From assembly GCF_000243135.2 (NCBI RefSeq), contig NC_019903.1, forward strand, positions 2,952,001-3,016,000: a DNA stretch of 64,000 nt, in the 5' to 3' direction. The stretch comes from Desulfitobacterium dichloroeliminans LMG P-21439. Its GTDB lineage: Bacteria > Bacillota > Desulfitobacteriia > Desulfitobacteriales > Desulfitobacteriaceae. The translations under genes were made by a program, and so were the position numbers. Positions 1 to 64,000 of this stretch are shown piece after piece (positions within the stretch are counted from its first letter, which is position 1; each line of letters starts with the position of its first letter). The notes under the pieces were generated by a model. That model saw only the letters and a list, made by a program, of their open reading frames with translations, ran no database searches and had not been told where the DNA came from.

Positions 1-1004
1 CACGTGAACATATGGGTGTTGTAAAGAATGACTTTCTTGGTAGTTCCGTCTTCTCGATAAAGCAGTTGTTCCCAACCCTCGGGAAGGGAGTAGTCATCCC
101 GTTTCACATTCAAAACCTTATCGAATTTCGGCGAACCAAGGGCGACAAACTTTTCCGTCGGGTTCCCGTAACGACCGTTCCAGCTGTTTTGCTTATCATA
201 GTGTTTATATTGATCGATATAAGACTGCCGCTGCTCTTCCGATTGCAAAATAACACGGTCGGCATATAGTACACCGGGAAGTGTTGTGTAGTAATCCTCT
301 ACATACGCTCCGGCGACGACAAAATAAGGTATGTATACAAGCAGATCACAATACTCACGCAAGCGTTTGCTGTAAAAATCAGGGTGAATGCTCGCATTTC
401 TAGCCGCATCGTCATAGGCATAATGAATAAAGACCACATCTGGACGACGTGCCGCAATATCATATTCCTGCCAATTGGTGATAGGGACATTTTCCGGGTA
501 TTTACCGCCTTCATAGTGCATCTTCCCGAAGGTTCCGTTAGGAGCAAGCTCATAGTAGGGAATTGGCACAACATAGGCATCACAGCAAGGGTCATCCTTT
601 GCTTCCAGCCACACCGATTCCAAGCTGTCCCACATTGACGCGTTGTAAGGGAAGAATACTACCTCCAGCTTGTTAGGCTTCAGTTCGGTTTTTACGTTAT
701 TTTCGATTTTAATCAGCTGCTTTTTTAAGCTTTTCCAAAACTTGTCGCTACCTTTCTGCTCAACAGCAAGGCTTGCTTGATACAAAGATCCATAGTATTC
801 TCCGAGCAGTGCAACTGTTTGTGTACCTTCTCCTTCGATCCCTACGATAAAATCGCAGATTGCTGTCACGAAATCTTGACAATCAGCCAAAACTTGAAGA
901 ACAGCGGAATCTTCCCCTTGCAAGAAAAGCAGCTTGAGTTCCGCATTTGCCTCATTCAGTGTTTGTAACAGTTCCAAAATTTTCTTCTGATCGAATCTTC
1001 GCAT
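1..1004 (-). CDS. CDP-glycerol glycerophosphotransferase-like protein (3' end outside window)
   Basis: An open frame of 334 codons starts at ATG (1004) and is still open at the window edge, so the C-terminus is missing. The visible part begins MRRFDQKKILELLQTL and has a helical N-terminal region of about 90 residues. It then has a mixed alpha/beta region with VVFFPYNASMWDSLESVW, PIPYYELAPNG, HYEGGKYP and RPDVVFIHYAYDD. This pattern resembles clostridial proteins annotated as CDP-glycerol:glycerophosphate glycerophosphotransferase-like. That assignment is from memory of the family and the catalytic C-terminal half is not visible. GGGGAC sits directly before the ATG, so the ribosome site is poor. 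Its position beside a glycosyltransferase and flagellin suggests a role in surface or flagellin modification (inference). Confidence 0.5.
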   Translation of the reverse strand, partial: MRRFDQKKILELLQTLNEANAELKLLFLQGEDSAVLQVLADCQDFVTAICDFIVGIEGEGTQTVALLGEYYGSLYQASLAVEQKGSDKFWKSLKKQLIKIENNVKTELKPNKLEVVFFPYNASMWDSLESVWLEAKDDPCCDAYVVPIPYYELAPNGTFGKMHYEGGKYPENVPITNWQEYDIAARRPDVVFIHYAYDDAARNASIHPDFYSKRLREYCDLLVYIPYFVVAGAYVEDYYTTLPGVLYADRVILQSEEQRQSYIDQYKHYDKQNSWNGRYGNPTEKFVALGSPKFDKVLNVKRDDYSLPEGWEQLLYREDGTTKKVILYNTHMFT

Positions 1005-1150
1005 GTCCCCAACTCTTTCGTGAATTATTATATCTTCTCGGCATTTTAGGAGAAAGTATAGCATGAATCCGACATGAATCCAATGATTTGTTTTACTATA
1101 CCTTAAGGAAGCAGCTCTCTTCTCACACTGCCATTTTCCAGCTGTTTACA

Positions 1151-3082
1151 TTATGTTTTTGAACCCGTTTGAGTTTTTAAACCATGTTCATTAATTTCCA
1201 AGTACTTTTGCTCCAAGTCATTGCCCCTTGGAAGATTATCCATACTCCATCGTAGAAATTCATAGATATCATTTTTTCTATACCCTAAATCATATGCCTT
1301 AATTAGAGAAGCCGCTGCATTGTTATATTCACGCAGCTTATACCAGCAAATGCCCTCAGCATATATTTGGTTAACCAATTGCTTATTTTCGATCACTAAC
1401 TGCTTCCTATATTGTTGATAAAGTTTTAATGCGACTAAGTAGTTTTCATGTTGGAAGAAAAAATTCCCCAGTTCTGCATAAACAATTTTCTCTTCAAAAT
1501 ATTGAGCCAGTCGAACCCCTCTATCCAATATTTCCTTAGTCCCAAAAAGATACATATAGTTAATTAGATTCAAATATTCTTCCGTATATTTCTGGTCAAA
1601 CACGACTAACTCATGCCTAACCATTCCTTTGACAAAACTTTTCATCGGTTCAGATGTATGTTCTTCAACCCAGTCCAGATATTCTTCGCGTTCACTCATG
1701 AGGGCCGATACTACGGCAATAGCCGCAAAAGTATTATTGCTTGGATCTTCATGCAAACACTTCTGAGCAATTGCAAAGGTTTTATCAAACTGACTATTGG
1801 CCAGAAGCATATACACCGCCGTCAAATCATCGCTACCATATTCTTTTATCAACAAGACCGAGTAGTAGGCAAGCACTTGTGGTAAGGGGACTCCCATCAT
1901 AGTAGTGATTATAAAATGCAAATCTTCTTTGTCATCCTTTTTATAAACACTGTTCAATAATAAAATAATATCCTCTACGGGAAAATCCTTAATAATCATC
2001 AAAAGTCTTCTGAAACAGTCTGCTTGTTTATTTTCAAGTTTCAAGGATTCTACAAAGCTAGCAAATGCCTCCTCGTGTTGATTGCAATGCGAGGCAATTA
2101 CACCTTTATAGTAATGAACATAGTATAGATTTAACGGGATAGAATTAACTTCAATATCATCATACTCATTGTGGAGCTTCAATACCAAATTATATTCTAA
2201 TAATGCATGATTATATTTTTTTAATTCCATTAACACGTTTGCTAAATAGAAATGAAACATCGGATTGTCGGGGAATATTTCTAGCGCGTTGTTAATTTCT
2301 GATAGGATATCTTCAGTATTATATTTTAGAATTATCATGGCTTTTATGATATTCTCATGAGGTTTGGTATTGTATCCCATTAAGCTTATCCCGCTTTTAA
2401 TAAACAGGCGAGCATACTTAATAGCATTTTCCCAGTCACCTAATGCACAATAACTATCACTAATATAATGGTAAAATGACTTATTACTCTCATCTTTATC
2501 TAATTCAGCAAGTAGCAGTTCTAAATTCCTTTCTGCCTTTTCTAGCTTATTAGTCCGAGAATACCCAGTATGGTAGATTAAAAGTTCCCTGTCTTTTGCT
2601 AGAAAAACCTCTAGTGTATTATTCTCTGCCGTCTTTTTTAGCATTTCATGAACACTATTGGTGTAACGAATATGTTTATCCCGCCTAAAAACACGGAATT
2701 GCGTAAATTCTTCAATCTTCTTGCCAGTTGCACTATCAATATTAATCATTTTACAGGCTATAACGTCATATTTCGAGTTTAGTTGTTGTATTAAAGAAAC
2801 AATATTCTGTGCAGAATTGTTCACAAAGTACTCATCCGCGTCCAGAAAAATAATCCAATCTCCCGTCGCATGATTGATAGCATAATTCTTCGCATCAGCA
2901 AAATTGTTAGTCCACTCGTAATGGTACACCGTCGCCCCCATACTTATAGCAACTTCTACTGTCTTATCATTTGAGCCGGTATCAACTACAATGATTTCAT
3001 CGACCGCATCTTTATAACTTTCTATGCAACGAGCAATATTCTTTTCTTCATTCTTTGCAATCATGCATGCGGATAATCTCAT
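1151..3082 (-). CDS. Family 2 glycosyltransferase with C-terminal TPR-like repeats
   Basis: The 643-residue protein begins with a GT-A fold of family GT2: SACMIAKNEEKNIARCI near the start, IIVVDTGSNDKT around 31-41, and the nucleotide-sugar/metal-binding DAD at about 81-83 within WIIFLDADEYF. The rest, from about residue 190, is helical and built of TPR-like repeats (for example FYHYISDSYCALGDWENAIKYA). This architecture is common in Gram-positive GT2-TPR proteins, some of which glycosylate flagellin or other peptides. It lies 75 nt downstream of the flagellin stop, across a terminator, on the same strand. Transfer of a sugar to flagellin is a reasonable inference from this position, but the acceptor cannot be read from the sequence. 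Confidence 0.85.
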   Translation of the reverse strand: MRLSACMIAKNEEKNIARCIESYKDAVDEIIVVDTGSNDKTVEVAISMGATVYHYEWTNNFADAKNYAINHATGDWIIFLDADEYFVNNSAQNIVSLIQQLNSKYDVIACKMINIDSATGKKIEEFTQFRVFRRDKHIRYTNSVHEMLKKTAENNTLEVFLAKDRELLIYHTGYSRTNKLEKAERNLELLLAELDKDESNKSFYHYISDSYCALGDWENAIKYARLFIKSGISLMGYNTKPHENIIKAMIILKYNTEDILSEINNALEIFPDNPMFHFYLANVLMELKKYNHALLEYNLVLKLHNEYDDIEVNSIPLNLYYVHYYKGVIASHCNQHEEAFASFVESLKLENKQADCFRRLLMIIKDFPVEDIILLLNSVYKKDDKEDLHFIITTMMGVPLPQVLAYYSVLLIKEYGSDDLTAVYMLLANSQFDKTFAIAQKCLHEDPSNNTFAAIAVVSALMSEREEYLDWVEEHTSEPMKSFVKGMVRHELVVFDQKYTEEYLNLINYMYLFGTKEILDRGVRLAQYFEEKIVYAELGNFFFQHENYLVALKLYQQYRKQLVIENKQLVNQIYAEGICWYKLREYNNAAASLIKAYDLGYRKNDIYEFLRWSMDNLPRGNDLEQKYLEINEHGLKTQTGSKT

Positions 3083-3105
3083 ACTCTAATCCTCTTTCTT
3101 TAATA

Positions 3106-3132
3106 GAAAAAGGCCAGATTATAACTCTGGCC
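3106..3132 (-). terminator. Rho-independent terminator after flagellin
   Basis: On the minus strand GGCCAGA and TCTGGCC form a 7-bp stem followed by a T-rich run (TTTTTC). It closes the flagellin transcript 25 nt after its stop codon. Confidence 0.85.
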
Positions 3133-3156
3133 TCTAATGGTTAACCTTAATAAAAA

Positions 3157-3987
3157 TTACCGGAGTAATTGAAGAACACCTTGAGGTTGTTGATTGGCTT
3201 GAGCCAGCATTGCTTGAGCAGCTTGGGAAAGGATGCTGTTCTTTTGGAAGCTCATCATTTCTTTCGCCATGTCTACGTCACGTATGCGGGACTCAGCAGC
3301 GGTTAAGTTTTCACTTGCATTTGACACGTTAGCAATTGTGTGCTCCAGACGATTTTGCAAAGCGCCTAAATATGAGCGTCCGGCAGATACGGAACTAAGT
3401 TGAGTTTCAACTGTAGTAATTGCCGTATTTGCAGCAGCCTGATTCGTAGAAATGTTAACTGCACTAAGCGCGGTATGAATAGCTGTCAAATCAACACCAG
3501 CCGTATCCAAATCTACATCAATAGCTTGAGATGCATTTGCACCAACGTGAATTTTCAACGCAGCAGTCGCAGATCCGTCCAACAGTTTTTGAGTGTTGAA
3601 CTCAGTATTGTCTTTGATTCTTCCAATTTCGGAAGTTAATTGAGAGAACTCGTTTTGTAAAGCCGTACGGTCTGCTCCAACGTTAGTATCATTTGCAGAC
3701 TGAACAGCAAGTTCTCTCATTCTCTGAAGAATGGAATGTACCTCGTTCAAGCCACCTTCGGCTGTTTGAATCAATGAAATACCATCTTGCGCATTACGAG
3801 CAGCTTGATCAAGCCCACGAATCTGTCCACGCATTTTTTCGGAGATTGCTAGACCTGCAGCATCATCACCAGCACGGTTGATGCGAAGACCTGAGGACAG
3901 TTTTTCTAGCGACTTACCGGTGCTTACGTTGTTAGCGCTTAACTGACGATGGGTATTGAGGGCTGACATATTGTGGTTAATAATCAT
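3157..3987 (-). CDS. hag: Flagellin
   Basis: A 276-residue flagellin. The start [16 protein letters not shown] is chosen because an AAGGAGG site lies 8 nt before it (3996-4002); an upstream in-frame start would add 11 poorly conserved residues that read through the ribosome site. Both conserved D0/D1 ends are present: [27 protein letters not shown] near residue 35, and a C-terminus with [18 protein letters not shown] and [19 protein letters not shown]. The central variable region is short, so this is a small flagellin of the B. subtilis Hag size class. It is exported by the flagellar type III system and assembles the filament. FliW, CsrA and FlaG lie just upstream, which fits the FliW-CsrA-flagellin homeostasis circuit. 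Confidence 0.97.
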
Positions 3988-4013
3988 TACATATTCCTCC
4001 TTGATTTTGATGC

Positions 4014-4029
4014 CGGGCATCCTTGCCCG
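4014..4029 (-). promoter_or_regulatory. Candidate CsrA-binding hairpin in flagellin leader
   Basis: On the minus strand CGGGCA-AGGA-TGCCCG forms a 6-bp stem with AGGA as the entire loop. Weaker pairing continues outward (GCAT...ATGC). The hairpin ends about 11 nt before the AAGGAGG ribosome site of flagellin, which itself contains GGA. CsrA is known to bind ANGGA in hairpin loops, and the B. subtilis hag leader uses one upstream site plus one at the ribosome site. csrA and fliW are encoded about 1 kb upstream. Confidence 0.65.
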
Positions 4030-4108
4030 TGCATTTGATGTTGTAGGGAGTAGGGCACCTTTCCCTCCGGCCGGTTGGGTCGAGGCTTGCTACTGTCCTG
4101 CTACTTAG

Positions 4109-4130
4109 TATATCGCTGCTTAGCGATATA
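4109..4130. promoter_or_regulatory. Palindrome in the flagellin promoter/leader region
   Basis: TATATCGCT and AGCGATATA form a perfect 9-bp inverted repeat around GCTT, about 120 nt before the flagellin start. On the minus strand the right arm contains CGATAT, resembling the second half of a sigma-28 -10 element, with TAAG about 16 nt further upstream. It may be a flagellar promoter, an operator or a leader hairpin; the sequence does not decide. Confidence 0.4.
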
Positions 4131-4251
4131 TTTCTTAGTCTAAAAAACGGCCAAATATACTATCTTTAAATAAATATCGCGCATTATCTCTCTATATCTC
4201 TAAATTATAGCTAATGTTAAAGTATTTCCCCAACATAGCATCCTTTCGCTT

Positions 4252-4647
4252 CTAGACCTTCTTATCGAGGAGTATTCCGACATAATCACGAATCGCTGCT
4301 AGAGTATCAAGTAATTCCCGGGGGGGGAATTCCTTGATAACTTGATGATTCTTCTTGTTAATAAAACGGACCATGAGGCGCTTGGTATCTTCATGCATTT
4401 CAAATTGCAGATCCGAGTCGATCGTCTTCATGAATCTATTTAGATGCTCTGCCAGATTATTAATATCTTCGCGGGTCAGCTCCTCTTTCCCCTGATCTTC
4501 TGAATCACCTTGATTTTTTCCCGCCTCGGATTTGTTGATTGACATAGGTTTATGTATCGAAAACTCTTGGGGCACCGCTACCGCAGAGTTCGATGAGTAG
4601 TTATTCGTGTTTATCTGTGTCGTTGCTTTGACCGCAGTTAAATCCAT
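4252..4647 (-). CDS. flaG: FlaG family flagellar protein
   Basis: A 131-residue protein with a disordered, Ser/Asn-rich N-terminal half. The C-terminal FlaG domain reads HLNRFMKTIDSDLQFEMHED, LMVRFINKKN and VIKEFPPRELLDTLAAIRDYVG. FlaG proteins modulate filament length or stability. The start at 4647 has AGAAGGTGAT ahead of it. The codons for EFPPRE contain a run of eight cytosines (guanines on the plus strand at 4320-4327), a possible slippage point. It lies between csrA and flagellin on the same strand, consistent with a late flagellar gene. Confidence 0.9.
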   Translation of the reverse strand: MDLTAVKATTQINTNNYSSNSAVAVPQEFSIHKPMSINKSEAGKNQGDSEDQGKEELTREDINNLAEHLNRFMKTIDSDLQFEMHEDTKRLMVRFINKKNHQVIKEFPPRELLDTLAAIRDYVGILLDKKV

Positions 4648-4792
4648 TTGACATCACCTTCTTTCCTTCAACATTCCTCTATATAGAATATCGGAAAAAA
4701 ATCTAAATACTTGAGTAAACTTTAAAAATATAATAGGACCAAGCCCTCTAATCAGAAGTCTTAGCCCTATTAAAGTATCTAATCTCTTGTAA

Positions 4793-5044
4793 TTATCGCT
4801 CTATCCCTATCCTAGTGCGAGGCAGAGAAATACTGAGTTCGTTCAGCTTTGCTAAATCATATGATGCTGATGCCTCTTTGTTCTCGGCGGCGATGGCATC
4901 ATAGATCTCACCACGATAAATCTTTATTTCTCTAGGAGCCTCGATAGTGAGGCGGATGTTATCTCCTTTTATTCCAACTACGGTAACGACAATATCATCA
5001 CCGATGACAATGCGTTCCCCCACTTTACGAGTAAGTGCAAGCAT
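4793..5044 (-). CDS. csrA: Carbon storage regulator CsrA
   Basis: An 83-residue RNA-binding translational regulator. The start MLALTRKVGERIVIGDDI is the canonical CsrA N-terminus, preceded by GGAGGT; a longer reading would overlap fliW. The conserved R44-like region is seen in IEAPREIKIYRGEIYDAI. CsrA dimers bind GGA motifs in leaders and block ribosome access; in Bacillus the target is flagellin mRNA and FliW is the antagonist. Here fliW ends 1 nt before the csrA start, so they are co-transcribed and probably translationally coupled. A candidate target hairpin is at 4014-4029. Confidence 0.97.
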   Translation of the reverse strand: MLALTRKVGERIVIGDDIVVTVVGIKGDNIRLTIEAPREIKIYRGEIYDAIAAENKEASASYDLAKLNELSISLPRTRIGIER

Positions 5045-5045
5045 A

Positions 5046-5504
5046 TCACCGACCTCCTTCGGAGGATCCTGTGGTAGTGGCATTCTCGAAAAGCCTATGG
5101 CGGATGGAGTACTTAGGGTTATCTAAGATAAGCTGAATGCCCAAACGTTGGTTTTTATTAATAACAAGTGGGGCTTGGAGATTAACTGTCATATCAGCCA
5201 CCTTCTCTTTGACAGTTGCGACGAGAAAAACCTGTATGGCGCTTGTTGAGGCAATCCTCAACTCATCAGCCAATTCGTCCTCAAGGTTGAATTCATAATC
5301 CGAGAGAAAAGCAAAGGGATCCACAAGCAAAAAACTGAGATTCGGTTCCGTGATAGATTGAAGGAAGTAAAAAGGACTATCCTCAGTATGCGGTAAATGC
5401 ACAAAGGCCTTCTCGTCGAGAAAGCCCGGAATTCCATGAGGGAAGCTGATTATTTGCTCTTCGATCACTTCTAGCTCCCCGAAACGTGTAGACTGTATGA
5501 TCAT
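5046..5504 (-). CDS. fliW: Flagellar assembly factor FliW
   Basis: A 152-residue FliW. The start MIIQSTRFGELEV follows AAGGAGG with good spacing; an upstream start would add ten residues reading through the ribosome site. Typical family blocks are IISFPHGIPGFLDEKAFV, SFLLVDPFAFLSDYEF and VNLQAPLVINKNQRLGIQLIL. FliW binds free flagellin and, when released, CsrA, so flagellin secretion relieves CsrA repression of flagellin translation. It sits between yviE and csrA in the late flagellar operon. Confidence 0.96.
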   Translation of the reverse strand: MIIQSTRFGELEVIEEQIISFPHGIPGFLDEKAFVHLPHTEDSPFYFLQSITEPNLSFLLVDPFAFLSDYEFNLEDELADELRIASTSAIQVFLVATVKEKVADMTVNLQAPLVINKNQRLGIQLILDNPKYSIRHRLFENATTTGSSEGGR

Positions 5505-5547
5505 AGTCTTTCCTCCTTGGATTCCAAATTTCACAGTTTAATAATCC

Positions 5548-6096
5548 CTATGCCTTAACATCAATAGTTGATATATCCACACGAGGGTATTGAGCGACCT
5601 GAAAACTCACCTTGCCTGGCACATACTCCCCATCTACGCTTCCCCTCACTAGGTTATAGTTGACCTTGCCTTCGATGACTTCGATCTGAGGAGGTATAGC
5701 TTCATAGCGCACAGAGGGTGCTATGATAGGCTCCCAACTGAGCTCGCCCTTCTTTGAAAAACGCGATTCGAAGGCTAAATCAGCAAAGGCATTGGAAGGG
5801 TTAGTAATCTGAGCCAAGCGATTTCCTTCGACTATAGTGGCTGCAATCGCATCTAAGGTCGCTTGCCTCCCGCGTTCGGCACACTCTTTAGATAGGGCCT
5901 CCCTAGTCTTGAGACCGATGGAGTGGTAAAATTCTGTGCTATCTATAGTCAATTTCCCCTTTGGCTGGCTGATTTCTAACCTAGGAGGGATTCTCTCCAT
6001 CTCCAGTATGGGGTGCGTAGTTTTCTGGTTCAATTGAGCGTTTTGAATAGTATACTCAAGTCGAATCGGCTGTGAGGTTATATTTAGCTGAAGCAT
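5548..6096 (-). CDS. yviE: DUF6470 / YviE-like flagellar operon protein
   Basis: A 182-residue protein beginning MLQLNITSQPIRLEYTI, with the IPPRLEISQPKGKLTIDSTE block typical of the YviE/DUF6470 family found between flgL and fliW in Firmicutes. No signal peptide or membrane segment is seen. Its molecular role is not established in the family. The order flgM-flgN-flgK-flgL-yviE-fliW-csrA is the same as in B. subtilis, which supports the assignment. Confidence 0.85.
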   Translation of the reverse strand: MLQLNITSQPIRLEYTIQNAQLNQKTTHPILEMERIPPRLEISQPKGKLTIDSTEFYHSIGLKTREALSKECAERGRQATLDAIAATIVEGNRLAQITNPSNAFADLAFESRFSKKGELSWEPIIAPSVRYEAIPPQIEVIEGKVNYNLVRGSVDGEYVPGKVSFQVAQYPRVDISTIDVKA

Positions 6097-6107
6097 CTAT
6101 GTCACCT

Positions 6108-7013
6108 CTAACGCATGAAGTCTACAAGTGATGGCTGAATAATCTTTGCTCCAACCGACAAAGCAGCTTGATAGACGTTTTCCGTGGTCTTAAAGTCAAT
6201 GAGAGCCTCAGCCATATCTACATAGAGAACATTAGCCAGTGAGTTGGATAAGTTGGAAGCAGTAGCATCTAATTGGGAAACAATAGAGTCCATGCGATTT
6301 TGCCGCGCACCTAGCTCGGCACGAAAGTCAATGATGCTGTCTGATTGATTTTCCAATGCCGAAATGCTTGCTTGGATTCCTGCCTGGTCAGAAGTCTCTA
6401 AAGCCAAACTTAAGTCCTCCAAGATTTTAAACATTCCAATTTGAGTTGTATCAAGAGGATCCACCCCAAATAGCTTCCGTCCATTGACAGACACATCTAT
6501 ACTTAAGTTACTACCCACTTGGAACTTCATGACATCATCAGAACCCGCCCATTGGGTTACTCCCGGAATCGCTCCAGGTGGATAAGGCTCCTCATTGGCT
6601 GTCCCACCAAAAACATACTTAGTTCCTACCCGTGTATTGGCGAACTGCATTAACTGTTCTTTAATTTGCTTAATCTCGATGGCCATTTTCTTCTGATCCC
6701 CTATTGTATTGGTGCCATTAGCCCCTTGGAGCGCTAATTCCTTGGCTCTTTGGATCATAAGTGTCATCTCACCCAAGGTCTCATCTACTGTATCCAAATA
6801 GGATGTTCCTTCTTTTGCATTGTTTTTCCACTGTTCCATATGGGAGATGCTACTTTTATAGCGCAAGGCATTCTCAATTCCCACTGGATCGTCGGAAGGA
6901 CGAGTAATCCGGCGTCCAGAGCCCATCTGATTCTGGAGCTTTTCCATCTGGCCTTGGGCCGAATTAAGATTACGCAACAAGTTATTAGAGAGCATATTAT
7001 TGGTAACCCGCAC
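6108..7013 (-). CDS. flgL: Flagellar hook-associated protein 3 (FlgL)
   Basis: A 301-residue hook-filament junction protein. It starts at GTG (7013), with AGGTGA about 7 nt upstream, and gives MRVTNNMLSNNLLRNL. The N-terminal flagellin-like D0/D1 region has QMGSGRRITRPSDDPVGIENALRY. The C-terminus has ANVLYVDMAEALIDFKTTENVYQAALSVGAKI, the usual FlgL ending. It caps the hook together with FlgK before filament growth. It lies 11 nt upstream of yviE in the flgM operon. Confidence 0.95.
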   Translation of the reverse strand: MRVTNNMLSNNLLRNLNSAQGQMEKLQNQMGSGRRITRPSDDPVGIENALRYKSSISHMEQWKNNAKEGTSYLDTVDETLGEMTLMIQRAKELALQGANGTNTIGDQKKMAIEIKQIKEQLMQFANTRVGTKYVFGGTANEEPYPPGAIPGVTQWAGSDDVMKFQVGSNLSIDVSVNGRKLFGVDPLDTTQIGMFKILEDLSLALETSDQAGIQASISALENQSDSIIDFRAELGARQNRMDSIVSQLDATASNLSNSLANVLYVDMAEALIDFKTTENVYQAALSVGAKIIQPSLVDFMR

Positions 7014-7077
7014 GGGGATTCACCTACTTTCCAGGGGCTTACCCCTCATAATTAGATTTATGACCTTAATTAATATA

Positions 7078-8622
7078 TTATCGCGTGATACCCATTCCGT
7101 TGACTATAGTATTGAGCATATCATCTAGCATAGTTACAATCCGGGCGGCAGCCGAGTAACTTTTCTGAAAGCGCACGAGATTGGTCATTTCCTCATCCAG
7201 AGACACTCCGGACAGGGATTCACGCTGATTAAACATATGATTTACAAGAACAGCTTGCCCCTCGGCCATCCGAGTTGCTTGCTGTACATCTACTCCCAGT
7301 TCGGAGATAGATGAGCCATAAAAGTCCCCAAAAGAAGCGGCAGATATCGTAGCTGGCGGTGTTCCACCGAGTGCCGGCGCCGTCCAACCTGATGACAATG
7401 AGGAAATATCTTGAGCAATTCCCCCGTCTCCGTAGGTGGTCTCACCCGTGGCTATCTTCCAAGGGTCTATAGTGAGTGCAGTATTCACTGAAATATTAGC
7501 AGCAGTTATGGTTCCAACACTTGTATCAAAAAAGTCCGGAACTGTAGCCGGAGGAGTAATGCCCCGGGCAATTCCTGTACTATGAATCAGGTTCACCGCT
7601 TCGGCGATTCCAGCAGCTAGATCATCATATTTCCGCCTCAAATAGGAAAGGTAAGCATCATCCTTACTTTCACCAGCACCTAGATTATAACCTGTACCAC
7701 GCAATAAAAGATCGGACTGCAGCTTTCCCATCTTATCACCTAAGCTCACTGTGTTTCCAGCTAAGTGAGGGTGTCCGGCATCCCATCTCACCTCAGCAAA
7801 GGGAAGCCCATCGGCTCCCGCCATCACTGGCTCCGCTAACTGATAAGCTGTAGTATCATCCACGAGAATATTATTCACAACTTTATCATCACCGATATAT
7901 ACCTTAAAGATATTGACCTCACGATCTTTGAATGTGGCGTCTCGGCTTTCCACGACGCGGACGTTCACCATCTGTGAGAGCTCATCTACTAGGGTATCCC
8001 GCTTGTCTCTCAGGTCATTGGGATTGTCCCCTGCTACTTCTGCTCGTTTGATCTGGAAATTTAGTTCCTGAATCTGCTTGGCAGCGACATTGATTTGATT
8101 GATCTGGACACGGACACTAGAATCCAAACCCTTCTGCATTTCAGTAAGTTGCTGGTCAATATGATGAAACGTACCAGCGAGAGTTTCCGCCCGCTCGAGA
8201 AGAACAGACCGAGAACCCAGATTCTCCGGGTTCTTAGATAATTCGCTCCAGGCGTTCCAGAACTTGTCCATATCATTACTGAAGCTATTGTCGGCGGGCT
8301 CATTGAGAAGCCCCTCGACTTTATTTAAGTTATCTTGCCGGGCTGACCAGTAAGACTGCTTGGTGTTTTCCCAGCGATATTGCCGGTCTACGAAAATATC
8401 TCGTGCCCGCTCGATGCCCTGAACTGTCACTCCTGTGCCGATACTCAGATTATGTCCCATGCTGGGGATACTGCTGGGTACGGTGGCTTGGAGGTTGACG
8501 ACTTGTCGGGTATAGCCCTTACTATTGGCATTGGCAATATTGTGCCCTGTTGTATCCAAGGCGGTCTGTTGGGATTCTAAGGCCCGCCGTGCAAGCTCTA
8601 ATCCTGAAAATGTGGAGCGCAT
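7078..8622 (-). CDS. flgK: Flagellar hook-associated protein 1 (FlgK)
   Basis: A 514-residue FlgK. The N-terminus MRSTFSGLELARRALESQQ leads to the rod/hook signature TTGHNIANANSKGYTRQVV. The C-terminus has SGVSLDEEMTNLVRFQKSYSAAARIVTMLDDML, which is conserved across hook-associated proteins. The central domain is variable. The start is preceded by AGAGGAGG. It is 12 nt downstream of flgN, its export chaperone. Confidence 0.96.
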   Translation of the reverse strand: MRSTFSGLELARRALESQQTALDTTGHNIANANSKGYTRQVVNLQATVPSSIPSMGHNLSIGTGVTVQGIERARDIFVDRQYRWENTKQSYWSARQDNLNKVEGLLNEPADNSFSNDMDKFWNAWSELSKNPENLGSRSVLLERAETLAGTFHHIDQQLTEMQKGLDSSVRVQINQINVAAKQIQELNFQIKRAEVAGDNPNDLRDKRDTLVDELSQMVNVRVVESRDATFKDREVNIFKVYIGDDKVVNNILVDDTTAYQLAEPVMAGADGLPFAEVRWDAGHPHLAGNTVSLGDKMGKLQSDLLLRGTGYNLGAGESKDDAYLSYLRRKYDDLAAGIAEAVNLIHSTGIARGITPPATVPDFFDTSVGTITAANISVNTALTIDPWKIATGETTYGDGGIAQDISSLSSGWTAPALGGTPPATISAASFGDFYGSSISELGVDVQQATRMAEGQAVLVNHMFNQRESLSGVSLDEEMTNLVRFQKSYSAAARIVTMLDDMLNTIVNGMGITR

Positions 8623-8634
8623 AAGAATCCTCCT

Positions 8635-9117
8635 CTAAATGCTTCGATCTAAAAAGTGAACATTGCTTTTGGGTTCATTTTCCTTGCCCCCAGGACGAAC
8701 ATAAGTGCTGCCATTGGGTTGAGCTGTCATTAAGCCGAGTGTTAAGTCAATGACCTTAATAGCTTGTTTTAAAAGCTGAGTGTTCAATTCATTAACCTGT
8801 CGTAAATTGGTAAGAACGTTATCTAATTCTGTCTTAACCCCTGTTAATTCAGGAAAACGCTCAGCTAATTCACTCAAGGTGATATTTTCAGGGGCTTTGC
8901 CTATCTCCCTTGCTATCTGCTCCGCCCACAGAAGACGTTCCTTTTCTAAACGGGAGGCTTCCATGATAAGCTGTTCTTCTCGAACAGTAGCTGCTTCAAT
9001 CTCATGGAGGTTATTGTTCACCAGTGCCTGTTGCTTGTATTCTGCGAACATCTTAAGCTCCTCATAAAGAGCCGCCTGTCGTTTTAGATTTTCATTGAGT
9101 TGTTTGATCTCAGGCAC
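8635..9117 (-). CDS. flgN: FlgN-type flagellar export chaperone
   Basis: A 160-residue, largely helical and coiled-coil protein that starts at GTG (9117) after GAGGAGG. It has the FlgN pattern: a heptad-rich helix (EELKMFAEYKQQALVNNNLHEIE), a second helix with EEQLIMEASRLEKERL, and a third around NTQLLKQAIKVIDLTLGLM. FlgN binds the C-termini of FlgK and FlgL in the cytoplasm and escorts them to the export gate. The position between flgM and flgK is the conserved one. Confidence 0.9.
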   Translation of the reverse strand: MPEIKQLNENLKRQAALYEELKMFAEYKQQALVNNNLHEIEAATVREEQLIMEASRLEKERLLWAEQIAREIGKAPENITLSELAERFPELTGVKTELDNVLTNLRQVNELNTQLLKQAIKVIDLTLGLMTAQPNGSTYVRPGGKENEPKSNVHFLDRSI

Positions 9118-9147
9118 AGTGCAACCTCCTCATGTCATCCGGTCTGC

Positions 9148-9423
9148 TTACTCGCCAGTTAACAGCTTGGCTGCGATGGCTTGAGCATCGATTCTGAATT
9201 CCCCTTGATTGATGCGCTCGGTTATCTCACGAATCCGATCTTCGCGAACTTCCGGCATTTCCTTGATCTTCTGCAGTAGGTTCTGATAAACCTGTCCTTT
9301 GTCAGATACCTTCATACCATCTTGCTCAAGACCGGGCACTGCAACTCTTCTACTAACCGCTGCCACCCGGTTAGTCGCTTGAACACTACCGATTGAGGAC
9401 ATTGATGTTCCATCAATTTTCAT
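9148..9423 (-). CDS. flgM: Anti-sigma-28 factor FlgM
   Basis: A 91-residue FlgM. The N-terminus is disordered (MKIDGTSMSSIGSVQATNRV), as expected for an exported anti-sigma factor. The C-terminal sigma-binding helices are seen in VYQNLLQKIKEMPEVREDRI and INQGEFRIDAQAIAAKLL. It holds sigma-28 (SigD) inactive until the hook is complete. It is the first gene of the late operon, preceded by a GCCGATAA element. Confidence 0.93.
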   Translation of the reverse strand: MKIDGTSMSSIGSVQATNRVAAVSRRVAVPGLEQDGMKVSDKGQVYQNLLQKIKEMPEVREDRIREITERINQGEFRIDAQAIAAKLLTGE

Positions 9424-9458
9424 ACGAATCCACTCCCGTACACACTATCTTATCTCTA

Positions 9459-9485
9459 TTATCGGCATTCTCCTAAAAAACATAA
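9459..9485 (-). promoter_or_regulatory. Candidate sigma-28 promoter of the flgM operon
   Basis: GCCGATAA (9459-9466, minus strand) matches the sigma-28/SigD -10 consensus. The -35 position holds TTAT rather than TAAA, so only half of the promoter is strong. It lies about 36 nt before flgM, whose operon is SigD-dependent in Bacillus. Confidence 0.6.
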
Positions 9486-9549
9486 GCGGCCATCATCCGA
9501 AATTATCTCGCTCATTATCCATATCCCTTCATTTTTCTCTTATTAACGC

Positions 9550-9577
9550 CTTCTTCCCTTGATAGAAGAAGTTTTTT
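9550..9577 (+). terminator. Terminator-like hairpin upstream of motA
   Basis: CTTCTTC and GAAGAAG form a 7-bp stem followed by TTTTTT on the plus strand, within a wider TTAAC...GTTAA frame. It lies in the 355-nt flgM-motA intergenic region about 200 nt before motA. A TATAAT-like box follows at about 9610. It may isolate or attenuate transcription reading towards motA. Confidence 0.4.
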
Positions 9578-9753
9578 GTGTTAATGCTAGTCCCTTATCT
9601 CATTTTCCTATATAATCATAGAGTATAGAACCTTGTTTCAGCAGGGCTGTCTGAGATTGGGGCTTAAGACCTATAAAGTTTTTTGAACTATTTTACGATA
9701 AAACTATATGCCCTCATTCTTTATCGAGTCCAAAAAATTAAGCGCAAAGGAGG

Positions 9754-9769
9754 TGGCCGGGCAGCCGGC
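9754..9769 (+). promoter_or_regulatory. Hairpin between ribosome site and motA start
   Basis: GGCCGG-GCAG-CCGGCC forms a perfect 6-bp GC stem between AAAGGAGGTGG and the motA ATG. The linear spacing from the ribosome site to ATG is about 22 nt, far over the usual 5-9. Folding the hairpin would bring the two closer, so it may be needed for, or control, initiation. Confidence 0.55.
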
Positions 9770-9778
9770 CGTTACACA

Positions 9779-10582
9779 ATGGACATTACAACGATACTCG
9801 GGATACTTATCGGTTTTGGTGCATTAATCATAGGTTTTCTCCTTGAAGGTGGCCATCTAAGCACTCTTTTCCTCCTACCGCCAGCTATTATCGTTTTTGG
9901 TGGTACCTTTGGAGCAGTCTTTGCTAGTTTTCCCTTGAGGGAAATGAAAAAATTCACTACCTGGATTAAAATAGCCTTCACAGAAAAAACCTACGGTACT
10001 GCCGAAGCCTACGATACCCTTATTCGTTTCGCTGAGAAAGCGCGCCGTGAAGGGCTACTCAGTCTCGAACAAGAGTTAGAAACGGTCGAAGATCGTTATA
10101 CTCGCCAAGGAATGCAGTTGGTCATCGACGGTACGGATCCGGATATTACTCGTGAGATTCTCGAATCCGATATTGCCGTGATGGAAAAACGTCACAAAGT
10201 AGGCATCTCCGTTTTCGAAGCGGCTGGTGGCTATAGCCCGACCCTCGGGATTATCGGAACTGTAATGGGGCTTGTGCACGTCTTAGGCAATCTAACGGAC
10301 CCCGACTCCCTCTCCAAATCTATTGCCGGAGCGTTTTTGGCAACCCTCTACGGTGTAGCCTTTGCCAATCTTCTCTACCTTCCTATCGCCACAAAGCTAA
10401 AGCAAAAGGATAGATTCGAAGTAGCCGCTATGGAAATGGTGATGGATGGGATCCTCTCCATCCAAGCAGGAGAAAACCCCTCTATCCTCAAAGAGAAGCT
10501 CAAGACTCACCTTGGAAATATGTCTTCTGAGCCCGTACCAGCTCGTGATGAATCAAGATCAGAGATTTTTAACATAAATTAA
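9779..10582 (+). CDS. motA: Flagellar motor stator protein MotA
   Basis: A 267-residue MotA/ExbB-type stator. The start MDITTILGILIGFGALI is the usual MotA N-terminus. An in-frame extension upstream (about 32 residues rich in K/R/G) crosses the ribosome-site region and is rejected. There are four membrane segments: two at the N-terminus (residues 4-50), and two after the cytoplasmic loop, including YSPTLGIIGTVMGLVHVL, which carries the conserved proline near the proton channel, and SIAGAFLATLYGVAFANLLYLP. With MotB it couples ion flow to rotation. motB follows 66 nt later. Confidence 0.96.
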   Translation: MDITTILGILIGFGALIIGFLLEGGHLSTLFLLPPAIIVFGGTFGAVFASFPLREMKKFTTWIKIAFTEKTYGTAEAYDTLIRFAEKARREGLLSLEQELETVEDRYTRQGMQLVIDGTDPDITREILESDIAVMEKRHKVGISVFEAAGGYSPTLGIIGTVMGLVHVLGNLTDPDSLSKSIAGAFLATLYGVAFANLLYLPIATKLKQKDRFEVAAMEMVMDGILSIQAGENPSILKEKLKTHLGNMSSEPVPARDESRSEIFNIN

Positions 10583-10648
10583 TAACAAGTTTAAATAAAA
10601 AGTTTAAGATTGAGTAATAAACTTAAAGCATAGAATTTGGGTGAGATA

Positions 10649-11494
10649 ATGGCAAGAAAACGCGGTGGAGAACCAGAGAAAGATAATTCGGAACGATGGC
10701 TACTTACATACTCCGATCTCATCACCTTACTCATGATTTTCTTCGTAGTGATGTACTCTATGAGCAAGGTTGATGCCGATAAATTCCAAGCCATGGCCGA
10801 ATCCCTCAACATTACCTTGGGAGGAGCCTCAGCTGCTCAAGTTGAAATCGGAACCTCTCCCTCTGGGCCGAACCTAATCGAGACGTTTCCCGCAAAAACA
10901 CCAGAGCCTTCCGGGGAAACCTTGGATGAAGGGAAAGGTGCAGGCCTCGGCAATGCGGATATCGAGAACATGACGATTGAATCGATCAAGCAGAAACTGG
11001 ATAAATTCGCCTTTGATAATCAGATTGAAACCAAGCTGGTCTCCTCTATTGAAGAGAGAGGTCTGGTCATAAGTATCCAAGATACACTCCTTTTCGAGAG
11101 TGGCTCTGCGGTCATTACCCCGCGAGCACGCGAAATCCTCGAAAAAATCAATAATGTGCTGGCCTCCGCTCCCAACTATATCAAAGTCGAAGGACACACA
11201 GATAACCTCTCTATTAGTACTGACCGTTTCCCTAGCAACTGGGAGCTATCTGTTTTAAGGGCAACCAATGTCCTCCATATCATGCAAGAAACAATTCATG
11301 CTGAGCAGCTTTCTGCCACAGGCTACGGGGAGTTCCGCCCAGTCACCAACAACGATAGCGAGGCCAACCGAGCCAGAAATCGTCGCGTCGACCTCGTCAT
11401 ACTCCGCTCCAAATACGACTTAACGGAGCCGGGACAATCCCTAGAAGCTGATCCAACTTCCGGTACCATCCCAACTCCGTTCAATAATCCGTAA
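10649..11494 (+). CDS. motB: Flagellar motor stator protein MotB
   Basis: A 281-residue MotB. The ATG at 10649 is preceded by GGGTGAG at short spacing; a TTG at 10637 is a less likely start. The single N-terminal membrane helix contains the essential aspartate in LLTYSDLITLLMIFFVVMYSMS. A linker (residues 60-120) leads to an OmpA-like peptidoglycan-binding domain with VEGHTDNLSISTDRFPSNWELS and ANRARNRRVDLVIL. It anchors the stator to the wall. It is the last gene before a structured intergenic region. Confidence 0.96.
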   Translation: MARKRGGEPEKDNSERWLLTYSDLITLLMIFFVVMYSMSKVDADKFQAMAESLNITLGGASAAQVEIGTSPSGPNLIETFPAKTPEPSGETLDEGKGAGLGNADIENMTIESIKQKLDKFAFDNQIETKLVSSIEERGLVISIQDTLLFESGSAVITPRAREILEKINNVLASAPNYIKVEGHTDNLSISTDRFPSNWELSVLRATNVLHIMQETIHAEQLSATGYGEFRPVTNNDSEANRARNRRVDLVILRSKYDLTEPGQSLEADPTSGTIPTPFNNP

Positions 11495-11633
11495 TCAACA
11501 GTTTGTCTGGCGAATCTCCTGAGTTATCGTTAATAGTAGAATAATACTCTAATCTAATAAATCTTCATCAAAAAGAGGGTTGACCATAGAGTATATTCTA
11601 GAGTTTGCCTAACAATCTTAAGAAACTACCCAA

Positions 11634-11841
11634 GGATTTTGTTTTACAAAAGTGAACGCCTTCTAAGCGAGCGGAAAACCAATCTTCGCGAAAAGCACGC
11701 AGCGGAGACGGGCTGGAAACAGGACGTTTCCAGCTGGCCATTGAGCAGGAGCGATTTGGCCAGGTTACCCGTCGAAGCGGAGTGCTTGAGCGTTAGATTG
11801 GTCCGCGCAGCTTACTGAGTGAACGATGTAAAACAAAATCC
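11634..11841. repeat. 208-nt nested inverted-repeat element
   Basis: Outer arms GGATTTTGTTTTACA (11634-11648) and its exact complement (11827-11841) form a 15-bp terminal inverted repeat. Inside, successive complementary blocks keep the same order: ACCAATCT (11678) with AGATTGGT (11795), AGCAC (11694) with GTGCT (11782), and GACGGG (11707) with CCCGTC (11768). The centre holds two further hairpins, CTGGAAAC-GTTTCCAG (11713-11733) and CTGGCCA-TGGCCAG (11734-11763). It fills the space between the convergent motB and peptidase genes and has no convincing ORF. It could be a MITE, a structured RNA or a bidirectional terminator. Apart from this element the 390-nt gap shows nothing else. Confidence 0.8.
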
Positions 11842-11884
11842 TGGAGACCACTGTCCTTGGTTAACACTCTTAATCATACTACAA

Positions 11885-12928
11885 CTAATAAGCCAACGAT
11901 TTGATCGCCCGATACACAATATCCGCAGCTAACTCCACTTGTTCAATCTTCACATTCCCCAGCGAATCCTGTGGGGTATGATTATTCACCAGCCACTCCC
12001 GAGCCAATAGGGTCACCGCAGGGATACCTGCTTGAGCAAAGCTTATCTGATCGCTGTTATGCCCACCACTCTCCACCTGCATGGCACTGGCGCCGGCATC
12101 CGCAGCTGCCTTTTGGACCGCCTGGCAGGCTATATCCGTAGTGTTCGCAGTCCAGAGACCAAAATTACCGACCATGCCATTTCCTACGGTATCGACATTC
12201 ACGACCGCTTTAATTCTCTCAAGAGGTATGGTGGGATTTGCTACAAAGGTCTTAGAACCTAAAAAACCCATTTCTTCCGCACTCCAGAAGGCGAATACAA
12301 CTGTCTTGCGGGGAGTCTCTTTCTCCCGAACCAGACGGCGGATGACGCCGAGAACGCAGGCTACTCCGGATGCATTATCGTTGGCTCCCGGATAGACATT
12401 ACCTTTATAGACTCCCAGGTGGTCATAATGAGCCGATATAACTATAATCTCTTTTTCCGTCTTCCCCACGAGACCACCCAGCAGGTTCAAACTCGGAGCA
12501 CGTAGCATTTGCGTATTACCAACGGAGAAGGTTAAACGACTACCGACAAATTCCTCTTTGACCTCCGGAATGGTAAAGGCTTGGGCATAGCTCCGTTCTT
12601 TGTCTCCCAAGGGTTTCAAGCCTAGCAAACTCATTTCCCGAGACAGGTACTGTGAAGCCCGACCTTCACCAACTGCACCAGCTCGACGCCCTTCCATCTC
12701 GCCTGAACTTAGAGCAAGGATATCATCCATAGCCGTTCTGCTTAAGCTCTCGGACTGGAAATACTCATTAATAGTTTGGGCTTCCGGCGGAATGAGATAG
12801 AGCTTTGCCCGAGGTTGCGCCAGCAAAGGCTCAACAACCGATTTTACTTTGTAGCCTACACCGGTCCAAGGTAAGGCTATGGCCCCGAGACCAAGGAGTA
12901 TTTTCAGAAATACCCGTCTTGTTTGCAT
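11885..12928 (-). CDS. M28 family Zn aminopeptidase, exported
   Basis: A 347-residue metallopeptidase starting at ATG (12928), with AAAGGA 8 nt upstream. The N-terminus MQTRRVFLKILLGLGAIALPW resembles a Tat or Sec signal (RRVFLK followed by a hydrophobic run), so the enzyme probably acts outside the membrane. The M28 zinc ligands are visible: HYDHLG, GANDNASG (Asp), FWSAEEMGFLGS (Glu-Glu), NVDTVGNG (Asp) and GGHNSDQISF (His). Substrate is unknown; family members remove N-terminal amino acids or cut dipeptides. It is transcribed divergently from yaaR, whose leader it nearly abuts. Confidence 0.9.
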   Translation of the reverse strand: MQTRRVFLKILLGLGAIALPWTGVGYKVKSVVEPLLAQPRAKLYLIPPEAQTINEYFQSESLSRTAMDDILALSSGEMEGRRAGAVGEGRASQYLSREMSLLGLKPLGDKERSYAQAFTIPEVKEEFVGSRLTFSVGNTQMLRAPSLNLLGGLVGKTEKEIIVISAHYDHLGVYKGNVYPGANDNASGVACVLGVIRRLVREKETPRKTVVFAFWSAEEMGFLGSKTFVANPTIPLERIKAVVNVDTVGNGMVGNFGLWTANTTDIACQAVQKAAADAGASAMQVESGGHNSDQISFAQAGIPAVTLLAREWLVNNHTPQDSLGNVKIEQVELAADIVYRAIKSLAY

Positions 12929-12967
12929 GAACAACGTCCTTTCAAGTCCATTACAGGGGGAATAAAG

Positions 12968-13405
12968 ATGCCGCTACGAATTAACGTGTCTCAACAAGCA
13001 GAGTCCCTCACCCGTTCCTCAGGCTCATCTCCGAAGGGGGATCTTGATTTCAACAAGGTCCTCACTCAAACTCGGAAGTTGCAAAGCCAAGAGCTTCAGG
13101 AATTTTTAACTCGTCTTGAGAAAAAGGGACAGCAACTCGCCGAGAGCTTCTCCCTGCGTGATCTAACTGATTTTAAAGATATGGTCAAATCCTTTTTGCG
13201 TTCGACCTTCGGTCAAAGTCGTCAGGTCTCCGAAGAATCCTTTTGGGATTTCCAAGGACGGCCCAAAGTGCTTTCCCGGATCAACGAAATTGATAAGGCC
13301 CTTGAAGACCTCGGACAAAAGGTGCTAGATACCCAGGCCAAACCTTTAGAAATTCTCACGCAAGTCGACGAAATTCGCGGCTTGATTATCGACTTATTGG
13401 GATAA
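12968..13405 (+). CDS. yaaR: YaaR/DUF327 family protein
   Basis: A 145-residue cytoplasmic helical protein. The start MPLRINVSQQAES is chosen because of AGGGGG upstream; a longer reading would extend into the divergent peptidase promoter. Family features are FNKVLTQTRKLQSQELQEFLTRLEKKGQQL and the ending EILTQVDEIRGLIIDLLG. The family is widespread in Firmicutes and of unknown function. It lies 39 nt before cheR on the same strand, so it may belong with chemotaxis/motility expression. Confidence 0.85.
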   Translation: MPLRINVSQQAESLTRSSGSSPKGDLDFNKVLTQTRKLQSQELQEFLTRLEKKGQQLAESFSLRDLTDFKDMVKSFLRSTFGQSRQVSEESFWDFQGRPKVLSRINEIDKALEDLGQKVLDTQAKPLEILTQVDEIRGLIIDLLG

Positions 13406-13444
13406 TTCACTTACAAATAATTACAGACGAAATGAGGTATCACC

Positions 13445-14233
13445 ATGGCTATTCTAGATACAAATACCTACGAATGGTTCGTTAAGGCATTCCACCCGAA
13501 AAGCGGCTTGGATCTTAACTTCTATAAGCAAAATCAAATGGAGAGACGCATCAATAGCTTTATGTCCTCCCGTGGCTATAAAAATTATCCCGATTTCATA
13601 AAGGCCCTTGACCAGGATAAAGATCTCTACGACGCCTTTTTCAAGCATCTAACCATCAATGTCACCCAATTCTTTCGGGATACAAACCAATGGAAGACCC
13701 TGCGTGAAGAGATTCTCCCCAAGCTCCTAGAAAAGAAAGTACCTCTGAAAATCTGGAGTGCCGGTTGTTCGAGCGGTCAAGAGCCCTATTCCATGGCTAT
13801 CACCTTGATGGAATATTTCCCCCAAGCACGCTTCACAATCTTAGCTACGGATATCGATGTGAACGTACTTGAACAAGCGAAAAAAGGAATCTATAAAGAA
13901 GCTGATTTCGCGAGCACGGCCCCAGAGATTATTCCCAAGTATTTTACGCCCGTGGATGGGGGCTATCAGATTAAGGAACAAGTCAAACGGGCGGTAACCT
14001 TTCAAAAGCAAAATCTCCTCACTGACCGCTTTGATTCAGGATTCGATTTGCTCGCCTGTCGCAATGTGGTGATTTACTTTACAGAAGATGCTAAGGATAT
14101 GCTTTATCGCAAGTTTTCCGATTCCCTAAATCCGGGAGGGATTCTTTTTACAGGGAGTACAGAGCATCTTTTTGGCATGAGTCATTTGGGCTTTAAACTC
14201 GTCTCCTCTTTCTTTTACCAAAAGCAGCTCTAA
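13445..14233 (+). CDS. cheR: Chemotaxis protein methyltransferase CheR
   Basis: A 262-residue CheR that methylates glutamates on chemoreceptors using S-adenosylmethionine. The N-terminal helical domain has NQMERRINSFMSSRGYKNYPDF. The SAM-binding core has LKIWSAGCSSGQEPYSMAITL and ILATDIDVNVLEQA. The RNVVIYF motif and FTGSTEHLF complete the fold. The length fits the minimal CheR form. No other chemotaxis genes are in the window. It is followed by a clear terminator. Confidence 0.96.
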   Translation: MAILDTNTYEWFVKAFHPKSGLDLNFYKQNQMERRINSFMSSRGYKNYPDFIKALDQDKDLYDAFFKHLTINVTQFFRDTNQWKTLREEILPKLLEKKVPLKIWSAGCSSGQEPYSMAITLMEYFPQARFTILATDIDVNVLEQAKKGIYKEADFASTAPEIIPKYFTPVDGGYQIKEQVKRAVTFQKQNLLTDRFDSGFDLLACRNVVIYFTEDAKDMLYRKFSDSLNPGGILFTGSTEHLFGMSHLGFKLVSSFFYQKQL

Positions 14234-14275
14234 TCGTCAATAGTTTCTTTCGTCTACCCCATTATAACTGAAGCT

Positions 14276-14326
14276 GGGTCTGTCGCAAATCGTTGGTGAG
14301 CAAACGTAGGCGGCAGACCCTTTTTT
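14276..14326 (+). terminator. Terminator after cheR
   Basis: GGGTCTG...CAGACCC forms the base of a long stem with extra pairing inside, followed by TTTTTT. It lies about 40 nt after the cheR stop. Confidence 0.8.
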
Positions 14327-14334
14327 GATAAAGG

Positions 14335-14378
14335 TTGTCCATTCAAAATCGTATACGTGTACGATTTTGAATGGACAA
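14335..14378. repeat. Perfect 19-bp inverted repeat
   Basis: Arms TTGTCCATTCAAAATCGTA (14335-14353) and their exact complement (14360-14378) surround the loop TACGTG. No T-run follows on either strand, so it is not a simple terminator. A second weaker repeat, CGAAAGAAT...ATTCTTTCG (14383-14441), lies beside it. It occupies the 357-nt gap before the small gene at 14603 and may be an operator, a cruciform site or a mobile palindrome. Confidence 0.85.
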
Positions 14379-14602
14379 GACCCGAAAGAATCGTTCGCTT
14401 TTAATCGACTTTTTACACGCTTATTTACTATAATTCTTTCGTCAAACCCAGGAAACGAGCAAGCCAAGCGGGTACCCGGGTATATTTTGTCGGACATTTC
14501 ACTTTCAAATCTCTTTAGATTTTGTTAAACTTTAACTAACATTCACTTATAAAATACTAGGTCAAGCGGCTAACTAAAACTAAGAGGAAGGTGGGATCTG
14601 TA

Positions 14603-14902
14603 TTGTACTTCCACGATAATCTTATCATCTGTTATGTCCAAGACCCCAGCTGTGATCGTTTTCTCTTCCAGCTGGCAGGTGGAGAGGTATGTGAGGTAAG
14701 CAAGGAGGTGTTCTTTGCCCAATGGCAGGAGTACCGTGACTTGGAGGTAGCACGTGCTCTTGAAGAAGGAGCGATCTATCGTCCGCTGCCTGTAACCATG
14801 TCCATCACCTGCAACATTAAATGTCTGCCCATCAATATGAATCAGAGGCGCAAACGTAAATCGGCTTATTTAATGCAACAGCCCATGCTTGCTCATGGCT
14901 AA
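14603..14902 (+). CDS. Small protein of unknown function
   Basis: About 99 residues if started at TTG (14603), which has AGGAAGGTGGG 8 nt upstream. A GTG at 14591 is in frame but lies inside that ribosome site. The protein reads YFHDNLIICYVQDPSCDRFLFQL near its start and later EVARALEEGAIYRPLPVTMSITCN, with a basic tail (NQRRKRKS). No known domain, signal or membrane segment is recognised. It is followed by a strong terminator, so it is a single-gene transcript. Confidence 0.6.
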   Translation: MYFHDNLIICYVQDPSCDRFLFQLAGGEVCEVSKEVFFAQWQEYRDLEVARALEEGAIYRPLPVTMSITCNIKCLPINMNQRRKRKSAYLMQQPMLAHG

Positions 14903-14945
14903 TGTATAGGAAAGAGCTGAAAACGGATGCGTCTTTTGTTTATAC

Positions 14946-14973
14946 AAAAAAGGGACTTTATAGTCCCTTTTTT
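14946..14973. terminator. Bidirectional terminator
   Basis: AAAAAAGGGACT-TTAT-AGTCCCTTTTTT is a perfect 12-bp stem with A/T runs on both sides, serving the upstream plus-strand gene and possibly the convergent gene ending at 15031. Confidence 0.9.
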
Positions 14974-15030
14974 GTGTATCATTATTCTTTGTAAATCGTA
15001 TTCAGTTCGTGTCTTTTTTTCTGAATGCCA

Positions 15031-15219
15031 TTAGGGCGTGGGATTGGATTGTTGGTAAGCTGCTACCAACTCATCGACGTGATATGTCATCCCTTTGCCT
15101 TTGTACTCCAGCGAAACCTGCTGGGCTGTAGGATTGTATCCAATATACTTCATCCCTAGCTGTTTTGCCATGTTTGCCAGTTCAATACGCGCGCCTCGTC
15201 CTAAGTCTTGAAATTTCAT
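15031..15219 (-). CDS. Small conserved-looking protein, function unknown
   Basis: A 62-residue protein beginning MKFQDLGRGARIELANMAKQ. The ATG at 15219 is preferred over an in-frame GTG at 15228 because AAGGGG lies about 10 nt before the ATG and would be only 2 nt from the GTG. The rest, KYIGYNPTAQQVSLEYKG and MTYHVDELVAAYQQS, is soluble with a predicted alpha/beta mix. No family is recognised. Confidence 0.6.
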   Translation of the reverse strand: MKFQDLGRGARIELANMAKQLGMKYIGYNPTAQQVSLEYKGKGMTYHVDELVAAYQQSNPTP

Positions 15220-15422
15220 GGTGCACACGCCCCTTATACCATTTTCTCTCTGTAAGGTAAATCTCGGGAGTCTGGAGTACTGTATTCAGTTTTCGAGTCT
15301 TCTAAGAAAGACAACCTGCGGCTTAAGCTAAGTGCTTTATTAACACTTTGTTAACCGGATGTTAAGATAATCATATCCTATTCACCCTCGCGTTGCAACT
15401 TGCTTTTCCCCACGAATAACTC

Positions 15423-16967
15423 TTAATCTTTTGCTTGTCTGACGACATCGATGACGGTTCCGTCCCGGTATTCTACCACAGCCACGACGCGGTCGGTAAA
15501 TTCTACCGTTTCCGGTACCCCGGTTAAGCTCTCAGATATTCTTTTAAGTTCATCAACGGATGTAATAGGTAAATCACTATCTTTCAGCTTTTCCAGAAGA
15601 TCTTTGCGGCGGGGGTTGATGGCGATTCCTCGCTCCGTAACCAAGACATCGATGGTTTCCCCAGGTGTCGTCACGGTAGTGACACGATCCTTAATAACCG
15701 GCAGCCGGCCTTTGGTGAGGCTAGTCACGATAATCGCGATCTTCGAGCCCGCTGCAGTGTCATTATGCCCTCCGGACGCTCCCATAATGACGCCATCGGA
15801 ACCGGTCACTACGTTAACATTAAAGTCTGTATCGATTTCTGTGGCACCTAGAATCATGACATCTAAGTTATTGACGATGGCCCCTTTATCATGCGGGTTA
15901 CCGTAGAGAGAACCGGACATAGCTTGGTGGCGAGGATTCTCACGGTAAGAGGCCACGGCTTTTAAGTCGAAGCACTGGACATCAAAGAGGTTTCTAAATA
16001 GCCCTTCATTGAGCATATCTACGATATAGCCAGTGATACCACCGGCAGCAAAACTTCCCACAACATTCTTTTCCTGCATGTATTTACGTACTTCGGCAGC
16101 AACGGCTAAGGATGTACCACCTGCACCGGTTTGGAAGGACATCTCGTTTTGAATATAGCCCGCTTCATTAATCAATTGGGCAGCCATTTTGGCAATTCGC
16201 AATCCCACGGGATCCTTGGTGACCGTAAGAGTTCCGGAAACAATACCATTGGCGTCACCGATCGATTCTACCTGAACCACATAATCAACGAAATCCTGAG
16301 TGATTTCAATGGGGCAAGCCGGATAAGGGGCGAGATGATCGGTAACAGCCACTACTTTATCCGCAAAAAACGCATCAGCAACTGCATAGGATAAGGTACC
16401 ACAAGCTGCAGGGCCTCCTACACCGTTGACATTACCATAAGCATCGGCAGTCGGTGCAGCGATAAAGGCTACATCCACGTGCAAGTCACCGCTTTCAATA
16501 GCCCGCGGACGTCCTCCGTGACTCATGAATACAGCAGGATGCTTTAAGAGGCCTTGGGAAATAGCTTTCGCCACAGGTCCAGGCGAAATATAATTCACAG
16601 AAATTTTGGTAACGATCCCTTTTTTCATGTAATCCACAAGTGGCTCATGGATAGGGAAAATCCCGGTAGCGGCTACGTGAATGTCTTTGTAGCCCCGCTG
16701 AGCTACGACTGCCATCACTTGATTGAGGACATAGTCCCCATTTCTCAAATGGTGATGGAAGGATAAGGTCATCCCATCCTTAAGGCCCACTTTGTCTAAG
16801 GCCTCTTCGATATTAGCTAATAGCTTCTTCTCCCCCGGCTTAACCGAACGAAGGGTTACCGAGGCTTTCGCTCTCTCCCCATAATTGGCAAAGGCCCCCA
16901 TGAAAGGTTTAACCTCACCATATCCTTCTATATAATCTGGAATCTCTCTTCCAAGTATATTCTTCAT
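15423..16967 (-). CDS. citF: Citrate lyase alpha subunit
   Basis: The 514-residue protein is the citrate:acetyl-ACP transferase subunit. Seen features are FHHHLRNGDYVLNQVMAVV, HLAPYPACPIEITQDFVDYVV, FQTGAGGTSLAVAAEVRKYM and GHNDTAAGSKIAIIVTSLTKGRLP. The length is the family norm. It exchanges acetyl for citryl on the CitD prosthetic group, before CitE cleaves it to oxaloacetate and acetate. It is the last gene of a citD-citE-citF cluster. No citC, citX or citG is seen nearby, so activation of CitD must be encoded elsewhere. Confidence 0.95.
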   Translation of the reverse strand: MKNILGREIPDYIEGYGEVKPFMGAFANYGERAKASVTLRSVKPGEKKLLANIEEALDKVGLKDGMTLSFHHHLRNGDYVLNQVMAVVAQRGYKDIHVAATGIFPIHEPLVDYMKKGIVTKISVNYISPGPVAKAISQGLLKHPAVFMSHGGRPRAIESGDLHVDVAFIAAPTADAYGNVNGVGGPAACGTLSYAVADAFFADKVVAVTDHLAPYPACPIEITQDFVDYVVQVESIGDANGIVSGTLTVTKDPVGLRIAKMAAQLINEAGYIQNEMSFQTGAGGTSLAVAAEVRKYMQEKNVVGSFAAGGITGYIVDMLNEGLFRNLFDVQCFDLKAVASYRENPRHQAMSGSLYGNPHDKGAIVNNLDVMILGATEIDTDFNVNVVTGSDGVIMGASGGHNDTAAGSKIAIIVTSLTKGRLPVIKDRVTTVTTPGETIDVLVTERGIAINPRRKDLLEKLKDSDLPITSVDELKRISESLTGVPETVEFTDRVVAVVEYRDGTVIDVVRQAKD

Positions 16968-17000
16968 GGTACTTCTTTCATCCCTTTCCTAAATAGCAAT

Positions 17001-17708
17001 TTATTGAAAAATGGCATTGAGGGTATCGACTTGGCGACCATCTAAGGCTAGTTTACCGGTGAAGCCCAATCTTTTCGCCGCCGAAGCGTCATTAGCCAAG
17101 CCTTCGTAATCATTACCGTCTAAAAATATGGTGTCAATAGCGTCGATTCCGGCAGCCCGGCAAGCGATGCCAACTCGGCCACGCACAAAGTAGAGCTCCG
17201 CGCCCTCTTTTGTCCGTTGAGTTCCGAACTCAGCCATAAGTCCTTCCCCATTAAACCACAACCCGGTCACCCGAGGGGAAGAGCCCATAAGTTGATTAAT
17301 ATTTTCTATGCCAAAAGCGGTTTCCAAAACTGGAATCACCTCAACGGACCCCACAGGAAACCCTTCTTCTTTTTCAATCTTAGTTAGTATACCTTCTACT
17401 TGCTTGATCACTTGCTCGTTTGCTTTGGGTATAATCAAGGCGCCTGGCTTCACACGGGCAATACGGTCCACGTCTTTTTGTCCCTCATCAGTATCGAGGG
17501 GATTTACTCGTACCATGACTTCTACTTGAGAATAGTCTAGGAAGCTCAGGGCTTCTCTCACCAAGTTACGGGCACTATCTTTATCTTGGGGGGCTACCCG
17601 CTCCTCTAAATCAAAAATTACCACATCCGGATCGAACACGGGTGCATCTTGTATGCTTTTGGGATTATTACCGGATATAATCAAAAGACTTCTTCTTAGC
17701 CTTTTCAT
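17001..17708 (-). CDS. citE: Citrate lyase beta subunit (short form)
   Basis: A 235-residue HpcH/HpaI-type aldolase, the citryl-ACP lyase. Seen are RRSLLIISGNNPKSIQDAPVF, DVVIFDLEERVAPQDKDSARN (metal/CoA region), VMVRVNPLDTDEGQKDV and EVIPVLETAFGIENINQL. It ends at KLALDGRQVDTLNAIFQ. Typical CitE is about 290 residues and continues for about 50 residues with a C-terminal helical/lid region, so this is a short form. It lies between citD and citF, 33 nt from citF. Confidence 0.88.
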   Translation of the reverse strand: MKRLRRSLLIISGNNPKSIQDAPVFDPDVVIFDLEERVAPQDKDSARNLVREALSFLDYSQVEVMVRVNPLDTDEGQKDVDRIARVKPGALIIPKANEQVIKQVEGILTKIEKEEGFPVGSVEVIPVLETAFGIENINQLMGSSPRVTGLWFNGEGLMAEFGTQRTKEGAELYFVRGRVGIACRAAGIDAIDTIFLDGNDYEGLANDASAAKRLGFTGKLALDGRQVDTLNAIFQ

Positions 17709-17842
17709 ATAAAAAACGACTCCCTTCTTTTCTCCTTAGCTTTCCACCATGGTTTCAAAATTACGCGATACACTTGGATACGCCAATATATAAAACAGTG
17801 TTTCAAAACCATTCTATAAAACTATTGTTCTAAAGATTCAAC

Positions 17843-18115
17843 TTAGACAAGTGCTCTCTCCAACGCAGTTTGAACACGAGCTCGTATGGTGTAGTTCAAG
17901 GCCCCTTTATCCTGAACTTTAATAATGACGTCCTCTGCCCCCATTTTCGCGACTTGGTCTCTGACCACTTGCTCAATTTGTTTGCCAAATTGTTTGAGGA
18001 TGACGCGTTTAGTTTCCAGCTGAACTTGAACTCCGCCTTGTTCATTAGGCGCAACGGTTATAAGCACGTCATTAGATTCGAAGGCTCCTGCCTGTGCTGT
18101 TTTGCAGATCTTCAT
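17843..18115 (-). CDS. citD: Citrate lyase acyl carrier protein (gamma subunit)
   Basis: A 90-residue CitD. The serine that carries the phosphoribosyl-dephospho-CoA prosthetic group is Ser14 in AGAFESNDVLITV. The rest, VQVQLETKRVILKQFGKQIEQVV and DVIIKVQDKGALNYTIRARVQTALERAL, fits the family. It carries citryl/acetyl groups between CitF and CitE. It is the first gene of the operon and about 134 nt upstream of citE. Confidence 0.93.
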   Translation of the reverse strand: MKICKTAQAGAFESNDVLITVAPNEQGGVQVQLETKRVILKQFGKQIEQVVRDQVAKMGAEDVIIKVQDKGALNYTIRARVQTALERALV

Positions 18116-18458
18116 AAAATTCCCTCCTTAGTTATAAAAATATTTCAACGGAATTTGCCGCAAGTGGCATATGTCCGCTTTTAGCTATTATCCAATTTCT
18201 CAACAGTGGACTATAAATGACTCTTAAATAGGGTTGCAAAATATCAACAATTTATGCGAAGAAAACCTACTATCCCTTTTAGTTTAAACCCATTTTTCCT
18301 TCTTTGACAATAGGAATACATTATGTTGCAAAAGTATGAAAATTCATTCGGAGTAAGAAAAATTACCAGAGACAATACCCCGTGAATCGATTATAATTCA
18401 GATAGTTGCCTAGATTGAGCTATGATTAGATCAATCATACATTCATAAGGAGGGGTCT
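18116..18458. other. Intergenic region between citD and PQ-loop gene
   Basis: A 343-nt divergent intergenic region, AT-rich. It must contain the promoters of the citDEF operon (minus) and of the small membrane protein (plus). TATAATT-like boxes are seen near 18390, but no strong -35 pairing, riboswitch or ORF is recognised. Confidence 0.5.
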
Positions 18459-18461
18459 TTG

Positions 18462-18749
18462 TTGAGTATTTTTGAGGCTCTAATGCTGATGTGTTTCGGG
18501 GCTGCCTGGCCTTTTTCAATTTATAGATCTTATGTGTCCCGTTCCGTTGAAGGCAAAAGCGCCTTTTTCCTGATCATTATTTTGTTAGGCTATGTCGCCG
18601 GTATCCTTCATAAACTCTTCTTTCAATATGATTTAGTAATCTACCTCTATGTCTTGAATCTTATCATGGTGTCTACCGATTTTCTGCTCTACCTACGCAA
18701 TCGCCGCCTAGCTAAGACGCATCAACTGATTTCCGAATCCACCCTCTAA
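18462..18749 (+). CDS. PQ-loop/SemiSWEET-like small membrane protein
   Basis: A 95-residue protein with three membrane helices (about residues 4-20, 33-52 and 58-78), starting at one of two adjacent TTG codons. TTG at 18462 has the better distance (6 nt) to AAGGAGGGG. The sequence GAAWPFSIYRSYVSRSVEGKSAFFL resembles the PQ-loop start of SemiSWEET-type half-transporters. Substrate is unknown. It precedes yueI by 66 nt. Confidence 0.7.
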   Translation: MSIFEALMLMCFGAAWPFSIYRSYVSRSVEGKSAFFLIIILLGYVAGILHKLFFQYDLVIYLYVLNLIMVSTDFLLYLRNRRLAKTHQLISESTL

Positions 18750-18815
18750 TAGCCGATTGTAAAGGTTAAAACAGGGCAGGATAACTATAGAAAAACTTGA
18801 ATGGGAGTGACAAGC

Positions 18816-19187
18816 TTGAGCGAAGATAAAAGCCAATTAGAAGAACGTCTTATGATCGGTTTACACGGAACCCCCGAACTCAAGCTAGGTGAGAAGCTTG
18901 AACATCTCGGTGTCTTTCGCGAGCGCATTTTGAGATTACTGACCAAGGACCAAGTCGACGACAAGCAGATTTACCCAGAAATCGAGGAGGCACTGAAAGA
19001 CCCACGTTCTACCCGTCTTCTCCTCAACGGGGATTTAGCCTTTGATTTTCGTGCCAAATATATAAAAATTGCTCGCCAATACAATAAACCTTACACAGTC
19101 GTCAACGATCCGAGATTAAAGGGCGAGGTCGGTCTTGTGGTGGCTTCTGATCAGGCGGTGGATGTCAATGAAGTTGAGGTCAAATAA
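18816..19187 (+). CDS. yueI: YueI/DUF1694 family protein
   Basis: A 123-residue soluble protein. TTG at 18816 is the likely start, since GGGAGTGA lies 6 nt upstream; ATG at 18801 would contain that ribosome site. Family features are GTPELKLGEKLEHLGVFRERI, DPRSTRLLLNGDLAFDFRAKYI and ARQYNKPYTVVNDPRLKGEVGLV. Function is not established. It is followed by a hairpin that separates it from the convergent alcohol dehydrogenase gene. Confidence 0.85.
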   Translation: MSEDKSQLEERLMIGLHGTPELKLGEKLEHLGVFRERILRLLTKDQVDDKQIYPEIEEALKDPRSTRLLLNGDLAFDFRAKYIKIARQYNKPYTVVNDPRLKGEVGLVVASDQAVDVNEVEVK

Positions 19188-19191
19188 AACA

Positions 19192-19230
19192 TGAGAGACA
19201 AAACCAAAGCATACTAGGGTTTGTCCCTCA
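19192..19230. terminator. Hairpin between convergent genes
   Basis: TGAGaGACAAAaCC and GGgTTTGTCcCTCA form an imperfect 14-bp stem between yueI (+) and the alcohol dehydrogenase (-). No long T-run follows; it is probably a transcription end for both. Confidence 0.55.
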
Positions 19231-19252
19231 CTCGATACACATAGTGGTTTTT

Positions 19253-20383
19253 CTATGGTTTTAAGACAACCTTAATACAGTTATCCTTCTTCTCGTCGAA
19301 TATCTCATAAGCATGCTCTCCTTTATCCAAGGACAAACGATGAGTAATGATATCCGTAGCATCAAATCGTCCAGTTTTAATATGATCTAGGATCCGATCC
19401 ACATAAGAATGGGCAGGACATTGTCCCATTTTCAAGGTGATATTTCTAGAAAAGAAATCTCCTAAAGGAAATAGATTATATTTAGCTCCATAGACGCCCA
19501 CTAATGACACTGTGCCACCTTTGCGTACTGCTTGGGTGGCAATTTCAATGGCCGACTTCGATCCTCCTTGGAGTTTTAAGATGGTCTCAATCTTTTCAAT
19601 CGTCGAGGCTTTACCATCCATGCCTACGCAATCAATGACCACGTCTGCACCTCCCTGCGTTATCTCCTTGATATATTCTCCCGTATTATCATGTTCTTCA
19701 AAGTTAATTGTTTCCACACCGTAATTCCGATAGGCGTGGTCCAACCGATAGCTAATATGGTCTACAGCAATCACGCGCTTTGCTCCCTGGAAAATAGCCC
19801 ACTTGATCGTCAATAGACCCACAGGTCCACACCCAAGAACTACAACCACATCTCCCTTTTTTACCCCACCATTTTCTACTCCCCAATAGGAAGTTGGAAG
19901 TATGTCCGTGAGAAATAGAACCTGTTCATCTGTTAGTTCTTCCGGAATAATCCTTGGCCCTACGTTAGCGTAGGGGACTCTTAGGTATTCAGCCTGCCCG
20001 CCATCATAGCCTCCAAAGGTCGAGCTGTAGCCAAAATAAGCCCCCGTTTCCCCATTGGTATTGGAATTATCACATTGGCTCCACAGGTCATGCTCACAGT
20101 ACCAACAATGCCCACAAGCGACTGGAAAAGGAACGATAACACGATCGCCTTTTTTTAGTTTATGGACTTCGTCCCCAACTTCTTCAACTATGCCCATGGT
20201 TTCATGCCCTAGGACAAAACCCTCCGGCATATTGGGCACCATACCGTGAATAAGATGGAGATCCGATCCGCAGATGGCTGTCGAAGTAACTTTAACGATG
20301 ATATCATCTTGGTTAATTATTGCTGGGTCACCGACATTTTTAACTTTTACATCTCGAACTCCCTCATAAACAATAGCTCTCAT
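19253..20383 (-). CDS. Zinc-dependent alcohol/formaldehyde dehydrogenase
   Basis: A 376-residue medium-chain dehydrogenase. Catalytic zinc ligands are Cys38 (AICGSDLH) and the His-Glu of GHETMG. The structural zinc site is CGHCWYCEHDLWSQC. The NAD fold has VVVVLGCGPVGLLTIKWAI and IAVDHISYRLDHA. The sequence GYSSTFGGYDGGQAEYLRVPYAN and the long insert before the C-terminus resemble the glutathione-independent formaldehyde dehydrogenase-like subgroup. The physiological substrate cannot be told. It is a single-gene unit between yueI and rnpB. Confidence 0.88.
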   Translation of the reverse strand: MRAIVYEGVRDVKVKNVGDPAIINQDDIIVKVTSTAICGSDLHLIHGMVPNMPEGFVLGHETMGIVEEVGDEVHKLKKGDRVIVPFPVACGHCWYCEHDLWSQCDNSNTNGETGAYFGYSSTFGGYDGGQAEYLRVPYANVGPRIIPEELTDEQVLFLTDILPTSYWGVENGGVKKGDVVVVLGCGPVGLLTIKWAIFQGAKRVIAVDHISYRLDHAYRNYGVETINFEEHDNTGEYIKEITQGGADVVIDCVGMDGKASTIEKIETILKLQGGSKSAIEIATQAVRKGGTVSLVGVYGAKYNLFPLGDFFSRNITLKMGQCPAHSYVDRILDHIKTGRFDATDIITHRLSLDKGEHAYEIFDEKKDNCIKVVLKP

Positions 20384-20466
20384 AGTACACCTTCTAGAAT
20401 AAGTATTTTATATAGCTTTCTCTTGGAGGTGGGGAACTATTCAAAGCTGTAATTTCAGTTGACAAT

Positions 20467-20492
20467 AAAAAAGAGCTGCAAAATGCAACTCT
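20467..20492 (-). terminator. Terminator of rnpB
   Basis: On the minus strand AGAGTTGCA pairs with TGCAGCTCT and is followed by TTTTTT, about 20 nt after the 3' end of the RNase P RNA. Confidence 0.85.
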
Positions 20493-20512
20493 ACATAAAA
20501 TACTGAAGATCA

Positions 20513-20907
20513 GGCGAAGCCAATCTATAAGCCGGGTTCTGTTCCTTCCTTTCAGAAGGCGATGATCATCTATCTAGGACCGTTGTTACCAACGGCCTCA
20601 AGCGACCTTACCCGGAGACAAAAACGGGCCGTTCATAGTCTCCCTATTCAGTCTTGCTCCAAGTGGGGTTTGCAGGGCCAGCCTGTCACCAGGCTGCCGG
20701 TGAGCTCTTACCTCGCCTTTCCACCCTTACCTACTCGAAAGTCAGTCTAGCGACCAACCTCCGCTATCGGCGGTATATCTCTGTTGCACTGTCCTTAGGA
20801 TCTCTCCCACTGGGCGTTACCCAGCACCTTGCCCTATGGAGCCCGGACTTTCCTCAGAAGCAACCTTTCGGTTCCTGCTTCCGCGACCATCTGATTGACT
20901 TCGCTTA
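20513..20907 (-). ncRNA. rnpB: RNase P RNA, bacterial class A
   Basis: On the minus strand the RNA begins GCGAAGTCAATCAG and ends GATTGGCTTCGC, which pair to form P1. The conserved core is present: GAGGAAAGTCCGGGCTCC near the 5' end and ACAGAACCCGGCTTA near the 3' end. The length of about 395 nt fits. Several short reading frames inside it are not genes. It processes the 5' ends of tRNA precursors with RnpA. Confidence 0.97.
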
Positions 20908-20966
20908 ACTATATTACTTCATTCTGCCCTTTTGGTCAAATTGATTAATATGGATTTGCTTCCAAT

Positions 20967-21131
20967 CTAATTAATTTTTTGCAGAGCTTTCTCAGATTCT
21001 TCTAACTCTTCCATCTCTGCATCGATATCCATCAGTGATGTTAGCAATTTTGCTTTACTTTCCTTGACACCTTGAGACAACTGCATGATGATACGATTAC
21101 GCTCTTGGCTTAAAATTTCGGTACGACTCAT
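20967..21131 (-). CDS. 54-residue coiled-coil small protein
   Basis: A small ORF with a strong ribosome site (AAGGAGGAAT, 7 nt before ATG at 21131). It begins MSRTEILSQERNRIIMQL and continues with heptad-like, acidic helices (MDIDAEMEELEESEKALQKIN). There is no signal or membrane segment. Its spacing and codon use look genuine although it is short. No known family is recognised. It lies 60 nt upstream of rnpB and about 155 nt after the Nif3 gene on the same strand. Confidence 0.75.
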   Translation of the reverse strand: MSRTEILSQERNRIIMQLSQGVKESKAKLLTSLMDIDAEMEELEESEKALQKIN

Positions 21132-21286
21132 AAATTATTCCTCCTTATTTATAAGTGAACTTTAAGTGGCGAGCACCTAAATTCATAGTAATTAAAGTGA
21201 ATTTTCACTCACCTTTAGTTTAACAGAACTATTATTTATAATCCGTGATTCAAATCACTAGATTCACTTTTTTTAAGGAAAGTGAC

Positions 21287-22162
21287 CTATAGTGACTGCC
21301 AAGGACTCTTCATTCTTTGACTTATTAGCACGTCTACCCCAGCTAGAGCTTTTTCGTTACTTAAATACCCAGCTAGAGTCTGTACCATGGGAACTTCACC
21401 CCAGAAATGACCCATATCGATGATGGATAATCCTGCCTCCAGGGCATCTAAAGCTTCATGATGATCCACATCGCCTGTAATCAGGAGATCCACCCCATTG
21501 AAGAGGGCCTTAGCAATGAAGCTACCGCCGCTGCCATTCACTATGGCTACTTTGCGTATCCGCCGCTGAGAGTCTCCCGCTAAACGTAAAACAGGCTTCC
21601 CTTCAAGGTTCGAGGGCGCAAGCTTCTTCAGCTCAACAGTCAGTAAGCTTGCTATGGCCTCCAAACTCACTGGCTCCTTGAGATATCCCATCACCCCATA
21701 ACCCCGAGTTGCACCCGTATTAAAGAGCGGAATCAAGTCATAAGCTGGCTCCTCGTATGGATGAGCCGCATCCGTAACTCGCAAATACTCCATCTTGTCC
21801 AGAGCCAAGGCCTTCCCCAAGCTCCAGCAGGAAGAGTATGTAGTTTGATCCAAATTGGTATGGGCGGCATAATAACCAATCCCAGCCTGAACAAGTTTTA
21901 GAGGCAAGTGTGCTCCTTGACTATCTGAGCGCAGGTTCTTAAGGGGCCGAAACATAATCGGATGATGCGCGACGATAAGCTGGGCATCCTTTTGTATGGC
22001 CTCTTCCAATATGCCCGGAGTAAGATCCAAGGTCACTAGAACTCTCTCGACAGAAGATGAAAAGCTTCCTACCAACAGACCGACATTATCCCACTCTTCA
22101 GCCCACGCCTTGGGGGCAATCTTTTCAATGGTTTGCGCAATTACACCGACCGAAACAGGCAT
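21287..22162 (-). CDS. Nif3/YqfO-like dinuclear metal centre protein
   Basis: A 291-residue protein of the NIF3 family (also annotated GTP cyclohydrolase 1 type 2 homolog). Metal-binding motifs are visible: IVAHHPIMF, AAHTNLD, ITGDVDHHEALDALEAGLSIIDMGHFWGE. The length is shorter than YqfO, since the inserted PII-like domain is abbreviated. Biochemical function is unsettled. Its start overlaps the end of trmK by 22 nt, the conserved trmK-nif3 arrangement of Firmicutes. Confidence 0.9.
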   Translation of the reverse strand: MPVSVGVIAQTIEKIAPKAWAEEWDNVGLLVGSFSSSVERVLVTLDLTPGILEEAIQKDAQLIVAHHPIMFRPLKNLRSDSQGAHLPLKLVQAGIGYYAAHTNLDQTTYSSCWSLGKALALDKMEYLRVTDAAHPYEEPAYDLIPLFNTGATRGYGVMGYLKEPVSLEAIASLLTVELKKLAPSNLEGKPVLRLAGDSQRRIRKVAIVNGSGGSFIAKALFNGVDLLITGDVDHHEALDALEAGLSIIDMGHFWGEVPMVQTLAGYLSNEKALAGVDVLISQRMKSPWQSL

Positions 22163-22956
22163 TTCTCCATCCCCTCCAACACCCTGATGCTCAGGTTATA
22201 CTCATCTATTCGCTTCTGCACTTTCGTTTGGGCTGATTTCTGCATCTCACCAATGGTTCTCTGTAGCGTTTGTTTTTGCTCATGAATCAGAACCTGCAGC
22301 TCTTCTTGAGGATTTTCGAGGCCCAGGGGGCCAAATTCCCAAATCCACTTCCTAATCAGACCTTCGGATAGTTCTTGATCTTGTTGACTCTCTGGAGAGG
22401 CCACGTCTATGAGAAGCTTCCCGAGCCACGTATGAACCTTTGTCTGCAATTCTTCCCATGTGTACCCTACACGACGGGAGAAATGCATGACCACGTAGAT
22501 ACGTCCTTCTTCTGCTACATAGCGTTCCTCTATCATCTTCCAGCCCTCTTGAAGTAAGGTTAAGCGGACTTTGCCTTCGGCGCCTTGGGGCTGCAGAATG
22601 AGGTCCTCAACCTGGGACATCACCAACCCTTGGGCAGCGAAAATTTCCAACATCGTGTTCCCACCCATCCCCGCTAAGGTCAGTGTATCCACTTCCCCCG
22701 GCTGAATCGGTGTTAAGCCATCTCCATAGCGGACATCGATAACCGAGGTTAAACCACGTCCTTTAATGGCGGCACAGGCCGAGCGATACGGTCCTTCGTG
22801 GACATCCACGGCGATAGCCTTCTCTATTCTTCCACTTTCCCACAGGTAGATGGGCAGATAGGCATGGTCTGTTCCAATATCGCCTAGCTGCGAACCCTTA
22901 GGCACAAAGGTTGCCACCATGTGTAGGCGTGGACCAATATTCACCGAAACTGTCAT
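22141..22956 (-). CDS. trmK: tRNA (adenine(22)-N1)-methyltransferase TrmK
   Basis: A 271-residue methyltransferase starting MTVSVNIGPRLHMVATFVP, with AAGGAGA upstream; a longer reading would add 21 residues without a ribosome site. SAM-binding motif is GSQLGDIGTDHAYLPIYL, followed by AIAVDVHEGPYRSA and TLTLAGMGGNTMLEIF. It methylates A22 of tRNA. The C-terminal coiled coil (QTLQRTIGEMQKSAQTKVQKR) is typical. It is coupled to the Nif3 gene and lies downstream of rpoD and the tRNA genes. Confidence 0.93.
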   Translation of the reverse strand: MTVSVNIGPRLHMVATFVPKGSQLGDIGTDHAYLPIYLWESGRIEKAIAVDVHEGPYRSACAAIKGRGLTSVIDVRYGDGLTPIQPGEVDTLTLAGMGGNTMLEIFAAQGLVMSQVEDLILQPQGAEGKVRLTLLQEGWKMIEERYVAEEGRIYVVMHFSRRVGYTWEELQTKVHTWLGKLLIDVASPESQQDQELSEGLIRKWIWEFGPLGLENPQEELQVLIHEQKQTLQRTIGEMQKSAQTKVQKRIDEYNLSIRVLEGMEKCLFRSV

Positions 22957-23041
22957 AAGAAATCTCCTTCCGACTCCTTTAACTATGGCATATGTCAAAA
23001 ATAGCGAGATGTTATACACATCTCGCTACATTCGTTCTAAA

Positions 23042-23117
23042 TGGTGACCCGTACGGGATTCGAACCCGTGTTACCGCCGTGAAAGGGCGGTGTCTTAGGC
23101 CGCTTGACCAACGGGCC
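23042..23117 (-). tRNA. tRNA-Glu(TTC)
   Basis: On the minus strand the acceptor stem GGCCCGT pairs with ACGGGTC, and CCA is encoded. The anticodon loop is CTTTCAC with anticodon TTC. The T arm is GGGTTCGAATCCC. Confidence 0.96.
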
Positions 23118-23126
23118 GTTTCGGGT

Positions 23127-23201
23127 TGGTGGGCCCACCAGGATTCGAACCTGGGACCAACCGGTTATGAGCCGGGGGCTCTACCGCTGAGCTATAGGCC
23201 C
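23127..23201 (-). tRNA. tRNA with anticodon CAT (Met or Ile2)
   Basis: On the minus strand GGGCCTA pairs with TGGGCCC, and CCA is encoded. The anticodon loop is CTCATAA. It is not an initiator, since the acceptor is fully paired at position 1-72. It is either elongator tRNA-Met or tRNA-Ile with a lysidine-modified CAT anticodon; the sequence alone does not settle this here. Confidence 0.93.
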
Positions 23202-23209
23202 AAAAAAAA

Positions 23210-23284
23210 TGGCTCCCCGAGTAGGATTCGAACCTACAACCTACCGGTTAACAGCCGGTTGCTCCACCATTGAGCTATCGAGGA
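23210..23284 (-). tRNA. tRNA-Asn(GTT)
   Basis: On the minus strand TCCTCGA pairs with TCGGGGA, discriminator G, CCA encoded. The anticodon loop CTGTTAA contains GTT. It is the first of three tRNAs transcribed in the order Asn, Met/Ile, Glu. Confidence 0.96.
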
Positions 23285-23416
23285 ATGCTCTCGCAGGGTT
23301 TATTATACGAGATTCGTATTTACTAGTCAAGCATTAGGGACAAATTTTTATTTCTCAAATTTATCCCTAGCTCAACCCAATCGATAGACAAATGCCATGC
23401 TTTTCAAAAGTAGGTC

Positions 23417-24538
23417 TTATTCTAGATAATCCTTGAGCTTTTTGCTCCGACTAGGATGGCGAAGTTTCCGCAGTGCTTTCGCTTCAATCTGACGAATCCG
23501 TTCGCGGGTCACCCCAAATTCTTGACCGACCTCTTCTAAGGTACGGGTGCGGCCATCATCTAAACCAAAGCGCAGACGTAATACCTTCTCCTCGCGAGGA
23601 GTAAGTGTTTCCAAGACTTCTTCCAGTTGCTCTTTTAGGAGGATGAAGGACGCCGCTTCAGAGGGCGCTGGCGCATCCTCATCGGGGATAAAGTCCCCTA
23701 AGTGAGAGTCTTCCTCTTCTCCAATCGGTGTCTCGAGGGATACAGGCTCTTGTGCAATCTTCATAATTTCCCGCACTCGCTCCACGGAGATATCCATTTG
23801 GGTGGCGATTTCCTCAGGGGTTGGTTCGCGACCTAATTCTTGGAGGAGTTGACGCGAGACACGGATGAGCTTATTAATGGTTTCTACCATATGCACTGGA
23901 ATCCGAATCGTGCGTGCTTGATCAGCGATCGCCCGGGTAATCGCTTGCCGAATCCACCAGGTAGCATAGGTAGAGAATTTGAAGCCTTTAACATAATCAA
24001 ACTTTTCTACCGCTTTAATCAGACCAAGATTACCCTCCTGGATTAAGTCTAGGAATAGCATCCCCCGGCCTACATAACGTTTGGCAATACTGACAACCAG
24101 ACGCAGATTAGCTTCTGCTAAACGGCGTTTGGCGCTCTCATCTCCTTGCTCCATCCGTTTGGCAAGTTCGATCTCTTCTTCAGCGGAAAGAAGGGGAACT
24201 CGGCCAATCTCCTTCAGGTACATACGGACTGGATCATCAATCCCCACACCTTCAGGAATAGAAAGGTCCACATCGACCTCTTCTTCTACTTCATCCTCAT
24301 CCACATCGTCATCTGCAATGGTATCATTGACCTTGACTAAGGCTTCGACTTCACCTGACTCATTGATGACGTCTATTCCCATCTTGCCAAGTTGTTCATA
24401 CACTTCGTCAATTTGATCGGCGGTGAGCTCAATTCCTTGGAGGGCATCCATGATCTCCCGGTAGGTTAAAGAACCCTTCTTCTTGCCTTGTAGAATCAGT
24501 TCCTTCACCGCATCGAGCTTCAATTGATTAACGCTCAT
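23417..24538 (-). CDS. rpoD: Primary sigma factor RpoD (SigA)
   Basis: A 373-residue housekeeping sigma factor. The start [15 protein letters not shown] has GGAGGGG 6 nt upstream. In-frame starts at 24580 (ATG) and 24598 (GTG) lie further up and have weak sites, so a longer form is possible but less likely. Region 1.1 is followed by an acidic segment ([17 protein letters not shown]), region 2 ([39 protein letters not shown]) and region 4 ([33 protein letters not shown]). It lies directly after dnaG, the conserved dnaG-rpoD pair. Confidence 0.98.
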
Positions 24539-24584
24539 GGATTCCCCTCCTTCCTGAGGCTCTTTCTTTTTTGTGCTCATGACC

Positions 24585-26429
24585 TTAGTTTTCGCCACTT
24601 CTCAACCGCTCTCCTATCTCTTTTAGCAGGGCAAAAGCGCCTGCCAAATCACCGGATTTTTCTAAGTCCACCATGCGAGCCTGAAGCTCTTCTACTGTTT
24701 CTTCCTCTTTTAGGGAATGAATCTGTTTCAGACAATCTTGAAAAAGTCGTTCCGGATGGGATAAATCTATCTCCTCAAGCATCAGCTCGGCAACTTTGCT
24801 TAACAAAGCATCAGAGTCCATGTGCGGTAGAGCTCCATTATCCAGTTTGGGTGCTTTTTCAATATGCGTATATATCTGTTGATGATAGGGTACTTTCCAA
24901 AATCCTGCTTCGAGATCTGCCTTAAATTTGGAGAGGGGAATCAGCTGCTCAAGCAAAAGACGCAAAAGAAACCGCTCTGCTCGATACACCCCATCAGAGA
25001 CTGACACTTCATCTGAAGATGGATTTGCACACCTATTGATATTATCCCTGTTTTTTACATAAATATCCTGTTTCTGCCTTAAATTTTCCTTGTCAGCCGT
25101 CTTTTTCGCAGTTTTTTGATCAAATCCGGCGATTTCCTCTTGGACTTTATCTAAGGTTAGACTAAGCTCCAGACTTAGAAACCGCTCGTACCCTTCCCGC
25201 TCGACCGGGCTCTGAACTTTCACGATATCGGGTGCTAGTTCTCGGACTAATTCCGCTTTCTCCGGAGCTGATCCGGGAGGGTTAGTTTTGATTAACACAT
25301 GGTATTTAAATTGAATATAAGGCTCTGCTTGGGCGAGAGCTTTATTAAATTCTTCTACTCCGAAGGTTTTCAAGTATTCATCCGGGTCCTTAGCTCCGCT
25401 TAGACTTAAGACATCTACGCGAAAGCCCATATCCCGCACTATTTCTCCGGCTCGTAGTGTTGCCTGAATTCCTGCCTGATCCGAATCGTAGACGATAACT
25501 ACTCGTCCTGTGTAGCGACGAATCAATTTAGCCTGGTCACGGGTTAAAGCTGTTCCTAAAGAAGCTACCGCGTTCTTGAAGCCTGCTTTTTGCAAGGCGA
25601 TAACATCCATGTAACCTTCTGCCAACAAAGCGAATCCTCGTTCGCGGATTCCTTGATGGGCTCGGTGCATACCATATAAATGATGTCCCTTGTTAAAAAA
25701 AGCAGTCTCAGGTGAGTTCAAATATTTGGGTGTTGAATTATCTAAAACTCGCCCGCCAAAACCGATGGTTCGTTGACGCGAGTCAAGAATCGCAAATATG
25801 ACCCGATTACGAAAACGATCATAAAATCCGCGGGACCTTCCTTCGGATGGTTCTCGTTCTAAAGCAAGCCCTGCCTGAACCACCTCTTGGGGGCTTACTC
25901 CTCGTGCGCTCAGCGCCTCAAGGAGGTCCTCCCAGCGTTCTGGAGCATAACCCAAACGAAATTGCTTGATGGTTTCATCATCTATCCCACGTTGCCGAAA
26001 ATACTGCCTACCTGGCTCTCCTTCGGGCTTATGCAGCAAGACTTCATGAAAATAACCCGTTGCCCAATCGTGAATCTCTTCCCAACGACGTCGACGGGTT
26101 TGCTGTTCCTTCTCTCGGGGCGAAAGTTCTTTTTCCGGAAGAATTATGCCGTGTTTTTCAGCTAGATTCTCTACCGTTTCAAGAAAACTCCAATTCTCTT
26201 TTCTCATTAAAAAGGAAAAAACATTACCACCTGTATGGCAACCAAAACAATAAAAGATCTGCTTTTCTGGGGTTACCGTAAAGCTCGGCGTTTTCTCCGC
26301 ATGAAAGGGACAGAGGCCTAAATAATTCTTCCCTTTGCGTTGAAGCCGTACATAATCGGAAATTGTATCGACGATGTCCGAATGCAATCTAACTTCTTCA
26401 ACGATTTCTTCAGGAATTCTATAATCCAC
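24585..26429 (-). CDS. dnaG: DNA primase
   Basis: A 614-residue DnaG that starts at GTG (26429). The zinc-binding domain is at residues 40-65 ([17 protein letters not shown] then [10 protein letters not shown]). The RNA polymerase core and TOPRIM follow ([31 protein letters not shown]). The C-terminal DnaB-interacting domain is about residues 450-610. It makes RNA primers for replication. It is upstream of rpoD with only 46 nt between. Confidence 0.97.
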
Positions 26430-26728
26430 CGATTGTTCTTCGCCACCCTATGCCATATTTTTGACAAAATGTCAAGATAATAGTACATTTATTGTTCGCC
26501 AAAAAACTCTGGAATCCTCTTTTTAACTATTTCTTTAAAATCCGGCGTTAATGGTGTACAATATATATTCTAGGTATATTTATTATCTCTAATTTATTAT
26601 TCTACTTTGCTTAACTATTTCCTCCTTTATTTCGACTTTTTCTTTCCTTTACTTCAAATGGAACCGTCTATCCTTTTCCGCTTAGCTTTTTCGTGCTAAA
26701 ATAAAATAAGAAAGGTGGGAGGTCAACC
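26430..26728. other. Divergent intergenic region, nothing specific
   Basis: A 299-nt AT-rich region between the divergent dnaG and GerMN genes. Several TATA-like boxes are present, but no riboswitch, repeat or ORF is recognised. Confidence 0.5.
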
Positions 26729-27319
26729 ATGAATAAATTGAAATTTCGCAGTTTCATCCTTGCTGTTTCTTTTTTGTTCTTTGTCTTTACAACGGTAGGC
26801 TGTGGATCCGATGATATCTCTAAAAATACCCCGCCCACGAATACCTCTTCACCCAATGGCGCTGAGCCCCAACCTCCTGAACCCACTGCGACCGTTGACA
26901 AAACTATGGATGTTACACTATATTTTCCTACCCCTGATGCTTCGGGCCTTGTCGCTACGAAACGGACTCTCAATGTGACCGAGGAAACTAGCGCGGCTGC
27001 CATAAAAGAAATTTTTAAGGAATTTACCAATCCTTCAACTGGGTCCGTTGCCCCCCTTCCCGAGAAAACGGAACTTCTCGATGTTAAGATTAAAGACGGT
27101 GTGGCAACCCTTAATCTTTCTAAATCCTTTCGAGAAAACTTCAAGGGTGGTACCACCGGGGAGGAAATGGTTCTTTTCAGCATCGTGAACACTCTTACTA
27201 AACTTCCGGATGTTCAAAGTGTTGAGTTCCTTCTCGAAGGCGAACTTAAAGCAGCTATTCTCGGCGGCTTAGACACTTCAATTCCCGTCGAGCCGGATGA
27301 GAGCTTGATTTTAAAGTAA
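26729..27319 (+). CDS. GerMN-domain lipoprotein
   Basis: A 196-residue lipoprotein. The signal peptide ends in a lipobox (FTTVGCGSD, Cys about 26), so it should be anchored to the outer face of the membrane. A Pro/Thr-rich linker follows, then a GerMN (sporulation/spore germination) domain from about residue 60: DVTLYFPTPDASGLVATKRTL, LLDVKIKDGVATLNLSKSF and SVEFLLEGELKAAILGGLDTS. GerM-type domains act in the forespore envelope in Bacillus; this protein's exact role is unknown. AAAGGTGGGAGG precedes the start. Confidence 0.85.
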   Translation: MNKLKFRSFILAVSFLFFVFTTVGCGSDDISKNTPPTNTSSPNGAEPQPPEPTATVDKTMDVTLYFPTPDASGLVATKRTLNVTEETSAAAIKEIFKEFTNPSTGSVAPLPEKTELLDVKIKDGVATLNLSKSFRENFKGGTTGEEMVLFSIVNTLTKLPDVQSVEFLLEGELKAAILGGLDTSIPVEPDESLILK

Positions 27320-27347
27320 TTTGAAGAATAGAGATATCTAACAGCGA

Positions 27348-27371
27348 ATGGCGAGCCTACTGGCTCGCCAT
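27348..27371. terminator. Terminator between convergent genes
   Basis: ATGGCGAGCC-TACT-GGCTCGCCAT is a perfect 10-bp stem between the GerMN gene (+) and the dGTPase-like gene (-), with a T-rich tail on the plus strand. Confidence 0.85.
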
Positions 27372-27398
27372 CTTTATGTATATTACTAGAACGAAAGG

Positions 27399-28385
27399 TT
27401 AGTGCCTCGGCACAAGTAACTTCTGAAAGAGTTCGATGGCGTAATTATCGGTCAATCCTGAGATATAATCGACGACCGCCATCACCTGATTTCCATTCGC
27501 CCATTCAAGATACTCCTGAGGAAGTTGAGACAAATTCTCCATATAATACTGAAACAAAGCCTGAACAACATACTCCCCTTTGCGGCGTTCCTCGCGAAGG
27601 GTATCGCTATTATAGACCCGATCAAACATAAAGACCCTGAACTGCTTCATGGCCTCAGCCACGAGTGAGGACTGCTTAATAGCGGTCTGGCTCTGGGAAC
27701 TCTCAATCATGTCTACTACCATCGTCGTGATCATCTGGCTTGGCTTTTCCCCCAAAGTTTTTACCACATGTTCAGGCAGATCACCTTTTTTAATCAGTCC
27801 TGCCCGTAAAGAATCATCATAGTCGTGACAGAGATAGGCGATACGGTCCCCCGTCTTGACAATCTGACCCTCTAAAGTATAGGGTATTCCTTCACTTGTA
27901 TGATTGAGAACACCGTCCAAAACTTCGCGGGTTAAGTTTAACCCTTTTCCTCCCTCTGTGAGCACGGTAAGGATACGGATCGATTGTTCATTATGCTCAA
28001 AGCGGCCAATGAGCTTGGTAATGGCCTCCTCTCCCACATGTCCGAAAGGAGTGTGTCCCACATCATGGCCCAATGAGATAGCTTCAATTAAATCTTCGTT
28101 TAAGCGCAGCCCTCTGCCTATAGTGCGGGAAATCTGGGAGACTTCCAAACTATGGGTCATGCGCGTCCGATAATGATCCCCTGTCGGGGCAATATAGACT
28201 TGGGTCTTATGCTTAAGCCGACGAAAGGGCTTACTATGCAAAATCCGGTCCCGATCCCGTTGGAATTTCGTCCGAATAGTACATTCCTCTTCCTCTCGAT
28301 CCCGTTTAGCTTCACTGCTTTTGGCAGCATAGAGCGACAGCCGCTCCCTTTCTTCTTGTTCTGTCCGGAGCCGAATGTTCTCCAT
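27399..28385 (-). CDS. dGTPase-like HD-domain triphosphohydrolase
   Basis: A 328-residue HD-superfamily protein of the deoxyguanosinetriphosphate triphosphohydrolase-like type. Metal-binding HD motifs are seen in RLKHKTQVYIAP, RMTHSLEVSQISR (His), LGHDVGHTPFGHVGEEAI (His-Asp) and RIAYLCHDYDDS. The shorter length fits the dgtP-like subgroup of Firmicutes. It hydrolyses dNTPs to nucleoside and triphosphate. AAGGAGG precedes ATG. In many Clostridia this gene lies just upstream of dnaG, and here it is nearby. Confidence 0.9.
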   Translation of the reverse strand: MENIRLRTEQEERERLSLYAAKSSEAKRDREEEECTIRTKFQRDRDRILHSKPFRRLKHKTQVYIAPTGDHYRTRMTHSLEVSQISRTIGRGLRLNEDLIEAISLGHDVGHTPFGHVGEEAITKLIGRFEHNEQSIRILTVLTEGGKGLNLTREVLDGVLNHTSEGIPYTLEGQIVKTGDRIAYLCHDYDDSLRAGLIKKGDLPEHVVKTLGEKPSQMITTMVVDMIESSQSQTAIKQSSLVAEAMKQFRVFMFDRVYNSDTLREERRKGEYVVQALFQYYMENLSQLPQEYLEWANGNQVMAVVDYISGLTDNYAIELFQKLLVPRH

Positions 28386-28482
28386 AGTTGGGACTCCTCC
28401 TTTGAGGTTAGCTTTGTAGTCCTATTATAGCATGAGCGACAGACATAATTATAATAATGGTAAAAAGTAGTGAGGATAAGCA

Positions 28483-28525
28483 AAGAAGGACTTCTCAAGT
28501 CATTATGATCTGAGAAGTCCTTCTT
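28483..28525. terminator. Terminator after NrfD-like gene
   Basis: AAGAAGGACTTCTCA and its exact complement form a 15-bp stem around a 13-nt loop. It lies 50 nt after the stop of the minus-strand NrfD-like gene at 28576. Confidence 0.75.
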
Positions 28526-28575
28526 AAATTTGCGAAGATCTATACTAGATTTCCTTCATGTGTGCCCTTTACTTC

Positions 28576-29739
28576 CTAGCCTTTTGTAGTTGTTCCCAGA
28601 TTAAGCTTGCTCAAGCCCAAATTCAAAAGCAATGTTCCTAAGGAAACGATACCTAAAGACACACCAACTTCAAGCAAGGAAGGAATATAGGGACCGGTTG
28701 GCTCGCCAAGCATCTGCGGCCCGGGCAGGGTGATTAACGGATTGAACAATTGAGCCTGGAGTAGATTGGACTTGATGAGATAGATGGCTATCAGGGCGAT
28801 GACGGCACCGGTTGCCAGCCCTCCTGCTTTTGATGCAGAACCTTGGTTGGCCAGCAACACAATGGCCACAATCAAAGCCACGATCTCCGCCCAGAAGCCC
28901 AAAGCGCCTTCTCCAGATACGAGCCAAGTAAAGGAAGCATACTCTTCTCCACCGCCGGGATACAGCCCTATTAGCACATCTCCCACCACCACGATGAGTT
29001 CAATACACAACAGGATTGCAGCCACTTTCCCCATCTTGGCCAGTAAGTTCACTGGCATCGAGATGTATCCCTTTTTATTAAGAATTACAGCCATAATTAT
29101 TTGAATGGATAGGGCAGCGATCAGGGCTGCAATCAGGAAGGACAGGGGTTGCACGGGAGTATTCCATAAGGGACGGGCTATCTGGAAGGAGAATACAAAG
29201 GAAGTAACGGTAACGAGGATCCCCGCCACAAAGGCGATTACTGCTATGGTCTTAACGGATCCTTCAGCCTTCTTGCCCTCATTCACCAATATCAGCTGGC
29301 GAGTAAAAATAATTGAAATCACCATATAAGCAGCCAGCATAAGGAAATCCCAAAACATGGGTGAACTTAAATTACCACTGGTAATAAAGAGCCAGGCCCG
29401 TTCAGGGTTTCCTATATCCACGATAATAAACAGAGAAGCTGCTACGACGCTGGATACCGCCCCTAAATAGGCGGCAATCCGGGTGTAGGGTTTAAACTCA
29501 TTCTGCTTAAACAGGTAAGGTAAGGCAGCCAGAAGCAAGCTCCCTGCCGCAACTCCGGTGAAAATTGTAAAGCCTACAATATAAAGTCCCCACATATTAT
29601 TAGTACCTAAATTGGTCAACTGCAAGCCTTTGCTAAGCTGCATTCCCCAGCAAACTCCACCCAGAGCAGTCAATAAAACAAACAAGATATTCCATCCACT
29701 TACGGAGCTGGTTTTCTTTGTATTTGTTACAACAGCCAT
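28576..29739 (-). CDS. NrfD/PsrC-like membrane anchor subunit
   Basis: A 387-residue integral membrane protein with about ten helices, belonging to the NrfD/PsrC/DmsC-like menaquinol-binding family. Examples of helices are NMWGLYIVGFTIFTGVAAGSLLL and NLSSPMFWDFLMLAAYMVISI. It should pass electrons from menaquinol to the FeS subunit encoded 12 nt upstream. Together with the molybdopterin subunit it forms a three-part complex iron-sulfur molybdoenzyme. AAAGAGGTG precedes the start. Confidence 0.88.
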   Translation of the reverse strand: MAVVTNTKKTSSVSGWNILFVLLTALGGVCWGMQLSKGLQLTNLGTNNMWGLYIVGFTIFTGVAAGSLLLAALPYLFKQNEFKPYTRIAAYLGAVSSVVAASLFIIVDIGNPERAWLFITSGNLSSPMFWDFLMLAAYMVISIIFTRQLILVNEGKKAEGSVKTIAVIAFVAGILVTVTSFVFSFQIARPLWNTPVQPLSFLIAALIAALSIQIIMAVILNKKGYISMPVNLLAKMGKVAAILLCIELIVVVGDVLIGLYPGGGEEYASFTWLVSGEGALGFWAEIVALIVAIVLLANQGSASKAGGLATGAVIALIAIYLIKSNLLQAQLFNPLITLPGPQMLGEPTGPYIPSLLEVGVSLGIVSLGTLLLNLGLSKLNLGTTTKG

Positions 29740-29751
29740 CTTTACACCTCT

Positions 29752-30375
29752 TTAAGTTAAATAATAGACCGAAGGCTTGGTTCCCTTCTCTTCGAGCAGT
29801 TGAAAATGACTACGGCCGCTAATCGCCTTGCTCACATCGCTGTTGGGATCATCAATATCTCCAAAAATACGAGCACGATTGGGGCAGGTATCTATACAGG
29901 CCGGCTTCTGCCCCTGAGCTAGGCGGTGACTGCAGAATGTACATTTTTCCACCGTATTGTACTGATGAGGGGTGACTGTAGCATCACCCATGGCTACCTC
30001 GATGGCATATTCGGGTTTTTTCCAATTAAACTGACGAACAGCGCTGTATGGACAGGCTACCATACAATACCGACAGCCGATGCATTTATCGTAGTCTTGT
30101 ATCACGATACCATCTTCCTCACGTCGATAGGTTGCTCCTATAGGGCAAGCCTTCACGCAAGCAGGATTCTCACAATGCTGACAATTCAAAGGGAGAAATT
30201 CCATTTGCAAATTAGGAAATTTTCCTTTCGGGGTATCCATCGATTCCCCACCCACGGTCAAAATCCGATTCCACCAAATGTCGTTGGCTAAGTTGTTTTC
30301 CACCTTGCATGCTACCGCACATGCGTGACAACCGGTGCAGCGGTCTAGATCTATCGCCATTGCATAACGCATCAT
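29752..30375 (-). CDS. Four-cluster [4Fe-4S] electron transfer subunit (DmsB/NrfC-like)
   Basis: A 207-residue ferredoxin-like subunit with four cysteine clusters: CTGCHACAVACK, CQHCENPACVKACP, CIGCRYCMVACP and CTFCSHRLAQGQKPACIDTCP. This is the DmsB/PsrB/NrfC pattern, carrying electrons between the NrfD-like anchor and the molybdopterin subunit. No Tat signal is present; it is probably carried out with the catalytic subunit. Its start is 13 nt after the catalytic gene stop. AAAGGGGG precedes the start. Confidence 0.94.
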   Translation of the reverse strand: MMRYAMAIDLDRCTGCHACAVACKVENNLANDIWWNRILTVGGESMDTPKGKFPNLQMEFLPLNCQHCENPACVKACPIGATYRREEDGIVIQDYDKCIGCRYCMVACPYSAVRQFNWKKPEYAIEVAMGDATVTPHQYNTVEKCTFCSHRLAQGQKPACIDTCPNRARIFGDIDDPNSDVSKAISGRSHFQLLEEKGTKPSVYYLT

Positions 30376-30387
30376 TCTATACCCCCT

Positions 30388-32853
30388 TTATCTCTTTTTT
30401 ACATCAACCAAGCAATCAAAATAAGCAAAATTTACGGCCATAGGGTCCGAAGTAGCATTGGTTAATTCCTGGAAACAGCCCTCGATGAACTGCTCACGCT
30501 GCCAACCCTTCGGAATGCTAATCACACCGGTACTTATGGAATCATTGACTTCGGCTTTCACCACGGCCTTTCCTCGGTCATTAAATACCTCTACGATATC
30601 ACCGGTCTTGATTCCCCGTATCTCTGCATCTTCGCGGCTGATTTTGACGAGGGGTTCCGGATCCAATTCACGCAACAAGGGTACATTGTACCACTGGGTA
30701 TGGGTACGATACTTTGCGTGCTCCTGAATAAACACCAAGGGATATTTGGCGAACAAGGGGTTATCTCTCCAAGCCTCACCGGGAGGTTTGAAATAAGGCA
30801 ATCGTTCTTTCTCGATGATTCCTGTTAGATCTTGCCCATAATTGACTCTAGGTAGAGGATTCTCACAGTAGAGTTGAGCTCTTCCTGTAGGGGTGTAGAA
30901 GAAAGCTTCACCTCGAACAAAGGGATTTTCCGCACTTCCTGTTCCCCGAACGACCTTTTCCTCCATAAGTCGATCATAGGTAATACCCATTTTGCGTAGA
31001 TCATCAGAATCCAATAAGACTTTGATCCAGTCTGTGTCATCCATATCTTTAGGGAAGTATTGTCCCAGTCCCATCTTGTGAGCAATCATAGCGATGATTT
31101 CTGCGTCAGGCTTGCTTTCATACAAAGGCTCAATGGCTTTTTCTTGCATGTAGATATAGGGGTTATTATAGGCGGTACGAAGGTCATTGACTTCAAACCA
31201 GAAGGAAGCAGGTAAGACGATATCCGCATAACGTGCTGTATCTGTAAGTTCTGTATCGACCACCACATTGAATTCTAGGTTGGGCAAAATATCGGTGAAC
31301 CAAGTGTTTTGTTGCGCCCAGTTGCTCATGGAATTGGATGAGGTAGTGTACATCGCTTTAATGGGATAGGGTTTTCCTTCTAAGGCTTGATCTCTCACGG
31401 CCTTGTAAAACTCTGTTTGAGGAAGTGTGGTTCCATCAGCCATTTTGCCGTTGGTCACATACATACCCACGTAATTAAAGGGGATATTCTGAACAAATAA
31501 ACCCGTGAATCCTGCACCCTTGACTCCAATATTCCCAGTAAGGGAGGCCATCATGAAGGCTGCAGCAGACCATAGGTGGCCGTTTTGGTAGTGGTCGATT
31601 CCATAGTTGGTGTAAATCATGGTGGGTCCAGAGACATAGGCTTTGACCAAATCCTTGATCTTCTCTACCGGAATCTTGGTATAGTCACTGGCTTTCTCTA
31701 AGGTGTACTCCTGAACATGGTTCTTCAGCAGGGTAAAGACGGTCTCCACCTTAACACCCTGAATGGTGTAGGCTCCTTCGATGGCTACATCTTGAGGACC
31801 TTCTTTTAGGAGAGCCGGACTGTTGGCGGCACTATCCCAGACATAGTAGTCATCTTCTTCAGCTGGGATATCGGAAACAAAATCACTCTTGCGTAGAACT
31901 TTTCCATTATCCTTGCGCACCAGGAAAGGCGCCGTGCTTCTCTTCTTTACGAAATCAACATCGATTAGGTCCTCATCCATAATATATTTGATCATAGCGA
32001 GCGCCAGCATGAGGTCCGAGCCGGGAACGATGGGGATGTATTCATCGGATTTATTGGCTGTTGCCGAATAGATGGGGTCGATGGTAATAACCTTCGTCCC
32101 GTTTTTCTGAGCTTCTTTGAGGATACGCCAGTTCTGGGGTTGTGAATAGACGGGGTTAGATCCCCAGATAATAATTGTTTTTGCATCCATCATGGTACGA
32201 GGTTCATTTCCCCACAGCCAAACACTCCCACCAATAACTCGGTCAGCGCCATACCCTGTGGCTTGGTCATAACAAACATTGAGTTTTGTACAGCCAATGG
32301 AATTAGTCAATCGATTGAAAATTCCCAGACATCCATGGACTAAACCATAGTTACCTGAACCGATATCAAAGGCTAGGGATTTGGGGCCATACTTTGCTTG
32401 AATATCCATAAACTTCTCAGAAATCTCAGTAATGGCCTCATCCCAGGAGATGACTTCCCATTTGTCTTCTCCTCGTTCACCCACACGGCGCAGGGGGTGT
32501 TTGATACGCGTAGGACTATAGGTGCGTTGAACAAGGGACAAACCTTTCAAGCAGCATCCTGTGTATTCCCCATCAGGCCAAGGAGCCGGTGTAGTTTTGA
32601 CTAATTTACCATCTCGGACATGGGCATTCAGCCGACAGCTCTGGAAGCAGTTAGAACGGCAGGCACTGGACACCAATTTCTCTTCGCTAACAAGGGCAGG
32701 GCTTTCACTGGCCGTAACGAGTGCCTTCATACCCGGACCCCAAGGATTTGCCGCAATAGCTCCCGTAGCCGCCGCAGTCACTGCCGAAGCCTTTAAAAAG
32801 GTACGGCGTGAAAGTTTTGATTGCAGTGCACCTTTTTGCTCTTCCTTTTCCAA
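30388..32853 (-). CDS. Molybdopterin oxidoreductase catalytic subunit (internal-start form)
   Basis: From an internal TTG (32853) this is an 821-residue DMSO reductase-family catalytic subunit. GAGGAGGT lies 7 nt before that TTG. The product then begins with a normal Tat signal, KLSRRTFLKASAVTAAATGAIAA. An N-terminal FeS site follows (CRSNCFQSC ... GCCLKG), then the bis-MGD-binding domains (IIIWGSNPVYSQPQNW, VVDTELTDTARYADIVLPASFWFE) and the C-terminal molydopterin-dinucleotide domain (HAKYRTHTQWYNVP). The Mo ligand may be the Asp in NVCYDQATGYG, as in type II enzymes, but this is uncertain. Substrate is unknown. The same frame continues upstream to 33303 without a stop. Confidence 0.85.
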   Translation of the reverse strand: MEKEEQKGALQSKLSRRTFLKASAVTAAATGAIAANPWGPGMKALVTASESPALVSEEKLVSSACRSNCFQSCRLNAHVRDGKLVKTTPAPWPDGEYTGCCLKGLSLVQRTYSPTRIKHPLRRVGERGEDKWEVISWDEAITEISEKFMDIQAKYGPKSLAFDIGSGNYGLVHGCLGIFNRLTNSIGCTKLNVCYDQATGYGADRVIGGSVWLWGNEPRTMMDAKTIIIWGSNPVYSQPQNWRILKEAQKNGTKVITIDPIYSATANKSDEYIPIVPGSDLMLALAMIKYIMDEDLIDVDFVKKRSTAPFLVRKDNGKVLRKSDFVSDIPAEEDDYYVWDSAANSPALLKEGPQDVAIEGAYTIQGVKVETVFTLLKNHVQEYTLEKASDYTKIPVEKIKDLVKAYVSGPTMIYTNYGIDHYQNGHLWSAAAFMMASLTGNIGVKGAGFTGLFVQNIPFNYVGMYVTNGKMADGTTLPQTEFYKAVRDQALEGKPYPIKAMYTTSSNSMSNWAQQNTWFTDILPNLEFNVVVDTELTDTARYADIVLPASFWFEVNDLRTAYNNPYIYMQEKAIEPLYESKPDAEIIAMIAHKMGLGQYFPKDMDDTDWIKVLLDSDDLRKMGITYDRLMEEKVVRGTGSAENPFVRGEAFFYTPTGRAQLYCENPLPRVNYGQDLTGIIEKERLPYFKPPGEAWRDNPLFAKYPLVFIQEHAKYRTHTQWYNVPLLRELDPEPLVKISREDAEIRGIKTGDIVEVFNDRGKAVVKAEVNDSISTGVISIPKGWQREQFIEGCFQELTNATSDPMAVNFAYFDCLVDVKKR

Positions 32854-33303
32854 TTCAGTTACCTCCTCTTTGATGAGAGTGATCCACTGTTTTTGATTTT
32901 CCAATAACCGAGCCACAGCATCGTTGAGCTTTTTATCCCGAAGCACTTTAATCAAAGCAGGAAATAGTTCCTCATCTGCCTCTTCTTTGATCACCACCGC
33001 GCTTGCCCCTGCCGTCATCAACTCGTAGCGGTAACCTTCATTGCTTGTGGAAACCAGCGCAAGGATGGACAGTCCTGGGTTTTTCTGCTTGCTCTCAGCG
33101 AAGATGTCCCGATAATACTGGGTGTAGGAAAAGACGTCCACGATAACCAGAACCATCCTGTCTTCCCCATCGCTAACGGCCTGATTGAGCTCTGCCATAC
33201 TTTCCACGCAGTGGCATTTAACCCGGGCAGCTTCAAAGATTCTAGCAACCACTTGGCGTAACCAAAGATGGGGGATTGCCACAATACAACTCAATTTTTC
33301 CAA
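30388..33303 (-). CDS. Receiver-like domain fused in frame to molybdopterin oxidoreductase (long form)
   Basis: The uninterrupted frame starts at TTG (33303) with AAAGGAG 10 nt upstream and gives 971 residues. The first 150 form a receiver-like domain: VLVIVDVFSY with Asp56 at the phosphorylation position, LALVSTSN, and Lys106 in AVVIKEEAD. The acidic pair usual at strand 1 is absent (VAIPHL), so the domain is degenerate. A helix (LIKEEVTELEKEEQ) runs into the Tat motif SRRTFLK at about 165. In the long form the Tat signal would be internal and probably unusable. So either two proteins are made from one frame, or the upstream domain is a relic. Confidence 0.6.
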   Translation of the reverse strand: MEKLSCIVAIPHLWLRQVVARIFEAARVKCHCVESMAELNQAVSDGEDRMVLVIVDVFSYTQYYRDIFAESKQKNPGLSILALVSTSNEGYRYELMTAGASAVVIKEEADEELFPALIKVLRDKKLNDAVARLLENQKQWITLIKEEVTELEKEEQKGALQSKLSRRTFLKASAVTAAATGAIAANPWGPGMKALVTASESPALVSEEKLVSSACRSNCFQSCRLNAHVRDGKLVKTTPAPWPDGEYTGCCLKGLSLVQRTYSPTRIKHPLRRVGERGEDKWEVISWDEAITEISEKFMDIQAKYGPKSLAFDIGSGNYGLVHGCLGIFNRLTNSIGCTKLNVCYDQATGYGADRVIGGSVWLWGNEPRTMMDAKTIIIWGSNPVYSQPQNWRILKEAQKNGTKVITIDPIYSATANKSDEYIPIVPGSDLMLALAMIKYIMDEDLIDVDFVKKRSTAPFLVRKDNGKVLRKSDFVSDIPAEEDDYYVWDSAANSPALLKEGPQDVAIEGAYTIQGVKVETVFTLLKNHVQEYTLEKASDYTKIPVEKIKDLVKAYVSGPTMIYTNYGIDHYQNGHLWSAAAFMMASLTGNIGVKGAGFTGLFVQNIPFNYVGMYVTNGKMADGTTLPQTEFYKAVRDQALEGKPYPIKAMYTTSSNSMSNWAQQNTWFTDILPNLEFNVVVDTELTDTARYADIVLPASFWFEVNDLRTAYNNPYIYMQEKAIEPLYESKPDAEIIAMIAHKMGLGQYFPKDMDDTDWIKVLLDSDDLRKMGITYDRLMEEKVVRGTGSAENPFVRGEAFFYTPTGRAQLYCENPLPRVNYGQDLTGIIEKERLPYFKPPGEAWRDNPLFAKYPLVFIQEHAKYRTHTQWYNVPLLRELDPEPLVKISREDAEIRGIKTGDIVEVFNDRGKAVVKAEVNDSISTGVISIPKGWQREQFIEGCFQELTNATSDPMAVNFAYFDCLVDVKKR
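32854..32870 (-). promoter_or_regulatory. Internal ribosome-binding site
   Basis: AAGAGGAGGT followed by AACTGAA and TTG (32853) is a near-perfect ribosome site at ideal spacing inside the open frame, 14 codons before the twin arginines of the Tat signal. Confidence 0.75.
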
Positions 33304-33426
33304 TCAAAAACAGCTCCTTTGTGCGACTATGCACAACTTAATTTTCATTCTAGCCTATCCCTTAACCTTTATCTGTAGGGATAAAACCTTGATTATTCTC
33401 TCGAGGTAACAGTAAGAAAAAGGACA

Positions 33427-33441
33427 GTTGTGTCCGTAAAA
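33427..33441 (+). promoter_or_regulatory. Candidate operator shared with 35011-35025
   Basis: GTTGTGTCCGTAAAA lies about 125 nt before the start of the molybdopterin gene. A 14/15 match occurs on the opposite strand at 35011-35025, upstream of the kinase gene. Both flank the NarXL-like pair, suggesting regulator binding (inference). Confidence 0.45.
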
Positions 33442-33448
33442 ATTCCCC

Positions 33449-34096
33449 TTATCCTAAAAGCTTATATCGAATAGCATAATCTACCAGATCAGACCGGTGC
33501 TCCAGTTTCAGCTTGACGGTAATTCGTTCCCGATAGGTCTCGATAGTGCGAGGGGATAAAAAGAGCTTTTCCCCAATTTCTCTGCTGGTAAAGCCTCGGG
33601 CTAAAAATTGCAGCACCTGAAGCTCCCTGTCCGATAAGATATCCGGCGTTACCTCGGATACACTTTCTGTGCTACAGTATTGGTTGGCCATCACTTGTAC
33701 TCCGGTAGCACTCAAGAACACATCTCCCTTTACGACCGTGTGTATGGCTTTAATGAGCTCTCGATCTGCAGCTGATTTATGAACATACCCTCTACCGCCG
33801 GCATTGAGAAATCTAAGGAGGTATTCATCCTCCACATGCATGGTCACCGCAATAACTCGTGTCTCGGGCAATGCGGTCAAGATCTTACCCGTTGCCTCTA
33901 CCCCATCACAATCAGGCAAGCTGATATCCATCAACACGACGTCCGGCTTTTTATGCTTCACCCCTTCAAGACACTCACAACCGCTAGCTGCCTCGCCCAC
34001 CACTTCCATATCTTCTTGCCCTTCCAGTAGCATCGTTAAGGCATTCCGCAGCAGGGTGTGATCATCTGTAAGAAAAACACGGATTTTACGGTTCAT
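33449..34096 (-). CDS. NarL/FixJ-type response regulator
   Basis: A 215-residue regulator. The receiver has acidic residues Asp11-Asp12 (FLTDDHTLL), the phosphoacceptor Asp57 (VVLMDISLPDCDG), and the conserved Thr and Lys (VIAVTMHVED, GYVHKSA). A linker leads to a LuxR/NarL helix-turn-helix at about 150-210: DRELQVLQFLARGFTSREIGEKLFLSPRTIETYRERI. Its start overlaps the end of the kinase gene by 11 nt. It lies directly upstream of the molybdopterin operon and probably controls it. Confidence 0.95.
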   Translation of the reverse strand: MNRKIRVFLTDDHTLLRNALTMLLEGQEDMEVVGEAASGCECLEGVKHKKPDVVLMDISLPDCDGVEATGKILTALPETRVIAVTMHVEDEYLLRFLNAGGRGYVHKSAADRELIKAIHTVVKGDVFLSATGVQVMANQYCSTESVSEVTPDILSDRELQVLQFLARGFTSREIGEKLFLSPRTIETYRERITVKLKLEHRSDLVDYAIRYKLLG

Positions 34097-34829
34097 TCAT
34101 TTCTCCCCCTTCATCCTTCAAGGGTAATGTAATCGTGATTTCCGTTCCTTGCCCAAGTCTACTCTTTATCTTAAAATCTCCACCAGCTAACCTCACGCGT
34201 TCTTCCATACCTAAGAGACCAAGACCTCTTTTTAGGTCTCCACACGACATTCCTTTCCCATTATCCCCTATGTAAAGTTCGAGACCATGCTCACAAAAAT
34301 TAACCCTTATGGTAATAAGAGATGCCTCTGCATGACGGGCGACATTGGTCAGGCTTTCCTGTACAGCACGGTATACCACAGTTTCCACTTCACTTGGAAG
34401 ACGTTTCTTTAGCCTTGGACTTACCAAAGTAACCTTTATTCCCGAGTAGCGGCGATAATCCTCAATATACCATTCTAGTGCAGAAATCAATCCCAAGTTC
34501 TCTAACACAGTAGGGCGTAGATTCATAGCCAAACGTCTTACATCTTCGATGGTCTGCTGGGTAAGGTAGCGGAGTCCCCCTAAGCGATCATGGATCACTT
34601 CCACATTCTCTTCATGTTGCAACATCTTTAATTGGAGCAAAATCGAGGTCATGGCTTGTCCGAGTTCATCATGAAGTTCTCTTGATAGTCGCTTCTTGCT
34701 GTTTTCCAACTCATCAATGGCTTGCTTACAGATTCGCTCCAACGTCATTTCTCGCTGCTGCAATCGTTGTATCTCTGCTTGAGCATTCAGATTATCGGCT
34801 ATAAGCTTTAAAACCATTTGTTCATCCAT
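34086..34829 (-). CDS. Soluble NarX-like histidine kinase without sensor domain
   Basis: A 247-residue kinase of the HisKA_3 class. A short coiled coil leads to the phosphorylated His53 in RLSRELHDELGQAMTSILLQLKML. The ATPase domain has SLTNVARHAEASLITIRVN (N box), YIGDNGKGM (G1) and RGLGLLGMEERVRLAGG (G2). There is no membrane segment and no recognisable input domain, so a partner probably supplies the signal. The polyferredoxin encoded upstream is a candidate partner (inference). AGGTG precedes the start. Confidence 0.93.
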   Translation of the reverse strand: MDEQMVLKLIADNLNAQAEIQRLQQREMTLERICKQAIDELENSKKRLSRELHDELGQAMTSILLQLKMLQHEENVEVIHDRLGGLRYLTQQTIEDVRRLAMNLRPTVLENLGLISALEWYIEDYRRYSGIKVTLVSPRLKKRLPSEVETVVYRAVQESLTNVARHAEASLITIRVNFCEHGLELYIGDNGKGMSCGDLKRGLGLLGMEERVRLAGGDFKIKSRLGQGTEITITLPLKDEGGEMNEP

Positions 34830-35158
34830 CTATTGAACACCTCGCGTGATTTTTGATCATGGCTCAAATGACTACTATGTGATGGCTAGACTTCCCTATG
34901 TGAAAATCATATCATAGAAACTTGCTATTATCCTATCCTATTGTATCGTATATCTACCGGAATTGTTGTCCGATAACAAAGGAAATAGATTTGTCTGTTA
35001 TTGTGGTGACTTTTACGGACATAACTAAAGGACTCCCCCTTCAGGAAATCCTTTTAAATACTTTCCACATTTAGTTAAAATAGTCCAATATTTTGCAGCA
35101 GTGCTCCCATAATCAATATCCCAATCTCACAATAGCTTGATTGGATATTTTTATGAAT
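34830..35158. other. Intergenic region with operator-like repeats
   Basis: A 329-nt region upstream of the kinase gene. It holds TTTTACGGACATAAC (35011-35025), the reverse match of the motif at 33427, and TTGTTGTCCGATAACAA (34963-34979), which has TTGTT/AACAA ends and a GTCCG core. It probably contains the promoter of the kinase-regulator pair. No ORF is convincing. Confidence 0.5.
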
Positions 35159-36328
35159 CTATTTTTTTCCACCATGAATTAATCTACTTCCAAATAAATT
35201 TTTACGAACATCTGCCAGCAAATCCTCTTCAGATGGTTCTTCCTTACACCAGTAACATAGATTATCCTTACTGGTAATGGTTTCTGCCCCACACACTTTG
35301 CACTCCCCCACCTGAGCCTTAAATATGGGCTTTTCCTCGTAGGGTTCCGTATCGGGAAGCCGATCACGGAGGATGGACTTGGTGGGACAGGATAACATAC
35401 AGATGCGACAATCCAAACATCGTCCACTGACAAATGAATGGATGCATTGCTGATCTTCCACTGTAATCTTTAAGGCTTGAGTAGGACAGTAACGTCCACA
35501 CATTCCACAGTTCACACATTGTGTGCTCATTTGAATGGAAGGCCAATAAGCAGGACTTCCCCCACCCTGATTGTTCATAGAATAACTTTCTTCTAGACGC
35601 CTTTGCCAATTCGGCAAGATATTGATTCGTTCATTTTTCTTCGTCTCGACGGATTCTTGCGAAGCTTTTCTTTGCTTCTTAAGCTCACTCTCTTCTTTGC
35701 GCCCCATTAAGGACAAGAAAAGATCCCGACGGGAAGTGACTTTTAAACCTGAAGAAATTGCTTGAAGCTTTTTCTTTTTCTTAGCTTTTTCTGCTTTGTA
35801 GACTAGAGAAAAATCCGGGGTGTGACCAGAAGCGGTCAACCATTCCATGGCTGTCTCTACTGCTAGGTTCAGCCTGTCCAAACAGGACTTCATGGGGCAA
35901 TCCTGACATTCATCCAAGCGTAGCTCCACCCCTGTCATCAGGCCTAGATCATACCACATTCCCCTGGATAAACTGCTTAAGCAAGTAGGGACTTGGACTG
36001 CCCCCTTTTCCTTATCTTCTTTGCACAGATAAGGACTGGAATGATACCCGCAAAAGAACTGAGTCACTTCAGCATCCTGTTCCTCCACTGCAGCACGAAT
36101 GGTGGTTTCATCCCATTGGGTAGAGCTAAAAACCTCAGTTGGGCAATCAGCAAAGCAGAGCCCGCACCCGAAGCACTGATCCTGAATTAAATAGATCTGA
36201 TGATCTGATAAAATTAAAGCTTGTCCCGGACAATGGGAAACACAATGGTTACATTCCACACCATTGTGTTGCTGATTCAAACACCGATTTGTGTCAATTT
36301 GCACATATCTAGCTTTATTGAATAACAT
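35159..36328 (-). CDS. Polyferredoxin with central Cys-rich region and zinc ribbon
   Basis: A 389-residue cytoplasmic protein. Two [4Fe-4S] motifs lie at the N-terminus (CNHCVSHCP, CFGCGLCFADCP). A central region has further cysteines (FFCGYHSSPYLC, VPTC, CQDCPMKSC). A charged linker (residues 180-250) leads to two more clusters (CVNCGMCGRYCP, CLDCRICMLSCP) and a zinc-ribbon-like CKVCGAE...CYWCKEE end. It resembles NapF/NapG-like accessory ferredoxins but is larger. It lies between the TorD-like chaperone and the kinase. A role in cofactor loading or redox sensing is possible. Confidence 0.8.
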   Translation of the reverse strand: MLFNKARYVQIDTNRCLNQQHNGVECNHCVSHCPGQALILSDHQIYLIQDQCFGCGLCFADCPTEVFSSTQWDETTIRAAVEEQDAEVTQFFCGYHSSPYLCKEDKEKGAVQVPTCLSSLSRGMWYDLGLMTGVELRLDECQDCPMKSCLDRLNLAVETAMEWLTASGHTPDFSLVYKAEKAKKKKKLQAISSGLKVTSRRDLFLSLMGRKEESELKKQRKASQESVETKKNERINILPNWQRRLEESYSMNNQGGGSPAYWPSIQMSTQCVNCGMCGRYCPTQALKITVEDQQCIHSFVSGRCLDCRICMLSCPTKSILRDRLPDTEPYEEKPIFKAQVGECKVCGAETITSKDNLCYWCKEEPSEEDLLADVRKNLFGSRLIHGGKK

Positions 36329-36428
36329 GTGCTCCCACTCCTTTTAAGTATTGCTATCTTAAGCAGAACCCCACCGCATGAGATGCCCGCAAATTATGCT
36401 TGAATAGCACCCTCTTGTGAAATTCTCT

Positions 36429-37115
36429 TTACACTAGTATTGGGGCTAGGCCTATTTTCGCTAATAAGGCAATGGCCTGGTAAGATTGGCATTTTGCTTC
36501 GTTTTCAAGGCGTTCAAAAAAGCTCGGACACCACTTTTTTAAATGCAGCGTCTCAAATTGCTGGATTTGCTTTTCCATTTTCTCGATTTCTTCTAAGTTC
36601 TGTTCTTGCATGGCCTTACCCTTTTTTCCATGAAGATACAGCATAAACTCCAACTCGGTAGCTAAATGATCTGCCGGTTCTGCTGATTGGTTGACCAAAA
36701 TCACCCCGGCATCCTTGTAGCAGCGTTCAGCATCCAGGGCTGCAGGACTCATAAAAAGCATAGCCCCTTGCTTATCAGCAGGATCATGGAGATATAAGGT
36801 CTCATAAATATTTAATGCTGGCTTTTTGGGATCGTCAAAAAGTCGTGTATACTCTCGCCTCATCTTAATCAAAAAGGGCGTCGATTCCGATTTTGGCCCT
36901 ACTAACCGTCCGAATGCTTCCCCAACTCGTGCTCTATCCTCTTGGCTACAGGAAAGCTCCTCTAGGATATTGAGGCTGTCCTGCCGGTAGCTTCCATTAA
37001 GGAGAGCCTCCGCAAGCTCATGGGTGGGCAGTCGCAAGGAAAGGGATAATAGCTGATATAAGTCTGATATTGCAAAGGATTTCGCCACCTTATTTTCTAA
37101 AACGTTGTTGTTCAT
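36429..37115 (-). CDS. TorD/DmsD-like molybdoenzyme chaperone
   Basis: A 228-residue all-helical protein of the TorD family. The conserved loop with DHLATELEFMLYL is seen near residue 150, and an N-terminal SDLYQLLSLSLRLPTHELAEALL helix. Such chaperones bind the Tat signal of molybdoenzymes and guard cofactor insertion. It is the first gene of the locus reading to the molybdopterin subunit at 32853, which carries a Tat signal, so that protein is the likely client. Confidence 0.85.
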   Translation of the reverse strand: MNNNVLENKVAKSFAISDLYQLLSLSLRLPTHELAEALLNGSYRQDSLNILEELSCSQEDRARVGEAFGRLVGPKSESTPFLIKMRREYTRLFDDPKKPALNIYETLYLHDPADKQGAMLFMSPAALDAERCYKDAGVILVNQSAEPADHLATELEFMLYLHGKKGKAMQEQNLEEIEKMEKQIQQFETLHLKKWCPSFFERLENEAKCQSYQAIALLAKIGLAPILV

Positions 37116-37463
37116 AGGTTTTCTCCTTCATTAAATAGAATTATGTTATTATTTTACTAAGGAACCCTTTGATGCTTGCCATATCATTTGATATCGCTTC
37201 TTCTTATACAAGAATGAGCCTACATACCTTTGGCTAGTTTACTTCAGTTTAAACCAAACATTCAATTAAGTATGTCAGGATATTTGCCCATTCTCCTAAA
37301 AATCATCGACATTATTTGCGACAGAGTTGTGGTGAAATACACTACAACCATTGGTATAGCTTCTTTGCCCTACTTTTGCTGTCAACATTACCATAATCTT
37401 ACAGAAAAATCACCTGCAAAGAAAAAAGAGAACCACAAAATGGTTCTCAATTAGGGGCTCCAT
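37116..37463. other. Intergenic region before TorD-like gene
   Basis: A 348-nt region between merR and the TorD-like gene. Apart from the terminator at 37428-37448 it shows AT-rich sequence with no riboswitch. A plus-strand frame at 37230-37454 runs through the terminator and has no ribosome site, so it is not accepted. Confidence 0.5.
37428..37448 (-). terminator. Terminator after merR
   Basis: On the minus strand GAGAACCA-TTTTG-TGGTTCTC is followed by TTTTTTC, 16 nt after the merR stop. Confidence 0.9.
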
Positions 37464-37877
37464 CTACTTGGACCCCGTACAGCCGGAACAAGTCCTCAAC
37501 ATTTCACAAGAACTACATAGCTCACTCTTATCACTGGCAATCGGGCAGTAGCTCCCCTCGATCTTCCAACACGGCTTGGATTCATTAACGATTGTCGAGC
37601 TATTCTTCAATGCTCCACCTTTACAATTACGATTATACCAACAGGAATACATAGCCGTTATTTGGTTTACACCCGCGATGTTTAATCCCTTTTCATCCAT
37701 TAAAAATTTAATGAACTTCAGGCGTAACAAATCGTTGTTGGAATATTTCCTTTGATATTTCGCCCGATCCGGATGAATTAAGTTGTTTCTTTCCCAGACC
37801 CTTAGGGTTTCTGGATGTTCTCCAATTAACTCTGCCACCGTTCCAATGCTATAAAGTCCTTTTTCTTCGTCCAGCAT
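37464..37877 (-). CDS. MerR-family regulator with Cys-rich C-terminus
   Basis: A 137-residue regulator starting at ATG 37877, or one codon earlier at GTG. The MerR helix-turn-helix is seen in YSIGTVAELIGEHPETLRVWERNNLIHP with the wing RKYSNNDLLRLKFIKFL. The C-terminal third carries eight or so cysteines, including CSSCEMLRTCSGC, and may bind a metal or an FeS cluster. It lies between nrfA and the TorD-like gene on the same strand, so it may control either respiratory locus. Confidence 0.88.
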   Translation of the reverse strand: MLDEEKGLYSIGTVAELIGEHPETLRVWERNNLIHPDRAKYQRKYSNNDLLRLKFIKFLMDEKGLNIAGVNQITAMYSCWYNRNCKGGALKNSSTIVNESKPCWKIEGSYCPIASDKSELCSSCEMLRTCSGCTGSK

Positions 37878-38062
37878 CACTCACCACGCTTATCCATTTT
37901 TTCTCTAGAGATACTGTCTTAGCTATCTATTCCGGCTCACAAACTGATTTTATACCTTTTCCTCAATAATCTCAATATTACTATATAAGTTTCTTTTTAT
38001 ATAAAGTTTACCTAATCTAAACAGTGGTTTAGGACTTATTCAACGGATTTGGCACGGATATG

Positions 38063-38091
38063 AAAAAACAGAGGAAGACACCTCTGTTTTT
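38063..38091. terminator. Terminator after nrfA
   Basis: AAAAAACAGAGG and CCTCTGTTTTT form an 11-bp stem with T- and A-runs on both sides, about 60 nt after the nrfA stop (minus strand). Confidence 0.85.
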
Positions 38092-38150
38092 CAATAACTA
38101 TTGAGTTTTCCTTCAGATAACATTAACTTACGATTAGTAAAACTGGTCGA

Positions 38151-39485
38151 TTAACTTTTTTTCGACATTTGCTTGACCGTTTCGCTGTTGGTCTTGGGAG
38201 CGTTCACTTCAAATTGTGGGGTAGCCACTCCCGTTCTGGCTTCAGTCGCCTTATTGATTGCTTGGTAAGCATAATCTAAAGATTTACTTAAGCTATCAAA
38301 GGTCAGCTGAGGATTATGGAAGCCCATGGAGTTCTCTGCTCCAACCCAATCAACATAGAATTGAGCCTTGCGCTGGAGAGCACGCGCTTCTTCAAGAAGT
38401 GCTTTATTAGCTCCTTCAGCATCTGCCGCCGCGATGGCTTCGATTGCCTCGACATTCACATTCCCTACCGTAGCCATCGTATCCGCAACTTTATCTTGAG
38501 TATAGAATACCCGCTCTTTTAACCATTCTTCGCCTTCCCGATGGCAGGTCATACAGCTTTCATTCATTGTCTTAAGCGGACTGGTCCACCAGTGTGAAGA
38601 AATCTTTTCGCCACCATTCATGCTATAAGGCATATGACAATCTGCGCAAGATAAACCGGCCTCTGCATGGGTACTACCCGAAAATGTTTCAAATTCAGGG
38701 TGTTGCACCTTAATTTCAGGCGTTCCTGCTTTTGCATGCTTCCAATCCGAGAAACCTTTCTCTTCATAATAAGCGAGAATATCATCCGGAGTGGTGCCTT
38801 TATCCCATGGGAAAGTGACCACTTTCTTATCCCCAGCGAAATAATATTCCACATGGCATTGAGCGCAGGTCAACGTCCGTAGCTCTTGAGTCGTCAACTT
38901 ATCAGGATCTTTACCCAAACGAGTGAGTGTATCGCGTAAAGGGGGTTGGGTAATAACTAACTTCATGGTTTGGGGATCATGACAATTAGCACAGGTTATG
39001 CCTTCCGTAACTTTACTCTTGAGGTCATGGAAATTAGCGCCATAATAATCATCGCCCATCTCTTCCACTATACCCTCTATATTGGCTGATTTACAGGTCC
39101 AGCAGGAAGCGATACTTTTTTCATTAATACGTTTAATTTTCGATACATCTTCAAGGGTGTAGTTATGTCCCCTATCTTCATTATATTCGATAGCAAATCC
39201 ATAACCGGCAAATATTTCTTTTAAGAAGGGCCATTGGACCAACTTATCGAATTCCTCAGAACCGCCATATTTACTGCCTTCGTTGGACATTTCTGAAGTT
39301 TTCATGAATGTGTCATATTGCTTAGGATAATATTTGGCATATTCGTCTACGGATAGGGTTCCGGGTGCGATTTCCGCACGGTAAGAAACGGCCTGCTGGC
39401 TACCCGATGAGGCGCAGCCAACTGCAACTAAACTGACGGCTAAGATGACCATCAAGCTAAGGAGTATTATTCCACGTTTTCTCAC
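38151..39485 (-). CDS. nrfA: Cytochrome c nitrite reductase NrfA
   Basis: A 444-residue pentaheme enzyme reducing nitrite to ammonium. GTG (39485) is the start, with GGTAGGT upstream. The signal ends in a lipobox-like VAVGCASS, so the protein is probably a membrane-anchored lipoprotein. The catalytic heme site is CWTCK; the four others are CANCH, CAQCH, CADCH and CMTCH. The length fits Gram-positive NrfA. It receives electrons from NrfH, encoded 26 nt upstream. Confidence 0.97.
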   Translation of the reverse strand: MRKRGIILLSLMVILAVSLVAVGCASSGSQQAVSYRAEIAPGTLSVDEYAKYYPKQYDTFMKTSEMSNEGSKYGGSEEFDKLVQWPFLKEIFAGYGFAIEYNEDRGHNYTLEDVSKIKRINEKSIASCWTCKSANIEGIVEEMGDDYYGANFHDLKSKVTEGITCANCHDPQTMKLVITQPPLRDTLTRLGKDPDKLTTQELRTLTCAQCHVEYYFAGDKKVVTFPWDKGTTPDDILAYYEEKGFSDWKHAKAGTPEIKVQHPEFETFSGSTHAEAGLSCADCHMPYSMNGGEKISSHWWTSPLKTMNESCMTCHREGEEWLKERVFYTQDKVADTMATVGNVNVEAIEAIAAADAEGANKALLEEARALQRKAQFYVDWVGAENSMGFHNPQLTFDSLSKSLDYAYQAINKATEARTGVATPQFEVNAPKTNSETVKQMSKKS

Positions 39486-39510
39486 AATCTTTACCTACCT
39501 TTCCTTTCCC

Positions 39511-39999
39511 TTAACGATAATTACTATGTGGAGTATAGCGGTGACAATCAAAACATTGTCGACTAGGATCCATGCTTATATTTCTTACCACATCTTGATG
39601 ACATTTTAAGCAGTTATTCTGAACCATTTCGTTGTTTTTCTCGTTCATTCGAATGCTGTCAGGAACATCACTAAAGGTATTGTGATAAAGATGTTGAACT
39701 CCTGAGGTAATTTTGGTATACGTCTTTGTCGCATAGTTGGTTTGATCGGTATGACAATCGTTACAACCGACTATTTCCCTGTGTGATGAATGGCTCCACG
39801 TTCCATAAACAGGCTCCATAACATGACAAGAGACACAATAACTAGGATCCTTTGTAAGCGCGTGTACTCCTTGAACACCTATAACTGCTGTGAGACACAA
39901 TACTGCCAAAAGACCAATAACTAATGTTTTCCTAGATGTTTTTTTGGGTTTGCCACCTTGAGTATCGGTTTTTTCATGTTCCGCCCCGCTATATTTCAT
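39511..39999 (-). CDS. nrfH: Cytochrome c nitrite reductase small subunit NrfH
   Basis: A 162-residue tetraheme NapC/NirT-type quinol dehydrogenase. ATG at 39999 is chosen because of the G-rich site AAAGGGGGGG 6 nt upstream; the longer reading covers that site. A single N-terminal membrane helix (TLVIGLLAVLCLTAVIGVQGV) is followed by four CxxCH motifs: CVSCH, CNDCH, CLKCH and CFDCH. It passes electrons from menaquinol to NrfA. Confidence 0.96.
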   Translation of the reverse strand: MKYSGAEHEKTDTQGGKPKKTSRKTLVIGLLAVLCLTAVIGVQGVHALTKDPSYCVSCHVMEPVYGTWSHSSHREIVGCNDCHTDQTNYATKTYTKITSGVQHLYHNTFSDVPDSIRMNEKNNEMVQNNCLKCHQDVVRNISMDPSRQCFDCHRYTPHSNYR

Positions 40000-40213
40000 G
40001 ATTCCCCCCCTTTCTTTCATGATTTAGCTTGAGACCCTTTTCTCCCTCCTTACCCATCCATATTAAATTATAGAAAAAAAAGGCTCTTAAGCCCATTATC
40101 AAAATCATGCTAAATAATTAACAAATCCTTAAGGAAGCTGTTGGCCTTGTGTAGCAATACAAACTTAGCCTAAAGAATGACTTACTACACAGATCAGAAG
40201 AAATAACAAAGGA

Positions 40214-40381
40214 ATGGTAAAGGTATCTGTCAAATTTGGCACTGGTGCAAAATTTGACAGGCCTACCTATGAAGGACAAGCCGTTGCCTTGATGCAAGGA
40301 AACCCTCCTCCTGTAAAATATATACAGGAATCAGGAATGTGTGATCCGAAGGAACCTCAACGTCAACGCCCTTCGGAATAG
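40214..40381 (+). CDS. 55-residue small protein containing a large palindrome
   Basis: A small ORF that begins MVKVSVKFGTGAKFDRP and ends QRQRPSE. AAAGG is immediately before ATG, so spacing is poor. The codons for SVKFGTGAKFD lie in a 34-nt near-perfect palindrome at 40227-40260. The protein is mixed polar/hydrophobic, with PPPVKYIQESG near its middle. No family is recognised. It converges on the diguanylate cyclase gene, with 4 nt between their stop codons. Translation is plausible but not proven. Confidence 0.5.
   Translation: MVKVSVKFGTGAKFDRPTYEGQAVALMQGNPPPVKYIQESGMCDPKEPQRQRPSE
40227..40260. repeat. 34-nt near-perfect palindrome
   Basis: CTGTCAAATTT and AAATTTGACAG are perfect 11-nt arms, with GCAC-TG-GTGC nested inside. 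Only one G/A pair breaks the symmetry. It lies within the 55-residue ORF. Confidence 0.85.
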
Positions 40382-40385
40382 CGGC

Positions 40386-41657
40386 TTAAATATGCTTTAA
40401 ATTCATTTTTTGTTTATACATTAAATTTTCAGCATTGTTAAATACTTCTGCTATACTCTTATCGGTATTCTCTTTTGTATCCGAACCCAAAGAAATACTA
40501 ACAGGAACATCGCTTACAAATTGCTTGGAGGAACATTCTCCTATGCGCTTAACTATTTTCTCAGCCTTCTCTTGGGAAGTCTGGGGTAGCAAAATGACAA
40601 ATTCATCACCACCAAAACGTACAATGATATCATCACCGCGACACGATTCTTTCAAGGCAATCGCAGATTTTTGTAGAATTTCATCTCCTTTAGCATGACC
40701 CAATGTATCATTAATCATCTTTAAATTATTGACATCTCCTATAATAATTGATATAGGCAAATTATTTACGTTATCCAACCTTTTGATTGCCTCTTCATAG
40801 AACCTACGGTTATAAAGACCCGTTAATTCATCGTGATAACATAAATGCTTTATATACTCTTCTCTTTCTGTCCTGCCAGTGATATCTTCTTCCAACATAA
40901 TGTTAAATATTTTCAGTTCCTGAGTAGCCATCTCAAGCTTGTGTCTAAGATTCGCCACTTCCCCTTCTAATTTACGATTTGCTTCAGTTAATCGCTGATT
41001 ATCATTGTTGTATACATAATCATAATCATCCTGAGTCTCACTTTGCCCTCTGTCTTCGTATTCAAAAATTAACATATTAGAAGTCTGGTTCATATATCCT
41101 ATATTAACCTCACCATAGGTATAACAACCTACTGTAAAAATACTCTTGAATATTTCACCATATTCTTCAACTATATCCTTCTGCTTCTGATCCAGTTCCA
41201 ACCTACGATATAAACAATCAAAACTTAAGATGCCGGTAAGTCTTTTACCTAAAGCCTGCTTTTTTTCCTCTATGGCTTTTTGGGTTTCTTGTACAATATC
41301 TCCTGATTTAAGTAATCTAACTTTCATATTCTCCAGAATATTGCTGCTAAATTTTATCTCATTACAGTTACTCAGTTGACTTTGAATATCTAAGATAACT
41401 TCACCTTCAGTATCCCCTTTTGAAAAGGCTAGCTTAAAATTGCAGCCATCCTTATTAAGTTCTTTACAATTCCACTGATTCCTTATATTAATTAATTTTT
41501 CAAGAATTTCAGGTTCGTCACTACAATTATTGTCATATTTATCAGAATAAATTCCTTTTAAGATTAATTCAGCTTTTGTCATTTCTGCTATAGCTGAGTT
41601 GCCTTTTGCCCTATCTTCAATAATCTTATCTATTAATTCTCCTATCTTACCTGGCAT
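40386..41657 (-). CDS. Diguanylate cyclase (GGDEF)
   Basis: A 423-residue protein starting MPGKIGELIDKIIED; AAAGGAGC lies 8 nt upstream. The first 210 residues have no recognised sensor domain. A coiled coil (NRKLEGEVANLRHKLEMATQEL) links to a GGDEF domain with LCYHDELTGLYNRRFYEEAI, DVNNLKMINDTLGHAKGDEIL and the intact active site RFGGDEFVILLP. It makes cyclic di-GMP. No inhibitory RxxD site is obvious. No membrane segment is seen, so the input is likely cytoplasmic. Confidence 0.93.
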   Translation of the reverse strand: MPGKIGELIDKIIEDRAKGNSAIAEMTKAELILKGIYSDKYDNNCSDEPEILEKLINIRNQWNCKELNKDGCNFKLAFSKGDTEGEVILDIQSQLSNCNEIKFSSNILENMKVRLLKSGDIVQETQKAIEEKKQALGKRLTGILSFDCLYRRLELDQKQKDIVEEYGEIFKSIFTVGCYTYGEVNIGYMNQTSNMLIFEYEDRGQSETQDDYDYVYNNDNQRLTEANRKLEGEVANLRHKLEMATQELKIFNIMLEEDITGRTEREEYIKHLCYHDELTGLYNRRFYEEAIKRLDNVNNLPISIIIGDVNNLKMINDTLGHAKGDEILQKSAIALKESCRGDDIIVRFGGDEFVILLPQTSQEKAEKIVKRIGECSSKQFVSDVPVSISLGSDTKENTDKSIAEVFNNAENLMYKQKMNLKHI

Positions 41658-41780
41658 AAGAATTAGCTCCTTTCTCACTATCTATATTAATCAATACTTA
41701 TTTCTTACCAAAGCAAAACAATTCCTCAAAAAATTTCAATCTAATAAATGCACTACCGGTCGCTTCAAAGCTATTGCTGA

Positions 41781-41956
41781 TTACGATGGTTGCCAGGTGC
41801 CGTCTGTCGGCGCATTATTAGCTGCTACCCTTAGATCTTCCCATGTTTTTAACAGCGAGAATGAGGATCCGCAGCCAGTGCCTGAACCGGAAGCAGTGCA
41901 AGCAGCATGCACACAACCAGTAGCATACTGAGTGTCTTTTTCATGTGCATTTTCAT
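41781..41956 (-). pseudogene. Remnant of a secreted adhesin-like gene
   Basis: From ATG 41956 (or 41950/41944, after AGAAGGG) the frame reads a clean signal peptide, MKKTLSMLLVVCMLLALLPVQALAA, then stops at 41849. One frame over, from about 41860, the reading continues TWEDLRVAANNAPTDGT before a stop at 41781. That motif is typical of repeats in large clostridial cell-surface proteins. The frames join if one base change is assumed, so this is a broken and truncated gene. Confidence 0.6.
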
Positions 41957-41978
41957 TTCCCTTCTGTGATGTTCTTCT

Positions 41979-42203
41979 TCATTTCATGACCTTTTTGGGC
42001 CAGTAGCAGATGCCTACCTCCAGCGCCCTGGGTTTATCCAAATGAAAGTCCGCATAACGGCAGTACCAGCATTGGCACAGACCAGCTGCTGCGCCTTCCC
42101 TAGGTTCAAAGGCTGAGCAGCTTTGTTTGGGCCAGACGTTTCCTTCTGCGTTGGGTGCAGTCAGGGGCGCGTCTTTATCCCGTCTGTTTTTTGGCTCTAC
42201 CAT
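41979..42203 (-). CDS. 74-residue Cys-rich protein near an AgrC-like kinase
   Basis: A small protein with cysteines at 29, 43, 45, 48 and 66. The C-terminal half reads GLCQCWYCRYADFHL and ALEVGICYWPKK. There is no signal peptide. The pattern may bind a metal, or it may be a precursor peptide. GAAAGG lies about 13 nt before the ATG, which is long. It follows the kinase gene on the same strand, but a terminator lies between them. Similar peptides are found beside such kinases in other Clostridia, as far as I recall. Confidence 0.55.
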   Translation of the reverse strand: MVEPKNRRDKDAPLTAPNAEGNVWPKQSCSAFEPREGAAAGLCQCWYCRYADFHLDKPRALEVGICYWPKKVMK

Positions 42204-42262
42204 AACCGTTCACGACCTTTCTAGCTCTAAGCTTTACAGTGAAAACGTACCATATGAAAACA

Positions 42263-42297
42263 AAAAACGAGCCTCTTTTCTCAAAGGACTCGTTTTT
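42263..42297. terminator. Terminator downstream of AgrC-like kinase
   Basis: AAAAACGAG and CTCGTTTTT form a 9-bp stem with T/A runs on both strands. It lies between the kinase stop (42363) and the 74-residue ORF. Confidence 0.85.
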
Positions 42298-42362
42298 ATG
42301 CTTAAAAAGCGCTAAAAAACCGCATTATTTATTAAAATTGGACAAATACAAAGACCGCTGTG

Positions 42363-43646
42363 TTATACCAGCATACGGACCCGGAAAATATCGTCGGCAA
42401 TCTGATACAGGATCTCCCCATCATATTTCTCAACAAAGGCAAGCACGCTTTTGGTACCTGCGCCGTGACCGTTCTTTGTAGCGATCGGGTGTCCCTTTTC
42501 GTCAAGAACGGCCACGGCGCAGGGGTTGCTGATCTCCAGGGCGAGCCTGCCTACCTGGCGGCAGATGAACCGGATCGTCCTCTCTCTGTCTTTTTCCACG
42601 CCTTCACAGGCTTGAATGGCATTTTCTATCAGATTGGAAATCACCATGGCCAACTCCAGCGAATCCACCGGCAGGGCGTTGGGGATATCCAGACTCATCT
42701 CAGTGGTGATGTTTTTGTCCTCCGCTAGCCCTGCATAATAGCACACAGCAGCATTTACCGCCGTATTTTCGCAGTAACTTATCACTTTGGCTGATGCCTT
42801 ACTGGACTGCTGCTTGAGAAAGGCAATGGCGTCCTCGGTTTTATGCTGCTCCAACAGCTCCAGTAGGGTGTTGTTGAAATGGCGGCGGTCATGGTCGGCA
42901 ATACAGCTTTGCTGACGGGACGCATCCAACAGATTGATCCGATCTTCCATAGCGGAAGCCGACACGTGTAACAGCTCCTGACTGTTTTGCATCCTCAGGT
43001 TTTCCTCCCGCAGAGCATACTCGCGAGAAAGGGTTTTAAGGGAAAAGCCGATAGATACATAGACCGCCACTGTAACGAGAACAAGAAGATGGATTGGCAC
43101 CGCCTGTTCGGTGAGAGTACGGACGACATCCTCTCCACTGACAAAATAAAAGGATAGGGCAGCTGTAAGAGCTACCGCCACGTAAAAAAACACGTTCCAA
43201 GACTCCACTATTTGCCGATACAAGGGGCGGACATACCCGTGTAGCAGGAGTAAAATCCCGGCATACAGCACCAGCCGCACCAGTGTATTGGCATACATGG
43301 GATAGGGCATCAACCGAGAAAGAGAGAAACTAAGCACTATAACGCACATACTTAGGTTCCACACGGTGAGGACGCTAAACAACCACTGCATAAAGCTGTC
43401 CCGGAACAAGGGACGTGCACCAAAGCAAATGACCAGCCATAAAATAAAGTCTAGCTTGGCCAGCAATGTGAGGTTCCCGGTAAGGTAACCGAATCCGTTC
43501 ACTAGCAAATTGACGATCAAAATGCCTGCCATCCCAAGACCTGTTACTTTTTTACTATACTTTGCCTGAAGCAGCGTGAGCATCAACAAGATGTTCATGA
43601 TGTCAGTTACCGTACCGCGTAAAAAATCGGGAAGCAAAGCGCTCAT
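42363..43646 (-). CDS. AgrC-type sensor histidine kinase (GHKL)
   Basis: A 427-residue kinase with about six N-terminal membrane helices (residues 5-205), as in peptide-sensing AgrC. The dimerisation site carries the phospho-His in IADHDRRHFNNTLLELL. The GHKL ATPase has VISNLIENAIQAC (N box), and GHGAGTKSVLAFVEKYDG near the C-terminus. Its start overlaps the response regulator stop by 4 nt (ATGA). No AgrB/AgrD-type genes are seen nearby, so its signal is unknown. Confidence 0.88.
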   Translation of the reverse strand: MSALLPDFLRGTVTDIMNILLMLTLLQAKYSKKVTGLGMAGILIVNLLVNGFGYLTGNLTLLAKLDFILWLVICFGARPLFRDSFMQWLFSVLTVWNLSMCVIVLSFSLSRLMPYPMYANTLVRLVLYAGILLLLHGYVRPLYRQIVESWNVFFYVAVALTAALSFYFVSGEDVVRTLTEQAVPIHLLVLVTVAVYVSIGFSLKTLSREYALREENLRMQNSQELLHVSASAMEDRINLLDASRQQSCIADHDRRHFNNTLLELLEQHKTEDAIAFLKQQSSKASAKVISYCENTAVNAAVCYYAGLAEDKNITTEMSLDIPNALPVDSLELAMVISNLIENAIQACEGVEKDRERTIRFICRQVGRLALEISNPCAVAVLDEKGHPIATKNGHGAGTKSVLAFVEKYDGEILYQIADDIFRVRMLV

Positions 43647-44380
43647 TTACACCCCTCCCTGGCGAGCAGGTAGTCCATATAGATGTCTCTCACCGCTGGG
43701 TATTGCTTGGCAGGAATCGGGATTACCGTTCCGCCTCGCATCACGAATCCATCCTTTGAAAACCCTTCTACCCGGCTCATGTTCAACACAAACGAACTAT
43801 GGGGCTGAAGAAAGCGCCCATCAGAAAGGAGCGGACGAACATGCTCGGAAAAGCTTTCCGAGATGGTGCGGGTGGTTAGCCTCTCTCCACCCATCAGCGT
43901 ATAGAGAACGGTATGCTTCACGTATTCGCAGAAAATAATGGACGACAACTTCACCACGCGAAGGCCGTCCTTGGTTTTGATGGTAATGATGTTTTCCTCA
44001 GCGGTATTCACCTTGGAAATGGCGAGATCCAGAGTTTGAAATAGCCGCTCTTTATCTATAGGCTTTAGAAGGTAATTAATAGGATTTGAAGAAAATGATT
44101 CAAACGCAAAGGATGGCTCGGTGGTAGCATAGATAATTTGCCCTTCCCGATCTAGTCGGCGAATCTCCTTGCCCAGCTCAATCCCATTAATCATCGGCAT
44201 CACAATATCCAGGATATAAATATGGAACCGCTCCGTTTCGCAAGCCGTCAGCAATCCATCAGGATGATCAAACTGGCGAACCTCGGCATCAAGAGCGTTA
44301 ATTTCTATGAAATCCTTTATATATTCGACGATGATTGCGAGTTGATCAAGCAGGTCATCACAAACTGCTATGCGAAGCAT
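43643..44380 (-). CDS. LytTR-family response regulator (AgrA-like)
   Basis: A 245-residue regulator. The receiver has VCDDLLDQL (acidic pair) and the phosphoacceptor in IYILDIVMPMINGIEL, and LLKPIDKERLF contains the conserved Lys. The C-terminal LytTR DNA-binding domain starts around residue 135 (IITIKTKDGLRVVKLSSIIF) and continues with LSDGRFLQPHSSFVLNMSRV. It pairs with the overlapping kinase gene. Confidence 0.93.
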   Translation of the reverse strand: MLRIAVCDDLLDQLAIIVEYIKDFIEINALDAEVRQFDHPDGLLTACETERFHIYILDIVMPMINGIELGKEIRRLDREGQIIYATTEPSFAFESFSSNPINYLLKPIDKERLFQTLDLAISKVNTAEENIITIKTKDGLRVVKLSSIIFCEYVKHTVLYTLMGGERLTTRTISESFSEHVRPLLSDGRFLQPHSSFVLNMSRVEGFSKDGFVMRGGTVIPIPAKQYPAVRDIYMDYLLAREGCK

Positions 44381-44562
44381 AGCTGCACCTCCTTTTCTTG
44401 ACAGCAGAAAATTCCTCTATTATGACCATCCGACGGCAAGAATTGAATATTCTATGCAAAAACAACCCTGAATTTGTACCTTCATTTAATATAAGCTCTC
44501 GAGTTCAAACAAAGACCAATCTCATTTTTTCACATTATGGAACACTTCCTGCGACCATAATT

Positions 44563-44871
44563 CTATATCAGATTTACATAATCCTGCGCCCCGTAGAAGA
44601 AGCGTAAAATGTTGACAGTTTTGGAGACCTCATCAATTTTATACACAAGTACATAATTTTTAATCGTTAACTTGCGATAACCCTCTTTCTCCAGCCGTTT
44701 ATCTTGACATTTTGCATACATCAAAGGGCTACTCTTCAAATAACCATAACATGTATCCACTTCATCTAGGAAATCACCTGCTGCCTTTGGATTGGCTAAT
44801 TGTACAGCAATATATGAAACGATCTTATCCAAATCTTGATGCGCTAACTCAGAAACCTTTAACTTATACAT
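44563..44871 (-). CDS. ParE/RelE-family toxin
   Basis: A 102-residue toxin. Typical features are VSELAHQDLDKIVSYIAVQLANPKAA at the N-terminus and YRKLTIKNYVLVYKIDEVSKTVNILRFFYGAQDY at the C-terminus. The family acts on gyrase (ParE) or on mRNA at the ribosome (RelE); which applies is not clear. Its start overlaps the antitoxin stop by 8 nt, which supports coupled translation. Confidence 0.9.
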   Translation of the reverse strand: MYKLKVSELAHQDLDKIVSYIAVQLANPKAAGDFLDEVDTCYGYLKSSPLMYAKCQDKRLEKEGYRKLTIKNYVLVYKIDEVSKTVNILRFFYGAQDYVNLI

Positions 44872-45124
44872 TGTATTTTTCTCTAATTCTCTTTAAAGAA
44901 GTGTCCCCGTCGAGCACTTTACCTTCAGTTATTTGTTCCTCAGCCGCAATAAGCTTACCATAAACATCAAGCATAAACATTTTTTCTTCATATAGTTTCA
45001 TACTCATAATAACCATATCCCCATAACCGTTTTTTGTAATAAAGACCGGCTCATCGGACGCTTGACACATTTGAGAAATTTCGCTTGTATTTTTCAAATC
45101 CTTAATAGGAATAATTTGGGGCAT
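44864..45124 (-). CDS. Phd/YefM-family antitoxin
   Basis: An 86-residue antitoxin starting MPQIIPIKDLKNTSEISQM; AAGGAGGT lies 8 nt upstream, so an in-frame ATG 21 nt earlier is unlikely. The N-terminal DNA-binding part has EPVFITKNGYGDMVIMSM, the Phd/YefM signature. The C-terminus is acidic and would bind the toxin. A palindrome just upstream probably serves autoregulation. Confidence 0.9.
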   Translation of the reverse strand: MPQIIPIKDLKNTSEISQMCQASDEPVFITKNGYGDMVIMSMKLYEEKMFMLDVYGKLIAAEEQITEGKVLDGDTSLKRIREKYNV

Positions 45125-45150
45125 AATTCCCAACCTCCTTTTCATTATAT

Positions 45151-45187
45151 TATTATGCCATTATTATACCATAATTATGGCATAATA
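45151..45187. promoter_or_regulatory. Palindromic operator of the toxin-antitoxin pair
   Basis: TATTATGCCAT and ATGGCATAATA are perfect 11-nt arms. Within the right half CCATAATTATGG is also palindromic. The position, about 30 nt before the antitoxin start, fits the antitoxin/toxin autoregulatory site. Confidence 0.7.
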
Positions 45188-45338
45188 AACAATTGTTCAG
45201 TTCGTTAGTAGTTTTATCTAAAATAACAGGATACTACCTCTTGAATCACTAAGAGATAATACCCTGCTTAATTTTTTATTAGGTTCCTTAAAGACTAGGT
45301 GTTTTTACTTTGCGAGCAACATCTAGTAGTGTCAAACT

Positions 45339-47993
45339 TTACTTCGATTGGTCTTTGTTGATAACAGCGGCCTGGGCTGCAGCCAACCGAGCAATCGGCA
45401 CTCGGAATGGAGAACAGGACACGTAATTCAACCCGATCATATGGCAGAACTCAATCGACGACGGATCTCCACCATGCTCGCCACAGATTCCCACTTTTAA
45501 GTCTGGGTTAGCAGTGCGTCCCAACTGAACTCCCAGCTTCATGAGCTTGCCCACCCCATTGCGGTCGAGGACAGCAAAGGGATTGTGCTCTAAGATGTTC
45601 TGATCAAGATATGCTGGAAGGAATTTACCTTCTGCATCATCACGAGAGAAGCCTAACGTGGTCTGGGTCAAGTCATTGGTACCAAAGGAGAAGAAGTCTG
45701 CAGCAATGGCCACTTCGTCAGCAGTCAAAGCCGCTCTAGGAACTTCAATCATGGTTCCTACCTTATAGGCGAAGGTGACGCCTTGCTCTTCCATAACAGC
45801 TTGAGCATTTTCCTCAGTAAGTTTGCGAAGCTTCTCAAGTTCTTTTACATGGATAACGAGAGGAATCATAACCTCAGGATGGATCTCATAGCCTTCCTTG
45901 ACGAGACGGGAAGAGGCTTGGAAAATTGCCCGCGCTTGCATAGCATAGATCTCTGGGAAGGTGATTCCCAAGCGGCAGCCCCGATGACCTAGCATTGGAT
46001 TCAATTCGGAAAGAGCTCTAACCTTTCTCAAAAGGACTTCCTTGTCACGGAGCTCTTCTTCATTCTCTCCGTTCATTTTAAGCTTGGTGATCTCCACCAC
46101 GAGCTCTTCAACATTCGGAAGGAACTCATGGAGCGGAGGATCAAGAAGGCGAATAGTGACCGGAAAACCTTGCATCACTTTGAGAATGCCATAGAAGTCC
46201 TCTTCCTGCATAGGCAGGAGCTTCGCCAAGGCTTCTTCTCTTTCCTGAAGACTTTGCGCAAGGATCATTTCTTGAACGATGGGAATCCGTGCCGGATCCA
46301 TGAACATATGCTCTGTCCGACATAGGCCTATGCCTTGAGCTCCAAAGTCACGAGCTTTTTGGGCATCCCGGGGATTATCCGCGTTGGCTAGTACCTTAAG
46401 GCTGCGAATCTCATCAGACCATCCCAGGAGTTCCTTGAATTCTTCGCTCAGCTCTGGGTCAATCATCGGCACTTGACCCTTGATTACTCGACCTGTCGCT
46501 CCATCAATAGAGAAAAGAGCACCTTCTGAGTAGGTAATCCCAGCAATGGTTAAAGTGCCATTCTGATAATCAATCTTCAAGGCTTCACAGCCGCATACCG
46601 CAGGTTTCCCCATATGACGAGCCACTACAGCAGCATGACTGGTCATTCCGCCCCGGCTAGTCAGGATGCCTTGAGCGGCAAGAATGCCGTGAATATCATC
46701 AGGTGTTGTCTCGGTACGTACCAAGAGAACTTTCTCTCCGGCATGACCTAATCGCTCTGCCTCATCAGCATCGAAGACGATTTTCCCGGAAGCAGCACCA
46801 GGGGAAGCCGGCAGACCTTTAGCCAGAACCTCTAACTTCGCTTCACTATCCATCCGCCGGTGGAGCAACTGTCCCAATTGGCCGGGCTCGATACGCACGA
46901 TAGCTTCTTCTTTAGAGATTACCCCTTCCCGGCACAGCTCTACAGCAACGCGAATGGCCGCGGGAGCAGTTCGTTTCCCGTTACGAGTCTGTAGGATATA
47001 GAGGCGACCACGTTCGATTGTAAATTCGATATCCTGCATATCCCGATAATGTTCTTCTAGGCGATTGGATATCTCTACAAATTGAGCATAGATATCCTTG
47101 TTTTCATTCTCAAGGCTCTTAATAGGTTGCGGAGTACGAATTCCCGCAACCACATCCTCTCCTTGGGCATTCATTAAGTACTCACCATAAAGCGCTCGCT
47201 CTCCGGTAGAAGGATTACGGGTGAAGGCAACTCCCGTTCCGGAATCATTACCCATATTTCCAAAAACCATGGATTGAACATTCACAGCCGTTCCGATATT
47301 ATCCGGTATTTCATTGATTTTGCGATAGACAATCGCCCGGTCATTATTCCAAGAACGAAATACAGCTAGAATTGCTTGCTCAAGTTGCTGCATGGGATCT
47401 AAGGGGAAAGGACTGCCCGTACGCCGCTGAATAAGCCTTTTATATCCTACTACGATGTCTTTTAAGCTCTCAGCAGAGAGTTCAGAGTCATAGCTCACCT
47501 TTTGTTTTTCTTTAGTTTCCTCAAGGATTCTTTCAAATTCATGGTGCTCAACTTCGAGAACCACATTCCCAAACATTTGAATAAAGCGTCGATAGCTATC
47601 ATAAGCAAAGCGTGCGTTTTGGGTGGATTCCGCAAGCCCTTCTACTGTATCATCATTAAGTCCTAGGTTAAGAATTGTGTCCATCATCCCGGGCATTGAA
47701 AACTTTGCCCCTGAACGTACAGAAACCAATAAAGGATTTACTTTATCACCAAATTTCTTCCCGGTGGCCTCTTCTATATTAGCCAATGCCGGTACGATCT
47801 GCTCCCAAATTCCCTCGGGAAGGTTGCGGCCATTGGCGTAATAATCATTACACGCTTCGGTCGTAAGGGTAAACCCGGGAGGTACAGGCAAGTCAATATT
47901 CGTCATCTCGGCCAAATTAGCCCCTTTTCCTCCTAATAAATCTTTCATGGAAGCCTGACCTTCACGGAATAAGTACACAAACTTCTTAGTCAT
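45339..47993 (-). CDS. ppdK: Pyruvate phosphate dikinase
   Basis: An 884-residue PPDK that interconverts pyruvate, ATP and phosphate with PEP, AMP and PPi. The N-terminal nucleotide-binding domain (VYLFREGQASMKDLLGGKGANLAEM), the central phosphohistidine domain (GGMTSHAAVVARHMGKPAVCG) and the C-terminal PEP domain (GLCRTEHMF, FGTNDLTQTT, CGEHGGDPSS) are all present. It lies next to ppsR, which regulates the phosphohistidine-site threonine, and its stop-to-start distance shows one operon. Confidence 0.98.
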   Translation of the reverse strand: MTKKFVYLFREGQASMKDLLGGKGANLAEMTNIDLPVPPGFTLTTEACNDYYANGRNLPEGIWEQIVPALANIEEATGKKFGDKVNPLLVSVRSGAKFSMPGMMDTILNLGLNDDTVEGLAESTQNARFAYDSYRRFIQMFGNVVLEVEHHEFERILEETKEKQKVSYDSELSAESLKDIVVGYKRLIQRRTGSPFPLDPMQQLEQAILAVFRSWNNDRAIVYRKINEIPDNIGTAVNVQSMVFGNMGNDSGTGVAFTRNPSTGERALYGEYLMNAQGEDVVAGIRTPQPIKSLENENKDIYAQFVEISNRLEEHYRDMQDIEFTIERGRLYILQTRNGKRTAPAAIRVAVELCREGVISKEEAIVRIEPGQLGQLLHRRMDSEAKLEVLAKGLPASPGAASGKIVFDADEAERLGHAGEKVLLVRTETTPDDIHGILAAQGILTSRGGMTSHAAVVARHMGKPAVCGCEALKIDYQNGTLTIAGITYSEGALFSIDGATGRVIKGQVPMIDPELSEEFKELLGWSDEIRSLKVLANADNPRDAQKARDFGAQGIGLCRTEHMFMDPARIPIVQEMILAQSLQEREEALAKLLPMQEEDFYGILKVMQGFPVTIRLLDPPLHEFLPNVEELVVEITKLKMNGENEEELRDKEVLLRKVRALSELNPMLGHRGCRLGITFPEIYAMQARAIFQASSRLVKEGYEIHPEVMIPLVIHVKELEKLRKLTEENAQAVMEEQGVTFAYKVGTMIEVPRAALTADEVAIAADFFSFGTNDLTQTTLGFSRDDAEGKFLPAYLDQNILEHNPFAVLDRNGVGKLMKLGVQLGRTANPDLKVGICGEHGGDPSSIEFCHMIGLNYVSCSPFRVPIARLAAAQAAVINKDQSK

Positions 47994-48816
47994 TGCGATC
48001 CCCCTTATATAAGATTTCTAATATCCTGGAAGCTGTCTCCTCAATCGCTTTCCCGGTCGCATCGATGACTGGGCAACTTACTTTCCGCATAATTCCTCGA
48101 GCATATTCCAATTCTTCAACAATCCGCTGGTAGTTAGCATAATCAGCACTAGCGCCTAACCCTAAAGTTCTTAGACGCTCGGTCCTGATCTGGTTCAATA
48201 AATCAGGCTTTAAGGTAAGTCCTACTACTTTTTGTCCGGAAATCTGGAAAAGCTCCTGAGGAGGAGATACTTCCGGAACCAGCGGAATATTGGCCGCCTT
48301 GATTCCTTTATGAGCCAAATACATGCTTAAAGGAGTTTTAGAGGTCCGCGACACTCCAATTAGCACGACATCGGCTAACAGCACACCCCGCGGGTCTTTT
48401 CCGTCATCATATTTTACTGCGAATTCAATGGCCTCCACCTTGCGGAAATATTGTTCATCTAAGAGGTGAGTCACGTTCGGAGTGTAACTGGGCGCAAGGT
48501 TGGTCTTATCTGCTAGAATGTTAATCAGTGGTCCCAGTATATCTACAGTATCTAGGCCAAGTTCTTGCGCTTTTTCTTCTAAGTATGTACGCAGCCTTTT
48601 GACAACGAGGGTATACACAATAATAGCTTGTTCTTTAACCGCTTCTTCAATGATTTCATCGATGTGTATCTCATCCTGTACATAAGGGATTTTACGAATT
48701 TTTGTTCGGACACCCGAAAATTGAGCTGCCGCCGCTCGACTCACATATTCTGCGGTTTCTCCTAAAGCATCCGAAATAATATATATGACAGGCATCTCCG
48801 ATAATTCCTTTGTCAC
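47986..48816 (-). CDS. PPDK regulatory protein (PpsR/DUF299)
   Basis: A 276-residue bifunctional kinase/pyrophosphorylase that switches PPDK by threonine phosphorylation. GTG at 48816 is chosen because GGAGGT lies 6 nt upstream; a longer reading overlaps the ccpN end. Family features are VIYIISDALGETAEYVSRAAAAQF, the P-loop GVSRTSKTPLSMYLAHKGIKAANIPLVP and the DATGKAIEETASRILEIL ending. It overlaps ppdK by 8 nt. Confidence 0.94.
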   Translation of the reverse strand: MTKELSEMPVIYIISDALGETAEYVSRAAAAQFSGVRTKIRKIPYVQDEIHIDEIIEEAVKEQAIIVYTLVVKRLRTYLEEKAQELGLDTVDILGPLINILADKTNLAPSYTPNVTHLLDEQYFRKVEAIEFAVKYDDGKDPRGVLLADVVLIGVSRTSKTPLSMYLAHKGIKAANIPLVPEVSPPQELFQISGQKVVGLTLKPDLLNQIRTERLRTLGLGASADYANYQRIVEELEYARGIMRKVSCPVIDATGKAIEETASRILEILYKGDRND

Positions 48817-48856
48817 GCTACACCTCCAAAATAAAATATTTCCGCCCCCGGAAATT

Positions 48857-49501
48857 CTATCGTTTCCCCAGAGTCCCGATCTGAACAAAAATCTTAGCAA
48901 CATTCGTCTTAGTAAATCGACCGATCACCTCATAGCGTTCTTCACCCTTCTCATCGATGAACGCTTCGACAACAGGAAGGGAATCAATCTGGTGTAAAGT
49001 CAACTTACGAGCAGCGTCAAGAATGGGTTCATCCGCTGTAGTCATGATTATATTCGGCATCCGAGTCATAATAATGCTTACCGGCACTTGTTGAAGATCT
49101 GTCTTTCCTAAAGCAGATTTGAGGAGATCCTTTCGGGAAACCATCCCTTTTAAGTTCTGGTTTTCTCCTACGACCGTTAAAGTCCCCACATTTTGGGTAA
49201 ACATAGTGACGATAGCATCGTAGATGCTTATGTTTTCTCTGACCGAAATAGGAAGAGACTTAAAATCCCCAACTCTTAGCAGACGCAGCTGCTCCATAAT
49301 GGGTGAGCTTTCCTTCTGCTCTTTTAAAAAGTAGCCCACCCTAGGCCGGGCATCCAGGATACCGGCCATGGTTAAAATTGTTAGATCAGGCCGCAAGGTT
49401 GCTCGAGTCAAATCAAGCTTGGCTGCAATTTGTTCCCCAGTAATTGGACTTGAACTCTTAACAATTTCGACAATTCTTGCTTGACGTTCCGAAAACTCCA
49501 A
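48857..49501 (-). CDS. ccpN: CcpN-type HTH-CBS transcriptional repressor
   Basis: A 214-residue regulator. A DeoR/HTH-11-like domain (RQARIVEIVKSSSPITGEQIAAKLDLTRATLRPDLTIL) precedes two CBS domains (SIYDAIVTMFTQNVGTLTVVGE and IIMTTADEPILDAARKLT). In Bacillus CcpN represses gluconeogenic genes and is linked to the DUF299 gene; here it heads the ccpN-ppsR-ppdK set. It probably controls PPDK expression in response to energy state (inference). Confidence 0.92.
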   Translation of the reverse strand: MEFSERQARIVEIVKSSSPITGEQIAAKLDLTRATLRPDLTILTMAGILDARPRVGYFLKEQKESSPIMEQLRLLRVGDFKSLPISVRENISIYDAIVTMFTQNVGTLTVVGENQNLKGMVSRKDLLKSALGKTDLQQVPVSIIMTRMPNIIMTTADEPILDAARKLTLHQIDSLPVVEAFIDEKGEERYEVIGRFTKTNVAKIFVQIGTLGKR

Positions 49502-49663
49502 CCCGTTTTCACCTCATTCATCCTTCGCTTGTGTTTACATATATTCGTAATATATGGCAATTGTGACATACTAATTAACATAATACCGATATTTATTCCA
49601 CACAATTTCTCGTTTTCCTTTAATTTATATTGCCCAATTGAAAAAAAATAATGGCGGTTGTGA

Positions 49664-49699
49664 AAAGGAACCTGTCCCATTTTTTAGGCAGGTTCCTTT
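49664..49699 (-). terminator. Terminator after glyS
   Basis: AAAGGAACCTG and CAGGTTCCTTT are perfect 11-nt arms, followed on the minus strand by TTTTC. It lies 9 nt after the glyS stop. Confidence 0.88.
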
Positions 49700-49707
49700 C
49701 TGCATCC

Positions 49708-51780
49708 TTATGCTAAGAGACTCAAATCCCCGATACAGCCCAGAATAGCCGCACATTCGGTGAGAAGAGCTAGGCGGGCTTGCTTAAGAGCTTCATCTTC
49801 GACCATAATCATAACGGCATTAAACAGGTCTTCGATCAAAGGGATAAGCTCAGCCGCCAAGTTGTAAGCTTGCTCATATTCACCTTGGTCAAGCAATACG
49901 GCTAAGGTTTCTTTTCTTGCCTCAAGGGCGGCCGCGAGGGCGATTTCGGAAGGGTCGACGAGGACCTTGGTATCTAAGGGCTGAGCTTGGGCTTTTTTGC
50001 TAAGGTTTAGGCAACGAATATAGGCTTGGGAGTAGGGTACAAATTCCGGGGTCTCCCTTTTGTCTGCCAGCACTTGAGCTTTCTTAGCTGCCCGGGTAAT
50101 CTGATCATGGCCTTGGACAAGGATTGCGTCAATGGTATCATAACGCAGTCCTTGTTCTTGTAATACGAAGCGTAGGCGCTGTTGGAAGAAGTCCTGAAGC
50201 GGCCCAGAGATATCTTCTAAGGCTAGCAGACCTATCCCTTGGTTGGTGAAGTTGACATAGGCTGCTTTAAGAAGTTGATCCAAGGCGAGATTCCAGCCTA
50301 CTTCCAAGAGGATTCCCACAATGCCTTGAGCCTGGCGTCTTAGGGCGTATGGGTCTTGCGAACCGGTGGGTTGAATGCCAATTCCAAAGGCACCCACAAT
50401 GGCGTCAAGCTTATCAGCAATGCTGACTACCCGGCCAGCAAGGGACTCCGGCAAAGCATCGCCGGCAAAACGAGGTTGGTAATGTTCAAGAATCCCTGTG
50501 CAGACTTCCGGCTTTTCACCGCTAATTCGTGCATAATCGGCACCCATGATTCCTTGGAGTTCAGGAAAATCATAGACCATTAACGTGACCAAATCTGCTT
50601 TTGCTAAAAGGGCCGCCCGTTTAACCAAGGACTTTTGCTCTTCAGCCACCCCGATTTGCTCAGCGATGGCTCCCGCTAAGGCACACATCCGATCGACACG
50701 TTGTCGAACGCTGCCCAACTTTTCATGATAAGTGACCTTCTCCAGCTTTTCGACCAGGTCAACAAGGGAGGTTTTTTGGTCCTCGCGATAGTAGAAGGCC
50801 GCATCTTCAAGCCGTGCCTTGAGGACTTTTTCATTCCCGGCTTGTACTTTCTCTAAAGCATAATCATCTCCATTGCGAACCGTTACAAAATAAGGCAGCA
50901 ATTTCCCTTCTTTATTGCGCACCGGGAAATAGCGCTGATGTTCTTTCATGGGAGTGGTAATTACCGGTTCAGGGAGATGCATATAGTTTTTCGCTACTTC
51001 ACCTAAGAGAGCGGTCGGATATTCAATGATATGGGTCACTTCTTCAAGGAGATCCTCATCTTTTTCCACTTCACCACCAACCCTGTCGGCAAGAACATGA
51101 ATCTGTTCTAAAATGGTCTGACGGCGTTGTTGCGGATCCACCATGACAAAGGATTTTTGCATCTTCCCTACATATTCGGCAGAACTTTCAATCGTAACCG
51201 AACCACCTAGAGTACGATGTCCTCGCGAGGTTCTTCCAGACTCTAGGCCGACGAATTCAAAGGGTACGACCTCTGTGCCAAACAAAGCCACAATCCATCG
51301 GATGGGACGAGCAAAACGAAACTCTAGGTCCGCCCAACGCATGGGTTTAGGAAAATGGAGTCCCGTGATTAAATCCAAGCAAAACTTAGCTAACAGCTCT
51401 GACGTGGCTTGACCGATTTCAGATTTCTGAGCATAGACATAAGGAACGCCATTCAATTCCTTAACGAAAAGTTCCTGGGGATCGACTCCTTGCCCCCGAG
51501 CAAAACCCTGGGCTGCCTTAGTAGGATTGCCTGCCGCGTCATAGGCTGCTTTGACGGCAGGACCCTTGACCTCTGCAGTAAAATCCGCTTGCTTTTCGGC
51601 TAAGCCAGTAATAAGCACGGCAAAGCGCCGAGGGGTAGTGTAAACCTTAAGGTCCGTATAATCTAGGCGCAAATCTTCAAGCTGCGCTATAGCTTGTTCC
51701 TGAAGCTGCTGGAGTACACCAGGAGCGAATTTCGCTGGAATTTCTTCCGTACCAATCTCTAAGAGAAAATCTTTAGCCAT
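49708..51780 (-). CDS. glyS: Glycyl-tRNA synthetase beta subunit
   Basis: A 690-residue subunit starting MAKDFLLEIGTEEIPAKFAP, after AAAGGAGGT; a longer reading would overlap glyQ. It contains the conserved HRTLGG, MRWADLEFRFARPIRW, ALLGEVAKNYMHLPEPVI and the C-terminal anticodon-binding domain with VMVEDEALKQARLALL. The alpha2-beta2 enzyme needs glyQ for adenylate formation. The stop is followed by a strong terminator. Confidence 0.97.
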   Translation of the reverse strand: MAKDFLLEIGTEEIPAKFAPGVLQQLQEQAIAQLEDLRLDYTDLKVYTTPRRFAVLITGLAEKQADFTAEVKGPAVKAAYDAAGNPTKAAQGFARGQGVDPQELFVKELNGVPYVYAQKSEIGQATSELLAKFCLDLITGLHFPKPMRWADLEFRFARPIRWIVALFGTEVVPFEFVGLESGRTSRGHRTLGGSVTIESSAEYVGKMQKSFVMVDPQQRRQTILEQIHVLADRVGGEVEKDEDLLEEVTHIIEYPTALLGEVAKNYMHLPEPVITTPMKEHQRYFPVRNKEGKLLPYFVTVRNGDDYALEKVQAGNEKVLKARLEDAAFYYREDQKTSLVDLVEKLEKVTYHEKLGSVRQRVDRMCALAGAIAEQIGVAEEQKSLVKRAALLAKADLVTLMVYDFPELQGIMGADYARISGEKPEVCTGILEHYQPRFAGDALPESLAGRVVSIADKLDAIVGAFGIGIQPTGSQDPYALRRQAQGIVGILLEVGWNLALDQLLKAAYVNFTNQGIGLLALEDISGPLQDFFQQRLRFVLQEQGLRYDTIDAILVQGHDQITRAAKKAQVLADKRETPEFVPYSQAYIRCLNLSKKAQAQPLDTKVLVDPSEIALAAALEARKETLAVLLDQGEYEQAYNLAAELIPLIEDLFNAVMIMVEDEALKQARLALLTECAAILGCIGDLSLLA

Positions 51781-51781
51781 C

Positions 51782-52672
51782 TTATTCGACCTCCTTTCCA
51801 GACTGACCCTTGAGTAAGGGGAAGCCCAGCTTTTCTCTCTGCTCAACATAGGCATGAGCACAAAGTCGAGCTAAGTTGCGCACACGAGCAATATAGCCTG
51901 TCCGTTCAGTGACGCTGATCGCCCCGCGAGCATCGAGAAGGTTAAAGGTATGAGAACACTTCAGAACATAATCATAAGCAGGAAGCACTAGGCCTTTTTC
52001 AACAGTGCGGATTGCTTCCTTCTCGTACATATCAAACCATACCTGTAGAGCTTCTACATCGGCCGCTTCGAAATTGTAATGGGAATAATCGATTTCGTTT
52101 TGCAGATAGATATCACCATAAGTAATATCGCCTACATATTCAATGTCGAAGACACTCTCTTTGTTTTGAATATACATAGCTAGGCGTTCTAAACCATAGG
52201 TGATCTCAGAGCAAACGGGTTTACAGTCAATCCCACCACATTGTTGGAAGTAGGTGAACTGGGTGACTTCCATGCCATCCAGCCAGACCTCCCAACCCAA
52301 ACCCCAAGCCCCTAAGGTTGGCGATTCCCAGTTATCTTCAACAAAGCGAATATCATGCTCTTTCGGGTTAATTCCCAACCGCTCTAAGCTTTGCAAATAA
52401 AGCTCTTGGATATTGTTCGGGGAAGGCTTAATGATGACTTGATATTGGAAATAATGTTGCAAACGGTTAGGATTCTCCCCATAGCGTCCATCGGTGGGAC
52501 GACGGGAAGGTTCGATATAAGCGACTTTCCAAGGCTCGGGGCCTAAGGCTTTTAAAAAAGTATTGGGGTTAAAGGTCCCTGCCCCTTTTTCTATATCATA
52601 GGGCTGGGCAATGATGCAGCCTTGCTCCCCCCAAAATTGATTCAGGGAAAGGATCATGTCCTGAAATTTCAT
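51782..52672 (-). CDS. glyQ: Glycyl-tRNA synthetase alpha subunit
   Basis: A 296-residue class II catalytic subunit: [55 protein letters not shown] and [24 protein letters not shown]. Its stop is 1 nt from the glyS start. The leader contains a T-box and a sigma-A consensus promoter, so it responds to uncharged tRNA-Gly. Confidence 0.98.
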
Positions 52673-52752
52673 AGTTTACCTCCCACTTAAAAGTTTTGTA
52701 AATTTTCTTTTATGGCCTAGGTTTCAAGTATTATAAGATACTTTGTTCTGGT

Positions 52753-52784
52753 CAGGATGACAGCATTAGCTGTCTGTCATCCTG
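52753..52784. repeat. Hairpin between T-box and glyQ
   Basis: CAGGATGACAG and CTGTCATCCTG are perfect 11-nt arms around a 10-nt loop; inside, GACAGC-ATTA-GCTGTC offers an alternative stem. It lies after the T-box terminator and before glyQ. It may be a dispersed repeat or an extra leader element. Confidence 0.75.
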
Positions 52785-52814
52785 AAGGAGGGGCTACGGA
52801 AGGATGTTCCTTTT

Positions 52815-53020
52815 ACAAAAACAAAACTCCCGCCCCCGTAGCATTCTGCTACAGGGACGAGAGTATTCTTCCCGCGGTTCCACCCTGCTTGATCCCGCTC
52901 CGGGATCCGCCTTCATTAAAATGCACTCCAAGTGCCCCGATTCGCTTACCCGTTTGGTTTCCACCTTTCCCAAACTCTCTCTAGGGATACACAAATCTTC
53001 CTCTTATCATCGCACAATAG
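52815..53020 (-). ncRNA. T-box riboswitch of glyQS
   Basis: On the minus strand the conserved AGGGTGGAACCGCGG (52872-52886) is the T-box that pairs with tRNA acceptor. Stem I lies upstream (GTTTGG...CCAAAC, with GGGTAAGCGAATCGGGG). The terminator CTCGTCCCTGTAGC / GCTACGGGGGCGGGAG followed by TTTTGTTTTT is at about 52815-52865. The downstream genes are glycyl-tRNA synthetase, so a glycine specifier (GGC) is expected. Uncharged tRNA-Gly promotes antitermination. Confidence 0.95.
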
Positions 53021-53036
53021 ATTCAATTTGGAAATA

Positions 53037-53065
53037 ATTATAGTACGGTCTGTTCTTTTTGTCAA
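53037..53065 (-). promoter_or_regulatory. Consensus sigma-A promoter of glyQS
   Basis: On the minus strand TTGACA (53060-53065) and TATAAT (53037-53042) match the consensus exactly and are separated by 17 nt. Transcription would start about 10 nt later and run into the T-box. Confidence 0.9.
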
Positions 53066-53124
53066 TCTAAGTGTCTTACGGACGTCTTTCCCAAGTTTTT
53101 CATTTTATATTATATGCTTACTTC

Positions 53125-53991
53125 TCAGATAAGACTCTTTAGATAGTGTCCGTAACTCGTGTTATAAATAGGCTCTATTAATCTTCCCACTTGCACCGCA
53201 TCAATGTATCCCATCCGGTAAGCAATCTCCTCTGGGCAAGCAATCTTTAACCCTTGACGTTCTTCAACCGTTAGAATAAAGTTTGATGCTTGCAGTAAGG
53301 ATTCAGGGGTGCCGGTATCTAACCAAGTAAATCCACGCCCCAGCTTTTCAACAGTTAATTCTTGTTTTTCTAAATAAATTGCATTGACATCGCTAATCTC
53401 TAGTTCCCCCCTTGAGGAAGGTTTAAGATGATTCACAATATCAACGACTTGATTATCATAAAAATAAAGTCCGGTGATTGCGTAATTGGATTTTGGACAA
53501 GCTGGCTTTTCTTCTATATTAAAAACCTGCCCCTCCATATTAAATTCAACAACTCCATAGGGTTGCGGTTCTTTCACCCAATAAGCAAAGACAGTTGCCC
53601 CGCTCTCCTGCTTGGCTGCTCGAGCCAGAATCTCCGATAACCGATAACCGTAAAAAAGATTGTCACCCAAAATAAGGGCACAGCTATCCTTCCCAATAAA
53701 TTCTCGTCCAATAATAAATGCTTGGGCCACTCCCCCAGGACTTGGCTGGATTTCATACTTAATGCTAATCCCCCATTGGCTTCCATCCTGTAGAATTCTT
53801 TGAAAAGAAAATAGATCCTGAGGTGTTGTGATGACTAAAATCTCCCTAATGCCTGCTAGCATCAATGTGGTGAGAGGATAATAAATCATGGGTTTGTTAT
53901 AGATCGGCATTAAGTGCTTGCTGACTGCTATAGTGAGGGGATACAAGCGGCTCCCTGATCCCCCTGCCAAGATAATTCCCTTCTTCGTCAT
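53125..53991 (-). CDS. rfbA: Glucose-1-phosphate thymidylyltransferase
   Basis: A 288-residue nucleotidyltransferase making dTDP-glucose, the first step to dTDP-rhamnose. The signature [17 protein letters not shown] is at the start. Also seen are [28 protein letters not shown] and [18 protein letters not shown]. Length fits RmlA. No rmlBCD genes are in the window. It lies upstream of the glyQS promoter on the same strand, but as a separate unit. Confidence 0.94.
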
Positions 53992-54178
53992 ACATTTCCA
54001 CCTCTATACATTTCATCCAACAGATCACAGATACCTATTCACGACTTCAAGGTTCTTCTTCTCGTGTGTTCCACTTATATTATAGGTTTCGCCTACCTGG
54101 CCATTCTCCATTGCAACTCTTATGACATCACAATGATCGAGCACATAAAGCCAGTTACGGATATTTTGCCCATGGAAA

Positions 54179-54221
54179 GCATAAAACCGTTTCCGGCTTT
54201 AGCCCAAAAACGGTTTTATGC
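54179..54221. terminator. Hairpin after NrfD-like gene
   Basis: GCATAAAACCGTTT and AAACGGTTTTATGC are perfect 14-nt arms around a 15-nt loop, 16 nt after the stop of the NrfD-like gene at 54237. The T-tail is weak, but the position fits a terminator for the reductase operon. Confidence 0.7.
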
Positions 54222-54236
54222 CCCTAACAGACCTAA

Positions 54237-55136
54237 TTATAACATCTGCCCAGAAAAGACGATGAAGTAACGAAGGCATAAACCTCCAACTATAACTGCT
54301 CCATAAACGGGCAGAACCCAATGGCGATCCTTGATCATGCCGTAGACCGACAAGACCAGAGGCAACATCAAGCCAATCATCATTACACCAATCCAGAACA
54401 GATTTGCCATGGTGCCGGTAAAGTAGAGTGGATTTACGGACAGAAATAATACCATCAGTAGAATAATCTCCAGCACAATCAAAACTACATCTACTTTTTT
54501 GTAAAGTCCTAAACCTTCTTCTTTAGCAGCACCAATCAAGGTTGCTGCCAAACCAGTGGATACTCCCGATATTAAGAACAGAACCGCTAGAAAAGGAACC
54601 CCCACTAAACCAAGGAAAGGAACAGACCACAATGCATTCGTTGAAACCGCTGAAAGAAGAAACCCAGTGTACGTTGTCGTACTCAAGGCCAGAACTGCTC
54701 CCAGAAGCGCCACCGGCTTCCTTAAGGCGGAAAACTTTCCAGCTAGCTTAGCTATTGTTGCACCTAGACCTCCTTTTGAACTGAAGGACTTCCCCCAAAC
54801 AAGAAAGGCGTAAATAAAGGCAAAGGTTACAAAGGTCGAAATGATAAAGGTTCCAATGGACATAACTGAGTGAGTATTAATATAGATCAAAAGCTTCCAA
54901 AAGGTTAAAGGCCTACTGAGGTCCACTACTAGTAGCCCCAATCCCAGCACTATGGCGATCGGTGCAATAAGGGCACCCGATTTAATGAGTTGTTCCGAAC
55001 GATTCTTGTTAAATAGATCCGTTAGAGAAGCCGTCAAAAATCCCCCTCCAGCAATACCCGCTAAGAACAAGTATAAAGCAATCATCCCCGCCCAGGGAAG
55101 GTGTTCTTGAATTGGCATACCCCATGTAACATCCAT
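54237..55136 (-). CDS. NrfD/PsrC-like membrane anchor of the second molybdoenzyme
   Basis: A 299-residue membrane protein with eight or nine helices. The N-terminus MDVTWGMPIQEHLPWAGMIALYLFLAGIA and the GGGFLTASLTD motif are typical of PhsC/PsrC-like NrfD anchors that exchange electrons with menaquinone. It lies 1 nt from the FeS gene upstream. It is the last gene of the TorD-FeS-NrfD unit. Confidence 0.88.
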   Translation of the reverse strand: MDVTWGMPIQEHLPWAGMIALYLFLAGIAGGGFLTASLTDLFNKNRSEQLIKSGALIAPIAIVLGLGLLVVDLSRPLTFWKLLIYINTHSVMSIGTFIISTFVTFAFIYAFLVWGKSFSSKGGLGATIAKLAGKFSALRKPVALLGAVLALSTTTYTGFLLSAVSTNALWSVPFLGLVGVPFLAVLFLISGVSTGLAATLIGAAKEEGLGLYKKVDVVLIVLEIILLMVLFLSVNPLYFTGTMANLFWIGVMMIGLMLPLVLSVYGMIKDRHWVLPVYGAVIVGGLCLRYFIVFSGQML

Positions 55137-55137
55137 G

Positions 55138-55710
55138 TTATCTCACCACCCCATCATAAATATAATAAATACTAGGCTGTGTTCCAAGTTCTCCCTTGCG
55201 GAACTCCACCTTACTCTTTGCCATAATTTTTGCCACATCACTCTCTGGATCATTGACATCACCAAAGCTTAATGACCCTCCCACACAGGTCGTAACACAT
55301 GCTGGTTTAAGCCCCTGAGATACCCTTTCTTCAAAACAAAACGTACATTTATCTGCCGCACCCGTATCTGCGTTGATAAAACGTGCATCATAAGGACAAG
55401 CCGTTAGGCAATATTTACATCCAACACACTTATTCGGATCAATCATCACAAGTCCATTCTCATCGTAATGTGATGCTTTTGTAGGACAAACATCGACACA
55501 AGGGGCATTTTGGCACATCTGACACGCTTCTTTACCGAAATGCATGGTGACATTCGGATAGGTTCCAGTAGGACCAAAGGCCGGAGACATGGTTCTATAT
55601 TGTCCGTCCGGAACGTTATTTTGAAATTTGCAGGCTACCGTACAGGCCTGACATCCAATACACTTTGCGATTTCTATGACCATACCGTAATGCTTAGCCA
55701 AGTTAATCAT
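55138..55710 (-). CDS. Four-cluster [4Fe-4S] subunit (PhsB/PsrB-like)
   Basis: A 190-residue FeS subunit with four cysteine groups: CIGCQACTVACK, CQMCQNAPCVDVCP, CVGCKYCLTACP and CTFCFEERVSQGLKPACVTTC. It links the NrfD anchor to the molybdopterin subunit. GGAAGGAAAGG precedes the start, which overlaps the chaperone end by 8 nt. Confidence 0.93.
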   Translation of the reverse strand: MINLAKHYGMVIEIAKCIGCQACTVACKFQNNVPDGQYRTMSPAFGPTGTYPNVTMHFGKEACQMCQNAPCVDVCPTKASHYDENGLVMIDPNKCVGCKYCLTACPYDARFINADTGAADKCTFCFEERVSQGLKPACVTTCVGGSLSFGDVNDPESDVAKIMAKSKVEFRKGELGTQPSIYYIYDGVVR

Positions 55711-56269
55711 CCTTTCCTTCCAAATTTAATTGCCATAGTTCCAATAATTTAGCAGCACTTGAATAGATCGATCGCTTACGTTCAATAATCAGGGGTAGAA
55801 GTTTAGCGAGAAATATCCTTAAGTGCTTTTCTTCAAAGTCAATCCGTTCCTTCGTTCTAGAATCTCGGGCCAATAATGCCAAGAATTCAAGCTCAACTGC
55901 CAGATGATCGGGCAGTTCCTTGCCTTCTGCGCTGACTTCATAACCGCAGGCTTGGTAGAACTCTCTTACCAATTCCGCCTCTTTTCCCAGTATTAATCCA
56001 TGATCAGAAACATGAACCGAGGCATAAGGAGCTGCCTCGACATCCCCGACCTCAAACAGCGGAATGTAGTGTTCCCACAACACGTCGACCCTTCGACTAG
56101 CCGAGGGAAACTTTCGACAAAACTCTTCAATTTCTTCAATATATACTTTACCCCCAGGGATTTCCTCCCACCACAAATCAATAAGCTCTTCAAGATGACC
56201 TGCAACTTCCTGGTGAGGCCTAGAAAATATCCCTGCAAAAGATAAGTATAATTCTGCTATATTGCTCAA
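55703..56269 (-). CDS. TorD-like chaperone of the second molybdoenzyme
   Basis: A 188-residue helical protein. TTG (56269) is the likely start, because AAAGGTGGGGAG lies just before it; GTG at 56281 would fall inside that site. The conserved region DHLAVELEFLALLARD is present. It probably binds the Tat signal of the reductase encoded 34 nt upstream and guards cofactor insertion. Confidence 0.82.
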   Translation of the reverse strand: MSNIAELYLSFAGIFSRPHQEVAGHLEELIDLWWEEIPGGKVYIEEIEEFCRKFPSASRRVDVLWEHYIPLFEVGDVEAAPYASVHVSDHGLILGKEAELVREFYQACGYEVSAEGKELPDHLAVELEFLALLARDSRTKERIDFEEKHLRIFLAKLLPLIIERKRSIYSSAAKLLELWQLNLEGKDD

Positions 56270-56314
56270 TGCACTCCCCACCTTTGCCTGCTCCTTTTGC
56301 CTGGGAGCTGACCC

Positions 56315-58558
56315 CTATGCCTTTTTAAGAGTTACAAAATTCATCGATGTGACGACGTTGCCTACTTCGCCGATAACGTTATCAGTAAGCTTATTGACAT
56401 TAATCCCTTTACCATAGGCTCTCTTCATCTCAGGGGATATACGTCCAAATCCATGATAAGCAAATACTGTATCCGGCCGTATTCCTTGAGTGACCTTAGC
56501 CCTTCCTTTATGCTCATATTTTCCTGAAGAAATAACAATCTCATCACCATCTTTTATGCCAAGCTTCCCGGCACTCTCCGGGTTGATCCAAAGGGAATTC
56601 TCTGGCATCAGTTGATTAAGGATGGGAACATTTGCTGTACCGGCATTAGTATGCACAGCCACTTTTCCCTGTACAAATCGGAATTGGCCCTCCTCAGGTT
56701 GAGGATAGTGAGTGTATTGAGGGATTCCCTGTTTTGTAGCCTGTTGAACCTCTTCAGCATAGAACTCGATTTTTTTACTAGGTTTAGCGATTAAGTTATC
56801 CAAAGAGGCTAATGGATCCTTCCGCACATAAAACGGCTTCATTCCCTCCGGAGTCCAAACGCCTTTTTCCTTCATGTGTTCTAAAGTTATTCCCGCGGGG
56901 GTTAATTGTTGATTAATATAATCATCAATGGTTTCATAGGGGAAATACTGACCTATGCCCATGGTTTCACCGAGTTCTTTGTAAATCTGCCAAGCTGGTT
57001 TAGTATCAGGATAAACTAACGGAACCGCCGCCTGGCGAATAACATATTTCGGCGTTAAAGCTGACATATCATAGATTTGCTCGGACCGTTCCAAATACGT
57101 GCATTCAGGAAGAATCACATCGGCATACATCGCTGTGTCCGTCATGTAAAGATCGCATACCACCAACAGATCCAATTTCTTTAAGGCTTCAATGGTTCTT
57201 TCACTTTCCGTTATACTGATCACAGGGTTAAACCGATGGACGAACCAACCCTTAATTGGATAAGGACTTTCAGTAAGAATAGACTCGACTATTTGCCCAA
57301 CAGCACCATCACCCTCAGGGATGATTTGCCCAGGCACTCCTTTTATCCCGGTACCATCGATTCTACTGGTGATCGGTTTGGGAAATTCCGGTTGACTTAC
57401 GGAGCCAAGGGGTTTTGCATAGCCGGTCATCCCTGGGAATCGGTTGGTTACTCCGGCGTTTTTTACGCGGTAGTAACCTCCCGGAACTTCAAAATTGCCC
57501 ATCATCATATTAACGATCATAATGCCTCTACGGAGTTGATAATCATTCGGTGTAAGTCCTGTCCGCCAACCGAATTCTATAAGTGCGTTGGGGCAAGCCT
57601 CCGCAAACTCACGTGTTACTCTGATGATGGTGTCTTTGGGAATTCCGGTTTCTTGTTCTGCCCATTCCGGTGTCTTATCCTTAACGGCCTCTTTCCATTG
57701 CTCGAACCCTGATGTATACCGCTCGACAAATTCTTTGTCATAGAGTTCTTCGTTAATAAGGATATTCGCCATGGCCATAACAAAGGCCAAGTCTGTGGCT
57801 CCCTTGATAGGCAACCATTCTCCCTTGGTTGCAGTGACATTAAGCCGAGGATCAAGAGAGACAATCTTCGCCCCTTTAGCAAGAGCTTTCATTATCCCTC
57901 GGGTCTGGGCAATGTGAATGCCTTCTAGCCAGTTGCGGCCGAAAGAAATGATATATTTTGCATTAGCATAATCAGCAGCAATCATTTCAACACCAAACAT
58001 GCTATCCAAAGCCACCGAGCGTGTCATAGGGCAGGTTGCTTCATGAGAAAATATATTAGGACTGCCAATTCCCTTGCCGATAGCGCGAAAAAACATATCA
58101 TGAGGCCCTTTGCGGCTAGCAAAAGCAATTTCTTCGCTACCATAGGTCGTTTGGATTTCTTTTACTTTTTCTGCAATATAGGTATAGGCCTCGTCCCAAG
58201 ACACTTCCTTATATTTTCCAGTTCCTCGATCACCTGTTCTAATCATTGGTTTCTTAAGCCTTTGCGGGTCATACAATAATGAGGGTCCTGAATTTCCTCG
58301 GGCACAAATGACCCCTCCGAACCCTGAATCATTAGGGTTCCCCTCGATTTTTGTGACTTTTCCATTAGAAACCTTGACTGCGATCGGGCACTGGTTACGG
58401 CACATTTCACAAGCTGAAAAAATCGTAGCTTCTTCAGTAGTTTCAGTAGCAAGAGCCGTCTTCGGTGAAATTTTATTCAGGGCACCAAAACTACCCACAG
58501 TGATGGCTGTCCCTCCTGCGCCACAAAGTGCATATTTTAAAAACTCTCTCCTTCTCAC
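56315..58558 (-). CDS. PhsA/PsrA-like molybdopterin oxidoreductase (thiosulfate/polysulfide reductase type)
   Basis: A 747-residue DMSO reductase-family enzyme. GTG (58558) is the likely start, as GGAGGGAAGAGAA lies just before it and the Tat signal MRRREFLKYALCGAGGTA starts at once. An ATG 21 nt earlier has no ribosome site. The N-terminal FeS site is CEMCRNQCPIAVKV ... GGVICARGN. The Mo ligand region GSPNIFSHEATCPMTRSV carries a Cys as in PhsA/PsrA. MGD-binding regions are ISFGRNWLEGIH and CDLYMTDTAMYADVILPECTYLE. The neighbours with sulfur functions support a sulfur-compound substrate, but this is inference. Confidence 0.85.
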   Translation of the reverse strand: MRRREFLKYALCGAGGTAITVGSFGALNKISPKTALATETTEEATIFSACEMCRNQCPIAVKVSNGKVTKIEGNPNDSGFGGVICARGNSGPSLLYDPQRLKKPMIRTGDRGTGKYKEVSWDEAYTYIAEKVKEIQTTYGSEEIAFASRKGPHDMFFRAIGKGIGSPNIFSHEATCPMTRSVALDSMFGVEMIAADYANAKYIISFGRNWLEGIHIAQTRGIMKALAKGAKIVSLDPRLNVTATKGEWLPIKGATDLAFVMAMANILINEELYDKEFVERYTSGFEQWKEAVKDKTPEWAEQETGIPKDTIIRVTREFAEACPNALIEFGWRTGLTPNDYQLRRGIMIVNMMMGNFEVPGGYYRVKNAGVTNRFPGMTGYAKPLGSVSQPEFPKPITSRIDGTGIKGVPGQIIPEGDGAVGQIVESILTESPYPIKGWFVHRFNPVISITESERTIEALKKLDLLVVCDLYMTDTAMYADVILPECTYLERSEQIYDMSALTPKYVIRQAAVPLVYPDTKPAWQIYKELGETMGIGQYFPYETIDDYINQQLTPAGITLEHMKEKGVWTPEGMKPFYVRKDPLASLDNLIAKPSKKIEFYAEEVQQATKQGIPQYTHYPQPEEGQFRFVQGKVAVHTNAGTANVPILNQLMPENSLWINPESAGKLGIKDGDEIVISSGKYEHKGRAKVTQGIRPDTVFAYHGFGRISPEMKRAYGKGINVNKLTDNVIGEVGNVVTSMNFVTLKKA

Positions 58559-58579
58559 TTCTCTTCCCTCCAACTCCAT

Positions 58580-58779
58580 AATATTGATGATTATGATACT
58601 ATTTTCACATAACTTTTTAAATATTACTACAGTTGAGCTTATCGCAACTACTTATAACCTCATAACGAACTTTTATACTATTAAGAATCTTACTTGAGGT
58701 GAATTTTAACCTTCAGCTATTCAAAATGCGATTTATGGTGTACCATAATGTTAATACCCTTTTGTGCTAGCCATTACAC
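58580..58779. promoter_or_regulatory. Divergent promoter region of reductase and LysR genes
   Basis: About 200 AT-rich nt between the divergent reductase (-) and LysR (+) genes. LysR proteins usually bind such intergenic regions. No exact palindromic T-N11-A operator was located with confidence. Confidence 0.4.
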
Positions 58780-58818
58780 ATGTCCAAAGGTTCTAATTCT
58801 ATAAGAGAGGGTGACTAC

Positions 58819-59721
58819 TTGGACACTCATCAATTACGAATTTTCATCGCTGTTTCAAAATTCCAAAGCATTTCTAAAGCTGCCAAGGTCATGCATTTAA
58901 GCCAACCTGCGGTTAGCACACATATTAAAAATTTAGAGGAATATTACAGAGGTCCATTGTTTGAGCGAACGCAACAAGGCGTCTCGCTTACTAAAGCAGG
59001 GCATGTTTTTTACAACTATGCCCAAAGGTTCTTAGCGTTGGAAGAAGAGATGAATCAGCAATTGGAGATTACCATGCAGCATGAAAATAACCAGATTATT
59101 GTTGGTGCAAGCACAACCATTGGTAATGTTTCACTTCCCTGTTCAATCTACCTATTTAAAGAGGAATATCCAGAGGTGAATATTCGGCTCGAAATTGCCA
59201 ATGCTGAAGAAATACTGCGCAAAGTAAAGGACGAACAAGTTGATTTTGGTGTGGCTGAACTATTTCCTGAAGCTCCGGGGATAAGTACCCATCACGTTAC
59301 TTCAGATGAGTTGGTGCTGATTGTGCCACCCTCCCATCCTGCCGAATCCGATAAAATTACCTTAGAGGAATTCTTGAATCAACCTTTAATCATGCGCGAA
59401 GCGGGATCGGGTACCCATAAAGTGCTTACCCAATTTCTTGAAACTCAGGGTTATACCTTCAAGGATCTTAAAATAATTACTGAAATGAATACTATTGACT
59501 CCATTAAGTCAGCTGTACAGGCAGGCATGGGAGGGGCTGTTGTGCCTCGCTTGTCCGTCAAAAAGGAAATATATCAAGGATCACTTAAAGCGCTTACTGT
59601 TGAGAATATGAATATGCCCGTGAACTATAATATTCTAAAACTTAATAATCATTATTTATCTTCTAAAACCAGACAATTGATCAAGTTTCTCACGGACCCA
59701 GAAGAACGCTTTTTATGTTAG
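58819..59721 (+). CDS. LysR-family transcriptional regulator
   Basis: A 300-residue regulator. TTG (58819) is the likely start, with GAGGGTGA upstream; it gives the usual LysR N-terminus MDTHQLRIFIAVSKFQS. The HTH is SISKAAKVMHLSQPAVSTHIKNLE. The substrate-binding domain spans about 90-300 and has IIVGASTTIGNVSLP and MREAGSGTHKVLTQFLE, close to CysB/CysL-like sulfur regulators in pattern. Divergent to the reductase operon, it is likely its regulator. Confidence 0.9.
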   Translation: MDTHQLRIFIAVSKFQSISKAAKVMHLSQPAVSTHIKNLEEYYRGPLFERTQQGVSLTKAGHVFYNYAQRFLALEEEMNQQLEITMQHENNQIIVGASTTIGNVSLPCSIYLFKEEYPEVNIRLEIANAEEILRKVKDEQVDFGVAELFPEAPGISTHHVTSDELVLIVPPSHPAESDKITLEEFLNQPLIMREAGSGTHKVLTQFLETQGYTFKDLKIITEMNTIDSIKSAVQAGMGGAVVPRLSVKKEIYQGSLKALTVENMNMPVNYNILKLNNHYLSSKTRQLIKFLTDPEERFLC

Positions 59722-59771
59722 TTATATTTAAATCAATAAGAAAAGTGTAGGACATGATTTAAATTGGCTTT

Positions 59772-59817
59772 CGATAAAAGGAGGGAATTGCCCAAGAGCA
59801 ATTCCCTCCTTTTATCG
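59772..59817. terminator. Bidirectional terminator, perfect 20-bp stem
   Basis: CGATAAAAGGAGGGAATTGC and its exact complement surround CCAAGA. It lies between the convergent LysR and YeeE/YedE genes. Confidence 0.9.
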
Positions 59818-59826
59818 TGCATTTGT

Positions 59827-60318
59827 TTACACTAAAAATCTCAATAATACTTTCGACCCAAGCCAGGTCCCAATAAACACTGCAACAGTGAAAATCCAGC
59901 CCGATAACGAACCCGAAGCAATACCATTGAGTACCAGACCTATGTTGCACCCGTATGCAATACGAGCTCCATAGCCCATAAGAATCCCGCCGATTAACGC
60001 AGAAATCGCAAACTTCATATCCTTAAGGGGGCGAAAGCGTGCCTGTGCAGCAACGAGTGTCGCCCAAAAAGCGCCCAATATCACACCCAGATTCAAATAT
60101 GTCCCATCAGATAAGAACAATTGCCCAAGGGTAATATCCGTGCTATTGACTAAGCCAATTTTTGACCCTATCCATACGGACCATTCCTCAATAGATGTTG
60201 TAACTCCCCAAGGCCTTTGCCTAATAACCAGAACCAATAGATTTAAAATTGCTAACACAACTGCTCCAACCCAATAGGCCCATGGTCCCTTATAAACGAT
60301 TTGCAGTTCTTTTCTCAT
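59827..60318 (-). CDS. YeeE/YedE half-protein (C-terminal half type)
   Basis: A 163-residue membrane protein of the Sulf_transp (DUF395) family with four or five helices. The signature GGILMGYGARIAYGCNIGLVLNGIASGS carries the conserved Cys in the pore. YeeE/TsuA-type proteins of about 350 residues import thiosulfate; here the family's two repeats seem to be encoded as two half-proteins with a TusA-like gene in between. It is the last gene of the three-gene unit. Confidence 0.85.
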   Translation of the reverse strand: MRKELQIVYKGPWAYWVGAVVLAILNLLVLVIRQRPWGVTTSIEEWSVWIGSKIGLVNSTDITLGQLFLSDGTYLNLGVILGAFWATLVAAQARFRPLKDMKFAISALIGGILMGYGARIAYGCNIGLVLNGIASGSLSGWIFTVAVFIGTWLGSKVLLRFLV

Positions 60319-60331
60319 ATGGCTCTCCCTC

Positions 60332-60559
60332 TTAGTGTTTCTTTGTTATTTCTAACCGCCATATCCCATTGGAAACTTCACTTTCCGTGATTTCATGTCC
60401 ATGTTCACGTACCCATAGAACAATGGCCCTGCTCGTACAACTATGGTCCGTTTCCAATACTAACCGATCGCCGCATGCTATTTCTTTCAACTTACGCTGT
60501 GTTTTAATGATAGGAATGGGGCACATTTCACCCCAAATATCTAAAGTATAGGTTTTCAT
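60332..60559 (-). CDS. TusA/SirA-like sulfur carrier protein
   Basis: A 75-residue protein with the family motif LDIWGEMCPIPIIKTQRKL; Cys13 in CPIP is the persulfide-carrying residue. The end, HEITESEVSNGIWRLEI, fits. TusA-like proteins next to YeeE (TsuB) take part in thiosulfate uptake or sulfur relay. AAAGGAAG precedes the start. It lies between the two YeeE half-genes with 4 and 13 nt gaps. Confidence 0.92.
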   Translation of the reverse strand: MKTYTLDIWGEMCPIPIIKTQRKLKEIACGDRLVLETDHSCTSRAIVLWVREHGHEITESEVSNGIWRLEITKKH

Positions 60560-60562
60560 GAA

Positions 60563-61186
60563 TCAGCCAACTTCCTTTTGCTTTTGCTGCCACCTGCGAA
60601 TGATTTTCCATAATAGGAGTAGTATCAATAACTCAGCAGCTATTGACGTAACCCAGCCTAGAGTATCAGGAAGTGATACTCCCGGAAATTCATGAAAAAT
60701 TGTCCGCCAGAAGGATACGGAGTATTTACCTAAAAATGCTCCAATGAGTAGGCCTACTAACGCAACCATTTGCATGGCAAACCCTTCACCAACACGCATG
60801 AGAACACCAGTAGCACAGCCCCCAGCCAAAACCATACCCAATCCAAATAAGATGCCCCCAAGAACGGTGTGAAAGCCGAAAGGAGTGATATACAAATTCA
60901 ATGGGTAGTTAAGCATATTAGCTAAATGAAACACAATCGCAAATCCAACAATACTAATGGCTAACAATAGGATTAGCGCTTCGGTCAGCTTGGTTGTGCC
61001 AACTAACAAAGGATCACGGAAAGCCGCCACAAAGCAAAACCTTGATTTTTGCAAAGTAAAGCCAATAGCTAAACTTACTGCAAAGATCATGGTTAGTTGG
61101 ATACTCACTTGTATCAATAAAAAGAACAATAACAGTATAAAAAGCAGGAAACCAATATTCAATTTTAATTGTGACTTTTTTAACAT
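60563..61186 (-). CDS. YeeE/YedE half-protein (N-terminal half type)
   Basis: A 207-residue membrane protein with about five helices. FTLQKSRFCFVAAFRDPLL and GGILFGLGMVLAGGCATGVLMRVGEG carry the conserved Cys of the DUF395 family. It pairs with the protein at 59827-60318; together they have the length of one full YeeE. AAAAAGAGG lies before ATG. Confidence 0.86.
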   Translation of the reverse strand: MLKKSQLKLNIGFLLFILLLFFLLIQVSIQLTMIFAVSLAIGFTLQKSRFCFVAAFRDPLLVGTTKLTEALILLLAISIVGFAIVFHLANMLNYPLNLYITPFGFHTVLGGILFGLGMVLAGGCATGVLMRVGEGFAMQMVALVGLLIGAFLGKYSVSFWRTIFHEFPGVSLPDTLGWVTSIAAELLILLLLWKIIRRWQQKQKEVG

Positions 61187-61303
61187 TTTGACCTCTTTTT
61201 ATATAAGTTATTACTTAATCTAAGTTTAATACTTTCTTAAAAATAGTCAACAAATTGTGTTATAGCTAAATTATGGTTTTCTACAATATAGTGGAATTAT
61301 TAA

Positions 61304-61345
61304 GAGCGTGTCACACCATGCTTGAAAGCATTTTGCGGCACGCTC
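61304..61345. repeat. Nested hairpin between sulfur genes
   Basis: GAGCGTG pairs with CACGCTC, and inside ATGCTT-GA-AAGCAT forms a second stem. It lies in the 242-nt gap between the rhodanese gene (stop 61429) and the YeeE gene, and is read after the rhodanese transcript. The T-tail is short, so it may be a terminator or a dispersed repeat. Confidence 0.6.
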
Positions 61346-61428
61346 CTCGTCCTATAGGTCGTACGTTCTAGGTTAAACCTAGATTCTATTATAAAAACCT
61401 CTGCCATCTCTCTTAGAGAAAAGATATT

Positions 61429-62403
61429 TTATTTAACCACTGGGAATCCTTTATTGGCCCATCCAGTACCGGGTGTAGAAGGCATTCCCATGCCAGAATT
61501 TAAGGAGACTGCATCATAACCGAGTAAACGGAGGATCGCCACGGTCTGACCTGCTGTTTGACCGGTATAGCAATGCACGATTACCTTCTTATCTTTAGGA
61601 AGCTGGTTAAAGGAAGCTTGCATTCCCTTAGCGAAGGGAATATTGATGGCGCCTTCAATATGACCTTTTGCATAATCTTCGGCTTTTCTTACAGATAAGA
61701 ACATAACACTTGTGTCCTTAGCATCTAAGGCTTTTTTTGCATCATCTTCACTGATTTTATAGTTAGCGTAGGTTGTGCCTTTCAGCTCAGCCATTTTCGA
61801 GAAGTAGTCGGTAATGGCGGTTTGGACTTCTGGCTTGATCTCCGTCTTTCCTGCCGGAATAGCATTCGCTGTGGTTTCAGTCACATCAGCGACCCCTTCG
61901 ACTTTAGAGATCCCAAGATTCCAGCCTAGATTCACTGATTTTGCATTAAAACCAGCCACGTTTAAGAGAGCAACGGTCTGACCTGCTGTTTGGCCGGTAT
62001 AGCAATACACCATGATCGTTTTGTCTTTGGGTAAGTTCACCAAGTTTTGGGCTATAGCCTCACCCCAAGGCATGTTAACCGCTCCTTTGATATGACCTGC
62101 ATCATAATCCTTCGCTTGGCGTACGTCCACGATAAAGAGATCTTCACCAGCTTTAACTTTAGCTACAAAATCTTTCTCAGGAATTTTGTAAACATCTGCA
62201 GGCATGTTAGCAAAGTAAGCTTCCGCTGCCTCTTCAACCACATTCACTTCAGGTGCGGGGGGCTGAGCAGGCTCAGTCGGTGCCGGTTGGGTGGATGCCG
62301 CTGGTTGGGTCGTAGCTGGAGTACTGGAAGAAGTGGAACATCCTGTAAGAACGAGAGACAAAACCAAGAGCACTTCAATTGATAAAAGACCTAGCTTTTT
62401 CAT
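61429..62403 (-). CDS. Double-rhodanese lipoprotein (copy 1)
   Basis: A 324-residue lipoprotein: LVLSLVLTGCSTSSS is the lipobox, followed by a Pro/Thr/Ala linker. Two rhodanese domains follow. The first has FIVDVRQAKDYDAGHIKGAVN and active-site VYCYTGQTAGQTVALL; the second has FLSVRKAEDYAKGHIEGAINIPF and VHCYTGQTAGQTVAIL. The Cys in each CYTGQT loop is the sulfur-accepting residue. So both domains may be active outside the cell. GGGGAGG precedes the start. It is a near-copy of the gene 48 nt upstream. Confidence 0.92.
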   Translation of the reverse strand: MKKLGLLSIEVLLVLSLVLTGCSTSSSTPATTQPAASTQPAPTEPAQPPAPEVNVVEEAAEAYFANMPADVYKIPEKDFVAKVKAGEDLFIVDVRQAKDYDAGHIKGAVNMPWGEAIAQNLVNLPKDKTIMVYCYTGQTAGQTVALLNVAGFNAKSVNLGWNLGISKVEGVADVTETTANAIPAGKTEIKPEVQTAITDYFSKMAELKGTTYANYKISEDDAKKALDAKDTSVMFLSVRKAEDYAKGHIEGAINIPFAKGMQASFNQLPKDKKVIVHCYTGQTAGQTVAILRLLGYDAVSLNSGMGMPSTPGTGWANKGFPVVK

Positions 62404-62451
62404 AAATTTAAAACCTCCCCATATTTTTAAATCGCCCTATATAATGTGAAC

Positions 62452-63498
62452 TTAAGAATGATCCCCTGCATTAGGTTGAGGCTGAGCACCTGAAGGTTGG
62501 CTACCGGAAGAACCTTGAGGCGGTGCAGCATTTTCTATTCCAACCACTGGGAATCCTTTATTCGCCCATCCAGAACCGGGAGTAGAAGGCATACCCATAC
62601 CAGAGTTTAACGAGACTGCGTCATAACCGAGTAAGCGGAGAATGGCCACAGTCTGACCAGCCGTTTGACCGGTATAACAGTAGGCTACTATTTTTTTGTC
62701 CTGAGGAAGCAGCATCCCAAAATAGGCTTGCATTCCCTTTGCAAAAGGAAGATTAATCGCCCCTTCAATATGGCCTTTGTTAAAGTCGTCTGCTTTTCTT
62801 AAGGATAAGAACATAACGTTCGGGTCTTTAGCATCTAACGCTTTTTTTGCATCATCTTCACTGATTTTATAATTGGCATAGGTTGTGCCTTTCAGCTCAG
62901 CCATTTTCGAGAAGTATTCGGTAATGGCAGTTTGGACTTCTGGCTTGATCTCTGCCTTTCCTGCCGGAATAACGTTCGCTGTGGTTTCAGTCACATCAGC
63001 GACCCCTTCAACTTTAGAGATCCCAAGATTCCAGCCCAGATTCACTGATTTTGCATTGAAACCAGCCACGTTTAAGAGAGCAACGGTCTGACCTGCAGTT
63101 TGGCCGGTATAGCAATACACCATGATCGTTTTGTCCTTGGGTAAGTTCACTAGGTTTTGGGCGATAGCCTCACCCCAAGGAATGTTAACCGCTCCTTTAA
63201 TGTGACCTGCATCATAATCCTTTGCTTGTCGTACGTCCATGATAAACAGATCTTCGCCGGCTTTGACTTTAGCTACAAAATCTTTCTCAGGGATTTTGTA
63301 AACATCTGCCGGCATTTTAGCGAAGTAAGCTTCGGCAGCCTCTCGTACTACATCCACTTGAGGTGTCTGGGGAGCCTGAGCCACGGGCTGTTGGGTAATA
63401 GCTGTTGCCGAAACACCAGATGAAGAAGTAGCGGAGCACCCAGAAAGTACAAGAGATAAACCAAGGAGAACCGTGAGAGATAACCTTATCCTTTTCAT
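62452..63498 (-). CDS. Double-rhodanese lipoprotein (copy 2)
   Basis: A 348-residue lipoprotein with lipobox LVLSGCSAT. Domain order is as in copy 1: FIMDVRQAKDYDAGHIKGAVN with VYCYTGQTAGQT, then FLSLRKADDFNKGHIEGAINLPF with AYCYTGQTAGQT. It has an extra Ser/Gly/Pro/Gln-rich C-terminal tail of about 25 residues. Between about residues 60 and 215 it differs from copy 1 at only a handful of positions. GGGAGG precedes the start. Duplication was probably recent or maintained by gene conversion. Confidence 0.92.
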   Translation of the reverse strand: MKRIRLSLTVLLGLSLVLSGCSATSSSGVSATAITQQPVAQAPQTPQVDVVREAAEAYFAKMPADVYKIPEKDFVAKVKAGEDLFIMDVRQAKDYDAGHIKGAVNIPWGEAIAQNLVNLPKDKTIMVYCYTGQTAGQTVALLNVAGFNAKSVNLGWNLGISKVEGVADVTETTANVIPAGKAEIKPEVQTAITEYFSKMAELKGTTYANYKISEDDAKKALDAKDPNVMFLSLRKADDFNKGHIEGAINLPFAKGMQAYFGMLLPQDKKIVAYCYTGQTAGQTVAILRLLGYDAVSLNSGMGMPSTPGSGWANKGFPVVGIENAAPPQGSSGSQPSGAQPQPNAGDHS

Positions 63499-63730
63499 GA
63501 AACTAAATCAACCTCCCTCAATTTGTCTGTAAAATTTTTATTTGTTAAAATTTATACAAACTTATTATAAGGGAAGAATCCAAATCTGTGTTATAAGACA
63601 TTACTATATACCCTATCAAAACATTTGATATCCTTCCCTTCTATGACTTCGTGATATTTGATAGAATAAAAGGAAAAAGCAGTTCTATGAAATGTTGAAA
63701 AAGCAAAGAATCAACGATGGCGGTGTGGAA

Positions 63731-64000
63731 ATGAGAATACTAAAAAACTTCATTACCTCAAAATACAGCTATCTCCTTTTTACCTTTCTTTATATCTCGT
63801 GTCATATCATCCTTCTAACTCGCTTTCCCTTTGTTCATTCGGATGAAACCTGGTTAAGCGGTTTGTCTAGAAACATCATGGAGACAAATAGTTATGGCGT
63901 AACGGAATCCTTTTTTGATCTTTATCCCCGAAATCCTCACGCTATCAAGAGTATCTTCCATACCTTGCAAATCCTTTTCATCAAGCTGATGGGTTATGAA
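63731..64000 (+). CDS. GT-C type membrane glycosyltransferase (3' end outside window)
   Basis: The first 90 codons of a frame still open at the window edge. MRILKNFITSKYSYLLFTFLY leads into a membrane helix, followed by a loop with HSDETWLSGLSRNIMET and FFDLYPRNPHAIKSIFHTLQILF. The DE in SDETW and the position after the first helix resemble the catalytic loop of ArnT/PMT-like GT-C transferases. The start at ATG (63731) or GTG (63725) is uncertain, as the ribosome site is weak. Confidence 0.7.
   Translation, partial: MRILKNFITSKYSYLLFTFLYISCHIILLTRFPFVHSDETWLSGLSRNIMETNSYGVTESFFDLYPRNPHAIKSIFHTLQILFIKLMGYE

Follow-up and report, generated by a model that had tools for sequence, protein, structure and literature searches.

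A NarL-type pseudo-receiver encoded in frame with a Tat-exported molybdoenzyme, and a conserved internal start that most likely gives the gene two products

The stretch analysed here (64,000 nt, hereafter the window) belongs to the Desulfitobacterium dichloroeliminans LMG P-21439 genome, a single contig of 3.62 Mb. On its reverse strand, a 971-codon frame devoid of stops (33303..30388) joins a receiver-like N-terminal domain (N-domain) in frame to a catalytic subunit of the DMSO reductase family. The frame starts at TTG 33303, behind the Shine-Dalgarno (SD) AAAGGAG (33314..33320, reverse strand), which is kept in related loci, and its 971-aa product (30388..33303) would comprise a NarL-type pseudo-receiver (residues 1-125; 32929..33303), a linker helix, a Tat signal and the catalytic subunit. 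A second in-frame TTG at 32853 would give an exported catalytic subunit of 821 aa (30388..32853), the predicted short product. The catalytic part matches PF00384, PF01568 and PF04879, as well as the Tat signal model (TAT_signal, PF10518), above the Pfam cut-offs, and its Mo-bisMGD domains, Fe4S4 domain and twin-arginine signal are those of a Tat-exported member of the DMSO reductase family. Its nearest solved structure is perchlorate reductase PcrA, and its invariant Asp346 aligns with an Asp of PcrA, presumably the Mo ligand of that enzyme. The first-pass annotation, made from the letters alone, had proposed a receiver-like domain in frame with a Tat molybdoenzyme and a Tat signal at about residue 165; the open 971-aa frame, the receiver homology and the Pfam matches bear this out, the motif being SRRTFLK at residues 165-171 (32791..32811, reverse strand), with an invariant Arg-Arg.

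The neighbouring genes lie on the same strand. Downstream are found a four-cluster Fe-S electron-transfer subunit (29752..30375) and an NrfD/PsrC-type membrane subunit (28576..29739), while a maturation chaperone of the NarJ/TorD type, which accompanies these operons conservedly, is encoded at 36429..37115. As had been noted, a NarXL-like pair adjoins the fusion: immediately upstream are a NarL-like response regulator (receiver and GerE domains, 33449..34096) and a soluble NarX-like kinase (HisKA_3 and HATPase_c, 34086..34829). The kinases of the fused loci carry HisKA_3 with either a GAF or no sensor domain and no matched membrane domain, so that a cytoplasmic input is likely. The GAF region is gone in the kinases of the window and of its genus-mate G001; it is present in the Desulfosporosinus orthologue and in most family members, and the enzyme therefore need not be the input. 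Two other observations concern the surroundings. A 389-aa multi-4Fe-4S protein (35159-36328) is encoded beside the chaperone gene and is conserved in most of these operons as well as in the unfused locus L018 (see below), which suggests, from its genomic context, a dedicated maturation or electron-transfer role. Further on (37464-40020), genes for NrfA (cytochrome c552 nitrite reductase) and an NapC/NrfH-type cytochrome adjoin that of a MerR-type regulator, whose Cys-rich tail is unusual.

The fusion was found at 13 loci in 12 genomes of Bacillota. These are the window, three of its genus-mates (one of them with two copies), three genomes of Desulfosporosinus, two from a different genus of the same order, a pair of MAG contigs and G114, which lies outside the window's class. 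Within a phylum sample of 398 genomes, the fusion was found only in G000, G002, G003, G030 and G114; genomes were taken one per species, and the counts and E-values of related genes given here are not independent observations. Homologues broken between the two parts, which the first-pass annotation regarded as evidence against its reading, were absent: none of the 13 loci has a stop or frameshift between the receiver and enzyme parts, even though some of the receivers are just 20-37% identical and indels occur before the internal start, the frame being nonetheless kept. Purifying selection acts on the N-domain (dN about 0.2-0.3, dS above 1 or saturated), which evolves at up to about three times the rate of the catalytic part. 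A chance open frame is ruled out by the 13 homologous loci and the purifying selection. No paper describing the fusion was found in a literature search over open-licence full texts.

Taken alone, the N-domain of the window matches the Pfam receiver model weakly, with 18.7-19 bits under a curated cut-off of 30.2. As for the profile of the nine-member N-domain family, its next-best matches are NarL-type regulators (E down to 3e-12), and Response_reg is matched by eight of the nine members (best E 2.8e-9). Below the fused genes, the profile search returned ordinary regulators and a few longer frames (E >= 3e-12), and no stand-alone N-domain relative was seen in it. An alignment of the domain with the receiver of the adjoining NarL-like protein extends over 120 columns, and the AlphaFold2 model of the domain (pLDDT 82), which finds receiver matches in the PDB, shows a (beta/alpha)5 receiver followed by a long helix. 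Concerning the active site, the acidic pair is missing in every member covering it: TDDH of the neighbouring NarL becomes AIPH in the window, and AISH, VVSH or AVPN in others. Of the key residues listed from the window sequence, Asp56 is invariant across the fusion members and the loss of the acidic pair is general; Lys106, also listed as present, is retained in most members and missing in some. A pseudo-receiver has been defined as a receiver in which one or more of five residues of the active site (DD, D, T/S, K) are missing (PMC12632262), and by this definition the N-domain, judged on its sequence and its predicted fold, is a pseudo-receiver. No GerE match, the sign of a GerE/LuxR-type DNA-binding output, was found in the fusion, which differs in this from a NarL/FixJ regulator; its output part is the molybdoenzyme.

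The internal start stands out by its ribosome-binding site. The SD AAAGAGGAGGT (32861..32871, reverse strand) precedes the in-frame TTG 32853 with a dG to the anti-SD of -11.8, vs. -8.4 at TTG 33303, and this strong site, to which attention had already been drawn, proved to be conserved in all 13 loci: each has an in-frame start with a dG <= -11 located 13-21 codons upstream of the Arg-Arg motif, the start codon itself being TTG, ATG or GTG depending on the gene. In nearly all of the 13 loci, the internal SD is better than that of the long start. Such a combination of SD and start is present at the internal site in 10/10 distinct fused genes and in none of the 137 other 40-codon windows of the same genes. 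In a control made of the 23 other ORFs of the window, three of 235 40-codon windows qualified, all at codons 21-28; these are probably the true starts of over-long ORFs, because of this position and of the strong SDs before ATG. The ORFs in question, 22141-23019, 23417-24598 and 49708-51861, were probably called too long, with strong SDs before an ATG at codons 22, 21 and 28, respectively.

The possibility that the internal SD is a by-product of the amino-acid sequence was considered and rejected: under a synonymous-codon null, in which each gene was recoded with its own codon usage, p was jointly small, although the genes are related and the values per gene, from 0.005 to only 0.11, leave this a weak point of the two-product reading. 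Among close orthologues, the dN of the linker around the internal start is equal to or higher than that of the flanks, and its dS is far below that of both flanks in most pairs. Synonymous identity reaches 0.77-0.78 there vs. 0.48 overall, and the strongest synonymous-constraint window of the gene, equalled by 18 of 5000 column permutations, is the one around this start; in the window, the block with suppressed synonymous change extends approximately from 32830 to 32922 (reverse strand). L018, whose catalytic part is 75% identical and which has no N-domain, starts with an ATG at the aligned site, preceded by AAAGAGGAGG, and other unfused relatives likewise start shortly upstream of the Tat motif. 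An in-frame start and SD conserved beyond coding demands, the mark of conserved alternative internal initiation, are thus both found, and on this comparative ground the internal site looks like a real, selected start site. The search for an internal promoter of the short form returned a single sigma-70-like match, weak and no better than chance (33140-33112, inside the N-domain), and the predicted accessibility of the internal site, taken as a sign of structured control, was unremarkable.

Upstream of the long start, the 33304-33448 interval between the regulator gene and the fusion carries a TAGAAT box (33352-33347); relatives have a conserved GACA element about 21 nt upstream of this box, at the place of which CCTACA is found in the window. 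The interval also holds a dyad, GGACACAACTGTCC (33435-33422), which is a candidate NarL-family site and also has a terminator-like score, and a palindrome, TTGTGC-N6-GCACAA (33319..33336, reverse strand), right before the SD of the long form. The stability of the hairpin preceding the long start is not unusual when compared with shuffled sequences. The -10-like element and the dyad are conserved in the nearest relatives and are consistent with a single transcript spanning both starts. The long start and its SD are conserved too.

This last observation speaks for a different reading, according to which only the long form matters: a precursor inserted N-inside would be exported by the Tat system, leaving the receiver in the cytoplasm, either tethered or freed with the cleaved signal, and the internal SD would be incidental. 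Such a topology is permitted, as Tat signal peptides insert N-inside/C-outside (PMC13186574). A folded cytoplasmic domain before the signal is therefore topologically allowed, and the earlier statement that a Tat signal so far inside should not work is not established; since this signal is intact, the long form may itself be exported; exported or retained, it would have its pseudo-receiver in the cytoplasm. That the internal start was kept in 13 of 13 loci despite start-codon changes, with an SD better than the upstream one in nearly all of them and at the very place of the strongest synonymous constraint, nevertheless makes an incidental internal SD unlikely. Less plausible still is a role of the N-domain as a mere translated leader, in which ribosome passage would set initiation at 32853 by translational coupling and the long polypeptide would have no job. 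A long intragenic leader ahead of a strong internal SD, with a choice of starts that could be regulated, would suit such coupling, but the domain shows purifying selection at the protein level (dN about 0.2-0.3, dS above 1), the receiver fold and Asp56 are retained at 20-37% identity, and the frame is maintained through indels; we consider this reading very improbable. Taken together, the conserved internal start, the synonymous constraint and the L018 start indicate that one gene most likely makes two products.

The fusion is closely associated with the two-component genes. Of the fused loci, 12 have visible upstream DNA, and in each of these a NarL-type regulator comes directly before the fusion (for the second G003 operon, the regulator gene is at L056:14996-15628); a NarX-like kinase is upstream in the same loci except L017, where the contig ends. 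Conversely, none of the 12 unfused relatives has a two-component pair of that family upstream, and the association of fused vs. unfused copies with the pair gives a Fisher p of 7e-7, uncorrected for kinship. Six of the 12 unfused copies have a divergent CRP/FNR-type gene beside them; L018 is one of the six, and paralogues from genomes with fused copies are also among them. L062, L081, L082, L083 and L018 are among the loci beside such divergent genes, and some of them share a genome with fused copies. With unfused, CRP/FNR-linked copies and fused copies, nature thus allows two modes of regulation to be compared within a single enzyme family.

The most telling case is G114, in which the signalling and enzyme parts separate sharply. 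The kinase, regulator and N-domain of this genome fall with their G030 counterparts, with identities of 63, 68 and 50%, respectively, and branch supports of 100/99 or better, whereas its catalytic part is 75% identical to that of the window vs. 38% to that of G030. The catalytic data reject a G030+G114 grouping (p-AU 3.5e-44), while the placement of G114 with the window's group minus G030 is rejected by the N-domain (p 1e-4), the kinase (4e-8) and the regulator (0.0016). Along the G114 ORF, the affinity switches in the neighbourhood of the internal start, at some point from about residue 135 to about residue 165. L018, for its part, has neither the N-domain nor the two-component pair. Together, G114 and L018 imply at least two events in which the domain and the two-component genes shifted jointly with respect to the enzyme. 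Judged from these gene histories, the N-domain behaves as part of a signalling module encoded inside an enzyme gene, and the link between regulation and enzyme, which had been read from adjacency, is strengthened far beyond it by the co-occurrence with two-component genes and the co-inheritance in G114.

Two further explanations may be weighed against these histories. The gene could make two products with the pseudo-receiver acting as a proofreading or retention device, delaying Tat export until the cofactors are loaded, and not in transcription. The domain does stand directly before the Tat signal, to which a long helix connects it, and such enzymes need proofreading; yet these operons already come with a NarJ/TorD chaperone gene, the inheritance of the domain follows that of the kinase and regulator instead of that of the enzyme, and the domain is missing wherever the two-component pair is missing, all of which renders this role rather improbable. 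The view least in favour, to which we give next to no credence, is that of a decaying relic, a former response regulator run into the enzyme gene and being lost. The degeneracy of the domain relative to NarL receivers and the use of the short start as the usual one in unfused relatives would agree with decay, but not so the purifying selection, the saturation of synonymous sites between copies that are all in frame, or the retention of the arrangement after the enzyme swap.

The co-occurrence and co-inheritance with the two-component genes indicate that, in function, the receiver is a part of the two-component system, and we are moderately in favour of a reading in which the dual start is combined with a pseudo-receiver acting with the NarX/NarL pair, the enzyme feeding back on its own operon. 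A single mRNA, begun upstream of the long start, would be translated from two sites: start 33303 would yield the 971-aa protein bearing the NarL-type pseudo-receiver, and start 32853, with its better ribosome site, an ordinary Tat-exported catalytic subunit. Rather than accepting phosphate, the pseudo-receiver would bind the kinase or the regulator of the soluble NarX/NarL pair; the long form could thereby inform either of them of the amount of enzyme, its cofactor loading or the substrate, and the amount or state of the enzyme would feed back on its own operon. We infer from the comparisons above the production of both proteins, the location of the long form and the direction of signalling. 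The initial proposal of two products is well supported by comparison; as for its cytoplasmic long form, this may be a sensor or regulator acting on the kinase. It is conceivable, although we hold it with less than even confidence, that the enzyme copy joined to the pseudo-receiver is cytoplasmic and serves as its own sensor of substrate or maturation, the choice of start setting the ratio of sensor to enzyme. With two products, the gene would clearly exemplify how the choice of start can provide a single respiratory enzyme with two differently targeted forms, and the annotation of either start alone conceals half of the gene.

Several known systems share part of this organisation. CheA-long and CheA-short, among other proteins with conserved internal starts, come from one gene with two in-frame starts, the short product being without the N-terminal signalling domain. 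The present gene would resemble them on both counts, except that here the second start also decides whether the protein begins with an export signal. The enzyme part is like the type II members PcrA and EbdA of the DMSO reductase family (PDB 4ydd, 2ivf) in its domains, Tat signal and electron-transfer partner subunit, and differs from them by the N-terminal pseudo-receiver, the dual start and the NrfD-type anchor. With CmrT of the CmrRST system of Clostridioides difficile, a pseudo-receiver proposed to bind the kinase or regulator (PMC12632262), it has in common that a pseudo-receiver protein is encoded alongside an otherwise normal kinase/regulator pair; unlike in CmrT, an atypical response regulator, the DNA-binding output is replaced here by a respiratory enzyme. 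Among 20 described atypical regulators, the only non-orphans are CmrT and FrzS, and the switching of pseudo-receivers was called a mystery in a 2025 review (PMC12632262); here, the pseudo-receiver is accompanied by a kinase, a regulator and a defined enzyme, in a module naturally swapped between enzymes, which makes the switching question directly testable. Finally, in the HoxBC regulatory hydrogenase of Ralstonia eutropha, an intracellular enzyme informs the kinase HoxJ (PMC6978683). The metalloenzyme acts there through a histidine kinase by which the operons of its exported or energy-conserving relatives are controlled. A soluble kinase is encoded with the enzyme here too, and a putative cytoplasmic enzyme form, linked to this kinase by the genetic association described above, would bind it. 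HoxBC is, however, a separate gene pair, whereas the candidate sensor would here come from the enzyme gene itself, as an alternative product fused to a pseudo-receiver.
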